From assembly GCF_000021965.1 (NCBI RefSeq), contig NC_011832.1, positions 930,001 through 994,000 of the forward strand: 64,000 nt of DNA, written 5' to 3'. The notes below the pieces were generated by a model. That model did no database searches. It had not been told where the DNA came from and saw only the letters and a list, made by a program, of their open reading frames with translations. Shown here piece after piece: positions 1 through 64,000 of the stretch. The stretch's first letter is position 1; each line of letters starts with the position of its first letter. The DNA comes from Methanosphaerula palustris E1-9c. GTDB taxonomy: Archaea; Halobacteriota; Methanomicrobia; Methanomicrobiales; Methanospirillaceae. A program made the translations under genes and the position numbers.

Positions 1-302
1 GCAGCGTACCGTTCTGCCTGGGTCAGGATGTTCTGCGGGCCGAGGGAGACCTTCTTGGCTTCGACGATCGCAACGATCACGCCGTCCACGCAGAGGGCAT
101 AATCGGCGGGACCGTTCTCGGTGGGGAACTCTTCGAGAGCGACGTTGTTAAAACTGGAGAGATCCATCCCCACTTTGAAGGGAGTGATCCTCCACCCTGC
201 AACCTTCAGTAAGGGATCGATCCGCTTCGTTCGCGTGACTCGCTCGCTCTCTTCAGTCCTGACGCAGTCGTGACGTCCCGTAATACTATCAGTAATATCT
301 GA
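1..302 (-). CDS. Type I restriction enzyme R subunit, N-terminal fragment (runs off window, no start codon)
   Basis: The minus-strand frame is open from an in-frame stop near 303-305 to the window edge. It reads IDPLLKVAGW, then ENGPADYALCVDG, then VIVAIVEAKK and LGPQNILTQAERYA. This is the N-terminal nuclease (PD-(D/E)xK-like) region of HsdR-type restriction proteins: the D of ADYAL and the E-x-K of VEAKK match the catalytic pattern. HsdR cleaves and translocates DNA with the HsdM/HsdS partners, which are not in the window. No ATG, GTG or TTG precedes the conserved IDPLL segment; the first in-frame candidates are GTG at 173 and ATG at 167, too late for a complete domain. The gene is therefore 5'-damaged, frameshifted or uses an unusual start. 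Family assignment is fairly secure; intactness is not. Confidence 0.6.
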
Positions 303-494
303 TCAGTACAGAGGCTGAACCGTTATGTGTTGCGGTTTGGTTCCAGCGAGATCGTGGAGAAGAGCATCACCTGTTTGAGTGAATCTGGTGCAATCGACGT
401 TTTCACGAAGTTCTTTCGTGTCTTTCCCTCCATCAAATGGAAAAAAAGGGAATCGTGATCTCACAAAAGCCGGCATCGTGGTATCCTGTACCCG

Positions 495-965
495 TCAAAT
501 ATAGAGCGCTGTAACCAGCAGGAGCGTCGGAACGATCAGATACAGAGCCCCGGGAATGAAATGCGCCCAGAAATCGGGGCGAAGTTCGAAAGCCAGCTCC
601 CTCAGTTCGTCCTCCGGGAAGAACATCTCGGGAGACCGGTGCAGAAACCCTTCGTAGATTCTGAAATAACCGAAGGTGAAGAATGAACTGATGCTGATGA
701 GAATAATCCGGAACACCCCGTTGATCGTCGCATCGAACGGAACATCGAACGACCCGAGGAGCGTAAACAGGATCGCGAACTGCGTGACCGGTAAGATCAT
801 CAGGACGATCCATGCCAGGACCAGACGATTGATGTTGTGGGATCGTCCCCGTATCGCCTGGTACGTGTCCCACGGCCTGTAGGTCTGGTGTGAGCGTTCG
901 ACAATCATAAAAAAATAGATGGCAAAGAAGAAACTGAATATCTGCTGGGCATCATTGAGCGTCAT
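495..965 (-). CDS. Small multi-pass membrane protein, function unknown
   Basis: 156 residues with four hydrophobic stretches, at about residues 9-22, 47-70, 83-102 and 133-155. The loop between the last two is charged (SPEMFFPEDELRELAFELRP). Conserved-looking soluble features are HQTYRPWDTYQAIRGRSHNINR between the first and second segments (shown as the region at residues 26-47). I do not recognise the family. It sits 68 bp downstream of the isochorismatase-like gene on the same strand, so the two could be cotranscribed. Codon use resembles neighbouring host genes. No catalytic motif is visible. Confidence 0.7.
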   Translation of the reverse strand: MTLNDAQQIFSFFFAIYFFMIVERSHQTYRPWDTYQAIRGRSHNINRLVLAWIVLMILPVTQFAILFTLLGSFDVPFDATINGVFRIILISISSFFTFGYFRIYEGFLHRSPEMFFPEDELRELAFELRPDFWAHFIPGALYLIVPTLLLVTALYI

Positions 966-1033
966 GATAATGGTCCGACACGGTTCGCACTCGGTAACGG
1001 TTCGGCCGGGGATCGTGCATGTCTATCTGTACC

Positions 1034-1708
1034 TCACTCCTTGGGTGGAAGCATCTCGTTGTTCGCGTAGGCACCGGAGGTATCGAGCAGGTTCCCCCAG
1101 CTCACCAGGTGTTCGCGGAAGATCATCGCATAGGGCCACCCCTGCGACTCGTCCCGACGCCAGTCTGCTTCGAGCTCGGCCCCGACAGACCACCAGTTCC
1201 GGATCTTCACCCCGGCCTGGGAGAGCGTGGCGATCGTGGCGTCGCGTTCGTGCGTGCTGACGGCTCCCGACGCGTCGATGACTGCATGGACGTCAAACCC
1301 TTCCTTCACGGCATCGAGTGATGGGAATTGCAGACAGGTCCCGTCGCTGATTCCTGCGATGATCAGCTTCTTCCGACCGGTCTCTTCGACGGCCCTGCGG
1401 AATGCCGGCCACCGCCAGGCGTTGATGACCCCTGTCCGTCGGATCACCGTAACATCCGGGAAGATCTGCTTCAATTCAGGAAGGATCGGAGCGTTGGGTC
1501 CATAATCCCTGCTCGTCGTCAAAATCACCGGCAATTTGAAATGTTTCGCAGTCTTTGCAAGCCCGAGGATGTTGTTCTTGAACTCTTCAGGAGTCATATC
1601 CCGGATCAGTTGCATGAGTCCGACCTGGTGATCGATCAGCAGAAGTGCGGCGTTCTCTGATGTGAGAACATCGGATGGTCCGATATTTTCCAGATATCTG
1701 TCTGTCAT
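1034..1708 (-). CDS. Isochorismatase-family cysteine hydrolase (YcaC-like)
   Basis: 224 residues of the isochorismatase-like fold. The first catalytic Asp is in ALLLIDHQVG (near residue 26), and the candidate nucleophile Cys is in AGISDGTCLQFPS (near residue 130). The pattern FKNNILGLAKTAKHF, LPVILTTS, and INAW matches Escherichia coli YcaC as I remember it, including KFKNNVLAL and NINAW. YcaC-type proteins are soluble oligomeric hydrolases of uncertain substrate. The start ATG at 1708 gives the normal family length. The usual catalytic Lys position is not obvious from inspection. It is followed by the membrane protein at 495-965. Substrate unknown. Confidence 0.85.
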   Translation of the reverse strand: MTDRYLENIGPSDVLTSENAALLLIDHQVGLMQLIRDMTPEEFKNNILGLAKTAKHFKLPVILTTSRDYGPNAPILPELKQIFPDVTVIRRTGVINAWRWPAFRRAVEETGRKKLIIAGISDGTCLQFPSLDAVKEGFDVHAVIDASGAVSTHERDATIATLSQAGVKIRNWWSVGAELEADWRRDESQGWPYAMIFREHLVSWGNLLDTSGAYANNEMLPPKE

Positions 1709-2121
1709 TCCTGGTTCCTCCAGATGGTGACCCTTATACGAGTGTCAGGAGATAAGGATTTTGTAACATATGTCGGGGGAGATTGCGGATCAGAGAACAG
1801 TAATCATCTAATTTTTCTCTGTGTATTTTTCATTCATCCGCTGGATGGTGAAGACATAGACATATCTATCACCCATTTTTCTCAAACCTCTTTTGAATTA
1901 AAAAGGACTCTATCGTGAATCTATCGTTATGGTTCCGAAGATTTCAGCGCCAGAGCGATCCCCTTTGCCCAGTCATCGATGGCATGCCAGTCCCGGAAAT
2001 CCCCCTTTTTGAAGAACTGCCCGGGCAGCCGGCAGCGTGCGCAGAGCCCTGAGTACAACCCCGCACCTGCCCGGGTTCAGGGCACCGGGGAAGATTTGGT
2101 GTTCCCGGGGATGGACGGTAT
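1709..2121. other. Intergenic, no gene recognised
   Basis: About 410 bp. The first part (1740-1920) is AT-rich, in keeping with promoter DNA upstream of the hydrolase at 1708. The rest is GC-rich with short open frames of no recognisable content. Nothing else is supported. Confidence 0.5.
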
Positions 2122-2325
2122 TACTTACTTCAGGGCCTTTTCAGGTGCCCATCGCCCCTGTCCGAATTCCTGCGTCTCTGTTCAGGTCTTCCCCTCAGCC
2201 CGGAGGGCGGTGAACCGCCGGGCGAGCCGGGCATCCTCCTCCTTCGTCCACGGTCGACCACGAACGCTTCGTTCCGGTTGTAATACTGGTGGAGTTTGTC
2301 CCCGTTCTGCTTCATTGTTCAGGCG
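2122..2325 (-). pseudogene. Deletion-derived remnant of a DNA methyltransferase gene
   Basis: This stretch is homologous to the methyltransferase gene at 25345-26329. Its left part matches the 3' end of that gene (about 25360-25509), and its right part matches the region encoding NGDKLHxxYNRNEAFVVD (about 26156-26215). The two parts join at GTCGACC (2253-2259). In the fuller copy GTCGACC occurs at 25503-25509 and again at 26156-26162, so the interval between them (653 bp) is missing here. The remnant translates NGDKLHQYYNRNEAFVVD and then runs out of frame. It cannot encode a functional enzyme. Confidence 0.85.
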
Positions 2326-2682
2326 AAGTCATGATGCGATGACGTATCATCCGATCGGAGAAGGGGAAGACGATAATCCCCGTCAATCGGAGAGATCGCA
2401 GCCGACCCAAAAGGGGACGATCATATCGATTCGATCCCATGATCTACCGCTCTTGAGGAGCAGTTGAACGGTTTCTCAACCGGGTCAAGCCATTCAGAAA
2501 GATCTCACCTGGACACGAAGAATCATTTCGAGCGTTGGTCATCATCGCCTGCATATTAGAGGAGACTTTTGGGATGAAATCTTTGAGATGAGGACATAAT
2601 CGGGTTATCCAACACCGCAAACAAAAAGGAAAGTCTATATGGTTCCTAATTAGAATTTCTTCTGAAATATGAGGAAAGCATC
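2326..2682. other. Intergenic region upstream of the surface protein
   Basis: No gene seen. The last 60 bp hold the promoter-like element and ribosome binding site of the next gene. Confidence 0.5.
2634..2682 (+). promoter_or_regulatory. TATA-like box and ribosome binding site of the surface protein gene
   Basis: TCTATATGG at 2634-2642 resembles an archaeal TATA element, and GAGG at 2671-2674 lies 8 nt before the ATG at 2683. The flanking DNA is AT-rich, unlike the coding DNA. Confidence 0.45.
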
Positions 2683-5220
2683 ATGACACTGATACACAGA
2701 AGGATGACATGGCCGCTTCTTATGCTGGCCATCATCTCATGCCTGTTGATGATCGCACCGGCATCGGCTGAATCCTTTCATCTGACCGGAACCCTGATCA
2801 ATGGATCCATCAATGGGAACACCAATCAGCCAATAGCAAATACGAATGTCACATTCCAGATAAATTCACCTTTTTTTCAAGGGACTATCAATGGGACAAC
2901 AGAGACAGATAATCTCGGAAACTTCGATCTCTCCTTTGACCCGGGAATTGGTATACCCCCTTTCATTTCGATCACGTGCTCTGCCACAACGATTGGATAT
3001 TCTGTATACCAGTCCCAGGCTCCAATCATAGTGATGGTAGGTTACGCTAATATTGGCTCCATCTATCTCACCCCACTACCAGTTCCGATAACTCTGACGG
3101 GAACTGTTGTTGATAAATTCTCCGGTCTACCAGTGCCTAATATGCAAATTGACTCCGGCAGCGCCTCGGACACCTCCAAACAGGACGGGAGTTTCACCCT
3201 CTTTGAAGCTCCGGAGACAGGAGGTTCCATGGACTTCGAGATCTATGCAGATAGATACTATGAAGGTCACCAGGACACATTATCTGTCTCTGAAGAAGAG
3301 ATCGCACGTGGATCAAAGGACCTCGGAACCGTCACTATCACGCCACATTATGGAGGTTACGTCACTGACAAATCCACCGGTCAGCCTTTGTCCGGCGTCC
3401 AGCTCACCATCACCAACGATCCGTCATCGCAGGTTGGAAACGGGGGGACGGGAACATCTGATGAAACGGGATATTACCGGATAAGACTGCCCGCGAAGGG
3501 CATCTCTTCGAACAATAGCCTGCGTGATACTGGTGCTGACAATTCTGTTCGGTATCTGGTTGCAGTCAAGGATGGATATCAGCTCTATTCCGCCAATGTC
3601 ACGATACGGGATGAAGAGGCCCCCTTTAACGTCGCGCTCTCCCCGAGCTTTGCAGCGAACTTCCTCGCACTCGGCCATGTGGGCCAGGCCCCGTACTCTG
3701 TCCGATTCATGGACCAGTCGACCGGCTCGCCGACCGCCTGGAAGTGGGACTTCGGCGACGGCACCACCTCGACCGAGCAGAACCCGACCCATATCTACAA
3801 CCAGACCGGTGTCTACAACGTGGCGTTGACGGCATCGAACGATAAGACGAGCGACACCTGCACCCAGTACCGGTGTATCATTGTGAACGCCGTACCAGTG
3901 GCGAACTTCACCGCGAACGTGACCGCCGGGCAGACGCCCTTCACCGTGCAGTTCACCGACCAGTCCACCAGCGGTGCGGACGGGTTTCAGTGGCAGTTCG
4001 GCGACGGGACCACCTCGACCGAGCAGAACCCGGTCCACACCTACACGAGCCCGGGATCGTACTCGGTGATGCTGACGGTATCAGTACCTGACTACGGCAG
4101 TGTCTTCGCTCAGAAGACCGGGTACATCTCGGTAAGCGGTCCGTCATCGGTCGGGTTCACGGCGAACGTCACCGCCGGCCTCTCCCCGCTCGCCGTGCAG
4201 TTCAATGAGTCGACGAACGAATCGGTCCAGTATTCCTTCTGGCATTTCGGGGACGGGGCCACCTCTGCAGAGAAGAGCCCGGTCCATGTCTATGATGCAG
4301 CCGGCAGTTATTCGGTCTCGCTGATGACCGTCGGGTCGAACGGCACCGAGGTGAAGACGGTCGATAACTTCATCAATGTCAGCGCACCGGTGACCCCGAC
4401 GGTCACGCCCACAGCGACTGCCACGGCGACGGTGACCCCGACGCCGACCGGAGCCCTGCCGGTGGCCAACTTCACGGTCACCACCGGAGCCCCGGGGTCG
4501 TCCGACATCACGGTCACCGACGCCTCGACGAACGCGACTTCGGTCCACTACAGCCTCGGTGACGGTGCCACCACCGCCTATCCGACCTTCCGGTACACCT
4601 ACTGGCAGGCCGGAACCTATACGATCGAACAGACCGCAACCAATGCGGTTGGGTCCTCGAAGAAGAGCATCGTCGTAACCGTACCGGTTGCGGCTCCAAC
4701 AACAACGGTGACCCCGACGGTGACAGTCACAACCACTGTCTCGCCGACGGTGACGACGACCAGTCAGGCTTACAACGGCCCGCACACGATCCCCGGGAAA
4801 CTGCAGGCTGAGGACTACGACCTCGGCGGTGAAGGGGTCGCCTACTATGACACGACCCCTGGGAATGAGGGCGGGGTCTACCGGCATGACGATGTCGATA
4901 TCGAGCAGCTCGATACCGACGGCTCGCCGAACGTCGGCTGGATCCGATCCGGTGAGTGGATGGCCTACACGGTGAACGTCGCCAGCACCGGCACCTACAC
5001 CGCCGGGTTCAGGGTCGCCTCATCACACTCCGGTTCATCCATCAAAGTCTATGTCGACGACGGCACCACCCCGGTGGCGACCGTGAACGTCCCGAACACC
5101 GGCGACTGGCCGTCCTTCCAGACCGTCTCGGTGCCGGTGACGCTGCCGGCAGGACAGCACCGGCTCAAATTCTCATTCCCGACCGACTATGTGAACATCA
5201 ACTGGGTCACCTTCGCCTGA
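2683..5220 (+). CDS. Secreted PKD-repeat surface protein with C-terminal CBM6-like module
   Basis: 845 residues. A signal peptide covers about residues 1-29 (hydrophobic core LLMLAIISCLLMI, cleavage after ASA). Residues 30-320 look like several carboxypeptidase-regulatory/CNA-B-type beta domains (repeated TLTGTVVDKFSGLPVPN-like starts). Four PKD domains follow at about 325-404, 405-486, 489-567 and 594-667, with the signature WDFGDGTTSTEQNP and its variants; the fourth is divergent. Thr/Pro/Val-rich linkers lie at about 568-593 and 668-700. The last 140 residues (QAEDYD, GWIRSGEWMAYTVNV) resemble carbohydrate-binding module family 6/35. A cell-surface adhesion or polysaccharide-binding role is inferred. 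There is no C-terminal membrane anchor or sortase-type signal, so attachment is unexplained. The 3' half is much more GC-rich than residues 30-300, which suggests a mosaic origin. Confidence 0.88.
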   Translation: MTLIHRRMTWPLLMLAIISCLLMIAPASAESFHLTGTLINGSINGNTNQPIANTNVTFQINSPFFQGTINGTTETDNLGNFDLSFDPGIGIPPFISITCSATTIGYSVYQSQAPIIVMVGYANIGSIYLTPLPVPITLTGTVVDKFSGLPVPNMQIDSGSASDTSKQDGSFTLFEAPETGGSMDFEIYADRYYEGHQDTLSVSEEEIARGSKDLGTVTITPHYGGYVTDKSTGQPLSGVQLTITNDPSSQVGNGGTGTSDETGYYRIRLPAKGISSNNSLRDTGADNSVRYLVAVKDGYQLYSANVTIRDEEAPFNVALSPSFAANFLALGHVGQAPYSVRFMDQSTGSPTAWKWDFGDGTTSTEQNPTHIYNQTGVYNVALTASNDKTSDTCTQYRCIIVNAVPVANFTANVTAGQTPFTVQFTDQSTSGADGFQWQFGDGTTSTEQNPVHTYTSPGSYSVMLTVSVPDYGSVFAQKTGYISVSGPSSVGFTANVTAGLSPLAVQFNESTNESVQYSFWHFGDGATSAEKSPVHVYDAAGSYSVSLMTVGSNGTEVKTVDNFINVSAPVTPTVTPTATATATVTPTPTGALPVANFTVTTGAPGSSDITVTDASTNATSVHYSLGDGATTAYPTFRYTYWQAGTYTIEQTATNAVGSSKKSIVVTVPVAAPTTTVTPTVTVTTTVSPTVTTTSQAYNGPHTIPGKLQAEDYDLGGEGVAYYDTTPGNEGGVYRHDDVDIEQLDTDGSPNVGWIRSGEWMAYTVNVASTGTYTAGFRVASSHSGSSIKVYVDDGTTPVATVNVPNTGDWPSFQTVSVPVTLPAGQHRLKFSFPTDYVNINWVTFA

Positions 5221-5244
5221 AAATCGGCGAAGAACGGTCATCCC

Positions 5245-5251
5245 TTTTTTT
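5245..5251 (+). terminator. T-rich terminator of the surface protein gene
   Basis: A run of seven T residues 25 bp after the stop codon, in the typical style of archaeal intrinsic termination. Confidence 0.45.
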
Positions 5252-5407
5252 ACCGCATGGTAACGACGGATCGTGCGAGGGGCCGGTTTTCTGATGTGAG
5301 CACAGGGTATTTGGGCTCTTTTGATATCCTCCAGCGCTACCCCAATACTCCATTCCTCCATCGGCCAGGGATGCACATCTGTCCAATTGTGAGGGTTTCA
5401 ACAGAGC

Positions 5408-5415
5408 AAAAAAAA
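5408..5415 (-). terminator. T-rich terminator of the histidine kinase gene
   Basis: Eight consecutive A on the plus strand give U8 on the kinase transcript, 15 bp past its stop, followed by a second U-rich run. It lies tail-to-tail with the previous gene. Confidence 0.45.
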
Positions 5416-5429
5416 TATTTTTTCGTAAT

Positions 5430-8400
5430 TTACAACGGTTTCTCTGGAATCGTGAAGAGGAATGTGCTCCCGCTCCCTTCTTCAGACTCGACCCAGATCC
5501 TGCCGCCGTGCCGCTCCACAATCCGCTTGACGACCGCGAGGCCGATCCCGGTGCCAGGGTATTCTGCCTTGGTGTGGAGCCGTCTGAAGATCATGAAGAT
5601 CTGCTCGTGATATGCAGGATCAATCCCGAGCCCGTTGTCCTTCACTGAAAAGGTCCAGCCCTTTCCGGTACGCTCGGCATTGATCCAGATCTCCGGCTCC
5701 CTCTCCTCCGGGCAGTACTTCATCGCATTTCCGATCAGGTTCTGGAACAGTTGGACCATCTGGGAGAGGTCCCCCTGTATCGATGGCATCGCTCCCCGAG
5801 TGATCCTGGCATTACGTTCACGGATGGGAATGATGAGGTTTGATATGGCTTCTTCGATTGCATGCTTCATATCAACCCGCTCGACCGGTCGCATCCCCTG
5901 ATTGATACGGGAATAGAGGAGAAGGTCATTGATCAACGCCTCCATCCGCAGCGCACCGTCGACAATGTAGCCGATGAACTCATCAGCATCTGCATCCAGT
6001 TGTCCTTTATACTGCCTTTCGAGAATTTGTGAGAAACAGGTCACCATCCTGAGCGGTTCCTTGAGGTCATGGGAGGCGATGTACGCAAACTGTTCCAGTT
6101 CCTGGTTGCTCGCTTTCAGGTTATCGGCGATGGTCTTGAGGACCTCTTCGGCCTGCTTGCGCTCGGTGATATCATTGAAGAGGATGGCGACTCTTCGACT
6201 CTCCGGGCCGCCGACCCGATATGCGGAGACCTCATACCAGCGATTCAATGCTTTTGCTTCATTCTCAAATCGGACCGGTTCGCCAGTCAATGCGATCGTT
6301 CCATAGATTTCAAACCAGTGTTCCTCATGGTTCGGAGCAAGATCACGCATCAATCTCCCCTGGGCCTCATGCAATCCGGTCTGTCTCTCAAACGCCGGAT
6401 TGATCTCCAGGAAGCGGTAATCGATGGGACGTTCGTCTGCATCGAAGAGCATTTCGATGATGCAGAAGCCTTCGGTCAGGGTGTTGAAGAGCATGCGATA
6501 CTGCTCTTCCGACTGGCGCAGCGCCTCCTCTGCCCATTTCCTTTTGGTGATGTCCTGTCCCTGTGCAATCGTCGACTGGACAGTCTCTCCATCTGCTCCA
6601 AAGATGGCTGCAGAATTCCAGAGGACGGTTCTGACTTCCCCGTTCTGGTGGAGAATGGGGATCTCCACGACCTCCATCCTCTCTCCGTCGTTGGTCTTTC
6701 TGATGATCTCCAACACCGGTTCGGCGAATTTTTTGGGGAAGAGGAGTTCGAGCGGTTGGCCGATGACATCTGCCGCCTTCCTGCCGATCAGCAGTTCGAA
6801 GGCATGGTTGAACCTGGTGATCCGGAACGCCGGATCCCAGACGATGATCGGGGCGTTCGCGTACTGGATCAGGTTTTCGAGGTACTGGCCCGTCTCCCTG
6901 AGTTCATGCTCCATGGTCGTCAGCTCGTCGATGCTCTGGCGCAGTTCCTCCTGGGTTGCCGTCAGTTCCTCGTTGAGCTCACTGAGTTCCTGGTTCTTCT
7001 CGAGCAGGTCTGCCTCAGCACGATCCCGTTCTGTAACATCCAGCACCTGAGAGAGGATCGAAACGAGTTCTCCTGTTTCGTCCCGCAGGGCCGAGTTGTA
7101 CCATTCGCAGGTGATGACCGCCCCGTCCTTTCGATAGTTGCGGTTGGTATGCTTGTTCCGCGGGGCCTTTCCGTTCATCATATCAGCAGAGATGGAGGCG
7201 ACCCGATCCACGTCCTCTTCGTATACCCAGGGGATTTCGTCGATCGTTCTCCCCATGACCTCTGCCATGGTCCAGCCAAACACTTTTTCCGCTTCATCCG
7301 ACCAGCGGGTAACACGGAACTGTGCGTCAAATTCCACGACCGCCAGGGGAGAATTCTCTATATGATGGGTAAGGCGGAGGTGGGCTTCGTGCAGTGCCTC
7401 CTCGGTTCGCTTCCGTTCGGTGATGTCCTGTCCCTGTGCGATCGTCGACAGGACAGTCTCTCCGTCAGATCCAAAGATGGCTGCAGAATTCCAGAGGACG
7501 GTTCTGATCTCTCCGTTCTGGTGGAGAATGGGGATCTCCACGACCTCCATCCTCTCTCCCCGGGTGGTCTTTCTGATGATCTCCAACACCGGTTCGGCGA
7601 ATTTTTTGGGGAAGAGGAGTTCGAGCGGTTGGCCGATGACGTCTGCCGCCTTCCTGCCGATCAGCAGTTCGAACGCGTGGTTGAACCGGGTGATCCGGAA
7701 TGCCGGATCCCAGACGATGATCGGGGCGTTCGCGTACTGGATCAGGTTTTCGAGGTACTGGCCCGTCTCCCTGAGTTCATGCTCCATGGTCGTCAGCTCG
7801 TCGATGCTCTGGCGCAGTTCCTCCTGGGTTGCCGTCAGTTCCTCGTTCAGGATATGGAGACCCTCGTTCTTTTTGAGGAGTTCTTCATCAGCCTGCCTGA
7901 TCCCGGTGATGTCCCGGCTGAAGGCAGCAATGCTGCTCACTGCACCGGCCTCGTCAAAGACCGGGCAGAAGGTGTGGATAAAGATGGTGCCGGCCCTTAT
8001 ATCTTCAAACTGGACCGATCGGCGTGAGCTGATCACCTCTTCGATCCGTGCCCTTCGTGCCTGAGCCAGTTCAGATGTCATGAACTCAGAGTACTGGTGA
8101 CCGATGACTTCGCCTGTGTCCTTCCCGCCCAATCGTACCAACGCCGTCGGATTCGCCATCAGGATGGTGTCATCGGTGCCGAACAGCCAGATCGACTCCT
8201 TTGCAGCTGCGAGGATCGCCTGTGCGGTCTTCTCCTGTTTGCGAAGTGCTTCCTCTGTCTGTACCCGGACGATCGAGGCACCGAGGGCATAGGCCACCTG
8301 TTCAAGCACCCTGACCTTCTCCGCCGATATCATCCCCTCCTGGTGATCAGCGAGGTGGAGCAGCCCCATGATCTGGTCCCCTTTCCGGATCGGAATGAGC

Positions 8401-9691
8401 GCGACCGATTCGTATCCGACCATAGTGCAGGTGTTTCGGGTCTTTTCCTTCTCCTCATCAGATTCGGTTGCGCGGAATTTTGTTGTGGCGTTGATCATGA
8501 ACGACCCGCCGGCAGTGTAGAACGGCAGGGAGGGATCGGTCGTGCCTTCGATCACGTTGATACAGATGCAGTGATCGGTCCTGACCGAGAGCGGGTTCTC
8601 CTGTTCGTAGAAGTCGCGGGAGAAACCAGCGTACGCCAGGTAAGGGATGTTCCCCTGTTCATCGAGGATCCGGACCCCGATCGAGTCGCATCCGGTGTAC
8701 TCCTGCAGGGTGCGAATGTACTCTTCGAGGAGCGGCTGGAGGGTATGGTGTTCCTCCGCACTGTGCAGGACCCGGTTTGAGAGGGAGAGGATCTCGCGGT
8801 TACGCTTCTGCTCGGTGATATCGGTGATGAAGGAGTAGTAATACTGGGGGTTTCCCTCTTTGTCTGTGACGAGGTGAACGAGGAGTTCAATGGCGACCCG
8901 TGTGCCGTCTTTTTTGATATACTCCTTCTCGTACCGGACTGGTTTGCCTGTGCGGTGGAGTTCTTCAAGATTTTTCCTCTCAACATCCAACCATTCCGGA
9001 GGGGTCAGCGTTGCCGTCCAGTCCATTTTCTGCAGTTCGTCTGCTGTATAGCCGGTCAGCTCCTCGAATGCATGGTTGACGATCCCGAGTCTCCCGTCCA
9101 GGTATCCGACCCCAAACGGCTGGGACGATCTGTCGAGGATATCTGAAAGGAACGTGTTCCGCTCTAGGCTCTCCAGGAGCGCTCTCTCATTGGCGAGCAA
9201 TTGATCATTGTTCGCCTGCAGTTCCTCACTCATCGCGATGAGCTCCTCGTTGATGGCAACGAGGTCTTCGTTCTTGTGAACAGGCGTCTCTTCGGCCTCG
9301 TCGAGGTCTCTGCCGATCCCGTCGGAGAACCGGGGGTGACCCCTGCATCCATTACCCGGCGGTCCTGTCTCCGGGCACCGGTAGGAGCAAGACGGGAGAA
9401 GAGCGCGAGGCTCGCCGGGATGATCCGGGCAGATGCAGCAGGTGATATCAGGGTGGTCGGGTGACCAGAGCGTGTGCTCACGATCTGGACCAGACAGGTC
9501 TCGCCGACAGAGTGGCTGCCCCTGAGGCTGAACCCGAGTTCGCTCGCTTCAAGGATCGCGATCCCGGCGAGCGTGGCGGTGACAAAGCCGGCGGCTCTGG
9601 TTATTCTCCAGGGGTTCATATCACCCCATCCTGTAGTGTTCTCGGAGGACCGTCCGAACCCTGCTGTTTTTGAACCTTCGTCTCGAGCCAT
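5430..9691 (-). CDS. Multi-PAS/GAF sensor histidine kinase (probable N-terminal frameshift)
   Basis: The main frame runs from ATG 9233 to 5430 (1267 residues). Order: coiled coil, PAS (about 45-165), GAF (about 175-325), then further PAS domains to about 1020, ending in a kinase core. The phosphoacceptor His is at about 1055 in YIASHDLKEPLR, and the ATPase boxes are NLIGNAMKYCPE, VKDNGLGIDP and GTGIGLAVVKRIVERHGG. It autophosphorylates on His and should pass the phosphate to an unlinked response regulator. No membrane segment lies in this frame, so it is probably cytoplasmic. The coiled-coil frame stays open upstream of 9233 (VHKNEDLVAINEELIAM) to a stop near 9530 but has no ATG, GTG or TTG. 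An overlapping frame starts at ATG 9691 after GAGGAAAG and a TATA-like box. The gene probably begins at 9691 and shifts frame between about 9530 and 9240. An in-frame internal duplication is described under repeats. Confidence 0.85.
6548..6982 (-). repeat. Direct repeat within the histidine kinase, copy encoding the later PAS unit
   Basis: About 435 bp, nearly identical to 7421-7855. The offset is 873 bp (291 codons), so the frame is kept. The unit encodes a coiled-coil linker (ATQEELRQSIDELTTMEHEL) plus one PAS domain (FELLIGRKAADVIGQPLELL). Confidence 0.85.
7421..7855 (-). repeat. Direct repeat within the histidine kinase, copy encoding the earlier PAS unit
   Basis: Partner of 6548-6982. 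The intervening DNA (about 6983-7420) encodes a different PAS domain that is not duplicated at the same identity. The few differences include GERMEVVEIPILHQNGE-I/V-R and the change TTRGE to TNDGE. Confidence 0.85.
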
Positions 9692-9726
9692 CTTTCCTCT
9701 TTATCCAGAGATCTTAGTCAAGGAAT

Positions 9727-9738
9727 GTATTTTATCCA
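9727..9738 (-). promoter_or_regulatory. TATA-like element upstream of ATG 9691
   Basis: On the minus strand GGATAAAATAC lies about 40 nt upstream of the ATG at 9691, which is preceded closely by AGAGGAAAG. This is the main reason to prefer 9691 as the true start of the kinase gene. Confidence 0.45.
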
Positions 9739-9911
9739 TCCGATATGACCCAAGGACATATCTCCCCTTTCCCACTTTTCTGCCCCAACCCTGGTCCTCA
9801 CTGTGACCAAGCGAAGAAGTCGAGTAGCCAGCCCCGATTAAACAGGAATAATTCGAACAGTATTATCGTCCTCTGTTGCACATAAATATAACATTCCGCA
9901 CAATTTTTCCA

Positions 9912-9977
9912 GTACGACCGGGTCGTGCGTTGGCGGACGGTGGCCATGCCGGCTGGTTTGTGCGAGGGGCCGGCCGG
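9912..9977. repeat. GC-rich palindromic repeat, copy 1 (right half only)
   Basis: Begins at ACGACCGG and carries the conserved GCGGACGGTGGCCATGCC and GCGAGGGGCCGGCCGG blocks. The left arm present in copies 2-5 is missing. The following DNA to about 10145 shares blocks with the DNA after copy 3, for example GGATTATCC and TGGAATTAGGTTGTG. Confidence 0.8.
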
Positions 9978-10412
9978 GTTGTGGGGGGGTGGCGGTTTTT
10001 GTGAGCGGGGATCGGGGGGGAGGGGGCCGGCGATTTATCCTACGTCTTCTCAGGATTATCCGTCTCGATTTCGCCTGTAATCCTGGTTAGACGGAGTTCA
10101 CGCGGCGATGGTGGTTTAGTATGGTTAATTGGAATTAGGTTGTGATGCCGGCCTCGAACACAACGATTGTTGAGCGTCTGATGTCTACCCTGTCATAGAT
10201 CCCCGCAATAATTCCGATATGGTCCGGTGATTACCTAGCAGTGATAATCAACGCAGATATAGCAGTCATTATGGATTTTTTTATGATGTGAATAAAACGA
10301 TCTATCTGTCTCGCTATTGTAAGAGTGGGATAGAATTTATTGCGGAAAGACTGATATCATGTTCAAGAGAAGACAATCATAATTTTACTGATAATGGGCA
10401 TTATTGCGAGAG
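9978..10412. other. Intergenic DNA with repeat-associated tail
   Basis: The first 170 bp are G-rich, followed by a degraded version of the stem-loop segment that is intact at 14561-14596. The remainder to 10412 is AT-rich with no recognised gene. Confidence 0.5.
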
Positions 10413-10646
10413 ATGAACGATGGGAACCAGTGGCAGAAAGTGATCTAGGCAGAATTCACCATCAAAGACAAAAAGACTCAACTGGTGATCAAGAAGATGT
10501 ACAAATCCTGTGTTGCAAAACCCGATCCTTTTCATGTCCAGTATTTCTATAAGTCCACGCTGCTGAGGACACAGGATGAGATTTGCGTGAATATTCAGAA
10601 TCTGGAGAAAGAGACTGAAGGATTACTAAACCAGATCGTCCTGTAG
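10413..10646 (+). pseudogene. Small coiled-coil ORF interrupted by an in-frame TAG
   Basis: From ATG 10413 the frame reads MNDGNQWQKVI, then TAG at 10446-10448, then continues open to TAG at 10644-10646. The downstream part includes KKMYKSCVAKPDPFHVQYFY and ends LEKETEGLLNQIVL. The downstream segment has ordered, protein-like composition with a helical C-terminus, so I read it as a real small gene (77 codons) broken by a nonsense mutation. Amber readthrough is possible in principle, but nothing here shows pyrrolysine machinery. Family unknown. It precedes the DUF4062 gene by 20 bp on the same strand. Confidence 0.45.
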
Positions 10647-10665
10647 AATCATTACAATCACAATT

Positions 10666-12168
10666 ATGACTATGAAAACAACCTCTGCCAAGAGAATGAC
10701 AACAATTGGAATATTTGTCAGTAGTGTGCAAAAGGAATTGAATGAGGAGAGGATAGCAGTTCGTGATTATATTAATACGAACCCGCTTCTCAGGCTATAT
10801 TTTGACACATTTCTCTTTGAAGATCTCCCAGCACGTGATTGTAAACCGGACGAATTATATTTGGATGAAGTCGATGGATGCTCGATATATCTGGGGATTT
10901 TTGGTAATGAATATGGCTTGGAGAACAACCAGGGTGTTTCTCCTACAGAACTTGAATTTGAACGGGCAACAGAGAAAAGTAAATACCGGTTAATTTTTGT
11001 TAAGGGGAAGGATGATGTCGAGCGTCATCCGAAGATGCAGAATCTCATCAACCGGGCAACACCTCATGTTGTGCGAAAACGTTTCATCAATACAGATGAA
11101 TTGAAAGAAGAATTGTTTAATGCATTAGTTCAATTTCTGTGTGACAGCAAAATAATCCCCAGTACACCATTCGATGAATCCGCCTGCCCCGGATCGACAT
11201 TAAAGGATCTATCCTATGAAATAATTGAGTGGTTCGTCGCCGTTGCAAGAAAAGAACGGCATTTCCCTCTCCAGATAGATACTCCTCCAGAATTGGTTCT
11301 GCGACATCTCGAACTGCTCGATGGGACACAACCGACCAATGCAGCGGTTCTCCTCTTTGGGTCAAATCCCCAAAAATTTTTGCAAACTGCAGAAGTCAAA
11401 TGCCTTCATCTTCATGGTTCGGTTATCGCAAAGCCAATTCCTTCGCATCAGGTTTTCACTGGAACTGTTTTCGAACAGGTTGACAAAGCAACCGATTTCG
11501 TTCTTTCAAAACTAAATCGTTTTGTCCCGGCCCGTGATGAGGCCCCGGCCAGTGAAACCAGTTACGAGATTCCCAAAGAAGTAATCAATGAAGCCATTGT
11601 CAATGCCATCGCTCACCGGGATTATACATCTTCGGCGAGCATTCAGGTCTATGTTTTTTCTGATCGTATCGAGATCAGAAATCCTGGCGAGCTTCCTCCG
11701 GACCTAACCTTTGAAAACCTGAAAATAACTCATAACTCCAGGCCCCGTAATCTCCGGATTGCGAATGCATTATTTCTCTCGCACTATATCGAAAAAATCG
11801 GATACGGAACTCTCCAGATGATTGCTGGATGTAAGGGCGCTGGTTTGCCGGCGCCGGATTTTTCTCAAAGTGGTAGCGATTTTGTTGTTACGCTCTGGCG
11901 CGACTGGCTGACTGATGAGGTTATGACAAAGCTGGGGATCACTACCCGACAAAGAATTGCTATTCAATTAGCGAAAGATTCAGGACGTGTGAACAGTACT
12001 GATTATTCGAACCGTGCGGAGATTTCACGACAGACTGCAGTGCGTGACTTGAAGGATCTCATTGGTAAAGGTATCCTTGAAAAGAAAGGAGTAACCGGAA
12101 AGGGTACTTATTACTCATTGTGCAAAGGACTGAGAAAGGCACCATACGATTCAGAATCCGGAGAATGA
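10666..12168 (+). CDS. DUF4062 / AlbA-like ATP-binding / winged-helix protein
   Basis: 500 residues in three parts. Residues about 13-100 (IGIFVSSVQKELNEER, YLGIFGNEYG, SPTELEFERA) match DUF4062, a TIR-like N-terminal domain seen on predicted signalling and defence proteins. The middle (about 180-410) is of the Schlafen AlbA_2/RecG-C-type ATP-binding family, with VINEAIVNAIAHRDY as the GHKL-type N box and IEIRNPGELPP and IEKIGYGTLQMI following. The C-terminus (about 425-490) is a winged-helix DNA-binding domain (RAEISRQTAVRDLKDL). It is probably a DNA-binding regulator or effector with nucleotide sensing; a defence-related role is inferred from DUF4062 and the island setting. The start could instead be ATG 10696, just before the conserved TIGIFVSS; upstream ATGs lack a clear ribosome binding site. 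Confidence 0.85.
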   Translation: MTMKTTSAKRMTTIGIFVSSVQKELNEERIAVRDYINTNPLLRLYFDTFLFEDLPARDCKPDELYLDEVDGCSIYLGIFGNEYGLENNQGVSPTELEFERATEKSKYRLIFVKGKDDVERHPKMQNLINRATPHVVRKRFINTDELKEELFNALVQFLCDSKIIPSTPFDESACPGSTLKDLSYEIIEWFVAVARKERHFPLQIDTPPELVLRHLELLDGTQPTNAAVLLFGSNPQKFLQTAEVKCLHLHGSVIAKPIPSHQVFTGTVFEQVDKATDFVLSKLNRFVPARDEAPASETSYEIPKEVINEAIVNAIAHRDYTSSASIQVYVFSDRIEIRNPGELPPDLTFENLKITHNSRPRNLRIANALFLSHYIEKIGYGTLQMIAGCKGAGLPAPDFSQSGSDFVVTLWRDWLTDEVMTKLGITTRQRIAIQLAKDSGRVNSTDYSNRAEISRQTAVRDLKDLIGKGILEKKGVTGKGTYYSLCKGLRKAPYDSESGE

Positions 12169-12542
12169 GGATCGTACATTCTCACGCAGTATGTCGGTAC
12201 CCTGTTCAATCAAACGACTCATAATGGTAACATCAGAATCAGGACACCATCTGGAATATCCTGGTTTAACTGGGTTGGATAAGGGTCTAAAGAGATCTGC
12301 GCCGGTATTTCGGGTCAACACATTCCTCATCTCATTGACTCATATGGTGCATATCATTCAGGACCGCACCTGAATTCTCACCGGACGATAAGGCTGGAAG
12401 GGGTATTGGGGTCAGGATAAATGAGACATAAACCGGCCCCCCCCTTGGGGGGTATGCACTATCCCTCTCAAACTATAACTGGAGCGTTGCGCCCGTATCC
12501 GGAACACTACGAGTGTGGGGTCGAATTCTTGAATCCGCGGTG
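12169..12542. other. Intergenic, no gene recognised
   Basis: AT-rich to about 12400, then GC-rich. A C-run/G-run palindrome (CCCCCCCTTGGGGGG, about 12438-12453) is the only notable structure. Confidence 0.45.
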
Positions 12543-12690
12543 GTGCCAGCACCGGCTTGCCCTGCTTCTTCCTCGTGTCTTGTTCCCCTGCCACGGCCAG
12601 CCGGCCTCTTTGTTCACCGGATGGCAACGACTGGATCGTGCGTTAGCGGATGGTGGCTATGCCGGCGAGCCGTGCGAGGGGCTGGCCGGG
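12543..12690. repeat. GC-rich palindromic repeat, copy 2
   Basis: Full-length but diverged copy: TGCTTCTTCCTCGTGTC leader, CCACGGCCAGCCGGC left arm, ATGGCAACGA centre, GCGAGGGGCTGGCCGG right arm. It lies downstream of the HicA-like gene, which converges on it. The DNA after it, including the 3' end of that gene, is shared with the DNA after copy 5. Confidence 0.85.
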
Positions 12691-12787
12691 TTGTGGAAGG
12701 AGGGGTGGCGTTCTTCGCCACCGTGTACCGGGGGATTCGGGGCCGGCGGTTTTGGATGTGTACCTGGTATTCGAAAGCGCCAAAAAA

Positions 12788-13093
12788 TCAGAGTTTTACA
12801 ATTCCTTCATCAAGATAAAATTCCCTGAGGGTTTCCCCGTTCATGGAACAATCGACCAGTTCACAAAACTGTTCGTGGGAGAGTTTGAGTTGTTTCGCCA
12901 TTTTATGCATCAATTCATCGCTGATCTCTTTTTTCCCATGACTGATGAATGTGAAGATGGATGTCTTCTTTCCATCAATGAAGAATATCAGGTGGGTATG
13001 AGACGTATTTTTTTCCTTAAACCCTTTCTTAAGCAGGGAATTTGCGATGTTGTAGTTTTTACGCGTTCCCAACAACATCGCCTTCCCGTGCAA
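12788..13093 (-). CDS. HicA-like small protein (putative toxin-type RNA-binding domain)
   Basis: About 96-101 residues; start ATG 13093 or, more likely, ATG 13078 (MLLGTRKNYN). The pattern NSLLKKGFKEKNTSHTHLIF, then FTFISHGKKEISDELMHKMA, LSHEQFCELVDCSM recalls HicA/YcfA-related archaeal proteins, in which a small double-stranded-RNA-binding-like fold carries a key His in the HxxF or SHG position. HicA toxins are mRNA interferases neutralised by HicB. No HicB is seen; instead the gene overlaps the 3' end of the 353-aa gene by 20-35 nt, so the two are translationally linked. The assignment is from pattern memory and a toxin role is inferred. A truncated copy lies at 16788-16919. Confidence 0.6.
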   Translation of the reverse strand: MHGKAMLLGTRKNYNIANSLLKKGFKEKNTSHTHLIFFIDGKKTSIFTFISHGKKEISDELMHKMAKQLKLSHEQFCELVDCSMNGETLREFYLDEGIVKL

Positions 13094-14120
13094 AAAATGA
13101 CTTTAGCATTAAACGGAATTCAAATGCGTCCTGCGTGAGCGTATCAGCGTCGACTTCCACATAGTCATTCCAGAGTTCAGTAAGTTCTTCTTCAATCTCC
13201 TGTATTCCCAGTTTGAGAGATGACGATGTGGCAAGAAGGTGGAACGGTTCGTTGGACAGGATATATTCATCCAGATCATACTGAACGTCAAGGATTATCG
13301 GCTCTTTGAGATGAATCCGGCTATTTTTAAAATTAATTTCCTGAAGAGGGAGATGGGGGATCTGTTCGATCGCCTTCTCTGAAGAAATTTCAATACCATT
13401 GTTCTTTTTCATCTGTCCGATGATGCCAACCATGGTACCGACATAATGCTTCATCGACTTTTCCAGTTCCGGGGTATATGTGCAGGTGAATTCACCCTCT
13501 GGCGTATCAATCCTGCATTCGTGCTTCTTGTCGACCCTGATCTGGATCAGACGGCCGACAATTGTTTTTTCAGTTGCCTCTGGCACTTTATGGAGTGCCC
13601 GCTGGATAGCGGGTTTGCGTGAAGGGTTGAGTTGGAAGGACCTGGGCTGGCCAAAACCAAGCTGGATGCTGAAGGGAGAACGATTATCCGGCCAGAGATG
13701 ATCGATCTCCTGAATGAGACGGTGTGCTCTCGGCTCATCTGGTATTTTTTCTGCAATTTTTTTCGAGATATCATCATCAGACTGTGCGATATGGACGATC
13801 TCGTTTGTAAGATCGATTGCCTTCTCCCCATTTGTTGGGATTTGTGGAAAAAGCCCCTGCTGAGAATCGGCGATCCCGAGCGTTGCCCCGACGCTTCCGA
13901 TTTTTAGTTCACGGACGACGAGGGTGAATCGCTCTTTAACTGATTTAGGGAAATCTCCGCTGGTACGGTATTTGTTCCCTTCAAGAAAGTCCCCGACCAC
14001 ATAGAGGAGATTCTGGAGGCTCTGGAATTTTTCTGCAACGAGTAAAGCAGGGATGGGAGAATTGGTATCCCCTGTGGATGTGATCGTGAGTTCAATTTTT
14101 TTTGTTATGGCGGGCGGCAT
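13059..14120 (-). CDS. Uncharacterised 353-aa protein, partner of the HicA-like gene
   Basis: 353 residues, start ATG 14120, first gene of a two-gene unit. I do not recognise the family. The N-terminal half carries a predicted helical region (LLVAEKFQSLQNLLYVVGDFL) and an alternating beta segment. Residues about 175-245 resemble a small beta-barrel (VGRLIQIRVDKKHECRI, GTMVGIIGQMKKN), which could bind nucleic acid. The C-terminus is acidic and helical (IQEIEEELTELWNDYVEVD). Overlap with the downstream HicA-like gene suggests it acts with it, possibly in the antitoxin position, but gene order (long gene first) and size differ from HicB. Function not assigned. Confidence 0.7.
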   Translation of the reverse strand: MPPAITKKIELTITSTGDTNSPIPALLVAEKFQSLQNLLYVVGDFLEGNKYRTSGDFPKSVKERFTLVVRELKIGSVGATLGIADSQQGLFPQIPTNGEKAIDLTNEIVHIAQSDDDISKKIAEKIPDEPRAHRLIQEIDHLWPDNRSPFSIQLGFGQPRSFQLNPSRKPAIQRALHKVPEATEKTIVGRLIQIRVDKKHECRIDTPEGEFTCTYTPELEKSMKHYVGTMVGIIGQMKKNNGIEISSEKAIEQIPHLPLQEINFKNSRIHLKEPIILDVQYDLDEYILSNEPFHLLATSSSLKLGIQEIEEELTELWNDYVEVDADTLTQDAFEFRLMLKSFFAREGDVVGNA

Positions 14121-14420
14121 CCTGGGAACCTCATCATGCTCTGATGAAAGAGTATCTGAGTATATTCATGACACTTGGTTTCTGGGGTATTAAGGATTTT
14201 TAGTCGTGGCAAGACTGTTGAAATTGTGCCTTGCCGAATACCATGTAACAGAGAGATGAAGTGATTTGATCCTGGCAGTATGTATTGCTTGGGGACACGG
14301 TAGCAGGGGATCCGAATCCTGATCCAGCTTTCTCTGTCAATGCTTTTCGGAGAAGGTATTCGAGCCGCTCGGTCATGCTCGGGAAGCACGGGTCGGCTGT
14401 CGCCCTCCGTCGCTGGATCG
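14121..14420. other. Intergenic, no gene recognised
   Basis: Promoter region of the 353-aa gene at its left end; the rest shows only short unconvincing open frames. Confidence 0.4.
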
Positions 14421-14520
14421 GCCGGCCGGCAGCGCCGCTTCGTTCACCGCATGACAACGACCGGATCCTTGCGGTGGCGGACGGTGACCATGCCGGCGAG
14501 CCGTGCGAGGGGCCGGCCGG
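14421..14520. repeat. GC-rich palindromic repeat, copy 3
   Basis: Clean copy of the core: CCGGCCGGC at the left end (14422-14430), CACCGCATGAC, GGATCCTTGCG, GACGGTGACCATGCCGGCG, and GCGAGGGGCCGGCCGG at the right end. The two ends are inverted relative to each other, so the roughly 100-bp unit can fold as an imperfect hairpin. Confidence 0.88.
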
Positions 14521-14560
14521 TTCTTGATCCTGCATCTTCACTGGATTATCCATCTCAGTT

Positions 14561-14596
14561 TCGTGTGTAACTATGGTCAGCCATAGTTACACACGA
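14561..14596. repeat. Perfect inverted repeat, 16-bp arms, 4-nt loop
   Basis: TCGTGTGTAACTATGG and its exact complement CCATAGTTACACACGA flank TCAG. A related half-site (GTGGCTAACTATGGTTGAC) follows at about 14602-14620. The surrounding 110 bp is shared in degraded form after repeat copy 1 (10031-10145), where the hairpin is not conserved. Confidence 0.85.
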
Positions 14597-14716
14597 TTAT
14601 TGTGGCTAACTATGGTTGACTGGAATTAGGTTGTGGTACTGGGATCAGAAATAGAGAATTATTACCCAAATAAAATCAAGAACAGAATTATTATACCAGG
14701 AGACTAATGAAAAAAT

Positions 14717-15202
14717 ATGACGATCCAGCTGACAGATGATATGATTGGATCGTTGCTCGCTGAGCGGAAAGAATTACCTGATGATTTCCTACTTCATTCA
14801 AAGTTAAAATCCAGACACGGACACAAAGAGTTTGGAAGAGAAATAATCGGAGAGAAGGGATCACTGTTCCGTCTTGTCTACCGGCAGAGCGAGTTAAACC
14901 AGCTGGATTTTTCAATAATTCTTCTGTACATCCCAAAAGGATCGAACCAGCAGTTCCGTCTGCGCAGATATAATGGAAAAAGTCATGAACATACGAATCC
15001 TATAGAGAAAAAAACCTTCTATGGATTCCATGTCCATACTGCAACCGAACGCTACCAGCAGTCTGGCAATCGGGAAGATACCTATGCTGAGGAGACGAAT
15101 CGGTATGCAGATTATCACGGTGCGATCGAATGTATGTTGGAAGACTGCGGGTTTGTGAATTCGACGAACGACCGGAGCCTTTCACAATGGGGGATGAACT
15201 GA
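14717..15202 (+). CDS. DUF6978-like protein
   Basis: 161 residues. The body ([80 protein letters not shown]) matches the small alpha/beta family I know as DUF6978, typically found beside DUF1828 proteins in accessory regions. Function unknown; the rich beta-hairpin core suggests a compact single domain. The gene overlaps or abuts the DUF1828/1829 gene that follows. A separate 10-codon frame with a better ribosome binding site (GGAGACTA then ATG at 14707) overlaps the start, which may mean translational coupling or a misplaced start. Confidence 0.7.
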
Positions 15203-15987
15203 TGTCAGTCCAGACAATCACACAGAATTTCCGGCAGAAAGTGTGCGATCAGGTTCGCGTAGAGGCCGAAGGTGTCGACCGGTACCGGGTGTTCACTCCG
15301 TTCCTTTTTGAGGATGGGGATCATCTCGTTGTCGTTCTGAAACTGGAGGAGGGGCGATGGGTGCTCTCTGATGAGGGACATACTTTCATGCATCTCACCT
15401 ACGACCTGGACGAGAAAGATCTTCGAAGCGGGAGCCGGCAGAAGATTATTTCAAATGCCCTCGCTGCATTCTCTGTCGAGGACCGCAATGGAGAACTGAT
15501 CCTTTCAATCAACAATGAGCAGTTTGGCGATGCCCTGTACAGTTACGTTCAGGCGCTGCTCAAAATTTTTGATATCTCCTATCTGTCACGGGAGCGTGTC
15601 CGATCAACATTCATGGATGATGTACATGATTTTGTTCAGGAACATATTCAAAAAGGGCATGTTCATGTTGACTGGCATGATCCGATCCATGATCCTGACA
15701 GTAAATATAGTGCGGATTTCATGATCGAAAGTGAATCCGGGCCGATTCTTGTGTACGCGTTATCGAATGATAGCCGGGTGAGTAATGCAACGATCAACCT
15801 GCTCATGTTTGAAAAATGGGGGCTGAAATTCCGGTCTATTGGTATCTTTGAGGACCAGGAAGAGATCAATCGGAAGACGCTTGCGAAGTTCACGGATGTC
15901 TGTGAGAAGCAGTTCTCCAACCTGTATGGGAACAAGGACCGGCTCCTGAAATATGTACAGGAGTCAGGCGGAATGGTGACGGCATAG
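15187..15987 (+). CDS. DUF1828/DUF1829-domain protein
   Basis: About 266 residues from ATG 15187 (MGDELMSVQ), overlapping the end of the DUF6978-like gene by 16 nt; ATG 15202 ([10 protein letters not shown]) is an alternative start. Residues 15-105 ([33 protein letters not shown]) are DUF1828; the rest, with [20 protein letters not shown] and [20 protein letters not shown], is DUF1829. The C-terminal part (D of ADFMI, then an E-containing strand) is suggestive of a PD-(D/E)xK nuclease-like core, but this is only an impression. The pairing with DUF6978 recurs in accessory islands, so a defence or toxin-antitoxin role is inferred. A palindromic repeat begins 4 bp after the stop. Confidence 0.7.
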
Positions 15988-15990
15988 TAT

Positions 15991-16144
15991 TCCCGGCACT
16001 GTCTCGCCATGCTTCTTCCCCGTGTCTCTCTCTTCCCTGACACGGCTGGCCGGCAGTGCCTCTCCTTTCACCGCATGGCAACGACCGGATCCTTGCGTCG
16101 GCGGACGGTGGCCATGCCGGCGAGCCGTGCGAGGGGCCGGCCGG
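15991..16144. repeat. GC-rich palindromic repeat, copy 4
   Basis: Full copy with leader CTCGCCATGCTTCTTCCCC, left arm GGCTGGCCGGCAGTGCC, centre ATGGCAACGACCGGATCC and right arm GCGAGGGGCCGGCCGG. It starts 4 bp after the DUF1828/1829 stop codon, so it may act in the 3' end of that transcript. Confidence 0.88.
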
Positions 16145-16205
16145 CTCAATCTGAAGATGGAGACATCACCCAGAACCCCGATTCCGGTGAAGATGATTTG
16201 CTGCA

Positions 16206-16247
16206 TTTGCTGCATGTTTCCTGCACGTTTGCTGCATCTGCAGCAAA
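16206..16247. repeat. 42-bp inverted-repeat arm with TTTGCTGCA sites (left)
   Basis: Contains TTTGCTGCATG, TTTCCTGCACG and TTTGCTGCATCTGCAGCAAA. It is about 90% identical to the reverse complement of 16478-16519, with one single-base indel. An extra half-site (TTTGCTGCA) lies just to its left. Confidence 0.85.
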
Positions 16248-16477
16248 GAACGAAAACACAAATCCTGCCTCTGTTTACGGAACAGATGAAGTATCATCAT
16301 GTGTACAGGAAGATGGATCGTTGTTTGCTGCAAATCCGGAGAACGAAGGGCGATCGGTCGATCGTGCCGGCGTCTCTCTCCCTCTCTCTCATGTTCCTGA
16401 CAGTTGCAGCAAACACGATCGGAATGTGGAGGATATCGCCGGGATAGGAGATCTAGACCCTGAACCGGCTCCGTCGG

Positions 16478-16519
16478 TTTGCTGCAGTCTGCAGCAAACT
16501 GCAGGAAACGTGCAGCAAA
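16478..16519. repeat. 42-bp inverted-repeat arm with TGCAGCAAA sites (right)
   Basis: Inverted partner of 16206-16247, reading TTTGCTGCAGTCTGCAGCAAA, then CTGCAGGAAACG and TGCAGCAAA. More half-sites occur at about 16319 (TTTGCTGCAAA), 16403 (TGCAGCAAA) and 16529 (TGCAGCAAA). The 230-bp spacer has no gene I recognise. Confidence 0.85.
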
Positions 16520-16590
16520 TAACTTCTCCTGCAGCAAACAACCAGGAGCAGGAGCCGGCTGCAGCTCTGGACATATCTTCCCTCCCGGAG

Positions 16591-16740
16591 GTGGCACCGG
16601 CTCGCCATGCTTCTTCCCCGTGACTCTCGTTCCCCTGCCACGGCCGGCCGGCAGCGCCTCTTCGTTCACCGCATGGCAACGACCTGTTCGTGCGTCGGCG
16701 GACGGTGGCCATGCCGGCGAGTGGTGGGAGGGGCCGGCGG
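16591..16740. repeat. GC-rich palindromic repeat, copy 5
   Basis: Leader CTCGCCATGCTTCTTCCCC, left arm CGGCCGGCCGGCAGCGCC, right arm partly changed (GTGGTGGGAGGGGCCGGCGG). It is followed by DNA shared with copy 2, including the hicA-like 3' end. Confidence 0.85.
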
Positions 16741-16787
16741 TTTTGGGGATGTGTGCCAGGTATTCGATAGATCTAAAAATCAGAGTT

Positions 16788-16919
16788 TTATAATCCCTTC
16801 AGCAAGATAAAATTCCTTGAAGATTTTCCGTTCATGGAACAATCGACCAGTTCACAAAACTGTTTGTGAGAAAATTTGAGTTGTTTCGCCATTTTATACA
16901 TCAATTTAGGATTATCCAT
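16788..16919 (-). pseudogene. 3' fragment of a HicA-like gene
   Basis: Encodes MYKMAKQLKFSHKQFCELVD and the altered tail CSMNGKSSRNFI, matching the C-terminal half of the gene at 12788-13093. The upstream coding region is absent, and the DNA beyond about 16925 is unrelated. The right flank is palindromic repeat copy 5, as for the intact gene with copy 2, so a segment of about 330 bp was duplicated and truncated. Confidence 0.8.
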
Positions 16920-16925
16920 GCTCTG

Positions 16926-17439
16926 CCAGGCACAGTCTGGGATATTGTTACGCTCGTTGGGTCCCTGCATGAGATTGATACTACGGACAAAACCTTTATC
17001 CTCGGCAGGGGTTTGTGTCAGAGAAGAATAAGACAGCATTGATTGATACACACTTCTCATTTGTTCTCCTCTTTTGACGAAATACCAGCCATTATGGGAC
17101 AAGGATCCATCTCATCGACATGGGCTATTTCTTCTATCAGAAACGGCTCATTCATGATAAAAACGAGAACTCAATGGAGGATGATCTCCTTGAAGGTGTC
17201 GATCTGGCCGAGGATGAACATAAGGCACTGTATCGGTTGCTCGATGACGGTGAGATTGATCGATCCACGTAAGGTCGAAGGCTGAAACGAGTTGGTAAAC
17301 CCCTGATTCTTTCGAATCAATTATATTTACGACGAAAAAAGGTTTATGAAGGGTCCCGAATCAGGTCAGAGAGATCACACAAAAACTCGGAGGGAGTATA
17401 TTCTCTAATGAAAGAGGTGTTTTGGCTTTAATGCCCCTC
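16926..17439. other. Intergenic DNA between repeat remnant and IS256 remnant
   Basis: Contains one open frame from ATG 17119 (begins MGYFFYQKRL, contains DLAEDEHKALYRLLDDGEID, stop at 17269) of 50 codons. It looks protein-like but has no clear ribosome binding site and no recognised family. The sequence after 17340 may be the degraded start of the IS256 element. Confidence 0.4.
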
Positions 17440-17995
17440 TGGTGACAGTCGGGGTTTAGGAGAATGGAAATCGAGAGATCCTGGGAGCCCGGATTACTGC
17501 CATGTGAAAATGATAGTTTCTGGTCCGGGCTCTTCTATGAGATGAAAGAACGAGGATTGAATAGCGTACAACTGGTCATATCTGATTGTCATCAGGGAAT
17601 CCAAACGGCAGTGTCTACGGTATCTTGGGAGTATCAAGATAAATTCCTGATGTGCATGCAACCCATGCAGTTTTGAGGAATATTCCTAAAAAAAACCAAC
17701 GGGAGGCTACTAAACAACTCAGGGAAGTATATGGATTCGAACAGAAACTCCAGATGTTTGCCGATTCACAGAATTCACAAAATTACCAGAGAACTGCCAA
17801 CACTATCGAACGATACTTTCCAGGATTCCTGAACTACATGGCATTCCCTAAACAGCATCACAAAAGGAATGGGACTACCAATGTCATGGGATGGGGTCAA
17901 TGAGGAATTGAAACGTGGAACCAAAATAGAAGGTGCGTTCCTCAACGATGAGTCACTCCTCAAAAATATAGGTACCTCCTCATGGACGTGAATTA
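17440..17995 (+). pseudogene. IS256-family (mutator-type) transposase, C-terminal remnant
   Basis: Recognisable pieces in successive frames are FWSGLFYEMKERGL, VQLVISDCHQGIQTAV (the second catalytic Asp region), then after a shift LRNIPKKNQREATKQLREVY and NTIERYFPGFLNYMAF, then after another shift NEELKRGTKIEGAFLNDESL (the Glu region). At least two frameshifts and stop codons interrupt the frame, and the N-terminal third is missing, so the element is dead. Confidence 0.85.
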
Positions 17996-18152
17996 AGAGT
18001 GCATGACTGGCAGAAAGATTTGGCAATGGAGAAGGGATAATCAGGCGAGGATACTGGGCTCGTTGAAATTACAGTAGGTATGGCACATTTCTGGTTAAAA
18101 ATTGACCTTAAAAATCGATTATTTATTATAATCTAAATCTTTATTTATTCGT

Positions 18153-21100
18153 ATGGTTTTGAAAGAGTTTAATATACTGTTTGCCGGCGAAAAAGTTAAA
18201 AATGAATTATTCTATTGTGATAAATATGAGAATAATTTGATAAAAAACAATTTGGGCATTCATGAACAATATACACATGTTTCTGATGATGGTGGAGTAG
18301 ATATAATTCCTAAATTATTGGATTATCTTAATCCCTCGACTTCAAATCCTGACAGAAAATATAACAGTTATTGCCTGGGGAGTACTGAACACTATATTTC
18401 TCGAGAAATAACAAAGAAATATAGTCAAAAATTTTCATGTAAAAATTTAAAACAACTTAATCACATTGTAGAATTTGAAGAATATCGTGGAGAGAAATTT
18501 CTAGGAATTGCAGCTAAGAAATCTGATAATGATACTTCAAATGAAGATAAACAAAAATTTGGGAATGGAGATGAAGGATTTAATCAATATAAAGACTTGA
18601 AAGATTTGAACTCTGAATCTGCTAGATATTTATTTATTGACGATCTTGGATATTCTTTTGCTTCGGATTCTAAAATTTTTAATTTATTAAATTCCCTCAA
18701 ATTTGACAACATAATTGTTTTTTGGAAATTATCCTATAATACCATATTAAAATTATCAAAAAGTGACGATGGGAAAATTGATGATGGGAAAATTGATGAT
18801 GGATATAAATCCTTATTAAATGGAAAAAATGTTGTAACCTTTTTAAATGCAAGAGATCTTCGTGCTTGCGGTGCAAATATTTCTTATAGATTATCTTGGG
18901 AGAAAACTACAGAAGAATTGTTTGATCAAATGAAAAATAACCCAGTCTTTGATTCAATAATGAATTATTCTAAGATAATAATAATCAGAATTGGATTAGA
19001 AGGGGCACTTGTCATTATAAAAAAGGGTGAAGAATTAGAGTCATATTTATTTTTTGATCCTTACTGTTTAGAGGATGAATTCATTGAAAAACATGTTGGT
19101 AATGTTCAGGGGATTTCTAGCGCATTTTGTGCTGGTTTTATAGATTCATTTATTGATGATATAAATGAATTAATTCATTTTTATGATGATGAAAATAATA
19201 ATAAAAATAAAAATAGAGAAATGGAGATTTTAAATAAATTCAAAAATGGAATCCGCGATGGTTTAGGATTTTCAAGGAGAATGTGGTTTTGGGGGTATGG
19301 AAGAGATGATAAACCCACTCGAATCGCTGATGAATTTGTATTATCAACAAAACCATGTGAATCTGGAGATTTTTGTTTAAGTAAAGAGGAGATGAATATA
19401 GTAAAACAAGATGTATCTTTTAAATTCTCCTCATTTAAAATTCCAGGGGATATTTTAGATGAACAAAAAGGTACATGGACAATTCTTGAAAAAAATAGAA
19501 GGGCAATATCTTCGCAAAAATCATTTGGAGAAATTGCATACAAAATCGTTGATATGGGTATTGAAAAATTCAGCGAGAACAATACTATAAACGAAGAATC
19601 ACTTTTTCCAATTTATGAAAAAGGAGGTTTAATTTCTGTCGATCGAAGTGAAATTGAAAGTTATCAAAGTATAAGAAATATTATATCTGAGTATGTAGAT
19701 TCAGAGAATATAAAAAATCCTCTTTCAATAACAGTTTTTGGTCCTCCGGGGTCAGGAAAGTCATTTTCAATTGAAAAAATAATTGAGAGTTTAGATAATG
19801 ATAAAATTGATTTTAAAACATTCAATTTATCACAGTTTACAAGAAATGAACAGTTAACAACTGTCTTTCATATAATTAGAGATGTTTGTCTTAAAAATAA
19901 AATACCTGTAATATTTTTCGATGAATTTGATTGTAAAGTGAATAATAATAATCTAGGTTGGTTAAGGTTTTTTTTAGCCCCAATGCAAGATGGATTATTT
20001 TTCGATGGAGAAAATTTTCATCCCATAGGAAGAAGTATTTTTGTTTTTGCAGGGGGAATCTACAAAAGTTATGAGGAATTTATTTCAGTTGTGCGAAAAT
20101 CAAAAAATAAAGATCTAAAATTGTCAGATTTCTTAAGTAGATTAAAAGGTCATATAAATATAATCGGTTGTAATAAAACCGGAGAAGATGAATATTTATA
20201 CAAAATTAGACGAGGGATATTACTTCGTTCTGTTATTAAAAAGGTTAGGCCAGATTTGATTATTAACGGTATCCTTTCAATTGATCAATGTGTTGAACGT
20301 GCATTTATTAGTTCATCCAATTATTATCATGGTGCTCGTTCAATTCAGGCAATTGTTGAAATGAGTAATTTAAACAGTTTAACGAAAATTGGTCCATCCG
20401 CTCTGCCTCTGGATGTACAACTTGAACATCATATAGATGCTGAAATATTCTTAAATTTAATACATCGAGAACTTCATCTAAACAAATTAATCAAGAAGGA
20501 AATTCCTAATTTAAATCTGAATGAAGTAGAAAAAATGTTTGTTGATAGACAACGTGGATATTTCAAACGTCCAAACTTAATAAATAAGTTAATAAAGTCA
20601 TCAGCCGAATTATGGAATTTAATAGTTGAAAATAAACCTAAAAGAACTCTATCTGCATTGACATTTCCAAATAGGTACTATTTAAAATGGAGTGATCTGG
20701 ACATATCTAGAAGAATTGTCATTTTTAAAGAAATATTAAAATTGTTAAATTATTTAATTCAAGATAAGCACTACAATAAGAAAAATAATTATCAAATTAA
20801 TCAAACAATAATATTAAATTCCATATCTCAATTTAAAACCAGAGAAAATTCCTTTATTTGCGATTTTTTTCTTTCGGGTTTGAAAGATAACATTCTTTCG
20901 CATAGAATGATTGATATAATATCTGACATGATGTATTCTGGAAAAGATGCTCATAGGATTAGATCCTTTGATACATATTTTTTAAATATTTCAAAGAATC
21001 TGTCAACAGAGGATCCATCAAGGGAGGAGCTGACATGGATTGCAGATATCCTTATTCAAAAGAATACTGATGATGCCCCTTCAGTTCTTTCTGAAATTGA

Positions 21101-21161
21101 CAAAATAAATGATATTATTAATCAACTTGATTTAAATGGATTTCAGGTATATAAATCCTAA
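18153..21161 (+). CDS. AT-rich AAA+ ATPase with degenerate sugar-kinase (PfkB/ribokinase)-like N-terminus
   Basis: 1002 residues. Residues 1 to about 345 have the layout of a ribokinase-like fold: opening strand ILFAGEKV, a central YLFIDDLGYSFASDS, a late IIIIRIGLEGALVIIKKGEE (the usual G-x-x-G-A strand pair), and GISSAFCAGFIDSF where active kinases have the anion-hole/catalytic D-T-x-G-A-G-D. That catalytic Asp is missing, so the domain may bind a ligand without catalysis. A linker (about 346-500) includes MWFWGYGRDDKPTR and VDRSEIESYQSIRNI. The AAA+ core has Walker A GPPGSGKS at 530-537, Walker B VIFFDEFD with D590-E591, and a sensor-1-like INIIGCNKT. The C-terminal 270 residues are helical. 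Base and codon use are extremely AT-rich against GC-rich neighbours, a sign of transfer. It stands alone between transposon remains. A conflict or defence role is inferred. Confidence 0.85.
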   Translation: MVLKEFNILFAGEKVKNELFYCDKYENNLIKNNLGIHEQYTHVSDDGGVDIIPKLLDYLNPSTSNPDRKYNSYCLGSTEHYISREITKKYSQKFSCKNLKQLNHIVEFEEYRGEKFLGIAAKKSDNDTSNEDKQKFGNGDEGFNQYKDLKDLNSESARYLFIDDLGYSFASDSKIFNLLNSLKFDNIIVFWKLSYNTILKLSKSDDGKIDDGKIDDGYKSLLNGKNVVTFLNARDLRACGANISYRLSWEKTTEELFDQMKNNPVFDSIMNYSKIIIIRIGLEGALVIIKKGEELESYLFFDPYCLEDEFIEKHVGNVQGISSAFCAGFIDSFIDDINELIHFYDDENNNKNKNREMEILNKFKNGIRDGLGFSRRMWFWGYGRDDKPTRIADEFVLSTKPCESGDFCLSKEEMNIVKQDVSFKFSSFKIPGDILDEQKGTWTILEKNRRAISSQKSFGEIAYKIVDMGIEKFSENNTINEESLFPIYEKGGLISVDRSEIESYQSIRNIISEYVDSENIKNPLSITVFGPPGSGKSFSIEKIIESLDNDKIDFKTFNLSQFTRNEQLTTVFHIIRDVCLKNKIPVIFFDEFDCKVNNNNLGWLRFFLAPMQDGLFFDGENFHPIGRSIFVFAGGIYKSYEEFISVVRKSKNKDLKLSDFLSRLKGHINIIGCNKTGEDEYLYKIRRGILLRSVIKKVRPDLIINGILSIDQCVERAFISSSNYYHGARSIQAIVEMSNLNSLTKIGPSALPLDVQLEHHIDAEIFLNLIHRELHLNKLIKKEIPNLNLNEVEKMFVDRQRGYFKRPNLINKLIKSSAELWNLIVENKPKRTLSALTFPNRYYLKWSDLDISRRIVIFKEILKLLNYLIQDKHYNKKNNYQINQTIILNSISQFKTRENSFICDFFLSGLKDNILSHRMIDIISDMMYSGKDAHRIRSFDTYFLNISKNLSTEDPSREELTWIADILIQKNTDDAPSVLSEIDKINDIINQLDLNGFQVYKS

Positions 21162-21270
21162 TCCATTTTGCTATGTTGTATCTGTCTTTCCGCAGTAATT
21201 TTTATCCCACTTCAACAATAGATGGTCAAACAGAAAGATCATTATATTTAGAATCAAAAATAACTCAAGA
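21162..21270. other. Intergenic tail of the AAA+ gene
   Basis: AT-rich, no recognisable gene; T-rich stretches could terminate the preceding transcript. Confidence 0.35.
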
Positions 21271-21399
21271 ATAGCCGCCGTTTCAACACCGATCTTCACC
21301 GCACGAGGATCTCTGGACCATCTTAGAATTGTTGCTAGGATCTATGAAAAATTGGGTATCGGTTCAATCATTGATCGGTGTGTTCCCAAGACTCAGTAG
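21271..21399 (+). pseudogene. IS1634-like transposase, N-terminal fragment
   Basis: A 43-codon open frame ends ARGSLDHLRIVARIYEKLGI followed by GSIIDRCVPK and a stop. The pattern LxIVxxIYExLGIxxIID matches the N-terminal (DUF4277) segment of IS1634-type transposases. Only this short part remains. Confidence 0.6.
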
Positions 21400-21431
21400 T
21401 TCGCTAATTTTGTAAGGCATCCAAATGTACT

Positions 21432-21509
21432 TTTGATCATAAATAATTCAACAAAATAGGAAAATATACCTTTGATCATAAATAATTCAACAAAATAGGA
21501 ATATATATA
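21432..21509. repeat. Tandem repeat, two units with a 39-bp period
   Basis: TTTGATCATAAATAATTCAA and the following CAAAATAGGAA occur at 21432-21462 and again, identical, at 21471-21501. The pair lies directly upstream of the ISH3-like transposase and is AT-rich. Confidence 0.85.
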
Positions 21510-21531
21510 TACACTTTTCTGGCTGCCCTTT

Positions 21532-22691
21532 ATGGTCTCACAAACCGGGAGTAGACCCTGTACTGATGTTTCTTACATTCATCCGAAAGAATGTTGCGAT
21601 CTGGCTGTAGCGGCTCTGAACCGTCAGGTGAATATTCTGATTCAGGGATCCCTGACCCAAACTACTATCTTTCGTACACTCGTTGGGATAGCCATGGAGC
21701 GACAGTCAATCCATTCGATCAGTTCGCTTCTGGAGAAGAGTCCGTGTGAAACCTCACTTCGGTATCATCTTTCCAAACTCCACATGGATGACCTCGAAGT
21801 CACAAATTCGGCGATTCTAACTCATTCGATCTCCTCGGTCCTTATGCCTGGAAAGGCATACACGTTCGCCATTGATTACACCAATGATCCATATTATGGG
21901 ACGGTTTCACCCGAGAATGAGGGATACGTCATCCGAAGTCGGCTCAAGAAATCAACGAACGAGTTCTATTCCTACGTTACGGTCTATGCAATCACCCAGG
22001 ACCGCCAGGTTACCCTGGCGGTCTACCCTGTGACACGGGGTACATCCAAGGTCGCATATATCGCCCGCTGTCTGGATGCAATCACGACAGCGGGTCTGAA
22101 AATTCGGGCACTCTGTCTGGATCGGGAATTCTACGCACGAAAGGTAATCGACTTCCTGACAACCGTTCAGATCCCATTCATCATCCCAGTCCGAAAACAC
22201 AGTCGAGCGATGAAACAACTCCTGAACGGAACAAAATCACGGTTTGAAGAGTATATTATGCGTGGAAAACCCTCGCTTCATCTGAACATTGCGATAAACG
22301 TGAAGTATGCAAACGGAAAATGAGGGAAACATGGGGTCGAGAACCTTGGGTATGTGGTACATGGCATATCCTGGGATCCCCAGCGGATATTCATAAAACC
22401 TACTGATCCAGGTTTGTGATCGAGTCGTCGTACCGGAAGCGTAATCAGGTCAAACCCAGGACATCAACCCGCAATCCGGTGATCCGATATCTCTTCGCTA
22501 TCATCTCGTTTCTGCTCAAGAATCTCTGGATAGCGGTGCTTTGGACACGATTCTCACCCGTGAAACAAGGTCCTGGAACCATTGAGATAGGCGCGTTCAG
22601 ATTTGATCAGTTCAAGTTGTTTGTCTGGGAGGCCGTACGATTAATCTTAAAGGTCGTGATAAAAATTCCTGCCCTCAGAAACCCAGTATAA
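21532..22691 (+). pseudogene. ISH3-type (IS4-group) DDE transposase, broken
   Basis: The first frame (21532-22323, 263 codons) has the first Asp region FAIDYTNDPYYG and the second ALCLDREFYARKVIDFL. It ends in a TGA after KYANGK. The frame continues beyond it with GKHGVENLGYVVHGISWDP and then shifts near 22414, where FVIESSYRKRNQVKPRTSTR (Glu region) and NPVIRYLFAIISFLL complete the family pattern. One nonsense codon and one frameshift, with most of the length otherwise conserved, suggest recent inactivation. Confidence 0.85.
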
Positions 22692-22768
22692 CTGAAGGAG
22701 ACTTGGAACGCTGATGAATGAAAAAGACACGGAGCAAAATTAGCTAAGTACTGAACAACCAGTTTTAT

Positions 22769-22852
22769 GGTTTGCCCGCAAGGGAAAATCCACAAAACAC
22801 GCAAGTGTCTATACACTTGCCCTGCTTGCGGATTTTTCTTCGGGCAAAACCG
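22769..22852. repeat. Long imperfect hairpin (40-bp arms, CTAT loop)
   Basis: Inner arms GCAAGTGT and ACACTTGC flank CTAT (22809-22812). The outer parts GGTTTGCCCG / CGGGCAAAACC and AAAATCC / GGATTTTT also pair. It lies between the dead ISH3-like transposase and the bacterial-type GntR gene, close to the inferred left edge of the transferred block. A strong terminator or an element end are both possible. Confidence 0.75.
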
Positions 22853-22927
22853 TAGCGATTAATACTGACTTCGAGCGTTGGATAAAAATTTTGAGTTAAC
22901 TCGACAAAGTCAAAATATATATGGTAG

Positions 22928-22967
22928 TATAATCATATTATCCAATCATCCTATGTTTAGAAAGGAG
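22928..22967 (+). promoter_or_regulatory. Bacterial-style -10 element, operator-like palindrome and ribosome binding site of the GntR gene
   Basis: TATAAT at 22928-22933 overlaps an inverted repeat ATAAT-CAT-ATTAT (22929-22941), a plausible autoregulatory operator. A clear -35 hexamer at 17-18 bp is not visible. AAAGGAG at 22961-22967 is a strong bacterial-type ribosome binding site 10 nt before ATG 22978. Confidence 0.5.
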
Positions 22968-22977
22968 TAATTGATAG

Positions 22978-23670
22978 ATGGCGATTCAAAAAGCAAGCCG
23001 TTCCACCCTTGTCGGACAAGTGGCGGAGCAGATGGAACAGATGATTGAAAGCGGCCAGTGGCAAGTCGGAAAAAAGATTCCCGCTGAGCCGGAATTGATG
23101 GGCCAGTTTGAGGTCAGCAGAAACACGCTGCGAGAGGCAATCCAGTCTTTAGTCCATGCCGGACTGCTAGAAACTCGGCAGGGTATCGGCACTACCGTAA
23201 AGTCAGACAGTGACTTAGGCGTTGTGCTGGAACGGAAAATTAAAAAGAGCGATCTTTTGGAAACTTTAGAAGTCCGTTTGGGATTTGAGCGTGAGGCAGC
23301 CCAGCTTGCCGCTGAACGAAGGACTGCGGAGGATCTGGAACAGATTCAGTGTTGCCTTGATCAGTGTAAGCAAGCGTCTGAAAACAACGATTTATTCCAA
23401 TTCGTTAAGATGGATATTGCTTTTCATAAATCCGTTGTGAAAGCTACGCATAATGGAATGTTCATTGAGCTTTATGAACATATCACCGATGCTTTACAAA
23501 ATTCCATCAACGAAATTATGCGCATTAAAAATACGGTCCATGTTGAAAATGAAATTCATATCGATCTTTTTCAAGCTATCCATTCGGGAGATCAACAATT
23601 GGCTTTGGATTGTGTCAATAAATATTTGAACGATGCAAAGGAGTCGCTAAGCCTTATGCTGAACGAGTAA
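22978..23670 (+). CDS. GntR-family (FadR-type) transcriptional regulator
   Basis: 230 residues. A winged helix-turn-helix occupies about residues 5-75 (GKKIPAEPELMGQFEVSRNT, LREAIQSLVHAGLLETRQGI), followed by an all-helical FCD effector domain (about 85-225) with metal/ligand His candidates in FVKMDIAFHKSVVKATHN and IHIDLFQAIHSGD. It probably represses itself and the adjoining transporter in the absence of a small organic ligand. It lies 18 bp upstream of the MFS gene. Codon use, promoter style and ribosome binding site look Firmicutes-like rather than archaeal, so lateral transfer is likely. Confidence 0.9.
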   Translation: MAIQKASRSTLVGQVAEQMEQMIESGQWQVGKKIPAEPELMGQFEVSRNTLREAIQSLVHAGLLETRQGIGTTVKSDSDLGVVLERKIKKSDLLETLEVRLGFEREAAQLAAERRTAEDLEQIQCCLDQCKQASENNDLFQFVKMDIAFHKSVVKATHNGMFIELYEHITDALQNSINEIMRIKNTVHVENEIHIDLFQAIHSGDQQLALDCVNKYLNDAKESLSLMLNE

Positions 23671-23697
23671 ATTTTTCGCGTTGACAAGGTGATATAC

Positions 23698-25038
23698 TTG
23701 AAGCAACTCAACAACAATCACGAAAAGAACGTTTCTTTAAAGCCATCAAAATCTACATCACTAATGCTGATTATCGGAATTGTATTTATTGCGGCGAATT
23801 TACGGGCACCTTTAACATCGGTTGGTTCCTTAGTTGATCTGATTCGTGGCAGCTTGCATATTTCAAACACATTAGCGGGTATGATCACAACCCTTCCGTT
23901 ATTTGCTTTTGCCGTATTTTCACCTTTCGCGCCAAAGTTAGCGCGTCGGTTCGGAACGAAATTGGTGCTGCTTTGGTCGCTGATCTTCCTGATGTTCGGA
24001 ATTATATTACGCTCATTATCTGGAGTATTTGGACTCTTTCTCGGAACAGCGATTCTAGGGTTGTCTATCTCTGTCGGCAATGTACTGATACCCAGTTTGA
24101 TCAAGGGGGAATTCCCCGAACGGGTTGGGGTAATGACGGGCATTTATTCTGTTTCCATGAATGTATTTGCAGCGTTGGCATCGGGTATCAGTATCCCTAT
24201 TGCAGGAATGGGATTGGGATGGGCCGGAGCTTTAAGCATTTGGGCTGCACTTACTTTCCTATCCATTATCCTTTGGATACCTCAAATTAAACGCAGAAAA
24301 CACGAAATGACCATCATCGAGGAAACGGCCGATATTGAGATCGAAACGGATAAAGAAGACATCCAAGAGGAAATCGAAAAAATAGAAGTTGTTAAGGGAG
24401 AAGTAGTTGAAAAGGTAAATTTGTGGAAATCGCCTTTGGCGTGGCAGGTAACGATATATATGGGCTTACAGTCCTTAGTGTTTTATTGTATGGTTGCATG
24501 GCTGCCGGATATTTTAATTCATCAGGGCATGGATTCGGGTAAAGCGGGATGGATGCTTTCTCTCATGCAACTGGCGTTGATCCCTATTACGTTTGTGGGT
24601 TCTGTCCTTGCGGGACGTAAGGCCAATCAGCGTTCCCTGGTTATCATTGGTTCTCTCTGCGTCTTGGTAGGATTTTTCGGGCTGCTGTTCGGGGGATCGG
24701 GATTTGCATTCCTATGGATTATTATATTGGGCATCGGCGGCGGATTTACTTTCAGCCTTTCCATGATGTTTTTCAGCCTCCGTACGAGAAATGCGGATGA
24801 AGCGGCGAGGTTGTCCGGTATGGCACAATCTATAGGTTACCTACTTGCCGCTTTTGGTCCTATGCTTTTAGGGTTTCTGTATGATTCGACAAACAATTGG
24901 ACACTGCCGCTTATAATGCTGATCGGGGTTGCCGTTGTATGTTTGTTTAGTGGACTGGGCGCATCGCGCGATCTGTACGTCGGTTTATCGCAGGACAGCA
25001 AGACAACCAGAAAATATATTGTTTCTAATTCTGACTAA
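23698..25038 (+). CDS. MFS transporter, CynX/NimT-type
   Basis: About 446 residues. TTG 23698 is favoured because AAGGTGAT lies 4 nt upstream; GTG 23689 is the alternative. Twelve hydrophobic segments are visible, with the opening ANLRAPLTSVGSLVDLI typical of the CynX/NimT (cyanate, nitroimidazole) branch and a first-half signature PLFAFAVFSPFAPKLARRFG. The central cytoplasmic loop (about residues 200-250) is unusually long and acidic/lysine-rich (EIETDKEDIQEEIEKIEVV). It should export or import a small anionic or aromatic compound; the substrate is not predictable. It forms a unit with the GntR regulator and shares its bacterial character. Confidence 0.88.
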   Translation: MKQLNNNHEKNVSLKPSKSTSLMLIIGIVFIAANLRAPLTSVGSLVDLIRGSLHISNTLAGMITTLPLFAFAVFSPFAPKLARRFGTKLVLLWSLIFLMFGIILRSLSGVFGLFLGTAILGLSISVGNVLIPSLIKGEFPERVGVMTGIYSVSMNVFAALASGISIPIAGMGLGWAGALSIWAALTFLSIILWIPQIKRRKHEMTIIEETADIEIETDKEDIQEEIEKIEVVKGEVVEKVNLWKSPLAWQVTIYMGLQSLVFYCMVAWLPDILIHQGMDSGKAGWMLSLMQLALIPITFVGSVLAGRKANQRSLVIIGSLCVLVGFFGLLFGGSGFAFLWIIILGIGGGFTFSLSMMFFSLRTRNADEAARLSGMAQSIGYLLAAFGPMLLGFLYDSTNNWTLPLIMLIGVAVVCLFSGLGASRDLYVGLSQDSKTTRKYIVSNSD

Positions 25039-25344
25039 CCAAGTAAATCACTTCACAAGGATTCGGGGGCAAGAGTGTGGAATCAGCAAAACAATTTATC
25101 AGCACGGCGGTCATGAATAAAGCCTACAAGTATAAGAGTACACATAGGAAAATTGTCCGAATTAGGTGTCACCAGATATCAGAGGAAATACTGATTTCTA
25201 CTGCACGTGTCTCCTCCCGTAACACGCGCTTGGGATGTGGATCCGGGAACCCGGGACGGAGGGCCGGCCGTTCTGCTGATCGAAGAAAAAGAAAGATTAC
25301 TGTTCTGGACGATCGGAGGATCCGCCTTCCCGTGACTGTTTCCC
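25039..25344. other. Intergenic, probable right edge of the bacterial block
   Basis: A frame from GTG 25077 begins MESAKQFISTAVMNKAYKYK and then becomes unprotein-like near 25140. It may be the truncated start of a third transferred gene. From about 25220 the DNA is GC-rich like the host and contains GGGCCGGCCG, reminiscent of the palindromic repeat arms but not a full copy. Confidence 0.4.
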
Positions 25345-26329
25345 CTACTTCGGATCCCGCTTCTTCAGAGCCTTCTCAAGGGCCCATCGCCCCCGTCCGA
25401 ACTCCTCCCCCAGTTCGGCCAGCGTCTCTGTTCTGGTCTTCCCCTCATCCCGGAGGGCAGCGAACCGCCGGGCGAGCCGGGCAGACTCCTCCTCGGTCCA
25501 CGGTCGACCGCGGTTCTTCGTCTCCCTGATGGTGGGTGTCCTGAGCGTGGGGATCAGATAGCCCGGGGAGATCCGCTCCAGCTCCCTGATCTCGGTATCG
25601 TACATCTGTCTGGAGATCTCGAACCCGACCGCCCGGCGGGTTCAGACCGATGGCCACCTTCGCCGTCGAGAAACCCCCGAGGAAGAAGTCCGCCACCAGG
25701 TCGCCTTCATTGCTGCTGTACTGGATCATCTTTGCGAGCAGTTTGAACGGGAGCTCGTTCTTATTCTTGACCTGGCTGGGCTTGTACTCCCGGTTGATGA
25801 CCCAGACATCCTCCCGGTCGGCATTATTGCAGGACCGGCCGTCCCCGGTCTTCTCCACGAGCCCGAACCGTGATTCGAGATTGAACGTCCGCCGGCCGCC
25901 CGGTTTCTCATAGAAGAGGATGTGGTAGTGGGACGAGACGAACTTCTGCCGGGTGAAGACCCCAAAGGAGTACTTCCAGATGATGTGGTTGACCTCGGTG
26001 AGACTGGTCCCCCGGAGGGCGTTGAGGATGTCGACCAGGTTGGTATACCCTGAAACGATGTAGATCGAACCCCCCGGCCGGAGCACCCGCTCGGCCTCTC
26101 TGATCCAGTTCACGCTGAAATCGGCGTACTCGCTCTGGGGAATCTCAATATACCCGTCGACCACGAACGCCTCGTTCCGGTTGTAATGCCGGTGGAGTTT
26201 GTCCCCGTTGATCCCGTAGGGGGGATCGGTGATGATCAGGTCCACAGAATTATCGGGGATGGCGGCAGCCGCCCCGCTGATACAGTCGCCATGATAGAAT
26301 GTGCTGTTGTGGAGGGTCACCGGTGCCAT
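25345..26329 (-). pseudogene. DNA methyltransferase (N6/N4 adenine/cytosine type), single-base frameshift
   Basis: From ATG 26329 (MAPVTLHNSTFYHGDCISG) the protein has the catalytic DPPYGINGDK, a target/cofactor region VLRPGGSIYIVSGYTN and the cofactor motif ADFFLGGFSTAKVAIGLN, in the order of N6_N4_Mtase (PF01555) enzymes. After GLN the frame is lost: an extra C in the run at 25638-25640 turns the expected RRAVGFEISRQMYDTE into PPGGRVRDLQTD. The correct frame resumes as MYDTEIRELERISPGYLIP and ends in a basic helical tail (WTEEESARLARRFAALRDEG) that may bind DNA. Without the extra base the protein would be about 327 residues. No cognate nuclease adjoins it, so it would be an orphan methylase. 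A deleted copy lies at 2122-2325. Confidence 0.85.
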
Positions 26330-26663
26330 GGTTTGTGAGGGATTGGTACTGCATAGTTGGGGATGATGGTATTTTAGTGATGAGTATTGGGGGGAACGTG
26401 AGGTGAAGGAATAGAATTTTCGGAAAGAGTACGGGAGCAATGAATGGTTCTTCCGAAGAACCGCCGGCCCGCCGTCATCTCGCCAGGCGAACGGAAGGCG
26501 GTCGACTGTGAGTGGAGGCGGGGAACCGACCCGCATCGGTCCGTGCCGTGTCGATCGATAGCCGGCTGGAAGAACGGGATACCGCGACAACGGGGATGGT
26601 GAATTCCCGACAGCCTTCAACTCTTCGACAGAATATATCCGTTCGGCAGCCATACCATCACCT
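26330..26663. other. Intergenic, no gene recognised
   Basis: The methylase frame stays open upstream to 27025, but the residues (poly-Pro/Ser/Arg) do not look like protein. A short GC-rich inverted stretch (CGCCGGCCCGCCG) lies near 26462. Confidence 0.4.
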
Positions 26664-26861
26664 ATGACCGAACAGGAACTGATCGAAAACCACGAACACC
26701 CGGGACCATTACAAACATGCAGGGTATGTTCCTCTGAGTACTGTCCCGAATGCGACCGCTCCTTCTTTGGTATCTGCGAGAGGTGCGGGTACAAAATCCT
26801 GATAGTACTGGTCTGTGTTATGGTTGTCCTCTCGTATGTGGCGTGGTCCTTTCTGTACTGA
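26664..26861 (+). CDS. Small zinc-ribbon membrane protein
   Basis: 65 residues: an acidic N-terminus, a Cys-rich segment with CRVC, CPEC and CERC pairs (residues 20-43) that can form a treble-clef or zinc-ribbon site, then one membrane helix at about 45-63 (ILIVLVCVMVVLSYVAWSFL). I recognise this layout from small methanogen proteins but no function. Monocistronic by position. Confidence 0.6.
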   Translation: MTEQELIENHEHPGPLQTCRVCSSEYCPECDRSFFGICERCGYKILIVLVCVMVVLSYVAWSFLY

Positions 26862-27598
26862 TGGTCCTCCTGCCACTGACTGCTGGAGAGGCCCGGGGTG
26901 GCAACGGATATGAAAACAAAATTTTTTCCAGCAGAAACCTGATGCCACCAGAGAGAAAGGGCAGACTGGCTCATCGGGATCCGGTTCTCATCGGCACTTT
27001 TCAGAGGAACCCTCGATGCCGGCACCCCATACGACCGCCCGGTTCATTTTCTTGACCGACTGGTCCAGGGAATGGACCGATGAAGAGAGGAGTATGCCCG
27101 ATCATATCCCGGGAATATATATGGCACCGCCGGCAACAGGTTGATGTGGTAACCTGCACAGGAGGTCTCTCAACGAGAACCACCGCACCTCCGGCAGTTC
27201 ATTACCACAGCTCACTCCGAGTTTCGTCCGCAGGATACGGGGAGAAGTTCAGGATAATTCTCCCACAACGAGCATCCTGTCGACGACCCGAGAGCGTATC
27301 AGAACGGAAAGCAGGGACATTCATCGCCAGTCTGATCGCAGGGACGCCCTCATACCAGCGTCATCGTGAAGATCCGGCGGATCAAGCACAGTCTGCAGAT
27401 CCAGAACCAGATCAGCAGTACCACTGGAGAACCAGCCACAATATCTTAATCGAGAGCATCTGAATCAATTTCATACGAAGAGATTTCATCCTATTCGACA
27501 CCTTTTCTGGGTCGGACAGGTCCGGTCTGGACCTGCCCGTCTCATCTTCCTCCATCCCGGAGAAAGGACTATAACTATTCGACACGGTCATCATCACT
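26862..27598. other. Long intergenic region, no gene recognised
   Basis: About 740 bp. Short open frames on both strands have no protein-like features. The right end holds the promoter of the DUF4349 lipoprotein. Confidence 0.5.
27569..27577 (+). promoter_or_regulatory. TATA-like box of the DUF4349 lipoprotein gene
   Basis: ACTATAACT lies 22-30 nt before ATG 27599, and no ribosome binding site is visible between them, as expected for a leaderless transcript. Confidence 0.45.
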
Positions 27599-28516
27599 AT
27601 GGACAGACGAGTGGTGTGGGTGCCAGCGCTGGTGATCCTGGTGATCGGCCTGGTAGTGGCAGGGTGCATGACGTACCCGGTCAACAACGCGGGATCCAGT
27701 GGAGCCAGTCCGCCGGTGACCGATGTATACGTCGGGACGACCAGCGATCAGAAAGCGGTGGCCCCGGTGTCGACGGCGGCTTCGGATTCGGTCTCCAGCG
27801 CCAATACCGCGGAGACCGGTGTCGTGGTCGATCAGAAGATCGTCTATACCGCCCAGGTGGGCCTGGAGGTGAAAGACGTCCTGACGGCCGTCGACACCTT
27901 GAAGACCATCGCGGCCGGGCGAGGGGGGTACCTCGCCTCGTCCAGTCTCACCACGCAGGGCGAGACCCGCTCGGCGAAGGTCGTCTTCCGAGTGCCGGCC
28001 GCGGCGTTCGAGAACGCCCTTGCTGACGTGAAGGCGGCCGGGAACGTCCAGTCCGTCTCACAGAGCGGCGAGGACGTGACCGCTGATTACGTCGACCTCA
28101 ACGCCCAGAAGACCTCCTACCAGAACCAGCTGACGCAGTACAACGAACTGATGAAGAAGAGCGTGAAGGTGGAGGACATCATCGCCGTGCAGGAGCAGAT
28201 CGACCGGGTCCAGACCAATCTGGACCGGCTGGAGGGAAGGCTGCGAGTCCTGAACAACCGGACCGCTCTCTCGACCATCACGGTGAACCTTAAAGAGCCG
28301 GCCCCGATCGGCGGGAGTTCCGGCAACAGCATCATCGATACGATCAATACGGGGATCGCCGGGTTCTTCGGTATGATCGAGTGGCTGATCATCGCCTTTC
28401 TGACCCTGCTCCCCCTCTTCATCGTCGGGGGGGCAGTGTACGGGGTCTACCGGTGGCGCCGGTCGAAGAGAGGAGAGATCCCTGTCGCCCCGGTGCAGGA
28501 ACCGCGGGAGAAGTGA
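27599..28516 (+). CDS. DUF4349-domain lipoprotein
   Basis: 305 residues. Lipoprotein signal with lipobox ending at Cys23 (LVVAGC). The DUF4349 domain spans about 70-280: IVYTAQVGLEVKDVLTAVD, GRGGYLASSSL, RVPAAAFENALADVKAAGNV, then a long coiled coil (TSYQNQLTQYNELMKKSVKV; EQIDRVQTNLDRLEGRLRVL). A membrane helix follows at about 258-282 and a short basic tail (YRWRRSKRG). The protein should sit outside the cytoplasmic membrane, anchored at both ends. The family function is unknown. It converges on the flavoprotein gene, with 14 bp between the stops. Confidence 0.88.
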   Translation: MDRRVVWVPALVILVIGLVVAGCMTYPVNNAGSSGASPPVTDVYVGTTSDQKAVAPVSTAASDSVSSANTAETGVVVDQKIVYTAQVGLEVKDVLTAVDTLKTIAAGRGGYLASSSLTTQGETRSAKVVFRVPAAAFENALADVKAAGNVQSVSQSGEDVTADYVDLNAQKTSYQNQLTQYNELMKKSVKVEDIIAVQEQIDRVQTNLDRLEGRLRVLNNRTALSTITVNLKEPAPIGGSSGNSIIDTINTGIAGFFGMIEWLIIAFLTLLPLFIVGGAVYGVYRWRRSKRGEIPVAPVQEPREK

Positions 28517-28530
28517 AGGGCGGGGAGACG

Positions 28531-29757
28531 TCACCGGCGGGTGCCGGCCGCGATCTTTTTGGCGGCCAGCGCCCCGGTGGAGAACGCGGCCTGGAGGTTG
28601 TAGCCGCCGGTGTCCCCGTCGATGTCGAGCACCTCCCCGGCGAAGAAGAGATGCGGGACGAGCCGGGACTCCATCGTCTTCGCGTTCACCTCTGAGAGAT
28701 CCACCCCGCCCCTCGTCACCATCGCCGCCTCAAACCCCTCGAGGTTCTTCACGACGAACGGGCACTCGGTGAGCAGGGTGATCAGGTGCTTCCGCCCCTC
28801 TTTTGCGAGATGCGCCGCCGTCATATCCGCAGGGATGCCGGCCATCTCCACCAGTCTCCGCACCAGCCGTTCGGGGAGTTGGTACTCGGCGAGGACGGTC
28901 CTGACCAGCCGGGTGCCGTTCGCTGCGATCCGGGCGTTCAGGTCGCCGGCAACCCCGTCCCGGTTCATGTCGGGCAGAAACGAGACCTTCAGTTCGTCGC
29001 CGGGGAGGATGTGCCGGGAGAGGTCGAGGATCCCGGGGCCGGAGAGGCCGTGATGGGTCAGCAGCAGGTCGCCGGTATGCTGCCTGACTCGTTTTGTATC
29101 CCTGAACAGGGAGATCGTCACCCCGGCAAAGGAGATCCCTGAGAGGTCGGCGAACGGGTAGCCGTCGACCATCACCGCCGCCAGGGCCGGGGCGACGGGA
29201 GCGATCGTGTGGCCGAGGCTCCCGGCGATCCGGTAGCCGTCCCCGGTGGAGCCGGTGGCCGGGTAGGACGCCCCCCCGGTGGCGATGACCAGCGAGTCCG
29301 CATGGTAGGTGCTGGCCTCCGTCCGGACCAGGAACCCGTCCTGCTCCCGACGGACCTCCTGCACCGGTTCGTTGCACCGGACCTCCACGCCTCGTTCCCG
29401 GCAGCAGTTCAGCAGGGCGTCCAGCACCTCGGTCGCCTTCCTCGACTCGGGAAAGACCTTCCCCTGCGGTTCGGTGATCGTCCGGACCCCGTGGTCGGCG
29501 AAGAATCGGATCAGGTCGAGGTTATTGAAGTTCATCAGGGCCGGCCGCAGAAACGTGCCGTGGTCCCCGTAGTGCGGGAGAAACTCGCTGACCGCCCCGC
29601 CATGCGTCAGGTTGCACTGTCCGGTCCCGGTGATCAGCAGTTTTCTCCCGCATGCGTTCTTCTTCTCAAGGACGACGATCCGCCGTCCCACTCCAGCCGC
29701 CTGCAGTCCACAGAAGAGCCCGGCCGGCCCTCCCCCAACGATCAACACGGTATCCAC
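28531..29757 (-). CDS. BaiN/RdsA-family FAD-dependent oxidoreductase (HI0933-like)
   Basis: About 408 residues from GTG 29757, chosen because GGGGGGTG lies just upstream and the next residues are the FAD-binding DTVLIVGGGPAGLFCGLQAA; ATG 29781 would add eight residues. Family signatures are KKNACGRKLLITGTGQCNLT, VIATGGASYPATGSTGDGYR and the C-terminal TRGGVDLSEVNAKTMESRL and GEVLDIDGDTGGYNLQAAFS. These flavoproteins bind FAD and NAD(P)H; characterised members reduce steroids or related enones, but the archaeal substrate is unknown. Confidence 0.9.
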   Translation of the reverse strand: MDTVLIVGGGPAGLFCGLQAAGVGRRIVVLEKKNACGRKLLITGTGQCNLTHGGAVSEFLPHYGDHGTFLRPALMNFNNLDLIRFFADHGVRTITEPQGKVFPESRKATEVLDALLNCCRERGVEVRCNEPVQEVRREQDGFLVRTEASTYHADSLVIATGGASYPATGSTGDGYRIAGSLGHTIAPVAPALAAVMVDGYPFADLSGISFAGVTISLFRDTKRVRQHTGDLLLTHHGLSGPGILDLSRHILPGDELKVSFLPDMNRDGVAGDLNARIAANGTRLVRTVLAEYQLPERLVRRLVEMAGIPADMTAAHLAKEGRKHLITLLTECPFVVKNLEGFEAAMVTRGGVDLSEVNAKTMESRLVPHLFFAGEVLDIDGDTGGYNLQAAFSTGALAAKKIAAGTRR

Positions 29758-29875
29758 ACAGCACCCCCCGGATAGCAGCAAGCGCTATCGGGTTCTTCCG
29801 AGTACCTGTGTGCCGTCACTCTTCATAATGACGACTGCACCGCTGGTCGGATAAAAAAAGAGAAGGGATCCCCTG

Positions 29876-30154
29876 TCAGTGTTCGATGCCGGTCCTGGTG
29901 ATCTTCTTCTCAGGTTTGATCGGCTCGGGCTGGTTGGTATGAGGAGGAAATTCATCGGCCTCTGGCTTGGTATGGGTGTCATGCTGGGGCGGCAACACCG
30001 ACATGTGCTGGGGATGGTGCGGGAGCTGGGGCATATGGTGGTCCTGGGGATGGTGCTGGTCCAGTTCGATATGCCTGATCTCGTCCGGGCTGGTAGCGGC
30101 CTGCGGAGTCTTTGGATAATCCGGCTGGCGATCCGGTCGTGGTCTCGGTGACAT
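29876..30154 (-). CDS. His/Pro-rich small protein (doubtful)
   Basis: 92 residues from ATG 30154, strongly enriched in His and Pro (DQHHPQDHHMPQLPHHPQHM), possibly metal-binding. An overlapping frame (ATG 30164 to 29979, starts MKGYVTETTTG, ends Pro/Ala-rich) and an opposite-strand frame are also open here. Either this is a real low-complexity gene, or the region is non-coding GC-biased DNA. No good ribosome binding site decides it. Confidence 0.4.
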   Translation of the reverse strand: MSPRPRPDRQPDYPKTPQAATSPDEIRHIELDQHHPQDHHMPQLPHHPQHMSVLPPQHDTHTKPEADEFPPHTNQPEPIKPEKKITRTGIEH

Positions 30155-30253
30155 AGCCTTTCATCTCGCTCTCGCCTGATAATACAATCGTTCGGGGAGG
30201 AAGATCCGGCCGGCCGTCACCAGGCGATTGGAAAGCCGAAACAAATACCGTCC

Positions 30254-30261
30254 TATTATAA
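30254..30261 (+). promoter_or_regulatory. TATA-like box of the nucleotide-sugar dehydrogenase gene
   Basis: TATTATAA about 46 nt upstream of ATG 30307, with TGGAG as ribosome binding site at 30295-30299. Confidence 0.45.
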
Positions 30262-30306
30262 CAGAGGCAGACAATGATCTTTCATTCTCATTGATGGAGT
30301 TTAAGC

Positions 30307-31557
30307 ATGGTTTCACATACAATTTCTGATAAGACCGTCTGTGTCGTCGGTCTCGGATATGTCGGACTGCCGCTCGCAGAAGACTTCTCCCAGCATCTCC
30401 GGACGATCGGGTTTCGCAGAGACCAGAAGAAGGTCGACGAACTGAACGCGACCGAGGGGAATCGGATCGAGGCGACGACCGACCCCGCCCGGATCAGAGA
30501 GGCAGACTTTGTGATCATCGCCGTCCCGACCCCGGTGAATAAAGCGAAGGACCCCGACCTCGAGCCGGTCGAGTCGTCGGCGAAGACGGTCGGAAAGAAC
30601 CTGAAGAAGGGAGCCATCGTCGTACTGGAGTCGACGGTCTATCCGGGCGTGACCGAGGGGATCATGGGCCCCATCCTGGAACGGGAGTCGGGCATGGTCT
30701 GCGGGAAGGACTTTGCGATCGGCTACTCCCCCGAGCGGATCAATCCGGGTGATGAAGAGCACGTCCTCGCACGGATCAACAAGGTCGTCTCCGGAATGGA
30801 CGCACCGACCCTCGAGGCCCTGACAGAGTTGTACGGCCTGGTCACCAACGTCTATCCCGCCCCGAACATCCGGACCGCCGAGGCGTCGAAGGTGATCGAG
30901 AACGTCCAGCGGGACCTCAACATCGCGCTGATGAACGAACTCTCGATGATCTTCTCCAGGCTCGACATCGATACCGAGGAGGTGCTGAAGGCCGCCGGCA
31001 CGAAGTGGAACTTCCATCACTACCGTCCGGGAATGGTCGGCGGTCACTGCATCCCGGTGGACCCCTATTACCTGGTCAAACGGGCGAAGGAGGTCGGATA
31101 TCACGCTCAGGTGATCCTCGCCGGCCGGTCGATCAACGATTCGATGCCGAAGTACGTCGCCGATCTCGCCGTGAAGGGCTTGAACAAGGTCGGCAAGACG
31201 ATCAACGGATCGAAGGTGCTGATCATGGGCCTGACCTACAAGGAGGATGTGGCCGACATCCGGGAATCCCCGGTCGAGAATATGGTCCACGAACTCAAGG
31301 AGTTCGATGTCCAGGTCTACGGCTACGACCCGCTCCTCTCCGACACGGTGATCGAACACTTTGGGGCCATCCCGCTGCCGAACCTCGATCAGAAGATGGA
31401 CGCGGTGATCATCGCCGTCGCCCATCAGCAGTTCAGGCAGATGCCGGTGGAGACGATCCGGGCGCTGATGAACGATCACCCGGTGCTGATCGATGTCCGG
31501 GGGATGGTCGACCAGGAAGTCTGCAGAGACCAGGGGATCTACTATCGGAAGCTCTGA
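30307..31557 (+). CDS. UDP-N-acetyl-hexosamine (nucleotide-sugar) 6-dehydrogenase
   Basis: 416 residues of the UDP-glucose/GDP-mannose dehydrogenase family, which oxidises the sugar C6 alcohol to a carboxylate with two NAD+. Features: the NAD-binding VVGLGYVGLPLAE near residue 13, VPTPVNKAKDPDL, STVYPGVTEG, SPERINPGDEEH, the helix TAEASKVIENVQRDLNIALM, the catalytic Cys248 in VGGHCIPVDPYYL, and the C-terminal GLTYKEDVADIRESP. The sequence resembles the WbpO/TviB/WecC branch acting on UDP-GlcNAc/GalNAc/ManNAc more than UDP-glucose dehydrogenase. It supplies uronic sugars for surface glycans. No glycan cluster adjoins it directly, although a glycosyltransferase lies at 46.5 kb. Confidence 0.9.
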   Translation: MVSHTISDKTVCVVGLGYVGLPLAEDFSQHLRTIGFRRDQKKVDELNATEGNRIEATTDPARIREADFVIIAVPTPVNKAKDPDLEPVESSAKTVGKNLKKGAIVVLESTVYPGVTEGIMGPILERESGMVCGKDFAIGYSPERINPGDEEHVLARINKVVSGMDAPTLEALTELYGLVTNVYPAPNIRTAEASKVIENVQRDLNIALMNELSMIFSRLDIDTEEVLKAAGTKWNFHHYRPGMVGGHCIPVDPYYLVKRAKEVGYHAQVILAGRSINDSMPKYVADLAVKGLNKVGKTINGSKVLIMGLTYKEDVADIRESPVENMVHELKEFDVQVYGYDPLLSDTVIEHFGAIPLPNLDQKMDAVIIAVAHQQFRQMPVETIRALMNDHPVLIDVRGMVDQEVCRDQGIYYRKL

Positions 31558-31620
31558 CGGGGTTGGCACTCGTCGGCTCTCTCAGAGTCTCCCCACTTTT
31601 ATGACGGCGGTTCTCCGTTC

Positions 31621-32694
31621 CTAACTGCCGGTGGTCACCAGTCCGTACTTCTTCTTCAGCAGCAGATACTGGGCGTAATGATACTCATCGAGGGTCCTCC
31701 CCATACTCTGCAACCCCCGCCACTCTTTCGCATCGGCTGACTCATCAGCGATGCTGGTGAACGCAGCCCCGTCGGCGAGTGGGATCACCGTCGGGGTGGA
31801 GGAAAGTTTTCCGACACCTGCGTAGTTTCCGCTGCTGTCGGTGATGATCGAGGGCTCGGTCGACTCGACGAACGCGTAACCAGAGCCGGCGAAGTCGTAC
31901 CCGGTCGGGCACCGGATCCCCACGGCCATGTGCCGCTCGCTCTTGAACTCGAAGAGCGCGACCCCGAACCCGAGATCCCGGAGGAGCGACGCGAGCAGCA
32001 CCGACTTCTCCCCGCAGAGCCCCTGATCGTCGTACAGCACTTCGAGCGGGTACCGGTCCCGCCGGTCCGTGGTGTTGAGTTCTGCCTTGGCGGTATCGTA
32101 CGGAATATGCTGAACCGCACTGATTGCAATCCTGGCCTGATCCTCTGGATCGTCGGTGATCGACCGGATCTCTGCTGCGAGAGCCGCAAGGTCGGGCCGC
32201 TGCACCGGGTCATTGAGGATCTGCTGGTAGTACCGCTGCTCGTCTCCATAATACTGAATCTCCTCGGCGGTTGTCTTCTGGTACGCCGAGCGATGGACCT
32301 GGAAGGGGATCGTCCCCTGCCCGTTGTCGAGGATCCCGCCGCGGAGGACATAGGTGAGCGTCCCGTTCAGGATATTTGGATCACCAGGCGTCACCTGGGC
32401 GATGGTGGCGACCTGAAGGTTCATCGCCGTCTGGGTGAGGGTATCCCCTGTGGGATCCTGAGTGAGAACAGCCTGGAGCAGTGGTCCGGCAAAGAGGGTG
32501 ACGAGGAGGATCGCCGCGATGAACAGCAGCCCCCCCATCCGGTGAGGGTGCGGCCGGCGCCTGCTGGTGGATGGACGGGCCGGCGGTATTCTCGGTTCTG
32601 GGGAGAGGACGGCCCTGATCCGAAACCCGCACGACTGACAGTAGTTGCCGCTGTCGGCAGGAGATTCTGTTCCGCAGTAGGCACAGACCCTCAT
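31621..32694 (-). CDS. Zinc-ribbon, membrane-anchored transglutaminase-like protein
   Basis: 357 residues from ATG 32694. An N-terminal zinc ribbon (CAYCGTES...YCQSCGFR), a basic Pro-rich linker, one membrane helix (about 53-73, GLLFIAAILLVTLFAGPLL), then an extracellular domain with a transglutaminase/protease-like core: catalytic Cys in DDQGLCGEKSVLLASLLRDL and His in KSERHMAVGIRCP. Upstream the same frame encodes another zinc finger (RCSQCKRPVQQEWKICPYCR), but no ATG, GTG or TTG precedes it, so the true start may be upstream at an unusual codon or a base may be missing. Function unknown; the core suggests a Cys hydrolase or a transglutaminase. Confidence 0.8.
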   Translation of the reverse strand: MRVCAYCGTESPADSGNYCQSCGFRIRAVLSPEPRIPPARPSTSRRRPHPHRMGGLLFIAAILLVTLFAGPLLQAVLTQDPTGDTLTQTAMNLQVATIAQVTPGDPNILNGTLTYVLRGGILDNGQGTIPFQVHRSAYQKTTAEEIQYYGDEQRYYQQILNDPVQRPDLAALAAEIRSITDDPEDQARIAISAVQHIPYDTAKAELNTTDRRDRYPLEVLYDDQGLCGEKSVLLASLLRDLGFGVALFEFKSERHMAVGIRCPTGYDFAGSGYAFVESTEPSIITDSSGNYAGVGKLSSTPTVIPLADGAAFTSIADESADAKEWRGLQSMGRTLDEYHYAQYLLLKKKYGLVTTGS

Positions 32695-32874
32695 CGCGGC
32701 CTGTGGATGATTGTCCAGCCCTGTCGGGACCTCCCGCAGGTCTCCTCTGCAGTAGGGGCAGATCTTCCATTCCTGCTGGACGGGTCTCTTACACTGGGAA
32801 CATCGATCGATAGTATCGCCTGAACAAAAGAGAGAATGACATCTGATCAGAAGAACGTTTCCGGTCGCCCATCT

Positions 32875-33138
32875 TCATTCCAGGTAGGCTTCGAACAGCC
32901 CCTGCCCGTACGCTGCCGTCTTCCTGGTCGGGACATAGTTGTAGACCCTGGTCCGTTCGAGCAGCGCTTCGATGATCGCCGCTTCATCGTGCAGATCGAG
33001 TCGCCTGACTGATTTAATGATCTCATCGAGCCGGTCGATCCCGGTCGGCTTTCCTTCGACGACGATCTGTTTGGTTTCAGAGGGTGGCAGCCCGCCGCAG
33101 ATCTTACAGTAATTCCCTTCATTCCCTTCGGACATCAT
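32875..33138 (-). CDS. Small conserved Cys-containing methanogen protein coupled to the sensor kinase
   Basis: 87 residues. The N-terminus has CKICGG, followed by PPSETKQIVVEGKPTGIDRL and YVPTRKTAAYGQGLFEAYLE, a pattern I recall from small Methanomicrobia proteins loosely annotated as NAC-family factors; the name gives no firm function. Two Cys alone could not make a full zinc site, so dimerisation or redox use is possible. ATG 33138 overlaps the TGA of the upstream kinase gene (ATGA), so the two are translationally coupled and probably act in one signalling path. Confidence 0.7.
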   Translation of the reverse strand: MMSEGNEGNYCKICGGLPPSETKQIVVEGKPTGIDRLDEIIKSVRRLDLHDEAAIIEALLERTRVYNYVPTRKTAAYGQGLFEAYLE

Positions 33139-35396
33139 TTCCCTTCTGGAGATGACCGCTCTGAACGGGGCTCGGTCTCTCTCCTTTCTGATCTGTATGG
33201 CGTTCCCGGGATATCACTCTGATCCGGCTGGATGGTGTGACCCTCATCCTTATGATCGACGAATCTGAACGCTCCTTCAGGGATCAACAGATCGAACTGC
33301 GCCCCCTCGCCGAAGGTTCCGGTCTCCTGGATGGTGATCCCGGTGATGTCCAGGATGTCACGGATGATGAAGAGCCCGTACCCGGTATTCTTCCCGAACC
33401 CCCGTTCAAAGATCTTCTCCTTCTCTTTTAGAGGAATCCCGTTCCCATCATCTGATACCGAGATGATCAGCCCCTCTGGAACATCTCTGCAGGAGACCGT
33501 GATCCTGGTCAACAGTCTGGCATGCCTGAGGGCATTGTCCAGCAGGTTGTAGAAGACCTCGGTGATCAGCGGATCTGCATAGATCTCGAGCCCCCCGATG
33601 GTATTCTCCACTACGACTTTCCCTGAATCGAGCCTTGATGTCACATAATCGAGGATGAGGCCGATCCGGTGCCATCCCGGCGCCTGTATCCCGATGTCCT
33701 GGTAGTCCCTGGTGAACTCGATCTGCAGCCGGATCGTCCGGGCTACCTTCTCGATCTGTCGAAGGTAGGGACCGGTCGTCTCACTGATGCCGGCATCCTC
33801 TGCTGCGTCCTCGGTGAGCGTCAGATATCCGCGAAGCACCGTCAGCTGGTTCAGGATGTCATGCCTGGTCACACTGGAGAGTATGTTCAGTTTCTTGTTC
33901 GCCTGGTTGATCGCATGCTCGGCCTTGACTCTGTCGGTGATGTCGACGAACGATTCGAGGAGGTACTGATGACCCTGAATCCAGAATGGAGAGACCGATT
34001 TCAGGATCGAACATCTCGTTCCGTCAGCTGTGATCAGCACCCGTTCAGAACGGTCCATGATCATCTTCAGATCGGTGATCGGGCATCGTCCCCTCTCGGC
34101 CGGGCAGATCGCATCCTGGCAGCGGGACCCGATCAGTTCCTCGGCGGGGGTGCCGATCATCCAGGCGGCTGCGGCATTGATATCCACAATCCGGTGATCC
34201 TTTGCGTCGATCAGCATTACGCCGGCAAGGATCGAGTCCATCATCGCCTGGTAATGCAGATCCTTCCCCTTGGCACTGAACGAGGGGAATTTGCTCCCTG
34301 TCTTTTGGAGAACCAGCATCGTCGCCGGCTTCTTCTCCAGGACGATGGAATGAGCGATCGATAACGCATGGACGATATTGCCATCCTTTCGATGCAGTAT
34401 CACGCCATTCGCCTGGTCCTCATCACCCAGGTTCTGGAAGTCCAGTGATGTATGGAGGATCTGGTGCAGGGGCATCTGCTGCAGTTCCTCTTCGGTATAC
34501 CCAAGCAGTTCCGTTGCAGCCCGGTTCCCCGTTTCAATCAGTACCTGGTCCCCCTCTCCAATCCGGGTGATCAGACACGGGTCGTTCTGGGTGGAGAAGA
34601 GTCTGGTAAACTGCTCTTCGTAGTGGACACCCGCCTCCTTATAATTCTCCTCTGCCGTGATGTCCTGAAGAGAGACGATGTTGGCTGGTTTCCCCCGGTA
34701 CTCGATCATCGTCCCGATCGACTTCACCCACCGCTTCTTCCCGGTGCAGGTCTGCAGCCTGTACCGGGCCTCGTACCTGCTCTTCCCGGCCAGCACGTTC
34801 GAAAGATCGTCGATCACCTGCCCCTGTGACTCGGGAGCGATGAACTCAAAGGTGTTTCTTCCGATCATCGCAGCAGGATCATCGAATCCGACCATCTCTG
34901 TGGCCATCCTGTTCGCGGACAGGATCGTGCCTGTAAAGTCCTGGATCATCACGCCATTGAGTGAGTAATCTGCGAGAAACCTGTACTTCTCTTCGCTCTC
35001 TAACAGTGCCAGTTCGGCCTGCCACCGCTTCACCGACTGCCAGACCATGTTCCTCAGTTCGGCAAACTGTGCCTTCGGGTCGCCGCCCTTCTGCAGATAG
35101 AAGTCTGCACCTGAGTTCAGCGCATCGATCGCAACATGTTCGCGTCCCCTGCCGGTGAAGATACAGAACGGGGTCTTGCCTCCGGCCTGTCGGAATCTCT
35201 GCAAAAATTCGATCCCATTGATCTCTGGCATCTCGTAGTCCGATACGATGGCGTCGAACTGCCGTTCCGTAAGAAGTTTGAGGGCGTCGGAAGCGGATGA
35301 GCAGGTGATTGCTCTGATCTCGGGATCCTGTTCAAGAAAGAGTTGGGTCAGGTCCAGGAGATTGGGTTCATCGTCAACAAGGAGTACAGTGATCAT
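33135..35396 (-). CDS. Hybrid response regulator / PAS / histidine kinase
   Basis: About 753 residues from ATG 35396 (MITVLLVDDEP), preferred because GAGG lies about 9 nt upstream; ATG 35414 adds six residues. An N-terminal receiver domain has the DD pair, phosphoacceptor Asp in FDAIVSDYEMPE (Asp53 from this start) and Lys in FYLQKGG. Three PAS domains follow; the third carries CQDAICPAERGRCPITDL, a Cys-rich pattern frequent in methanogen PAS proteins. The kinase core has the His in SSVTRHDILNQLTVLRGYL (near residue 510) and ATPase boxes NLLDNALRHA, SDDGNGIP and GYGLFIIRDIL. Receiver-first architecture implies that it receives phosphate from another kinase and then signals itself. The C-terminal 40 residues are charged and disordered-looking. 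Confidence 0.9.
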   Translation of the reverse strand: MITVLLVDDEPNLLDLTQLFLEQDPEIRAITCSSASDALKLLTERQFDAIVSDYEMPEINGIEFLQRFRQAGGKTPFCIFTGRGREHVAIDALNSGADFYLQKGGDPKAQFAELRNMVWQSVKRWQAELALLESEEKYRFLADYSLNGVMIQDFTGTILSANRMATEMVGFDDPAAMIGRNTFEFIAPESQGQVIDDLSNVLAGKSRYEARYRLQTCTGKKRWVKSIGTMIEYRGKPANIVSLQDITAEENYKEAGVHYEEQFTRLFSTQNDPCLITRIGEGDQVLIETGNRAATELLGYTEEELQQMPLHQILHTSLDFQNLGDEDQANGVILHRKDGNIVHALSIAHSIVLEKKPATMLVLQKTGSKFPSFSAKGKDLHYQAMMDSILAGVMLIDAKDHRIVDINAAAAWMIGTPAEELIGSRCQDAICPAERGRCPITDLKMIMDRSERVLITADGTRCSILKSVSPFWIQGHQYLLESFVDITDRVKAEHAINQANKKLNILSSVTRHDILNQLTVLRGYLTLTEDAAEDAGISETTGPYLRQIEKVARTIRLQIEFTRDYQDIGIQAPGWHRIGLILDYVTSRLDSGKVVVENTIGGLEIYADPLITEVFYNLLDNALRHARLLTRITVSCRDVPEGLIISVSDDGNGIPLKEKEKIFERGFGKNTGYGLFIIRDILDITGITIQETGTFGEGAQFDLLIPEGAFRFVDHKDEGHTIQPDQSDIPGTPYRSERRETEPRSERSSPEGK

Positions 35397-35485
35397 AAGG
35401 TTATCCTCTGCCATCTGTGGATGAGTATGCAGCCGGCAGGTGAACGCTGGAGAGGCGTTACGTTCTGATGATCTACTATCATCTG

Positions 35486-35497
35486 ATGGAGTTTATA
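35486..35497 (-). promoter_or_regulatory. TATA-like box of the hybrid kinase gene
   Basis: Minus-strand GGTTAATATAAACTCC at about 35488-35503 is a good archaeal TATA candidate, in a short AT-rich stretch about 90 nt before the start. Confidence 0.4.
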
Positions 35498-35578
35498 TTA
35501 ACCTTCCTTTTTGATTGCCTCCTCATCTTTCAGGCGATGATTATATAGGATTACATGAGTATTTCGGATTAGGGGGAT

Positions 35579-36180
35579 GAACGAGATGGAACCGGTTGTG
35601 GGGAGACTCTGGTGAGGAAGAGGAACAGCAGAACCTCTGGGAAGCGTCGAGATCAAGGCCTGGACTCCAGAGACCCAGTTCGAGGCGCTGGAGTTGATCG
35701 ATCGGCATATCCCACACCTTTTCTCCTGGTCTGCAGGATCGTCAGGTTCCTGACCGAGGCCGACGACCCTGTGGTTCGGGAGCAGGCCGGGGAGTTGCGG
35801 GTCTGATGCAGTGAGAACTACTGTTTCTGACCCTCATCGAGCCCCTCCTCAACAATCTTCGGGAGTTCCGGAAGAACTCGATCGCCCCGATCCTGACGAT
35901 GCAGGCACGGGTGCGGAAGATGCAGCCCTTTCTTGAGTATGCGATGATCCCCCTCTCAAAGTATTATAGTTCATGGATGGAGAAGATCCCCTCGTTCACC
36001 CCGTCACGGTCCAGTAACAGCCTCATCCTCGACCGGATGGAGGAACGGATACGGCGGCTCAGCGAGGAACTGGAACTGGTGAGGGCCGAGGCTGAGATGA
36101 ACCATGACGAGTTCGAGGGGCTGAAGAAGATGTTTGAGCACCTGGAGTTGGAACTGGACGGTTCCTACCAGTATCACTGA
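35579..36180 (+). pseudogene. Decayed helical coiled-coil gene
   Basis: Protein-like pieces appear in different frames: VEIKAWTPETQFEALELIDR, then after a shift LTEADDPVVREQAGELRV, then LTLIEPLLNNLREFRKNSIA, leading into the longest frame (ATG 35899-36180, 93 codons) with MEERIRRLSEELELVRAEAE. At least two frameshifts and stops separate them. I do not recognise the family; the pieces are all helical. ATG 35579 follows GGGGGATGAACG weakly. Confidence 0.6.
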
Positions 36181-36214
36181 ATAAACCACTGAAAAATGAA
36201 CACCGGACCGATCT

Positions 36215-38026
36215 TCAGGTCCGCAGAAAGAGCGCGGCCAGTTGCTCCAGGGTGAACCTGACCACGGTCGGTCGTCCGTGAGGACAGGTGAACGGATCCT
36301 CGGTGGCAGCCAGCTGGGCGAGCAACTGCTCACCCTGCTCGTTCGTCAGCGCCGCCCCCGCCTTCACCGCCCCTCTGCAGGCCACCCTACTTGTGATCGC
36401 ATTTCGCGTCGCCGTCTGATCGCCGGGTTCTTCACCGATCACCCCGGCGATGATCTCCCTGACCTGTTCGGGGTCTTCGATCCGTCCGAAGATCACCGGC
36501 ACCGCAGAGACCGCAAAGGAATCCCTGCCGAACTCCTCGATCCGAAACCCCTCTCGTTCGAAGATGGGGGTCGCCTCCCTGATCGCCTCTGCCTCCTGCA
36601 GCGTGACCGTCAGCAGCACCGGGGTGATCAGCTCCTGGGTCTGGACGGTCCGGTTCCGCCGGATCTGGTCGTAGAGGATCCGTTCATGGGCGGCGTGCTG
36701 ATCGATCAGGCAGAGGGTCTGGTCCGGGGTCTCTGCGATCAGATAGGTGTTCGCCACCTGGCCGAGCACCCGCATCTCGGGAAGATTGCTGTGGCCGGGT
36801 GCACCCTCCTCGGGGGATACGGGCCGGCTGGTCAACCTGAGCTGCTGGGTGGTCAGCAGCCTCGGGGCTGTGGTCTGCTGCAGGCGGCGGGGGGATGGTG
36901 ATGACGATGGCGCCGGCGTTCCTGTCCGCGCTGCACCGCTGGAACCGGCGTACAGTGCGTTCGTCTCTCCGACCCCTTCGGCCTTCTGCCCGGCAGGGTG
37001 ATAGGTGATCGGCCGATAGAGCAGGTCTGCTTCATCGAGTGCAGCCCGGATCATGGCCGTCACCGCCGCCGTGACGGTCTGTTCCTGGTCGAGCCTGACC
37101 TGCCGCTTGGCCGGGTGGACGTTCACATCGACGAGCGTGGTATCGATCGTCAGGTCCAGGAACGCGACGGGGTATCGGTCCTTCGGGAGGAGCGTTCCGT
37201 AGCCCTCACGGATCGCATTCAGGAGGGCCCGGTTGTAGATGTCCCGCCGGTTGATGCTCAGGTGGACCTGGTAGGGTTCGAGCCTGCTGATCGCCGGTGG
37301 GGAGATGAATCCCTCGATTTGGACCGGACCGTCTGACGCACTGACCGGGATCAGCCCCCTGGCCAGCTCCGGACCGTACAGTCCGACGATCGTGTCGCGC
37401 TTGTTGGAGGACCGCTGGGTGGTGATCCGTCCGCGCCGGTTCAGCAACAGCCGGAACCCGATCCCGGGGTTGGCCAGGGCTATCCGCTCGACGATCCCGT
37501 ACAGATGGCCGAGTTCGGTCTTCAGTGACTTCTGGAACTTCTTCCGTGCCGGGGTGTTATAGAAGAGGTCGTCGACGGTGACCGTGGTTCCGAGAGCAGA
37601 CCCGGCCTCGGCCACCTCGTCGATCGCCCCGCCGCGGATCGAGACCCGGGTCCCGGAGGTGCTCTCCTTCTGGCGGGTCACCAGCATCATCGCTGAGACG
37701 GCCCCGATACTGGCGAGCGCCTCACCCCGGAACCCCATCGTGTGAATCGTCGAGAGGTCGTCGAGGGTCCGCAACTTGCTGGTGGTGTGCGGGAGGCAGG
37801 CGATCGCCGCGTCCTCCCTGCTCATCCCCCGGCCGTTGTCGACGATTCGGATCCGGGTGATCTCCCCGTTCTCGGTGGTCACCTCGCACCGGATCTGGTC
37901 CGCCCCGGCATCGATCGCATTTTCGATCAGTTCCTTCGCCACCGAGGCCGGCCGCTCGATCACCTCGCCGGCAGCGATCTGGTTGATCGTCGCCTGATCG
38001 AGCTGCCGGATCACCTGATCGCTCAT
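36215..38026 (-). CDS. mutL: DNA mismatch repair protein MutL
   Basis: 603 residues. N-terminal GHKL ATPase: QIAAGEVIERPASVAKELIE with catalytic Glu32 and Asn36, RIVDNGRGM, TMGFRGEALASIGAVS, and GTTVTVDDLFYNTPARKKF. A variable linker covers about 335-415. The C-terminal dimerisation domain has IDQHAAHERILYDQI, equivalent to the endonuclease signature DQHAxxExxxxE but with Asp in the last position, plus ACRGAVKAG and FTCPHGRPT. It couples MutS mismatch recognition to downstream excision, probably as a nicking endonuclease. ATG 38026 overlaps the mutS stop (ATGA). Bacterial-type MMR is patchy in archaea, so acquisition by transfer is likely. Confidence 0.95.
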   Translation of the reverse strand: MSDQVIRQLDQATINQIAAGEVIERPASVAKELIENAIDAGADQIRCEVTTENGEITRIRIVDNGRGMSREDAAIACLPHTTSKLRTLDDLSTIHTMGFRGEALASIGAVSAMMLVTRQKESTSGTRVSIRGGAIDEVAEAGSALGTTVTVDDLFYNTPARKKFQKSLKTELGHLYGIVERIALANPGIGFRLLLNRRGRITTQRSSNKRDTIVGLYGPELARGLIPVSASDGPVQIEGFISPPAISRLEPYQVHLSINRRDIYNRALLNAIREGYGTLLPKDRYPVAFLDLTIDTTLVDVNVHPAKRQVRLDQEQTVTAAVTAMIRAALDEADLLYRPITYHPAGQKAEGVGETNALYAGSSGAARTGTPAPSSSPSPRRLQQTTAPRLLTTQQLRLTSRPVSPEEGAPGHSNLPEMRVLGQVANTYLIAETPDQTLCLIDQHAAHERILYDQIRRNRTVQTQELITPVLLTVTLQEAEAIREATPIFEREGFRIEEFGRDSFAVSAVPVIFGRIEDPEQVREIIAGVIGEEPGDQTATRNAITSRVACRGAVKAGAALTNEQGEQLLAQLAATEDPFTCPHGRPTVVRFTLEQLAALFLRT

Positions 38027-40653
38027 ACCCCGCCCCCTCGGAGATGCTCTTTCAGGGCGTAGAGCGCCTGCAGGGCCTGCAATGGCGTGAGGTCGTCCGG
38101 GTTGATCCCCCGGAGGGCCTTGACGGCCGGGTGCTCGACCGCCTCGGATTCGGGGCTGATCAACAGCATCTGCGTATACCGGGCCTTCTTCGGGGTCGTG
38201 CTGTACTCCCTTCCCATCACCTCGGCCAGGATGGCGGTCGCCCGGTCGGTCACCTTCCTCGGCACCCCGGCCAGGGTGGCGACATGGATACCATAACTCT
38301 TGTCGGTCGCCCCGGGGATCAGCTGCCTGGTGAAGATCACGTCGGTCCCGGTCTCCTGCACGGCCAGGTGATAGTTCCGAACCCGCTTTAAGGTCGCCTC
38401 GACGTCGACCAGCTCGTGGAAATGGGTCGCGAAGAGGGTCCGCGGCCCGCTCTTTCCCTTGCCGTGCAGGAACTCGAGGACGGCCCGGGCGATGCTGTAT
38501 CCGTCCACTGTCGATGTCCCGCGACCGATCTCGTCCAGGATCACCAGGCTCTGCGGGGTCACGTGGTTTAAGATGTTGGCCAGTTCGACCATCTCGACCA
38601 TGAAGGTGGACTGCCCGCGGGCCAGGTCGTCGAACGCCCCGACCCGGGTGAAGACCCGGTCGACCAGCCCGATCGTCGCATGGTCGGCCGGGACGAAACT
38701 GCCCATCTGCGCCATGATGCAGAGGATGGCGAGCGACCGCATATATGTGGACTTGCCGGCCATGTTGGCACCGGTGATGATCAGGATCTGCTCCTCCGCT
38801 CCGTCCATGCTGGTGTCGTTCGGGATGAACCCGCCCTCGACATGCTGCTCGACGACCGGGTGCCGCCCGCCCCGGATCAGCACCTTCGGTTCGTCGATGA
38901 TCACCGGACGGGTGAACCCGTCCTGGACCGCGACCTCGGCGAGGGCCGAATAGAGGTCCAGCCAGGCCACCGATGCGGCGTTCTGCTGGAGCATCGGGAC
39001 CGAGCCGGCCAGAGAGGTCAGCAGTGCTGCAAAGAGCATCGTCTCCCGTTCCAGCAGGTGCTCTTCGGCCTCGGCGATCTGCTGCTCCTGCTCCCTGAGG
39101 GCCGGGGTGGTGTAGCGCTCGCCGTTGGTCGTCGTCTGTTTCCGGTCGTACTCGGCCGGAACCAGCGCGGCGTTCGCCTTGGTGACCTCGATGTAGTAGC
39201 CGAAGACCCGGTTGTAGGCGATCTTCAGCGTCCGGATCCCGGTCCGTTCCCGCTCCTTCTGCTGCAGGTCGAGGATCCAGTCCTTCCCCGACCCCGAGAG
39301 AGACCGGAAGTGGTCGAGGGTCTCGTCGTAGCCGTCCCGGATCATCCCCCCGTTCCTGGTGTTCGCCGGCGGGTCGTCGACGAGGGCCCGCTCGATCAGG
39401 TCCGTGATCGACCCGGGGTCCTCGATGCCGGCGACGGCCGTGGCCACCTCGGCAGGGACCGTCACCTCCGGGTCGCTGAGCAGGGAACTGATCATCGGGA
39501 GGACGGTCAGCGAGCGGTTCAGGGTGACCAGGTCCCGCGGGGTCGCACTCCCGTAGGCGATCCTGCCGGCGATCCGTTCGATGTCTGCAGAGCGGTGAAG
39601 CAGACTCCTGACCTCGGAGCGGACCATCGGGTGGTCGACGAAGAACGAGACCGCATCGAGCCGCTCCTCGATCTGCTCGCGGTTGAGCAGCGGGCTGACC
39701 AGACAGGACTTGAGCAGCCGTGCCCCCATCGAGGTGCCGGTCCGGTCGAGCACACTGAGGAGTGTTCCGTCCTTCGCCTCGCCCCGGATCGTCGAGACCA
39801 GCTCCAGGTTCCTGAGCGTGATCTCGTCCAGCACCATCCGCTCTTCCGCGGTCCGTGTCGAGAGGGTCGTGATATGCGTCAGCGGGGCGTGATGCATCTC
39901 TAGGGCATAGGCGAGCGCCGCCCCGGCCGCCCCGATGGCCAGGGGAAGGCCGGCACAGCCGAACCCTTCGAGGGTGGCGGTCTGGAAGTGATGCTTCAGC
40001 AGTTCGTTGGCGGTGCCGGGTGCGAAGGACTCGTCCGGATACGGGGTTACCACCGGGCAGATCTCCCTGGCCGCGGCGATCAGATCCGGGTCTGCCGAAG
40101 CCGGAACGATCACCTCGGTCGGGCCGATCCTGGCCAGTTCGGTCCGGAGACCCGAGCAGTCGGACCCGGACCTGGTGACCAGAACCGAGAAGGCCCCGGT
40201 CGAGACGTCCAGCGAGGCCACCCCGATCTGGTCTGTCCGCCGGTCCAGGGCGACCGCCACCAGCGTTCTGGCCTCGGCCGACCCGAGCAGCTCCGACTCG
40301 ATCACCGTTCCCGGCGTGATCACCCTGACCACCTCGCGCCTGACCAGCCCTTTCGCCTTCTTGGGATCCTCGACCTGCTCCCCGACGGCGACCTTGTATC
40401 CCCGCCTGACCAGCCGGGCGATGTACCCGTCCGCAGCATGATAAGGAACCCCTGCGAGCGGAATCTTCTTACCTGCGCTGTCTGATGATCGCGAAGTCAG
40501 TACAATATCCAGTTCGCGTGCGACGATCTCTGCGTCCGCACCGAACGTCTCGTAAAAGTCGCCCATCCGAAAGAGGAGCAGAGCATCGGGATACTGTTGC
40601 TTTGCAGCCTGATACTGCCTCATTCCTGGACTCAACCCCCCGGTCATTGGCAC
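38023..40653 (-). CDS. mutS: DNA mismatch repair protein MutS
   Basis: 876 residues, full MutS1 length. The mismatch-reading FYE is at residues 33-35 (LLLFRMGDFYETFG). The connector, lever and clamp domains occupy about 130-540. The ABC ATPase has Walker A GANMAGKSTYMRS (about residue 625), signature ARGQSTFMVEMVELANIL, Walker B LVILDEIGRGTSTVDG and the switch TLFATHFHELVDVE. It binds mismatches and recruits MutL, whose gene follows with a 4-nt overlap. ATG 40653 is the only good start. Confidence 0.96.
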   Translation of the reverse strand: MPMTGGLSPGMRQYQAAKQQYPDALLLFRMGDFYETFGADAEIVARELDIVLTSRSSDSAGKKIPLAGVPYHAADGYIARLVRRGYKVAVGEQVEDPKKAKGLVRREVVRVITPGTVIESELLGSAEARTLVAVALDRRTDQIGVASLDVSTGAFSVLVTRSGSDCSGLRTELARIGPTEVIVPASADPDLIAAAREICPVVTPYPDESFAPGTANELLKHHFQTATLEGFGCAGLPLAIGAAGAALAYALEMHHAPLTHITTLSTRTAEERMVLDEITLRNLELVSTIRGEAKDGTLLSVLDRTGTSMGARLLKSCLVSPLLNREQIEERLDAVSFFVDHPMVRSEVRSLLHRSADIERIAGRIAYGSATPRDLVTLNRSLTVLPMISSLLSDPEVTVPAEVATAVAGIEDPGSITDLIERALVDDPPANTRNGGMIRDGYDETLDHFRSLSGSGKDWILDLQQKERERTGIRTLKIAYNRVFGYYIEVTKANAALVPAEYDRKQTTTNGERYTTPALREQEQQIAEAEEHLLERETMLFAALLTSLAGSVPMLQQNAASVAWLDLYSALAEVAVQDGFTRPVIIDEPKVLIRGGRHPVVEQHVEGGFIPNDTSMDGAEEQILIITGANMAGKSTYMRSLAILCIMAQMGSFVPADHATIGLVDRVFTRVGAFDDLARGQSTFMVEMVELANILNHVTPQSLVILDEIGRGTSTVDGYSIARAVLEFLHGKGKSGPRTLFATHFHELVDVEATLKRVRNYHLAVQETGTDVIFTRQLIPGATDKSYGIHVATLAGVPRKVTDRATAILAEVMGREYSTTPKKARYTQMLLISPESEAVEHPAVKALRGINPDDLTPLQALQALYALKEHLRGGGV

Positions 40654-40751
40654 TCTCTTATCAATTCATATCAGAGAGATATAAGGGCGACGTTTGTGCG
40701 TCCTGATCCTTGATCATTTATCAGAGGAGCGCGATACTCTCTCTGAGACAG

Positions 40752-42272
40752 ATGGAGAGAGAGGAGAGGTTCTCATTTATCGCCCGTGTTCCCGATGAAC
40801 CCGGAGCGTTGCACCGGGTCGCTGCGATCATCACCGAGTTCGGGCTGAACATCACCCGGACCCAGTACGACCAGCGGATCGACAGAGAGACGGTCTTCTT
40901 CGAGGTGATCGGGGACGCCGGGCAGTACCGGCAGGTACTCGATCACCTGAACCTGGCCGGCCTGCTTCAGACCTCGCTGCCCAAGATTCGTATCCTGAAA
41001 CTGTATGTCTACCTGCCGCACCAGGCAGGTGCCCTGTCTTCGTTCCTCGATCTGGTCCGACAGGGCGGGGCGAACATCTTCTTCATCGACTTCGACGAGC
41101 GGGGCCGCCACCCCGAACGGGTCACGATCAGCCTGAACCTGGACCAGAACGGGGTCGTCGACGACCTGCTCGGCCAGCTCAGTTCAGCCTATAAACTCGA
41201 GGTCGTCGAGTACGACCCGACCGGCCATCACCTGGACGACACGATCTTCTATGTCCGGTTCGCCCAGCGGGTGCGGGAACTGATCGGCGATGGAGCGGAC
41301 GACTCGTTCCTGCTCCAGTTCCTCCATGACATCAACCACACCGTACAGGAACTGATGAACCGGGGGCGGGACCCCCAGGAGGTCTTCGCGAACGTCCTTT
41401 CCGCCGGCCAGACCCTGCATAAGACGAGCAAAGAGGGTTTTTACTCTGATATTCAGCAGATACAGGTCAGCGATCTGGTCACGCTCTTCTGTTTCCAGAT
41501 GCCCTGCGGGGGGAACGTCTTCCTCTTCAAGACCGGCGACGAACTGGTGCTGGTCGATACCGGGTTCGGGATCTACCATGACGATATTGTTCAGATGTTA
41601 GCACGGTATGGATTCACCGATCTTTCGAAACTGACGCGGATCATCATCACCCATGCGGATGCTGATCATTGTGGTGGATCCGGCCTCTTCCCGGTTCCCT
41701 GTTACATGCATCCCGGGACACTGGAGGTGATCCGGCAGGCGAACCGGGCATACGGCTCCCGATCGGAGGGTTCGGTCCTCGAGGAGGTCTATACCACGAT
41801 GATCAACCTCTTCTCCAGATTCGCCATTCCCGAGGACGTGCACCTCTTCTCGTCTGAACCACAGGGGATGGTCGGGCCGTTCCCGATTGTTGGGGAGGTC
41901 ACGATCGGCGACCTGCAGTTCCTGGTGCTCGAAGGGCTCGGCGGACATATGTATGCGCAGACCTACCTCTTCTGCAGAGAGGCAGGACTCTTCTTCGCGG
42001 CCGACTGTGTGATCAACTTCGACAGCCTCACCCAGGCCCGGCGAGACTACAGCACCCTCGCGGTGCTGCTGGTCACGTCGGTGAACGTGGATAGCGACCT
42101 GGCCCGGACCGAACGGAAGGCGGTCGTACAGATCCTGAACGACCTGAATCATACACGCGGTCAGGAAGAACGGCCCTGCCTGATCTGTGGCGGTCACGGT
42201 GCCGTCTCGGTGCTGGACCATGGACGGCTGGTCCCCTATGGAACCGTCACCCATTACGCTGCAAAAGAGTAG
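40752..42272 (+). CDS. ACT-ACT-metallo-beta-lactamase-fold protein
   Basis: About 506 residues from ATG 40752 (MEREERFSFI). TTG 40710 would add 14 residues; AGAGGAG at 40722-40728 fits neither well. Two ACT domains come first (ARVPDEPGALHRVAAIITEF; YVYLPHQAGALSSFLDLVRQ), then a helical connector, then a metallo-beta-lactamase domain (about 260-480) with IIITHADADHCGG, where the usual HxHxDH is HADADH, GGHMYAQTYLF and FFAADCVINFD. ACT domains bind amino acids, so this looks like an amino-acid-regulated hydrolase or redox-type MBL; the substrate is unknown. It diverges from mutS. Confidence 0.85.
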   Translation: MEREERFSFIARVPDEPGALHRVAAIITEFGLNITRTQYDQRIDRETVFFEVIGDAGQYRQVLDHLNLAGLLQTSLPKIRILKLYVYLPHQAGALSSFLDLVRQGGANIFFIDFDERGRHPERVTISLNLDQNGVVDDLLGQLSSAYKLEVVEYDPTGHHLDDTIFYVRFAQRVRELIGDGADDSFLLQFLHDINHTVQELMNRGRDPQEVFANVLSAGQTLHKTSKEGFYSDIQQIQVSDLVTLFCFQMPCGGNVFLFKTGDELVLVDTGFGIYHDDIVQMLARYGFTDLSKLTRIIITHADADHCGGSGLFPVPCYMHPGTLEVIRQANRAYGSRSEGSVLEEVYTTMINLFSRFAIPEDVHLFSSEPQGMVGPFPIVGEVTIGDLQFLVLEGLGGHMYAQTYLFCREAGLFFAADCVINFDSLTQARRDYSTLAVLLVTSVNVDSDLARTERKAVVQILNDLNHTRGQEERPCLICGGHGAVSVLDHGRLVPYGTVTHYAAKE

Positions 42273-42332
42273 TTCTCTGCACTCCTGTTTGAAAATAGGA
42301 CTGGGGATGGGATGATCGGTCCTATCCCATTT

Positions 42333-43571
42333 TCATGCAAACATGGCCCCTGACGTATTGATCAGGGAGTCCCGTTCAAAGTCGTTGGAGAATTTTTCGA
42401 TCGATTGTTCAAAATCCTCCAGTGTCACCATCTCATGGTCCGATCTGATCGCGAACATCCCTGCTTCCATGCAGATAGAACGCAGATCTGCCCCGTTTTT
42501 TCCATCGGTCCGTGTGGCGATATCTCTGATGTCGACTTTTTTGTCGATGTTCATCCCGGCACAGTGGATATTCAGGATCGAGACCCTTCCTTCGATATCT
42601 GGAGCCGGGATCTCGATGATCCGATCGAACCGTCCCGGCCGAAGGAGGGCGCGGTCGAGGATATCGATCCGGTTTGTGGCCCCGATGATCCGGACATCCC
42701 CACGGTTGCTGAACCCGTCCATCTCGGCCAGCAACTGCATCAGGGTCCGATGCACCTCGCGGTCTCCGGAGGTGTTCGACTCGGTCCTGGAAGCTCCGAT
42801 GGCATCGATCTCATCGATGAAGATGATGGAGGGGCTCTTCTTCTTGGCCAGTTCGAAGAGCTCCCTGACCAACCGGGCCCCCTCGCCGATGTACTTCTGC
42901 ACCAGTTCAGACCCGACCACCCGGAGAAAGTGTGCCTCGGTCTGGTGAGCGACAGCCCGAGCCAGCAGAGTTTTCCCGGTTCCGGGCGGCCCATGGAGGA
43001 GTACCCCCTTCGGCGGCTCGATCCCCATCTTCCGGAAGACCTCCGGCTTCTTCAGGGGTAACTCGACAGCCTCCCGAATCTCGTTTATCTGCTTCTCAAG
43101 CCCACCGATCTCCTCATAGCGTTCGGAAGGCGCTTCGATCACCTCCATCCCGTAAATCTGTGCATCATAGTTGGTTGGGAGTATCTCGACGATCGCAAGC
43201 GACTGCTGGTTTAAGGTGCAGCGGGCCCCTGGTTTGATCTCTTCGATATTGAGACTCTGCGATATCCCGACCAGAAATCGTGGGCCAGCGCTCGATCTGA
43301 CGATCACCCTGTTCTCATCGATCAGGTCGGTGACCGTCCCGATCACGAGGGGCGGGGACTTCATCTGCTCGATCTCCCCCTTGAACTTCCGCACCTCGCG
43401 TTCGTATCGTACCTTCTGGGTTTCAAGATAGCGCTTATCAGCTTCGATCTGACGGAGCTGTTCCCGGAGTTCCGTATTCCGATCCTCCAGGTTTGTCACC
43501 CTTTCGAGGAGGTACCGATAGAGATCCTCCCCTTTTTGAGGTTCAGGTAAATGATTCAGGGTGTCGGCCAT
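42333..43571 (-). CDS. pan: Proteasome-activating nucleotidase
   Basis: 412 residues: N-terminal coiled coil (about 15-70), OB domain (75-140), then the AAA core with Walker A GPPGTGKT (194-201), Walker B IIFIDEID (Asp253, Glu254), and second-region-of-homology Arg fingers in [20 protein letters not shown]. The hexamer unfolds substrates and feeds them to the 20S proteasome. The C-terminus is GAMFA, so the docking HbYX motif carries Phe for Tyr. It is divergent from the aMBF1 gene, with a shared TATA-like element between them. Confidence 0.95.
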
Positions 43572-43588
43572 CGTGTCCCTCTCAAATA

Positions 43589-43598
43589 GATATATAGG
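43589..43598. promoter_or_regulatory. Shared TATA-like element between pan and the aMBF1 gene
   Basis: GATATATAGG reads as a TATA box on both strands: about 20 nt from the pan ATG (43571) and about 35 nt from the aMBF1 ATG (43632). The 60-bp gap leaves little room for two separate promoters. Confidence 0.5.
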
Positions 43599-43631
43599 TG
43601 AAAATGACTATAAAGATTTTTGCGAAGTAGT

Positions 43632-44120
43632 ATGCATTGTGAATTATGTGGATCCGTGATCACCGGCCCCTCTGCAAAACGAGTCAGAATTGAAGGTGCA
43701 GAGCTCGAGGTCTGTGGTCAGTGTGCCAAATACGGGGTTGAAGTGCAGCAGCCAAAGAAACCTGCACTGAAGCGGAATGTCCCCGGAGCCAAAGCAACGC
43801 CAGTTGTTCATCACAGGCGCGATGCCTTTGATATGATGGACGGGGAGATTGTTGATGACTATGGCGAGCGGATCAGGAAAGCCCGGGCAGCGAGGGGCAT
43901 GTCCCAGAAGGATCTCGCGCTTGCGGTAAAAGAGAAGGAGATGCTGATCAAGAAGATCGAGAAGGGCGACCTGATCCCTGAGGACGATGTGCGTAAGAAG
44001 ATCGAGAAGGAACTGCTGATCAGGCTGGTCGACTCGCCTGAGGATCCGATCGAAAAGAGGCGTGCCGATCAGGTGAAGACGACGTTCGGCGACCTCATAT
44101 CCATCAAGCGACAGCCCTGA
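43632..44120 (+). CDS. Archaeal multiprotein bridging factor 1 (aMBF1)
   Basis: 162 residues from ATG 43632 (TTG 43620 would add four). An N-terminal zinc ribbon (CELCGSV...CGQCAK), a basic linker, then a Cro-type helix-turn-helix (YGERIRKARAARGMSQKDLA, KEKEMLIKKIEKGDLIPEDD) and a C-terminal helical tail. aMBF1 associates with the basal transcription machinery and ribosomes in archaea. The start lies about 35 nt from a TATA-like element, with no clear ribosome binding site, so the transcript is short-leadered or leaderless. Confidence 0.92.
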   Translation: MHCELCGSVITGPSAKRVRIEGAELEVCGQCAKYGVEVQQPKKPALKRNVPGAKATPVVHHRRDAFDMMDGEIVDDYGERIRKARAARGMSQKDLALAVKEKEMLIKKIEKGDLIPEDDVRKKIEKELLIRLVDSPEDPIEKRRADQVKTTFGDLISIKRQP

Positions 44121-44368
44121 CGGGTCTTTCGATACCATACCGGGATCCCCGGCAATCTCTTTTTGCATGACCCTGTACGTCTGACCATGGCGTACTGTGC
44201 AGGATCGTCACTATTTCATGAGCGTTCATCTCAAATGTTCCATTGCATGCATTCCACTTCTGCGAGTGGTCTCGGTGGGAAGATGCACAGGGGCAGTTTA
44301 AAGAAGTACATAATCCATCTACCCGTATTGATGCATTCGATGATCCCGGGACGGAGAGGAGAGTGACC

Positions 44369-45688
44369 TTGCTGGAAATGCCTCGGATATGGTGCACCGT
44401 TGTTCTGGCAATGCTGGTGGTGGTTCTCGGTTTGTCGGCGGGATGTACTGGCCGTGATTACGTCCCCAATAGAGACATCGTGGTCCTCAAACTGACCCCT
44501 GACTGCTCGCTTGAGTGGACGAGGGTCATCGATGATGGATTCGATGACGCGGCTCTGGATCTGATCGAAATTTCAGGCGGGGGATATGCGATCGCCGCGC
44601 AAAATTCGAGTTCGCGGTTCGGCCCATCCCGACCTGTGCTGATCCGGCTCTCGCAAGATGGTGCCATTGATGGGGGGAGATTCGTCACGGATGGACTGGA
44701 CGTCGCCAGGGCAGTCATAGCGACAGGTGACGGCGGTACTGCCGTGCTCACCGGGAACGGAACCGTCGTCCGGTTCGATCCCGAGGGACGGATGCTCTGG
44801 GAAAGGGCCACCGGGATCCCGGAGGCATATATGCTCCTGTCGACCTCTGATGGGGGCTGCCTCGTGGGTGGCCGAATCATGTACCAGGTCCCGGTGAACG
44901 ATACCGCCGGCGTCGGCACCGTCCTTCCGGCCCCGGTCAGGACGACGGAAACAGGGCTGAGCAGCGGAGGCCCGATCCTTGCAGAGGCAGCCGACCCGTC
45001 CATACATCCCACGCTCCTTGAGGTCCCCCGTCGCTTCACGATGGTGAGAATGGCGATGGTGATGAAACTGGCCCCGGACGGAGCGATCGACTGGGAGCGC
45101 CAGTACGACGATCATGGCCTCACCAGCGTGGAATCCTTAACCGAGGGACCTGAGGACGCGGGGTTCCTGCTTGCCGGAGAGGGTACGCTTCCGAACGACA
45201 GTTTCAGCACCCCTCTGCTCGTGCTGCGTCTCGACCCCGAGGGGACGCCCGGCCAGGTCATACAGTTCGGTGAGGCGACCTCCTTTCCATGGTCGGTCAG
45301 GATGAAATCGGATCCCCGCGGATACCGGATACTGTACCAGCCGATCCGGATCTCGCAGGAAAATTATTATCGCAGCGTTGTGGACGTGGTGCTCGATCGC
45401 GACGGGCGCGAGCTCGAACATCGCACTATCGACGCGAGCATCGCCGTCACCTGGACGGAGAACGGGGGATATTTCTCGGTTGGCATCCCACCTGGAGAGG
45501 ATAGGACCGGTTACGACGTCAGCTGCGGCCTGAACGGTAGATGTTCTTTCCACGCTCGCGTCTTCGACAGTCAGGGAATGCTCGTCCTGGACCGTGTACT
45601 GCCGACCACGACATTTAGCGAAGTAACAAAGGTCGTGCAGACAGTGGACGGCGGGTATGCGATCCTCGCATTGCGGCAGAACGAATAA
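44369..45688 (+). CDS. Lipoprotein with beta-propeller-type repeats
   Basis: About 439 residues from TTG 44369, chosen because GGAGAGGA ends 8 nt upstream; GTG 44363 and ATG 44378 are alternatives. Signal MPRIWCTVVLAMLVVVLGLS with lipobox ending AGC. The rest shows repeated DGGxA-type blades: SGGGYAIAAQNSS, GDGGTAVLTGNG, SDGGCLVGGRI, AGFLLAGEGT and VDGGYAILALRQNE. This resembles the PQQ/WD-like propeller lipoproteins common in methanogens. Surface location inferred; ligand unknown. Confidence 0.8.
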   Translation: MLEMPRIWCTVVLAMLVVVLGLSAGCTGRDYVPNRDIVVLKLTPDCSLEWTRVIDDGFDDAALDLIEISGGGYAIAAQNSSSRFGPSRPVLIRLSQDGAIDGGRFVTDGLDVARAVIATGDGGTAVLTGNGTVVRFDPEGRMLWERATGIPEAYMLLSTSDGGCLVGGRIMYQVPVNDTAGVGTVLPAPVRTTETGLSSGGPILAEAADPSIHPTLLEVPRRFTMVRMAMVMKLAPDGAIDWERQYDDHGLTSVESLTEGPEDAGFLLAGEGTLPNDSFSTPLLVLRLDPEGTPGQVIQFGEATSFPWSVRMKSDPRGYRILYQPIRISQENYYRSVVDVVLDRDGRELEHRTIDASIAVTWTENGGYFSVGIPPGEDRTGYDVSCGLNGRCSFHARVFDSQGMLVLDRVLPTTTFSEVTKVVQTVDGGYAILALRQNE

Positions 45689-45866
45689 CTATCGAAAAGC
45701 GTTACCTGGACATTTGCGGACCTGGTGGCTCGAATGAAACGCCCGGTTGGCACAGCCACGCCATGACCATGCTGGCGACCCGGTCTATAACAACCCAGCC
45801 AACGATCGGCGCCCGCCAGGGTGTCATCATTTCTTTTGATCAGTTGTGTTTGCTGAGGGAATTTCC

Positions 45867-45876
45867 AAAAAATAAA
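45867..45876 (-). terminator. T-rich terminator of the ferritin gene
   Basis: AAAAAATAAAA on the plus strand gives a U-rich run 15 bp past the ferritin stop on its transcript. Confidence 0.4.
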
Positions 45877-45889
45877 AGGGGACTGCCGA

Positions 45890-46378
45890 TCACTCGCGCT
45901 TGGCGAGGTGGTGGTCCAGGTAGAAGAGATGCCCCGGGACATCGCCGACGGTTTTGATCTGTTCAAGGATCGCCAGAGCGTTCCCCTCCTCCTCGATCTG
46001 CTCGGTCACAAACCACTGGAGCGCCGCTGCCGTGGCGTAGTCTTTCTTCTCGAGGGTCAGGTCCATCAGTGCGGAGATCATCGCGGTCACCTTCTGTTCA
46101 TGATCATAGACCTGCTCGAAGACCTCCTCTGTCGACTTCCACTCCTCAGGCGGCGCCTCGATCGGCTGGAGCAGAGCCCTCCCGTTCATCGCGATCAGGT
46201 GGTCGTAGAGTTTCATGCCATGGGCCAGTTCCTCGCGGGCCTGCACCCGCAACCAGTGGGCGAACCCTTTCAGGTTGATCGAATCAAGGTACGACGACAT
46301 CGACAGATACAGGTACGCAGAGTAATACTCCCTGTTGACCTGCTTGTTCAGCGCCTCTTCAATTGATTTTTTGATCAT
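45890..46378 (-). CDS. Non-haem ferritin
   Basis: 162 residues of four-helix ferritin. The ferroxidase ligands Glu17, Glu50 and His53 are at canonical positions (QVNREYYSAYLYL; QAREELAHGMKLYDH), with further Glu in FEQVYDHEQKV and TEQIEEEGNALAIL. It oxidises Fe(II) and stores Fe(III) in a 24-mer shell, protecting an oxygen-sensitive cell. Monocistronic; ATG 46378. No haem-ligating Met is apparent. Confidence 0.93.
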   Translation of the reverse strand: MIKKSIEEALNKQVNREYYSAYLYLSMSSYLDSINLKGFAHWLRVQAREELAHGMKLYDHLIAMNGRALLQPIEAPPEEWKSTEEVFEQVYDHEQKVTAMISALMDLTLEKKDYATAAALQWFVTEQIEEEGNALAILEQIKTVGDVPGHLFYLDHHLAKRE

Positions 46379-46540
46379 GTTCAGTACTCCATCTTTGACC
46401 TGACTCCGCGCTCTTCATCTTTAAACCTTGTCACGGTTCTATGGGATGGCCGGACGATACAGGGATTGAGAAAATGTGATGGAAAAAAGATCGATGCTGG
46501 GATAGAACCGGCTTGCTGGATCTCCCCCTCTGGGGTAGTA

Positions 46541-47518
46541 TCACTTTTCGACGAGTGATCGGTACAGGGCGAGATGCTGCTCTGCGATCGTCCTGAGGTC
46601 ATGTTTTTCGGTCCATGCCCGGGAGGAGGCCCTGATGGTTCTGAGCTGCTGTTCGTCCTTGAGCCGGGTGTTCACGTCAGCCAGGTCCTTGAAGTACAGG
46701 ACCTGGTCTCCGAAGATCTCCCGGAACTCGGGAATATCCCGGGCGATCACTGGCAGCCCGCTCGCAAGGGCCTCGAGAATCACCAGTCCGAATGTCTCCG
46801 CGTGCGATGGCATCAGGAAGAGATCGGCGCCGTTATAGGGATCGGCGATCTCGTCGACATACCCGGTGAAGATGACATTGTCCCCTGCATTTTCACTCAT
46901 CTCCTTGATCCGCCGGTAATCCTTGGAGACCGGGCCATAGGGTAGTCCCCCGACCCAGACCCACCTGATATCCGGATGAGCCTTCGCCAGTGCGAGAAAG
47001 TCATAGATTCCCTTCCGCGGCGTCATCTGGGCTACGGTCAGGACCACCTTCTCATCGTCGCCGATATGGTAGTGTTCACGGAACCGTTCCCGCCGATCCT
47101 GGTCCGGGCGGAAGTAGGTCCTGTTCACTCCGTTCGGGATCAGCGTGGCCGGGACGTCCGGGGCCATCGTCAGCACCTCCTGGTGGCAGGACTCGGAGAT
47201 CGTGATGATGTGATCGAACCGCTGGTAGATCTTCGGGTAGATTCTGTTGATGGTTTTATAAAAGGCGATGTTTCCGTTGTTGATCCGGGGAGTCGAGTGG
47301 GCTGTCAGCACCCGGACTCCGGTGGCCAGCTGGCAATGAGCCATGGCGAGGGGGCCGAAGGTGTGGTAATGGACCAGGTCTGCATTCCCGGGCATCCCCT
47401 TCCAGGTCATCTCCAGTTCCCCAGTGGCGACGAGCTCGCGATAGAGCATCTTTGCCACTGTCGCACAGCCGATGTATTTGAAGAAGAACATATCTTCGAC
47501 GTAGAAGTCGACCTTCAT
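46541..47518 (-). CDS. GT4-type glycosyltransferase
   Basis: 325 residues of GT-B fold. The N-terminal domain ends before VVLTVAQMTPRKGIYDFLAL; the nucleotide-sugar domain has MPSHAETFGLVILEALASGL, with the E-x7-E pair typical of family 4, and PVIARDIPEFREI. It transfers a sugar from an NDP-sugar to a glycan acceptor. ATG 47518 overlaps the stop of the upstream flavoprotein gene (ATGA), so the two are coupled, suggesting a surface-glycan pathway. Donor unknown. Confidence 0.9.
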   Translation of the reverse strand: MKVDFYVEDMFFFKYIGCATVAKMLYRELVATGELEMTWKGMPGNADLVHYHTFGPLAMAHCQLATGVRVLTAHSTPRINNGNIAFYKTINRIYPKIYQRFDHIITISESCHQEVLTMAPDVPATLIPNGVNRTYFRPDQDRRERFREHYHIGDDEKVVLTVAQMTPRKGIYDFLALAKAHPDIRWVWVGGLPYGPVSKDYRRIKEMSENAGDNVIFTGYVDEIADPYNGADLFLMPSHAETFGLVILEALASGLPVIARDIPEFREIFGDQVLYFKDLADVNTRLKDEQQLRTIRASSRAWTEKHDLRTIAEQHLALYRSLVEK

Positions 47519-48825
47519 GGATGCTTCTCCAGGAGGTCGAGGACGTGCCGGATGCAGCCGTCCATATTCAGGTACTCGAACTCGGCGAACCTTCCGACCA
47601 GTTCGATCCCTGCCCTGCTGCAGAACTCTCTAATCGTCGCGATATGTGCGGTATACTCCAGATCATAGATGACGTAGGCGTACTGCTCCCGCTCGACCCC
47701 GGTGAAGATCACCTGGTCGGCTCTGATCACGCCCATCGTATCCAGGGATCCGACCACGTGTTCGATCATCTGTTGATCGGACATGCCGGCCACCTCGTCC
47801 CCGTTCCGGTAGGTGATCTCGGCGAGCACTGAGGAGCATCCCGGTGGGGCCACCTCGCTGCTGTAGTTGGACGGAAATGAGATCCGGTTGAACCTGCCGA
47901 CGGCCGGGTCTGGGATATATGCCCAGGAGTGGTCGGGGACCGCTCCTTTCACCCCGATATTCACGCAGCAGACCGAGTTGTACTGGAGTCGATCGCAGGC
48001 CTGCTGGACCGCAGGAGGGACATCTGCCAGGCAGGGGAGGAGGACCTGCAGTGGAATGGTCGCGATCAGCCGGTCCGCCCGGATAACCTCCTCCCCGTCG
48101 CTGATCTCCCAGCCGTTGTCATTGCGCCTGATCGACCTGACCGTAAATCCAGTCCTGATGCGGTCCCTGATCGGTTCTGCCATCGCCGTGACCAGCGCCT
48201 CGATCCCCCCGGCGGTCGGGTAACTGAAGATCGCCTGGTGGGTATACCCCTCGGTCTCGATCCCGATCGCCGACCTGATGATATCATCGACCGGCGGCCG
48301 TGGGATCCGTCCGTCCACCCAGTGACAGGACATCCGGTCGACGGGGTACTTCCAGATCTTCTCATTGTATGGGATCATGTAACAGTCGGCGATCCCCTGC
48401 CCGAACGTCGCCAGGATCCAGTCTTTAAAGGTAGCAGGCGGGGGAACCTCCCCCTTCTCGGAGGCGATCAGGGTTCTGATGAACTCGCTGATACAATAGT
48501 ACAGATCCTCCTTCGGCAGGTCCGCGAGCCCGTTCTCGAATGGATACTTCAGATACTTCCCTTTATAGAAGATCTTGGTCGAACGATGACGGACAGAGCG
48601 GTTCTGACCGAGGATCGCGTGCATGAGTTCGAGCACCTGCTGGTCCCGGCTGAAGATGATATGGGAGCCGCCACGGTCGAAAGTAAACCCTTCTGCAGTG
48701 ACCGAGCGACAGAGCCCTCCAATCCGGTCCTCCTTCTCCAGCACCACCACGGACTGTCCTTCTGCAGCCAGTAGACGTGCGAGCGTGACACCGGTGAGCC
48801 CTCCCCCCAGAATCGCTGTTTTCAC
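47515..48825 (-). CDS. UDP-galactopyranose mutase-like FAD oxidoreductase
   Basis: About 436 residues from GTG 48825 (reads VKTAILGGGLTG); ATG 48894 is the longer alternative. FAD/NAD-binding AILGGGLTGVTLARLLA and LEKEDRIGGLCRSV, the re-face loop RGGSHIIFSRD, YPFENGLADLP, MIPYNEKIWKYPVDRMSCHW, and the C-terminal FAEFEYLNMDGCIRHVLDL. The architecture matches the flavin amine-oxidase/UGM-related proteins in glycan clusters. The GTG start fits a leaderless transcript because a TATA-like box lies 27 nt upstream. It is coupled to the glycosyltransferase that follows. Confidence 0.85.
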   Translation of the reverse strand: MKTAILGGGLTGVTLARLLAAEGQSVVVLEKEDRIGGLCRSVTAEGFTFDRGGSHIIFSRDQQVLELMHAILGQNRSVRHRSTKIFYKGKYLKYPFENGLADLPKEDLYYCISEFIRTLIASEKGEVPPPATFKDWILATFGQGIADCYMIPYNEKIWKYPVDRMSCHWVDGRIPRPPVDDIIRSAIGIETEGYTHQAIFSYPTAGGIEALVTAMAEPIRDRIRTGFTVRSIRRNDNGWEISDGEEVIRADRLIATIPLQVLLPCLADVPPAVQQACDRLQYNSVCCVNIGVKGAVPDHSWAYIPDPAVGRFNRISFPSNYSSEVAPPGCSSVLAEITYRNGDEVAGMSDQQMIEHVVGSLDTMGVIRADQVIFTGVEREQYAYVIYDLEYTAHIATIREFCSRAGIELVGRFAEFEYLNMDGCIRHVLDLLEKHP

Positions 48826-48845
48826 AATTAATGGTTGGAGGGCTC

Positions 48846-48856
48846 GGTTAATATGG
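48846..48856 (-). promoter_or_regulatory. TATA-like box giving a leaderless start at GTG 48825
   Basis: Minus-strand CCATATTAACC is centred about 27 nt from GTG 48825, with no ribosome binding site in between. Confidence 0.45.
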
Positions 48857-48937
48857 TTGACCATATCTCGGAGTCGAATGGCGGGATCAGACACTAATAC
48901 TTGGAACGGCTAGAGTATCTCACTGGCAGGTGGATTG

Positions 48938-49528
48938 ATGGATGGACATGGTGGGATCAAAAAAGATGAAGAAGAGCAGGTTCTGACCCCTGCAGCGTGC
49001 GAAGAGAAGGGGGAGTCGTTCCTCGACGAGGATGACTATATCGAAGCGCTCTTCTGGTATGACCGTGCAGCAGAACTGGCTCCCCTCTCTGCAAAGGGGC
49101 TGTTCGGCCGGGGATATGCGCTTCGGAAACTGGGGAGGCTGGTGGAGGCACTCGCCAGTTTTGATCAGGCCCTCCAGCTCGACCCTGAGTCGATCCCGGT
49201 GGAGGCCAATAGGGGATATGTTCTTCGGGAGCTCGGCCGGCTTTCCGAGGCGGTGGCCGCCTTTGATGCAGCCATCCTTGAGAACCCGGGACATATCAAG
49301 GCGATGACCGGTCGGGGAATGGCCCTGGTGGACCTGGGCCGGCTTGAAGAGGCACGGGATCAGTACCTTCAGGCGCTCAATCTGAACATGATGAACGCGT
49401 TCGTCTGGCATCAGTTGGGGATCGTCCGGCAGCTCCTCGGGGAGGAAGAGGCTGCCAGTGAGTGCTTCCAGAAGGCTGACTCTCTTGGGTATTATCGGGA
49501 GGGGGCTGGAAACCAGATTCCGATTTAA
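48938..49528 (+). CDS. Tetratricopeptide repeat protein
   Basis: About 196 residues; ATG 48938 has AGGTGG 5 nt upstream (TTG 48935 is an alternative). After an acidic leader, four to five TPR units follow: DYIEALFWYDRAAELAPLSA, RLVEALASFDQALQLDPESI, RLSEAVAAFDAAILENPGHI, RLEEARDQYLQALNLNMMNA and a fifth partial one. It is a protein-protein scaffold of unknown partner. Monocistronic. Confidence 0.88.
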   Translation: MDGHGGIKKDEEEQVLTPAACEEKGESFLDEDDYIEALFWYDRAAELAPLSAKGLFGRGYALRKLGRLVEALASFDQALQLDPESIPVEANRGYVLRELGRLSEAVAAFDAAILENPGHIKAMTGRGMALVDLGRLEEARDQYLQALNLNMMNAFVWHQLGIVRQLLGEEEAASECFQKADSLGYYREGAGNQIPI

Positions 49529-49751
49529 AATTGAGGAATTCGGCAAATCGCGAAGATGCTGGTTGCATTGACATAAAGTATTAAGTGCTGGTGGGACGAA
49601 TATCAGAGCGCAAGCACATTGGTTGCAGCGGGTTGATGCAGACGTGATGGAGACAATTCTGACAATTATACCAGGACCGGGGTTCGTTTCATTCAGAATG
49701 GACGGGTACACAGCTACGGTCTTTGCATCTTCCAGAGTGGAGGTTTGAACC

Positions 49752-50222
49752 GTGGCTTCGCGGATGCATGCCCCCCATACCACCTGCCCGGGTTGCCGGG
49801 AGGAGGTCTTTCTCGACGAGTTGATCGGAGGACGGTGCCCGCTCTGCGGCTGTTCCTTCGAAGAAGATGAGGAAGGAACCGAGGAGTTCGATGAAGCGAT
49901 CGAGCGGGCAGATCTTGCCTACCTGGTCTTTCACTACTTCCTCTTTAAGAAATTTGACCGGCTCGGTGTGGAACCGTTGCGGGTGCTCCAGATGATCACC
50001 CGGAACGAGGATCCCGGTACGGACTCTCCGGCAGCCTTTGAGAAGGTGAAGTACTCGTTCGAGGTGCCGATGAACCTGCTCGACCGGGTCCGGCCCAAGC
50101 GGTGCCATGACTGTGGAAAATTCTTCCTGCGTGGCGGAAAAAAAGTTGTATCAGGGACGCTCGTACGCCCGCAGCATACGACCAGATATCACTGTGATAC
50201 CTGCTCTGGCAGGGGTCAGTAA
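49752..50222 (+). CDS. Double zinc-ribbon protein
   Basis: 156 residues from GTG 49752, with GGAGG 9 nt upstream; ATG 49764 is possible. The N-terminal ribbon is CPGCREEV...CPLCGC, followed by an acidic helix, a central helical domain, and a C-terminal ribbon [13 protein letters not shown]...[10 protein letters not shown] know no function. It runs tail-to-tail into proS with a 7-bp overlap of the coding ends. Confidence 0.75.
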
Positions 50223-51655
50223 CTCCGCCCTATAAGGGTGGTGGTTCCGGCCCTGCCGCAGACCAGGCATCGTCCTTCTGTTTTTGAAACCAGTGACGAC
50301 CGTACCTCGGTCCCGAGGACGCTGGCTTCGGTCTCCTCTTCGATCCGGTCGGCGCATGCCTTATCTCCACACCAGTGGACGATGGCCACCCCTTCTTCGA
50401 TGGCCACCTTCAGGTCGTCCATCGTCTCGACCTGCTTCAGATGTGCAGCGAGGTGCTGGCCGCCGGTCGTGGCCAGGGTGTTTCTGACCTGTTCGAGCAG
50501 TGCCTGCACTCCCTCGATCAGGGATGCGGCAGGAATCGTGGACTTCTCCTTGGATCTGGTCACCGCCGTCACCACGCCGTTGTCCAGGTCACGGGGACCG
50601 AGTTCGACCCGCAGGGGAACCCCCCGCATCTCCCAGTGGTAATACTTGGCGCCCGGACGGATCTCACGTTCGTCCAGTTTCACCCGGAGGCCGGCCGCTT
50701 CCAGCTGATCCCGGATCGTCCTGGCTGCAGCGAGCACCTCGTCACGTCGTTTTCCGACGATGATCGGGACCACGACCACCTGCACCGGTGCGACCTCCGG
50801 CGGGAGGATCAGCCCTTTATCGTCGCCGTGCATGCTGATCAGGGCGGCGATACATCGTTCCGAGATCCCGTAACAGGTCTGATATGCCAGTTGCTGCTCT
50901 CCGTTCTGGTTCTCGTAGGTGATATCGAAGGTCCGTGAGAAGTGATCGCCGAGATGGTGGACCGTGCCGATCTGCAGGGTCTTGCCGTCCGGCATCACGG
51001 TGTCGACGGCCATTGTATAGTCCGCTCCGGGGAACTTGTCCCATTCGGGCCGGCGGGAGATCAGGATCGGTACGCAGAGGTGCTGGTAGAAGGTGGTGTA
51101 CAGGGCCAGGGCGTCCTCGACCTGGGCGGCCGCCTCGTCCCAGGTCGCGTGGACGGTGTGAGCCTCCTTGAACGAGGTGATCTCGCGGAGCCGGATCAGC
51201 GGCCGGGTATGCTTGGTCTCATACCGGAACGTGTTCACGATCTGGTACAGTTTCAGCGGGAGGTCGGCATGCGACCTGACCCAGAGGGCGTACATCGGAT
51301 AGATCGCCGTCTCGCTCGTCGGCCGGAGGGCCAGTTTCACATCGAGCTCGGTGAGCCCTCCATGGGTGACCCAGTAGACCTCCTCCTCGAACCCCTTGAT
51401 GTGCTCGGCCTCCTTCATGAACTCCTGTTCCGGGATCAACAGCGGGAAGAGGGTCTCCTGGTGGTCTTTATCGAGCAGCTGGCGCAGGATCGCGTAGGTC
51501 AACTTTCTGATCGAGAACCCGAACGGAAACCAGACATAGACCCCTTTGACCGGGTACCGGACATCCATGATCTCGGCACGCCAGAGCAGGTCATTGTACC
51601 AGGCGCTGAACTCTTCTTTTGGCGGTAAGGCGGTAGTCTCTTCTTCGGTCTGCAC
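50216..51655 (-). CDS. proS: Prolyl-tRNA synthetase, archaeal/eukaryotic type
   Basis: 479 residues of class II aaRS. Motif 2 region [33 protein letters not shown] (shown as two parts), motif 3-like [20 protein letters not shown], and the anticodon-binding domain [20 protein letters not shown]. The C-terminal zinc-like/tyrosine-ended segment ([14 protein letters not shown] ... [12 protein letters not shown] ... IGRSY) is diagnostic of the archaeal type. It charges tRNA-Pro. ATG 51655. Confidence 0.96.
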
Positions 51656-51666
51656 GTTTCTCCCCT

Positions 51667-52233
51667 TTAACTGACTAAATGTATAATCTGAGGCGTAATA
51701 AAAGCCTCTACAAACGCCGCGACGACGATCAGCGGGACCACGACGGAGAGAAAAATGCGTCCGAGACGCCGGGTTGTATCCCCTGCATCCTCATTCCCGT
51801 GCCAGTCCCCGACCAGGGCGCCTGCCAGCATGAACCCGAGGGCTGCGGAGATCAGAAACGCCGGGATCTCAAAGATCCCATGCGGAAGGATCGCCGCTGC
51901 GACATACAGGACTCCCCGCTGCGACCTGACCATCTCCAGCACCGCTCCGATCAGCACCCCGTTGGCACCGAGCACGACCAGTGAGATGATGCCGGCCGTC
52001 ACCCCGCCGAGGAAGAGGACCAGGCAGGCCACCAGGTTGTTGAGGAGGATCTTCAAACAGAGTATTCCTGTCTGATCGTTCATGATCTGTTTAACCACCT
52101 GGTCGCGGAACGCAGCAATCATGGAGGTGCCGATCGACGGGTCCAGCCTGACCATCACGATGCCGACGATGAATGAGGTGAAGAAGAGGGCAGCAGCAAA
52201 AATGATGTATCGATTCAGGGGCCGTTCAGACAT
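51667..52233 (-). CDS. SpoIIM/DUF95-type membrane protein
   Basis: 188 residues with about five membrane helices (about 9-27, 62-80, 84-108, 118-140, 160-180) and a conserved-looking [20 protein letters not shown] and [20 protein letters not shown], which match the stage II sporulation M-like family (DUF95), widespread in archaea and of unknown function there. It overlaps the DUF63 gene by 8 nt, so the two are coupled. Confidence 0.85.
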
Positions 52234-53071
52234 AGAGGACCATCCTGATCATATCCCGAAGACCGGGGGCCAGTCCGACCACGATCATCGCAAAGACGAC
52301 CAGGTGCCAGAACGCACTGGCTCCTTCCTTCCGATAGAGTTCCAGAATATAGATCCCCGGGATCAGGACGGCCAGCTTCAGCGGAAACATCACGAAACCG
52401 GTACCGGTTGCGGCGATCAGCGATGAACCCACCACGTGCTGCTCGACGTAGTGGAGGGGATGCAGGCTGATGCCATAACTGGTCGAACTGGCGTCGAGCA
52501 GGTGGCCGAGCAGGAGCAGCACATAGATCGGGTCCGAAGCAAACTCCCATTTGAGCACATAGCGGAGAAACGCCCAGACCAGGGTCGTGGTCGTGGCGGC
52601 CATCAGGAGAATGGTCAGCAGAACTCCGAAATCGATCCTGGTGACGGTCAGCCCGTACCAGCAGAGCACCGCACCGCTGATCAGACAGGCGATGATTCCG
52701 AGCCCTGCAAAGCCCCGATGGTAATCCTTGAGCAGCCCGTAGTGTTCGGCAAGCCTGGAGACGAAGAGGCAGGCTATCGTGAAGAAGAAGATGGTGAAGA
52801 AGATCAGCGGGGTCACGAGCAGGAACTGGAGATCCGATGTGATCATCCCGGTGTCCTGTATCACCCGAAGTAATGAACCGAGCACCACAAAGGGGAGCAA
52901 CGAATAGATGAACGAACGATCGATGCTGATTTTGGTCCTGTTCAGCCACTGATAGATCAGGTACAGGGAGACGATCAATATCAGGGCATAGGTCAGGGTA
53001 TCGACGATCGTATAGGCCCCTCCATACCGGATGGGATCGATGTAGTATTTGTATATGAACTCCCTAATCAT
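52226..53071 (-). CDS. DUF63-family membrane protein
   Basis: 281 residues, about seven to eight membrane helices, with the family features YYIDPIRYGGAYTIVDTLTY, LLPFVVLGSLLRVIQDTG and LGHLLDASSTSYGI. DUF63 is an archaeal integral membrane family without an established role. ATG 53071 lies only 12 bp from the divergent egsA ATG, and a minus-strand TATA-like box (TTTTATA, about 53095-53101) sits inside the egsA 5' end. Confidence 0.87.
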   Translation of the reverse strand: MIREFIYKYYIDPIRYGGAYTIVDTLTYALILIVSLYLIYQWLNRTKISIDRSFIYSLLPFVVLGSLLRVIQDTGMITSDLQFLLVTPLIFFTIFFFTIACLFVSRLAEHYGLLKDYHRGFAGLGIIACLISGAVLCWYGLTVTRIDFGVLLTILLMAATTTTLVWAFLRYVLKWEFASDPIYVLLLLGHLLDASSTSYGISLHPLHYVEQHVVGSSLIAATGTGFVMFPLKLAVLIPGIYILELYRKEGASAFWHLVVFAMIVVGLAPGLRDMIRMVLYV

Positions 53072-53082
53072 CTCTGATCTTA

Positions 53083-54162
53083 ATGAGTGCAGATGGTATA
53101 AAATTACTCAGGACCCCTGGTTTTGACAAATCCAAGTGGATGCAGCTCCCACGGGATGTCGTGATCGGGCACAATGCACTCGACCAGTTCCCGGCCGTCT
53201 GCCAGGACCTGAAGATCGGGAGATCGGTGATGCTCTTCGCCGGGAAGAGTACGATGCAGGTGGCTGGGAACCGGATCGAGGAACTGCTCGCACCATCCTT
53301 CGATATATCGACGTTCCTGGCAAGAGAACTGACCCCTGAATCGATGAAAGAGGGGGAGGAGGCCGCCTGTGGGGTCGATCTCATCATTGGGGTTGGGGGT
53401 GGACGGGTGATCGACACGGCCAAGATCGTGTCGTTCAACCTGGACCTGCCGTTCATCAGTGTTCCGACGGCCGCTTCGCACGACGGGATTGCATCAGGGC
53501 GGGCGTCCCTCCAGACCAGTGAAGGTTCGGCCTCACTGACTGCTCACCCCCCGCTCGGGGTTGTCGCAGATACCGGGATCATCGCGGCTGCCCCGCACCG
53601 TCTGCTCGCTGCTGGGTGTGCGGATATCATCTCCAACTACACAGCGATTCTTGACTGGGAACTCTCGAACCGACTTCGAGGGGAACCGATCAGCGAGTAT
53701 GCGATCACCCTTTCGAGGATGACCGCTGAGATTCTGATGAAGAACGCTCCCATGATCCGGCCGCATCAGGAGGAGAGCGCCTGGATGGTGGTCAAGGCAC
53801 TGGTCTCCTCAGGGGTCGCGATGGCGATCGCTGGATCGTCCCGCCCTGCTTCGGGCGGCGAGCACAAGTTCAGTCATGCCCTCGAACGGCTGGCACCAGG
53901 GAAGGCTCTTCATGGGGAGGCCTGCGGGATCGGGACGATCATCATGATGTATCTGCATGGCGGGGACTGGCGGGGGATCCGGACGGCGTTGCAGCAGATC
54001 GGTGCCCCGACAACCCCGGCCGAGCTGGGGATTCCTGATGAGGTGGCTGTTGCGGCCCTGATGATGGCAAAGACTATTCGTCCGGAACGCTTCAGTATAC
54101 TTGACAGCGGTCTGACCGAGGAGTCTGCGACCGCACTCATCAGATTGTTGTATGGGGAGTAG
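53083..54162 (+). CDS. egsA: sn-Glycerol-1-phosphate dehydrogenase
   Basis: 359 residues. The family start KWMQLPRDVVIGHNALDQF, NAD-binding IIGVGGGRVIDTAKIVSFN, VPTAASHDGIASGRASL and the metal-binding Asp/His positions (ADIISNYTAILDW; GGEHKFSHALERLAPGKALH; GEACGIGT) mark G1PDH, which makes the archaeal lipid backbone sn-glycerol-1-phosphate from DHAP. The first 18 residues before KWMQLPRD look extended; the start could be ATG 53083 or ATG 53140. It is followed after 3 bp by the UPF0179 gene. Confidence 0.94.
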   Translation: MSADGIKLLRTPGFDKSKWMQLPRDVVIGHNALDQFPAVCQDLKIGRSVMLFAGKSTMQVAGNRIEELLAPSFDISTFLARELTPESMKEGEEAACGVDLIIGVGGGRVIDTAKIVSFNLDLPFISVPTAASHDGIASGRASLQTSEGSASLTAHPPLGVVADTGIIAAAPHRLLAAGCADIISNYTAILDWELSNRLRGEPISEYAITLSRMTAEILMKNAPMIRPHQEESAWMVVKALVSSGVAMAIAGSSRPASGGEHKFSHALERLAPGKALHGEACGIGTIIMMYLHGGDWRGIRTALQQIGAPTTPAELGIPDEVAVAALMMAKTIRPERFSILDSGLTEESATALIRLLYGE

Positions 54163-54165
54163 GGA

Positions 54166-54612
54166 ATGGCTGAGATAAAATCAAAGGTGACACTGATCGG
54201 TGCCATGCTGGCACGTCCAGGGCTTGAGTTCATCTATGAAGGGGAACTGCCGGCCTGTGAACAGTGCAAGGTCAGAAAGGCCTGTAACAACCTGAAGGTG
54301 GGCAGGAAATATCGGGTTCTCTCCATCAGGGCCACGGTGCACGGCTGCAGTGTGCATCTGAACGGGGCCTGTGCTGTCGAGATCGTCGAGTCCCCGATGG
54401 TCGGGTTGATCAAGGCCGACCTCGCGATAGCAAACTCGCGGATTCTCCCTGACCTGAGTTGTACCCAGAGTGAATGCAAGAGTTATCCGCTCTGCCACCC
54501 GGACGGGGTGGTCAGTGGAGAGCGGTACATGGTCAGCGAGGTGCTTGGTAATGCCCCGGATCACTGCGATAAGGGACGTTCGCTGAAACTGGTCGAACTC
54601 CTTCCTATCTGA
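54166..54612 (+). CDS. UPF0179 family protein
   Basis: 148 residues. Cys pairs CEQCKVRKAC, CSVHLNGAC and CTQSECKSYPLC in a small beta-rich fold match the archaeal UPF0179 family, function unknown, possibly metal-binding. Start ATG 54166 is 3 bp after egsA, so it is in the same operon. Confidence 0.88.
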   Translation: MAEIKSKVTLIGAMLARPGLEFIYEGELPACEQCKVRKACNNLKVGRKYRVLSIRATVHGCSVHLNGACAVEIVESPMVGLIKADLAIANSRILPDLSCTQSECKSYPLCHPDGVVSGERYMVSEVLGNAPDHCDKGRSLKLVELLPI

Positions 54613-54654
54613 CGTTTCTCCCCTGACATTCAAACCCTCCTCTTTTGGATCATC

Positions 54655-55542
54655 TTACGGCTCTGCGATCAGGGTCAACTGGTCTGCGGTCCAGAGCAAC
54701 TGGTTCAAACCCTGCAGTACCGATATCCAGCGGCCCGGAATCGCTGTGATCCCCCAGCAGGCGCCGGCCAGCGCTCCGCAGATCGCACCGATGGTGTCGG
54801 TGTCCCCGCCGATGCTGACCGCATGGACGACCGCATCCTCAAAAGACTCTGCCTCCAAAAAGAAGCGAAGGGCTGCATGTGTCGAGAGAAGGGCATCGAG
54901 GGCCGGCTCAGGCTGGTAATCCCGGTAATTTCCGAGCATCTCTGCAACCTCCGGCTCTCTGCAGCGGTCGCAGGCATGACGGTGGGCGGTTCGCCGATCA
55001 ACCCCTCTGCAGAGGTCGCTGATCATCTGGTTTACAAACGCCGAACAGGCCCCGGGCACCGGGTCCGCGTGGGTCAATGCCGCGCAGAGCAGTGAGATCT
55101 CCTGCACCTGCCCGGAGTTGTACATCACCCCGATCGGCGGACCTCTCATCACAGCCCCATTGGACCGTGACCGTCGCCTCTTTCCGGCCTCAGCCGCTGC
55201 CTGCAGGGGTGATCTTCCGGCCAGGATCAGGTCGAAGACCAGCGAGGAGGTCGGACCGTAGAACTCCGGGTGCCGGCGGTAGCCTCTGATCATCCGGATC
55301 ATCAGATCCTCTGCAGAGAATCCCCGGCAGGTGATCAGGGATTCGGCCACGGCGAGCATCTGCAGGGTATCGTCGGTCCACCCTCCCTTCACCCGATTAT
55401 GCGGGCCTTCCCCCATCATTTCAGTCACCAGGCCCCGGGATGGGTATCCTTCAAAGGGCGCACCCAATGCATCCCCAATTGCAACGCCAACGACCGCTCC
55501 TCTCGCCGCATTCAGGTCGAATATAAAGATCACCGGTAACAT
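54655..55542 (-). CDS. ADP-ribosylglycohydrolase family protein
   Basis: 295 residues, all-helical ARH fold. The metal sites are VGVAIGDALGAPFEGYPS, GGWTDDTLQ (Asp57/Asp58) and SIGGDTDTIGAICGALAGAC. These enzymes use two Mg2+ to remove ADP-ribose from proteins or hydrolyse related compounds; the target here is unknown. The start may be a little downstream of ATG 55542, since the first eight residues are hydrophobic and unusual. Converges with the UPF0179 gene. Confidence 0.92.
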   Translation of the reverse strand: MLPVIFIFDLNAARGAVVGVAIGDALGAPFEGYPSRGLVTEMMGEGPHNRVKGGWTDDTLQMLAVAESLITCRGFSAEDLMIRMIRGYRRHPEFYGPTSSLVFDLILAGRSPLQAAAEAGKRRRSRSNGAVMRGPPIGVMYNSGQVQEISLLCAALTHADPVPGACSAFVNQMISDLCRGVDRRTAHRHACDRCREPEVAEMLGNYRDYQPEPALDALLSTHAALRFFLEAESFEDAVVHAVSIGGDTDTIGAICGALAGACWGITAIPGRWISVLQGLNQLLWTADQLTLIAEP

Positions 55543-55587
55543 ATATCCCGTCGTGGAAAAAACTACTTGCTATTGAGAGGTGGTCAT

Positions 55588-55854
55588 GTGCAGAAAGAGG
55601 AGTTACTTCATTTACATATGCTGATGGTCCATATCAAAAAATATTATGAGCATATTTCAGGCGAGTCAGTACCCACGGAACGGTACGAGGCGCTTGATGT
55701 CTCTCCTGTCCATATCCATAAGAATAAGAAATTGCATAAGGATGCGCTGCTGATCCTCGGTGAAGAGATCGTCTCACAGATCAGGTCCCATAAGGCACCG
55801 ATTGTTGAATATTCGAGCGAGATGGTTGCTGAAACTGCTGCAATCGAACACTAA
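55588..55854 (+). CDS. UPF0058 family protein
   Basis: 88 residues from GTG 55588 (GAGAGGTGG at 55575-55583); TTG 55567 would add seven. Sequence QKEELLHLHMLMVHIKKYYE, YEALDVSPVHIHKNKKLHKD is characteristic of the archaeal UPF0058 family (small helical, unknown role). It precedes elp3 by 8 bp. Confidence 0.88.
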   Translation: MQKEELLHLHMLMVHIKKYYEHISGESVPTERYEALDVSPVHIHKNKKLHKDALLILGEEIVSQIRSHKAPIVEYSSEMVAETAAIEH

Positions 55855-55862
55855 CCCCCTGC

Positions 55863-57443
55863 ATGGATAAAACTGAAATCTATCGGGAGATCCTCTCCCT
55901 CATCTCTTCTGAATCTGCAGATCCGTACCAAATCCTGCAGATCAAACGTGCAGTCTGTGGCCGCTATGAACTCCCGGAGGTGCCGAAGAACTCAGCGTTG
56001 CTCGCCGCAGCCCCTCCTGAAGAGTATGAACAGTTTCGGCGCCTGCTGCTGGTGAAACCGACCCGGACCCTCTCCGGGGTCGCACCGATCGCGGTGATGA
56101 CCTCTCCCTCTCCCTGTCCGCATGGGAAGTGTCTCCCCTGTCCGGGGGGTCCGGACCATCCGTTCAAATCCCCGCAGAGTTACACGGGTGAAGAGCCGGC
56201 CGCAAAGCGGGCACGTGAGCATAACTACGACCCGTATAACCAGGTCTTGGCCCGGCTCGATCAGTTCAGGCTGCTTGGCCACCACGTCGACAAGGCAGAA
56301 CTGATCGTGATGGGCGGTACGATGACCGCCCGGACCCCAGAGTACCAGGAGTCGTTCGTGGCAGCCTGTCTGCAGGCGATGAACGAGTCCGGGACCGGGG
56401 TTCGAAGAGAACTGCAGCCGCTGGAGACGGTTATGCAGGCGAACGAACGATCGGATGTCCGGTGCGTCGCCCTGACCTTTGAGACCCGGCCGGACTGGTC
56501 CAGACGGGAACATATCGACAGCATGCTCCGCCTCGGTGTCACCAAGGTTGAGCTTGGGGTTCAGCACCTGGACGACGAGATCCTCACCTTCAACCGTCGC
56601 GGCTGCACCGTCGCCGACATCGTGGAGGCGAACACGTCCCTCCGGGACGCCGGGATCAAGGTCGGGTTTCACATGATGCCGAACCTGCCCGGTTCGACGA
56701 TTGAGAAGGACCGGGCGATGTTCCGGACCCTCTTCGACGATCCTCGATTCCGACCGGACTTCCTGAAACTGTATCCCACGCTGGTCACACCCTATTCAGA
56801 GATCGAAGACCTGCTGAACCGGGGAGGGTATGCGCCGTATGCAGAGGACGATCTGATCGACCTGATCGCCTACGCCAAGGAACTCCTCCCTGAGTACGTC
56901 CGCCTCCAGCGGGTCCAGCGGGACATTCCCGCCAAGCTGATCGTTGCCGGCTCCCACCACAGCAACTTCCGGCAGCTGGCAGAGGGCCGGCTGCACGCCG
57001 CCGGAAAACGGTGCCGGTGCATCCGTTGTCGCGAGATAGGCCGCTACCCGCCGCCCAAAGGTGCAGTGGCTGGGATCCAGACCCTGGCCTACGACTGTTG
57101 CGGAGGGCGGGAGTTCTTCATATCGGCGGTGGCTGGCGACTCGCTGATTGGGTTCCTCCGGCTGCGGTTTCCGGGGAATCCCTGGCGTGAGGAACTGGCA
57201 GATGCAGCTCTGGTTCGCGAGCTGCATGTCTATGGAATGGTCGTCCCGATCGGCGATGAGGCTGAGCCTGCCGAGTACCAGCACCGACAGTTCGGGGTGC
57301 AACTGCTCGCCGAGGCGGAACGCCTGGCCGGCGACGCCGGTTTCTCTTCGCTCGCTATCATGAGCGGGATCGGGGTGCGCCCCTACTACCAGAGACAGGG
57401 ATATATGCGAACCGGCCCCTATATGGTAAAACGACTTGTATGA
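55863..57443 (+). CDS. tRNA uridine-34 5-carboxymethyl modification enzyme Elp3
   Basis: 526 residues. Radical-SAM cluster Cys85, Cys90, Cys93 in SPCPHGKCLPCPGG; the fold continues through VMGGTMTARTPEYQESFVAA and VELGVQHLDDEILTFNRRGC. The C-terminal GNAT acetyltransferase domain includes LHVYGMVVPIG, QHRQFGVQLLAEAERLAGDA and GVRPYYQRQGY. Archaeal Elp3 alone can form cm5U34 from acetyl-CoA. The stop overlaps the priS start (57440). Confidence 0.94.
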   Translation: MDKTEIYREILSLISSESADPYQILQIKRAVCGRYELPEVPKNSALLAAAPPEEYEQFRRLLLVKPTRTLSGVAPIAVMTSPSPCPHGKCLPCPGGPDHPFKSPQSYTGEEPAAKRAREHNYDPYNQVLARLDQFRLLGHHVDKAELIVMGGTMTARTPEYQESFVAACLQAMNESGTGVRRELQPLETVMQANERSDVRCVALTFETRPDWSRREHIDSMLRLGVTKVELGVQHLDDEILTFNRRGCTVADIVEANTSLRDAGIKVGFHMMPNLPGSTIEKDRAMFRTLFDDPRFRPDFLKLYPTLVTPYSEIEDLLNRGGYAPYAEDDLIDLIAYAKELLPEYVRLQRVQRDIPAKLIVAGSHHSNFRQLAEGRLHAAGKRCRCIRCREIGRYPPPKGAVAGIQTLAYDCCGGREFFISAVAGDSLIGFLRLRFPGNPWREELADAALVRELHVYGMVVPIGDEAEPAEYQHRQFGVQLLAEAERLAGDAGFSSLAIMSGIGVRPYYQRQGYMRTGPYMVKRLV

Positions 57444-58576
57444 GACCAGCCACCCTTGAGTTCATCAAACAGCAGTTCACCGGTTATTATCAGCGGGTCT
57501 ACCCGGTCACCCCTGATGCACTGCTGCAGCGGGAGTGGGGTTTCATCTTCTTTGATGCTGGCCGCGAGGTTCGGATGCGCAGGCATCTGGCCTTTGGGGA
57601 ACGGCAGGAACTCACCGAATATCTGAAGACGATGGTTCCTGCGCATGTCTTCTACTCGTCGGCATACTACGAGTCTCCCGGCGCGCCGACGATGGCGGAG
57701 AAGGGATGGTCGGGGGCCGACCTGATCTTCGATCTCGATGCAGATCATATCATGCACGGTTCGTACCAGGCGATGCTGGCACGGGTCAAGGAGGAGGTGC
57801 AGAAGCTGCTGGCCGTCCTGACCGACGAACTGGGGTTTTCGGAGAAGTACTGCGAGGTGGTCTTCTCCGGCGGGCGCGGGTACCATATCCATGTGAACGA
57901 CCTGGCGGTTCGTTCCTGGGGGAGTGCCGAACGGCGCGAGGTGGTCAACTATGTCTGCGGGATCGGTCTCGATCCCGGACTGCTGATCCGCGCTGGGACC
58001 GATCTGTCGACAGGCTGGCCCCGGCGGTACCTGGGCGCGCTGGACGGATATCTCGCCTGGTTGAAGGTAAAGAACCAGAAGGATGCCCTGCTCCATCTTT
58101 CGTCGATAAAGGGGGTTTCGCGAAGTTCTGCGGCAGGATTGCTCAAGTCCCTCGATCAGGTTCGTGCCACCATCGGGGGTGATCATCCGGAGAAGGTACT
58201 GGGCGACCGTGTCCTTCGGGCGGTCACGACGAATGATAACCCCGATTGGAAGAAGCGGTTGCAGGAGACCGGGGTGCAGGCCGATGAGCCGGTCACCACC
58301 GATATCAAGCGGCTGATCCGGATGCCGACCTCGCTCCATGGCGGGAGTGGTCTTCGGGTCGTTCCGCTCACCATCAGCGAAGTCCAGGAGTTCGATCCCC
58401 TGATCGATGCGGTCGTCTTTGGGGATCGGGACGTGCAGGTCACCGCTGAGAAGACGTTGACGGTGTCACTGCTGGGAAATACGTACGAGGTCAGTGCCGG
58501 TACACAGACGGTTCCTGAGGCCGTTGCCGTCTTCCTCTGCTGCAGAGGACTGGCCGAGATTGCAGAGGGGAGATAG
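57440..58576 (+). CDS. priS: DNA primase small (catalytic) subunit
   Basis: 378 residues. Catalytic Asp98 and Asp100 in GADLIFDLDADH; SGGRGYHIHVND is the nucleotide-binding loop; further PriS features include TDIKRLIRMPTSLHGGSGLR. With PriL (not in the window) it makes RNA/DNA primers. ATG 57440 overlaps the elp3 stop, and the GINS gene starts directly at 58577, one base after the TAG. Confidence 0.95.
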   Translation: MRPATLEFIKQQFTGYYQRVYPVTPDALLQREWGFIFFDAGREVRMRRHLAFGERQELTEYLKTMVPAHVFYSSAYYESPGAPTMAEKGWSGADLIFDLDADHIMHGSYQAMLARVKEEVQKLLAVLTDELGFSEKYCEVVFSGGRGYHIHVNDLAVRSWGSAERREVVNYVCGIGLDPGLLIRAGTDLSTGWPRRYLGALDGYLAWLKVKNQKDALLHLSSIKGVSRSSAAGLLKSLDQVRATIGGDHPEKVLGDRVLRAVTTNDNPDWKKRLQETGVQADEPVTTDIKRLIRMPTSLHGGSGLRVVPLTISEVQEFDPLIDAVVFGDRDVQVTAEKTLTVSLLGNTYEVSAGTQTVPEAVAVFLCCRGLAEIAEGR

Positions 58577-59215
58577 ATGGAACTGGAACTGGATGAGCTG
58601 CGCATAATTCTGCTTAAAGAACGGGAAAGCGGGAAACTGACCCAGATCCCGCCTGACCTCTATCAGAACGCCTCGGCGTCTCTGGCAGCGCTGATCAAGA
58701 CTCTGTATGCCAGTGAGGACCGGTTCTTCTCTGTCCAGGCACAGTTGACGATGGAGGAGGTCAACAGCATTCGTGAGACGATACAGGACATCTTCCGGAT
58801 GCGTGCTGAAAAGATCCTTCTCCTCGCGAATGCCGAGGCTGAGGGGGAGACGGCTGCTCGCGATGAGGTGAAGAAGATGCTCGTCTCTGAACGGCAGATG
58901 TATCGGGAGATCACCGAGTCCGTACAGGCCTGCAGGCGGGAACTGCTCGACGCCGCCAGCGACCCTGAGACCTTGGCATCCGGGCATTCCGGGATTGATG
59001 CGATGACCGAAGAAGGTCCCGGTTCTCTCTCCGGGGTGGCCGAAGATCGGCCATCCCTGGTGCTGGCGCGGATACTCGAGGATGTCGAGCCGTTTATGGC
59101 GGTTGATGGGAGGGTTTATAACCTCCTAAAAGAAGATCTGGTGACACTTCCTGAACAGAACGCAGAGGTTCTGCGCGAACGCAACATACTCTTAAGTATC
59201 GGGCTTCACAAATAA
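58577..59215 (+). CDS. GINS complex subunit
   Basis: 212 residues. An A-domain helical bundle (ELDELRIILLKERESGKLTQ; EVNSIRETIQDIFRMRAEKI) then a small beta B-domain at the end (FMAVDGRVYNLLKEDLVTLP), the order of the Gins51/15-type archaeal subunit. It supports CMG replicative helicase assembly. Position beside priS is the usual archaeal context. Confidence 0.88.
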   Translation: MELELDELRIILLKERESGKLTQIPPDLYQNASASLAALIKTLYASEDRFFSVQAQLTMEEVNSIRETIQDIFRMRAEKILLLANAEAEGETAARDEVKKMLVSERQMYREITESVQACRRELLDAASDPETLASGHSGIDAMTEEGPGSLSGVAEDRPSLVLARILEDVEPFMAVDGRVYNLLKEDLVTLPEQNAEVLRERNILLSIGLHK

Positions 59216-59251
59216 TATTGCTGTTTGGAAGACAAGTGAGGGACTATATTC

Positions 59252-59530
59252 ATGAAGATGCCAGGTAAATTCAAAACCTACTGCCCGTTCTGCAAGAATC
59301 ACCAGATGCATGAGGTCGAGAAGGTTAAGAAGGGGAAGAGAAACGGGCTGCACTGGATTGACCGGCAGAAGGACCACAGAGGGAAGGTCGGAAATATGGG
59401 TAAGTATTCGAAGGTTCCTGGTGGCGACAAGCCGACCAAGAAGATCAATGTCAGGTACAGATGCCTGACCTGCGGGAAAGCCCACCTGCGCAAGGGATTC
59501 AGAGTAGCTAAATTCGAACTGACGGAGTGA
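59252..59530 (+). CDS. 50S ribosomal protein L44e
   Basis: 92 residues. Zinc-binding CPFC (residues 11-14) and CLTCGK; the basic RNA-binding middle KKGKRNGLHWIDRQKDHRG matches L44e, which binds near the E site of the large subunit. ATG 59252 follows GTGAGGGAC. Confidence 0.95.
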   Translation: MKMPGKFKTYCPFCKNHQMHEVEKVKKGKRNGLHWIDRQKDHRGKVGNMGKYSKVPGGDKPTKKINVRYRCLTCGKAHLRKGFRVAKFELTE

Positions 59531-59534
59531 TCCT

Positions 59535-59723
59535 GTGGTACGACTATACAGAGAGAACAGATCAAAATTTTACCGGGTCAAGTGCCCTGACTGCGAGAAT
59601 GAACAGATAATCTTTGAGAAGGCAAGCACCGTCGTAGACTGTGTTGTCTGTGGACATGTCCTTGCCGAACCGCGCGGTGGACGAGCCGCTCTCAAGGCAG
59701 AGATCCTGGCCGAACTTGAGTGA
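59535..59723 (+). CDS. 30S ribosomal protein S27e
   Basis: 62 residues from GTG 59535. Zinc finger CPDCENEQIIFEKASTVVDC with CVVCG completes the four Cys; the rest matches the S27e family. It overlaps no neighbour; aIF2-alpha follows by 8 bp. Confidence 0.95.
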   Translation: MVRLYRENRSKFYRVKCPDCENEQIIFEKASTVVDCVVCGHVLAEPRGGRAALKAEILAELE

Positions 59724-59730
59724 TCAGATT

Positions 59731-60516
59731 ATGCATGAGAGAGACTGGCCTGAAGAGGGAGAACTGGTCGTCTGCACCGTCGCGACAGTCAAGGACTTCG
59801 TCGCGTTTGTGCAGCTCGACGAGTATCACGGTCGAGAAGGCCTGATCCCGATCTCAGAGATTGCAACCGGGTGGATCAAGTACATCCGGGACCACATCTC
59901 TGAAGGGCAGAAGATCGTCTGCAAGGTTCTGCATGTCGATACCCAGAAAGGTCATATCGATCTCTCTCTCAAGGATGTCAACGATCATCAGCGGCGCGAA
60001 AAGATCTGTGAATGGAAGAATGAGCAGAAGGCACATAAATGGATCGAATTCGCTGCTGAGGCCTCCGGCGCTTCCATTGAGGAGATCGAGAACGCCCTGT
60101 ACCATGAGTACGGCGTCCTCTTCGTCCCCTTTGAGGAGATGGTGACCAATGAGCCGTCGATCCGTGAGAAGGTCTCTCTCTCTAAAGAGATTCTCGATGC
60201 ACTGATCGCCGTTGCCCATGAGAATGTGAAGATCCCGAAGGTCACGGTCAGCGGAGTGCTGCACCTGACCTCGACAAAGCCTGACGGAGTGAATGTGATC
60301 CGACGTGCTCTGCGCAGTGCAGAGCCGAAGATCCCCGACGTCGGCATCGATATCTTCTACATCGGCGCACCCAAGTACGGTATCAAGATCACGGCCCCCG
60401 ATTACAAGACTGCACAGAAGGCGATCGACCGCGCAGCAGCAGCAGCGGTGGGTGTCGTCGAGCGTGCAGGTGGCGAGGCCAAGTTTGTGCGCAAGCAGAA
60501 GTCTGGTAAGGTCTGA
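59731..60516 (+). CDS. Translation initiation factor aIF2 alpha subunit
   Basis: 261 residues from ATG 59731 (MHERDWPEEGELVVCTVATV). An S1-type OB domain (residues 10-85; GLIPISEIATGWIKYIRD), helical middle (WIEFAAEASGASIEEIENAL) and C-terminal alpha/beta domain (GIDIFYIGAPKYGIKITAPD). It binds initiator tRNA with aIF2 gamma/beta. Its TGA overlaps the nop10 ATG. Confidence 0.95.
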   Translation: MHERDWPEEGELVVCTVATVKDFVAFVQLDEYHGREGLIPISEIATGWIKYIRDHISEGQKIVCKVLHVDTQKGHIDLSLKDVNDHQRREKICEWKNEQKAHKWIEFAAEASGASIEEIENALYHEYGVLFVPFEEMVTNEPSIREKVSLSKEILDALIAVAHENVKIPKVTVSGVLHLTSTKPDGVNVIRRALRSAEPKIPDVGIDIFYIGAPKYGIKITAPDYKTAQKAIDRAAAAAVGVVERAGGEAKFVRKQKSGKV

Positions 60517-60665
60517 TGAAGGGCCGGATCAGGCGCTGTTCTGCTGATCACACCTATACGCTCGCTGCGCAGTGCCCGGTCTGTAAAGAACCGACCGAGA
60601 CTGCGCATCCTGCCCGTTATTCCCCGGAAGATAGATACGGGCTATACCGTAGACTGGTGCGATGA
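60516..60665 (+). CDS. H/ACA RNP protein Nop10
   Basis: 49 residues, starts ATG overlapping the aIF2-alpha stop and ends overlapping the next ATG. MKGRIRRCSADHTYTLAAQC, then CPVCKE, then YSPEDRYGLYRRL. The single CPVC with the upstream Cys matches Nop10, which with Cbf5/Gar1 forms the pseudouridine synthase core. Confidence 0.92.
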   Translation: MKGRIRRCSADHTYTLAAQCPVCKEPTETAHPARYSPEDRYGLYRRLVR

Positions 60666-61432
60666 TGGAGCAGGTCACAGTAACTTTTTTTGGGGACCCT
60701 TTTAGGAATAACGACCGTGAGGTCACGGGTTCCGCGATTATGATCGAAGGACTTCCCGGGATCGGTCAGGTCGGCAAGGTGGTGGCAGATTATCTGATCG
60801 AGGAACTCCATGCCGAGAAGATTGCCGAGATCCATTCAATCTTCTTCCCTCCCCAGGTGATCCTTTTGGATGGCGGGACGGTCCGGCTGGTAGGGAATGA
60901 GGTCTATCGATACCGGACCGCAGAACAGCTGGTCTACTTCCTGGTCGGCGACTGTCAGAGCCTCTCAAACGAGGGGCACTACCTCCTTGCCGAGCAGTAC
61001 TTGCAGATCGCAGCCCGTCTCGGAGTCACCAGGATCTATACGCTCGGTGGTTACGGAGTCGGCCACCTGGTCGACGAGCCGCGGGTGCTCTGCGCGGTTA
61101 ATGATCCCGCACTCCGTGGGCCGGTCGAGGAGGCAGGCGGGATCTTCACCCGGGACGAGCCCGGGGGAGGTATCGTCGGCGCTGCCGGGCTGTTGCTCGG
61201 CCTCGGTGCCGGCCAGGGGATCGATGGAATCTGTCTGATGGGGGAGACCTCGGGATATCTGATCGATCCCAAGAGTGCCCATAACCTCCTCTCCCTGCTC
61301 TGCAGGGTCACCGGGCTGGTGGTGGATACGAGCCGGCTGCATGAACGGGCCGATGACCTGGAGCAGGTGCTCGCCGAGGTGCGTGAGAGCGAACAGGTCA
61401 GAACGAACGATGAGCTGCGGTACATTGGGTAA
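60662..61432 (+). CDS. PAC2-family proteasome assembly chaperone-like protein
   Basis: 256 residues. SAIMIEGLPGIGQVGKVVAD, EIHSIFFPPQVILLDGGTVR, and EETSGYLIDPKSA-type late motif (GETSGYLIDPKSAHNLL) are those of archaeal PAC2/DUF75 (PbaA/B-like) proteins, which help assemble 20S proteasome alpha rings. ATG 60662 overlaps nop10. PAN lies 18 kb away. Confidence 0.88.
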   Translation: MMEQVTVTFFGDPFRNNDREVTGSAIMIEGLPGIGQVGKVVADYLIEELHAEKIAEIHSIFFPPQVILLDGGTVRLVGNEVYRYRTAEQLVYFLVGDCQSLSNEGHYLLAEQYLQIAARLGVTRIYTLGGYGVGHLVDEPRVLCAVNDPALRGPVEEAGGIFTRDEPGGGIVGAAGLLLGLGAGQGIDGICLMGETSGYLIDPKSAHNLLSLLCRVTGLVVDTSRLHERADDLEQVLAEVRESEQVRTNDELRYIG

Positions 61433-61437
61433 CTGAC

Positions 61438-62556
61438 ATGCATCTCCGTGCCGATCTGCACATCCACTCGCCGTTCGCGCTGGCAGTCTCGAAGCATATG
61501 CTCCCCGAGCAACTGCTCGCTTCTTCAGCGATCAAGGGGATCCAGGTCATCGGGACCGGCGACGGTCTCCACCCGACCTGGCGTTCGCTCTGGCGTGAGC
61601 ACCTCGTCAACCCGGAAGGTATCTGTGTGGTCCCGACCGCCGAGGTCGAGGGGCTGCACCGGATTCATCACCTGATCCTGATGGAGGACTTTGATCAGTG
61701 TGGTGCACTGCATGACCTGCTGAAGCCGTACAGCAGCAACATCGACCGGAACGGCCGGCCGCAGGTCAAACTGGATGGTGAGGAGATCGCTGCCCATGTT
61801 CATTCGGTGGGGGGTATGATCGGTCCTGCCCATGCATTCACCCCCTGGACCTCGCTCTTTGCAACCTATGATCATATCAGGGACTGCTATGGAGACGAGC
61901 CGATCGATCTCCTCGAACTCGGTCTCAGTGCCGATTCATCGTACGGGGCAGGGATCAGCGAACTGCGCCAGGTTCCGTTCCTCTCGAACTCCGATGCCCA
62001 CTCCCCGCAGACCAACAAGTTCGGTCGTGAGTTCAACCTGCTCGATGTCAACGACCTGACCCCTCGGGCTGTCCTCTCTGCAATCAGGGAGCAGCGGATC
62101 CTGATGAATGCGGGGTTCTTTCCTGAGGAGGGGAAGTATAACCGGACGGCCTGTATCGAGTGCCTGCACCAGTACACGCTGGAGGAGGCGATCGCCCACC
62201 ACTGGCGGTGTCCTGTTGACGGGGCACGCATCAAGAAGGGGGTTGCCGACCGTGCGCGTGAACTGACTGACGGTCCTTCGTCTCATCGTCCGCCCTACCT
62301 GCACCTGATCCCACTATCGGAGATTATCCAGCGGGTGCTCGGGACCGCCTCCCCCTCGGCAAAGAAGGTGCAACGTCTCTATAATGAGTTTATATCCCGG
62401 TTCGGGGACGAGATCACCGTGTTGATAGATACTCCAGAAGATGAGATCAGCATAATAAACCCTGCGGTCGGGGCGGCGGTGCAGGCTCTTCGGGCGGGGA
62501 AGGTCGAGCTGCACCCCGGTGGCGGCGGTTCGTACGGTTCTTTTTCCTTCCGATAA
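61438..62556 (+). CDS. Endonuclease Q
   Basis: 372 residues. PHP metal sites DLHIHSPFALAV, VIGTGDGLHP, VEGLHRIHHLIL, GGMIGPAHAF and LSNSDAHSPQT; then a C-terminal zinc finger (CIECLH...CPVDGARIKKGVADRA). Endonuclease Q nicks DNA 5' of deaminated bases, uracil, hypoxanthine and AP sites, giving repair in an archaeon without relying only on glycosylases. ATG 61438 follows the PAC2 stop by 5 bp. Confidence 0.92.
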   Translation: MHLRADLHIHSPFALAVSKHMLPEQLLASSAIKGIQVIGTGDGLHPTWRSLWREHLVNPEGICVVPTAEVEGLHRIHHLILMEDFDQCGALHDLLKPYSSNIDRNGRPQVKLDGEEIAAHVHSVGGMIGPAHAFTPWTSLFATYDHIRDCYGDEPIDLLELGLSADSSYGAGISELRQVPFLSNSDAHSPQTNKFGREFNLLDVNDLTPRAVLSAIREQRILMNAGFFPEEGKYNRTACIECLHQYTLEEAIAHHWRCPVDGARIKKGVADRARELTDGPSSHRPPYLHLIPLSEIIQRVLGTASPSAKKVQRLYNEFISRFGDEITVLIDTPEDEISIINPAVGAAVQALRAGKVELHPGGGGSYGSFSFR

Positions 62557-62588
62557 TGAGTAAAGATTATTGGAGAAGCGCCACCAAT

Positions 62589-62780
62589 ATGATACCAATG
62601 CTCAAGATTCATCGCGATGTGTGTGGATATTGTGGGGCCTGCGTGTCGGTCTGTCCAGAAGGCGCCCTCGAACTGATCGATGCCTACCTGACGGTGGATG
62701 AGTCCTGCCGTACCTGTGGGATCTGCGTTAAGGCCTGCCCGCTCGGAGCCCTGGAGGTTATCAATGAAGACAGAGTATGA
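62589..62780 (+). CDS. 2[4Fe-4S] ferredoxin
   Basis: 63 residues from ATG 62589 ([10 protein letters not shown]); ATG 62556 would add 11 residues of unlikely content. Two clusters: [12 protein letters not shown] and [12 protein letters not shown]. Its end overlaps the reductase start at 62764 by 17 nt, so the pair likely supplies electrons to the reductase. Confidence 0.9.
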
Positions 62781-63963
62781 TATCCTGATCATCGGGGCCG
62801 GTCCTGGTGGGGCTATGGCTGCGAAGACCGCAGCAGAAGAGGGGCTCTCGGTTCTTATGGTCGAGAAGCGGCCCGCGATCGGTACGCCGGTCAGATGTGC
62901 TGAGGGTGTCGGGAAGGAACTGCTCCATGAATTCATCGGGCCTGATCCCGCCTGGATCTCTGCAGATATCGAGCGAGCCACGATTGTCGGCCCGGATGGT
63001 ACCTCGATGTCCCTTGAGGCACAGAGGGCCGGCAACGAGGTCGGGTATATCCTGGACCGGAAGGTCTTCGATCGTGCACTGGTCTGGCAGGCGGCCGAGG
63101 CCGGCGCCGAGGTACAGGTGAAGACCCGGGCGATCGCACCGATCCTTGAGAACGGTTTTGTCAGGGGAGCACGGCTGCAGGGGTATGGCACGACGACCGA
63201 TGTCCGGGCCAAGGTCGTGATCGCGGCGGACGGAGTCGAGTCCAAGTTTGCCCGGTGGTGCGGTGTGGACACCGCGGTTCCAGTGAATGAGATTGAGACC
63301 TGTGCCCAGTACCTGCTGACCGATATCGATATCGATGAGTCGGCGACGGTCTTTTACCTGGGGAACGAGATCGCTCCCGAGGGCTATGCCTGGGTCTTCC
63401 CGAAGGGGAAGCGGACGGCGAATGTCGGGCTCGGAATCAGCGGGAAGAAGAATCTGCCCGGCAACCGACCGATCGACTATCTGAACCGGTTCGTCGAAAA
63501 GAACTTCCCGAACGGGAAGACGATCGAGTGTATCGTCGGCGGTGTTTCGGTCTGCACGCCGCTGGCCTCCACGGTCAGCGACGGTCTGATGATCGTCGGT
63601 GATGCGGCCAGGATCAGCGATCCGCTGACGGGTGGCGGCATCTACAACGCCATGTACTCGGGGAGGCTCGCAGCCCAGGTCGCGATTGAGTGTATCAAAC
63701 GCGGCGACTGCAGCCGGGCAGCACTGGCTGCCTATGACCAGCAGTGGCGTGTGTCGGCGATGGGGAAGGCCCTGGACCGCAACTACAAGATCAAGGAGTA
63801 CTTCATCAGACAGAGCGATGAGAAACTGAACGCACTGGCCCATTCGTTCAAGAAGATCAATATGGAGAAGTTCTCAACGCTCGAATTGATCAAGGAACTG
63901 ATCAAACATAATCCAAAACTCCTCTTTGAACTGAAGACGCTGCGGGACTCACTCAACTCCTGA
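62764..63963 (+). CDS. Geranylgeranyl reductase (archaeal lipid saturation)
   Basis: 399 residues. FAD-binding [20 protein letters not shown], the substrate loop [37 protein letters not shown] and [20 protein letters not shown]. The enzyme reduces geranylgeranyl chains of archaeal membrane lipids, using reduced ferredoxin. A ferredoxin gene overlaps it immediately upstream. A T-rich terminator follows. Confidence 0.93.
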
Positions 63964-63984
63964 TGCGTCTGAGGAGCAATATTC

Positions 63985-63991
63985 TTTTTTT
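63985..63991 (+). terminator. T-rich terminator after the geranylgeranyl reductase gene
   Basis: A run of seven T residues about 20 bp past the stop codon. Confidence 0.4.
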
Positions 63992-64000
63992 GGTATGCTG

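Follow-up and report, generated by a model that had tools for sequence, protein, structure and literature searches.

Genomic Locus of P0001

The gene encoding P0001 is located in a low-GC stretch (~10–25 kb) of the 64-kb window, the term used here for the whole stretch of DNA that was analysed, and its frame is open throughout, with 1002 codons and no internal stops (Table 1). Its GC content is 28%, with values of 0.37, 0.28, and 0.19 at the three codon positions, a pattern that is uniform across all three parts of the gene, compared to 0.55 in positions 1–9000 of the window, 0.59 in positions 26000–64000, 55% in the window overall, and ~55–59% in the genome (2.92 Mb, single contig). The relatives of P0001 and the kinds of IS element present suggest that the host is a methanogenic archaeon. 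The composition is thus foreign to the host, as the preliminary description of this DNA had stated. An AT-rich, TATA-like stretch is seen by eye just 5′ of the ATG codon (18110–18152), with no clear ribosome-binding site seen by eye in the same segment, which may represent a leaderless archaeal promoter.

Table 1. Coordinates of P0001, its parts, and the neighbouring features of the island (window numbering).
Feature	Coordinates	Strand	Basis or remarks
P0001	18153–21161	+	1002 aa: pseudo-PfkB, AAA+, and divergent C-terminal tail
PfkB/ribokinase-fold N-domain, aa 1–345	18153–19187	+	AF2 and Foldseek
AAA+ module, ~aa 486–770	19608–20462	+	Pfam, Foldseek, conserved positions
C-terminal tail, aa 771–1002	20463–21158	+	Place of tandem RyR in relatives; none recognisable here
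P0005, DUF4062 + HATPase_c_4 + HTH protein	10666–12168	+	Pfam; sole DUF4062 match of the genome
Mutator-family transposase, broken (IS remnant)	17464–17903	+	Fragments, 5′ of P0001
ISH3-family transposase	21532–22323	+	Profile match 3–224 of 298, 3′ of P0001

The gene is flanked on both sides by IS remains, in agreement with the preliminary description, and the ISH3-family transposase has four near-full copies elsewhere in the genome (88–90%). The DUF4062 protein that had been noticed in the island is P0005, encoded 6 kb upstream of P0001, with a DUF1828 gene and IS debris between them. In P0005, HATPase_c_4 and HTH follow DUF4062, and the protein resembles the Argonaute-associated SIR2 models of PADLOC. 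DUF4062 has been described as a TIR-like NADase acting against phages (PMC13174449, preprint 2026), and the domain in P0005, present in a gene separate from P0001, corresponds to the NADase domain of Swarozyc, a system in which NADase activity is portal-triggered and an auxiliary domain is present. A partnership of P0005 with P0001 is possible but unproven; islands gather such genes. Of the two DUF1828 genes expected, one was located (15130–15987, with a PADLOC candidate-defence match, PDC-M24B) and a second was not found, and no HicA gene scores above the Pfam cut-off within the window, so that the HicA-like gene proposed for the island has to be dropped. A GC-rich interspersed repeat of ~100–150 nt occurs in the window at 9914–9977, 12549–12689, 14419–14523, 15995–16147, and 16593–16738; ten of its 12 genome copies lie on the same strand in C1:913.8–946.7 kb, and two at 626 kb.

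N-Terminal Pseudo-PfkB Domain

The AF2 model of residues 1–478 of P0001, built with 71 family sequences (pLDDT 80, pTM 0.85), yielded 177 matches at E ≤ 1e-3 in a Foldseek search of the PDB, and all 50 of the 177 that were listed are ribokinase-type carbohydrate or nucleoside kinases, the best with E of 6.1e-10. This structure check bears out the degenerate PfkB-like fold suggested earlier for the N-terminal part, although Pfam PfkB models give no match to the P0001 sequence. The GD...D and GG motifs of the PfkB/ribokinase superfamily are found in relatives of P0001, whereas P0001 itself lacks the catalytic GxGD motif, and the position of the catalytic Asp is occupied by Ser323 (19119–19121), located within the segment GISSAFCAGF. 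The corresponding column of the family alignment contains Ser in 52 of 71 sequences and Asp in only 3, one of which, L058, has a textbook GVGDAFATGL motif. Since Asp is gone in 68 of 71 relatives, its loss, correctly noticed in P0001, is a trait of the family and not a peculiarity of this protein. The family-wide absence of the catalytic Asp also speaks against a metabolic kinase, and this reading was rejected.

P0001 retains 30 of the 44 positions of the N-domain that are conserved in the family (≥90% in relatives), and it keeps the conserved polar residues R112, D164, R237, S248-W249-E250, and E307. The N-domain of its nearest relative, the Methanoregula protein L033, is equally diverged (64%), thus the divergence is shared and is older than the P0001 locus.

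AAA+ Module

The AAA+ core, previously placed at residues 346–500, in fact occupies residues ~486–770. It is matched by Pfam PF00004 (AAA) with E of 1.2e-6, beyond the curated cut-off, and its Walker motifs are intact as claimed, with Walker A (GPPGSGKS) at residues 530–537 and Walker B (FFDEFD) at residues 588–593. P0001 has Walker A, Walker B with its DE pair, and the fold expected of an AAA+ ATPase, with Foldseek matches of the module to Vps4, Msp1, and sigma-54 activators. Residues R663 and R729 are the candidate Arg finger and the candidate sensor 2, respectively; both are among the 94 of 111 positions of the AAA+/C-terminal half conserved in at least 90% of relatives that P0001 retains, as are Walker A and Walker B.

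C-Terminal Tail and RyR Domain

A typical member of the family is ~860 residues long and consists of a pseudo-PfkB domain, an AAA+ ATPase, and a C-terminal tandem RyR (R12-type). Most of the ~80 members that were inspected carry this tandem RyR, in which repeat 1 is weak and repeat 2 strong, with the consensus AxxEHxRW...GW...KlhpxLvxW...kdxxxv. In the paralogue encoded in the same genome, P0002, PF02026 is matched at 1.1e-13 and animal ryanodine-receptor chains or repeats at 1.7e-15. Phage RyR-domain proteins bind or cleave 2′/3′cADPR, and the ligand residues of one of them, RyDEP, are H75, W78, H100, and D117 (PMC13232231, preprint 2026). The ligand residues (EHxRW, K-x-H, D) are present in the relatives of P0001, and the His, Trp, His, and Asp of the family consensus appear to fit those of RyDEP when compared at the level of the sequence motif. 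Because the tandem RyR corresponds to a known cADPR-binding fold (PMC13232231), the C terminus is the probable sensor in the relatives.

P0001 shares with the family the homologous N-domain and AAA+ core, but not the C-terminal tandem RyR. Neither Pfam nor a family-specific profile detects RyR in it, its C terminus has no Pfam match, and a search for RyR in the whole genome yielded P0002 as the sole match. The predicted helix pattern of the tail ends in a strand similar to that of RyR; nevertheless, the hhalign score of the tail against RyR is no better than that of shuffled sequence, and the assignment of the tail as an RyR domain was rejected. A Methanosarcina clade of the family is also devoid of RyR, and in L033 the contig stops before the position of the second repeat. 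The label of RyR absence requires at least six changes on the starred branches of the tree, where several rows are truncated at the edge of a contig or may be frame-broken. Judged by these comparisons, P0001 is a divergent, apparently sensor-less member of the family, in which RyR has been lost beyond recognition.

The model of the tail consists of low-confidence helices, compatible with the large helical C terminus described before. The same description saw a possible sensor in the dead kinase fold and suggested that the C-terminal 270 residues may hold the effector; in the form considered here, the C-terminal 230–270 residues would be a toxic effector. The retained polar residues of the N-domain would suit such a sensor, and the tail belongs to no known family and found no homologue when 394 genomes of the phylum were searched, but no catalytic domain was recognised in it, and the relatives carry RyR, a binding module, at the same place. 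An effector in the tail is thus unsupported, the polarity is probably the reverse of that proposed, and we consider this arrangement improbable.

Distribution and Phylogeny of the Family

A motif scan of genome contigs identified at least 356 confirmed relatives in bacteria and archaea, the best 80 of which were retained for study; these loci are the best matches and not a random sample, and many of their contigs are short. They originate from Clostridia, Chloroflexota, Chlorobiota, Acidobacteriota, Actinomycetota, Planctomycetota, and methanogens, and relatives on plasmids are found in Methylobacterium (with the record name 'RyR domain-containing protein') and Streptomyces. A handful of the 394 genomes of the phylum contain clear homologues. 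A single, divergent relative was found when viral contigs were searched with the family alignment, and none when these contigs were searched with P0001 alone or phage records with P0002. P0002 is encoded at C1:664310, 284 kb from P0001, with 44% identity in the matched stretch; with this second copy and so many relatives, P0001 is not an orphan.

In the tree, P0001 and L033 are placed together (100/99), apart from P0002, although their finer placement is unsure because both are on long branches. On this topology, a recent duplication of P0002 was rejected as the origin of P0001. As judged from the sequences compared, P0001 was acquired separately.

Gene Neighbourhoods

Neighbouring genes at the 80 loci were scored with profiles built in this analysis. 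A SLOG-like gene is adjoining or fused at 20 of the loci, a TrkA_N-RyR gene is nearby at 13, a TIR neighbour at 11, and large STAND-like WD40/TPR proteins of one cluster (TIR/DUF4062 STAND) at 21. Taken together, one or more of these neighbours are present at 33 of the 80 loci, that is, at 33 of 49 outside the Clostridia clade and at 0 of 31 inside it; the latter value is an internal control on the profiles and also limits the claim of immunity for the family as a whole. Pfam confirms TrkA_N + RyR, TIR, and DUF4062 among the neighbours, and the N-termini of the STAND proteins match DUF4062 in 15 of 29 cases and TIR_2 in 9 of 29. In four AAA-RyR proteins (L069, L080, L100, and L105) a SLOG-like domain is fused C-terminally, behind RyR, and in an archaeon from the taxonomic family of the window host AAA-RyR, TrkA_N-RyR, and TIR are encoded within 10 kb. 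This survey of homologues fits the earlier suggestion of a ligand-triggered immune component, as far as the family context is concerned.

Two loci from Anaerolineae (L075 and L099) contain a compact same-strand operon of AAA-RyR, SLOG-like, TrkA_N-RyR, and TIR genes, followed by a STAND-cluster gene; the TrkA_N-RyR protein has hydrophobic N-terminal stretches. This operon is a good candidate defence system, as yet uncharacterised.

The members of the Clostridia clade are solitary, with varied neighbours, as might be expected if the family were made up of AAA+ remodellers for housekeeping or stress, regulated by the binding of nucleotides and with no link to defence. Such a role is improbable in view of the patchy spread of the family and the repeated linkage with TIR, DUF4062, and SLOG across several phyla.

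The usual partners (TIR, SLOG, TrkA_N-RyR, or an adjoining NADase) are absent beside both P0001 and P0002. There is no TIR or SLOG within the window, and a single sub-threshold TIR fragment was found genome-wide. Together with the missing RyR, the IS remains on both sides, the long branch, the odd composition, and the modest number of conserved N-domain positions retained, this absence could mean that P0001 is an acquired gene in decay. The break-up of the island by IS elements would have cost it the sensor and the partners, and it would now do little. However, the uninterrupted frame, the uniform codon-position GC pattern, and the intact active-site residues of the AAA+ module argue against decay, and the equal divergence of the N-domain in L033 predates the locus. 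We regard this explanation as unlikely.

Relation to Known Systems

Burroughs et al. (2015) reportedly described nucleotide-centric conflict systems in which SLOG, TIR, and RyR domains occur, and these component domains are common to the P0001 family and its neighbours. As in Thoeris (TIR and SLOG effector), TIR and SLOG-like genes are found beside relatives of P0001, whereas the P0001 locus itself has no TIR and SLOG-type effector. Similarly, DUF4062 genes resembling the Swarozyc NADase (PMC13174449) are located beside relatives and, in one case, in the window, but no such operon surrounds P0001. Most family members, such as P0002, share with RyR/R12 proteins (PF02026), including phage RyDEP (PMC13232231), a domain with the ligand residues; in the family, however, RyR forms one protein with an AAA+ motor instead of acting as a sponge or glycosidase by itself, and P0001 has no RyR. 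In the literature searched, an AAA-RyR component was not found within the described Thoeris or Swarozyc, nor was a description of the pseudo-PfkB-AAA-RyR architecture, a 2015 comparative-genomics survey that may touch on it being outside this scope. An assay of a family member was likewise not found in that literature. PADLOC contains no model for such proteins, and the family is apparently undescribed.

Proposed Mechanism and Implications

The simplest reading of the family, given the binding of cADPR by RyR (PMC13232231) and the NADase activity of DUF4062 (PMC13174449), is that of an AAA+ machine under the control of an ADP-ribose-type signal. Infection would activate a TIR or DUF4062 NADase, and the resulting ADP-ribose-type nucleotide would be bound by the RyR domain. 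This binding would switch the AAA+ motor, which would assemble and spend ATP on remodelling a target, while the dead kinase fold would hold either this target or a ligand. We infer that the signal is bound, that signalling runs in this direction, that the motor is switched, and that the family has an immune role.

P0001, with its motor and kinase fold and no recognisable RyR, would either answer another input or be losing its function. As its usual partners are absent and the link to DUF4062 is suggestive only, it is best viewed as rewired or decaying. Taken as a whole, the explanation that we favour, with P0001 as a divergent branch of the widespread pseudo-PfkB, AAA+, and RyR family and with this family as the ATP-driven part of NADase immunity sensing ADP-ribose-type signals, is about as likely as not. 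More tentatively, we can speculate that cells have in this family a new type of receptor for ADP-ribose signals made by TIR or DUF4062, with RyR driving the AAA+ motor, and that the branch of P0001 swapped the RyR input for another.

The family offers ready operons for testing. Should the AAA+-RyR proteins of bacteria and archaea indeed be receptors of cADPR signals, they would match, on the side of the host, the RyR sponges of phages and may be the source from which these sponges were derived. The same reading would point to the partners with which many orphan TIR and DUF4062 NADases communicate, and would suggest an immune ancestry for the repeats of animal ryanodine receptors.
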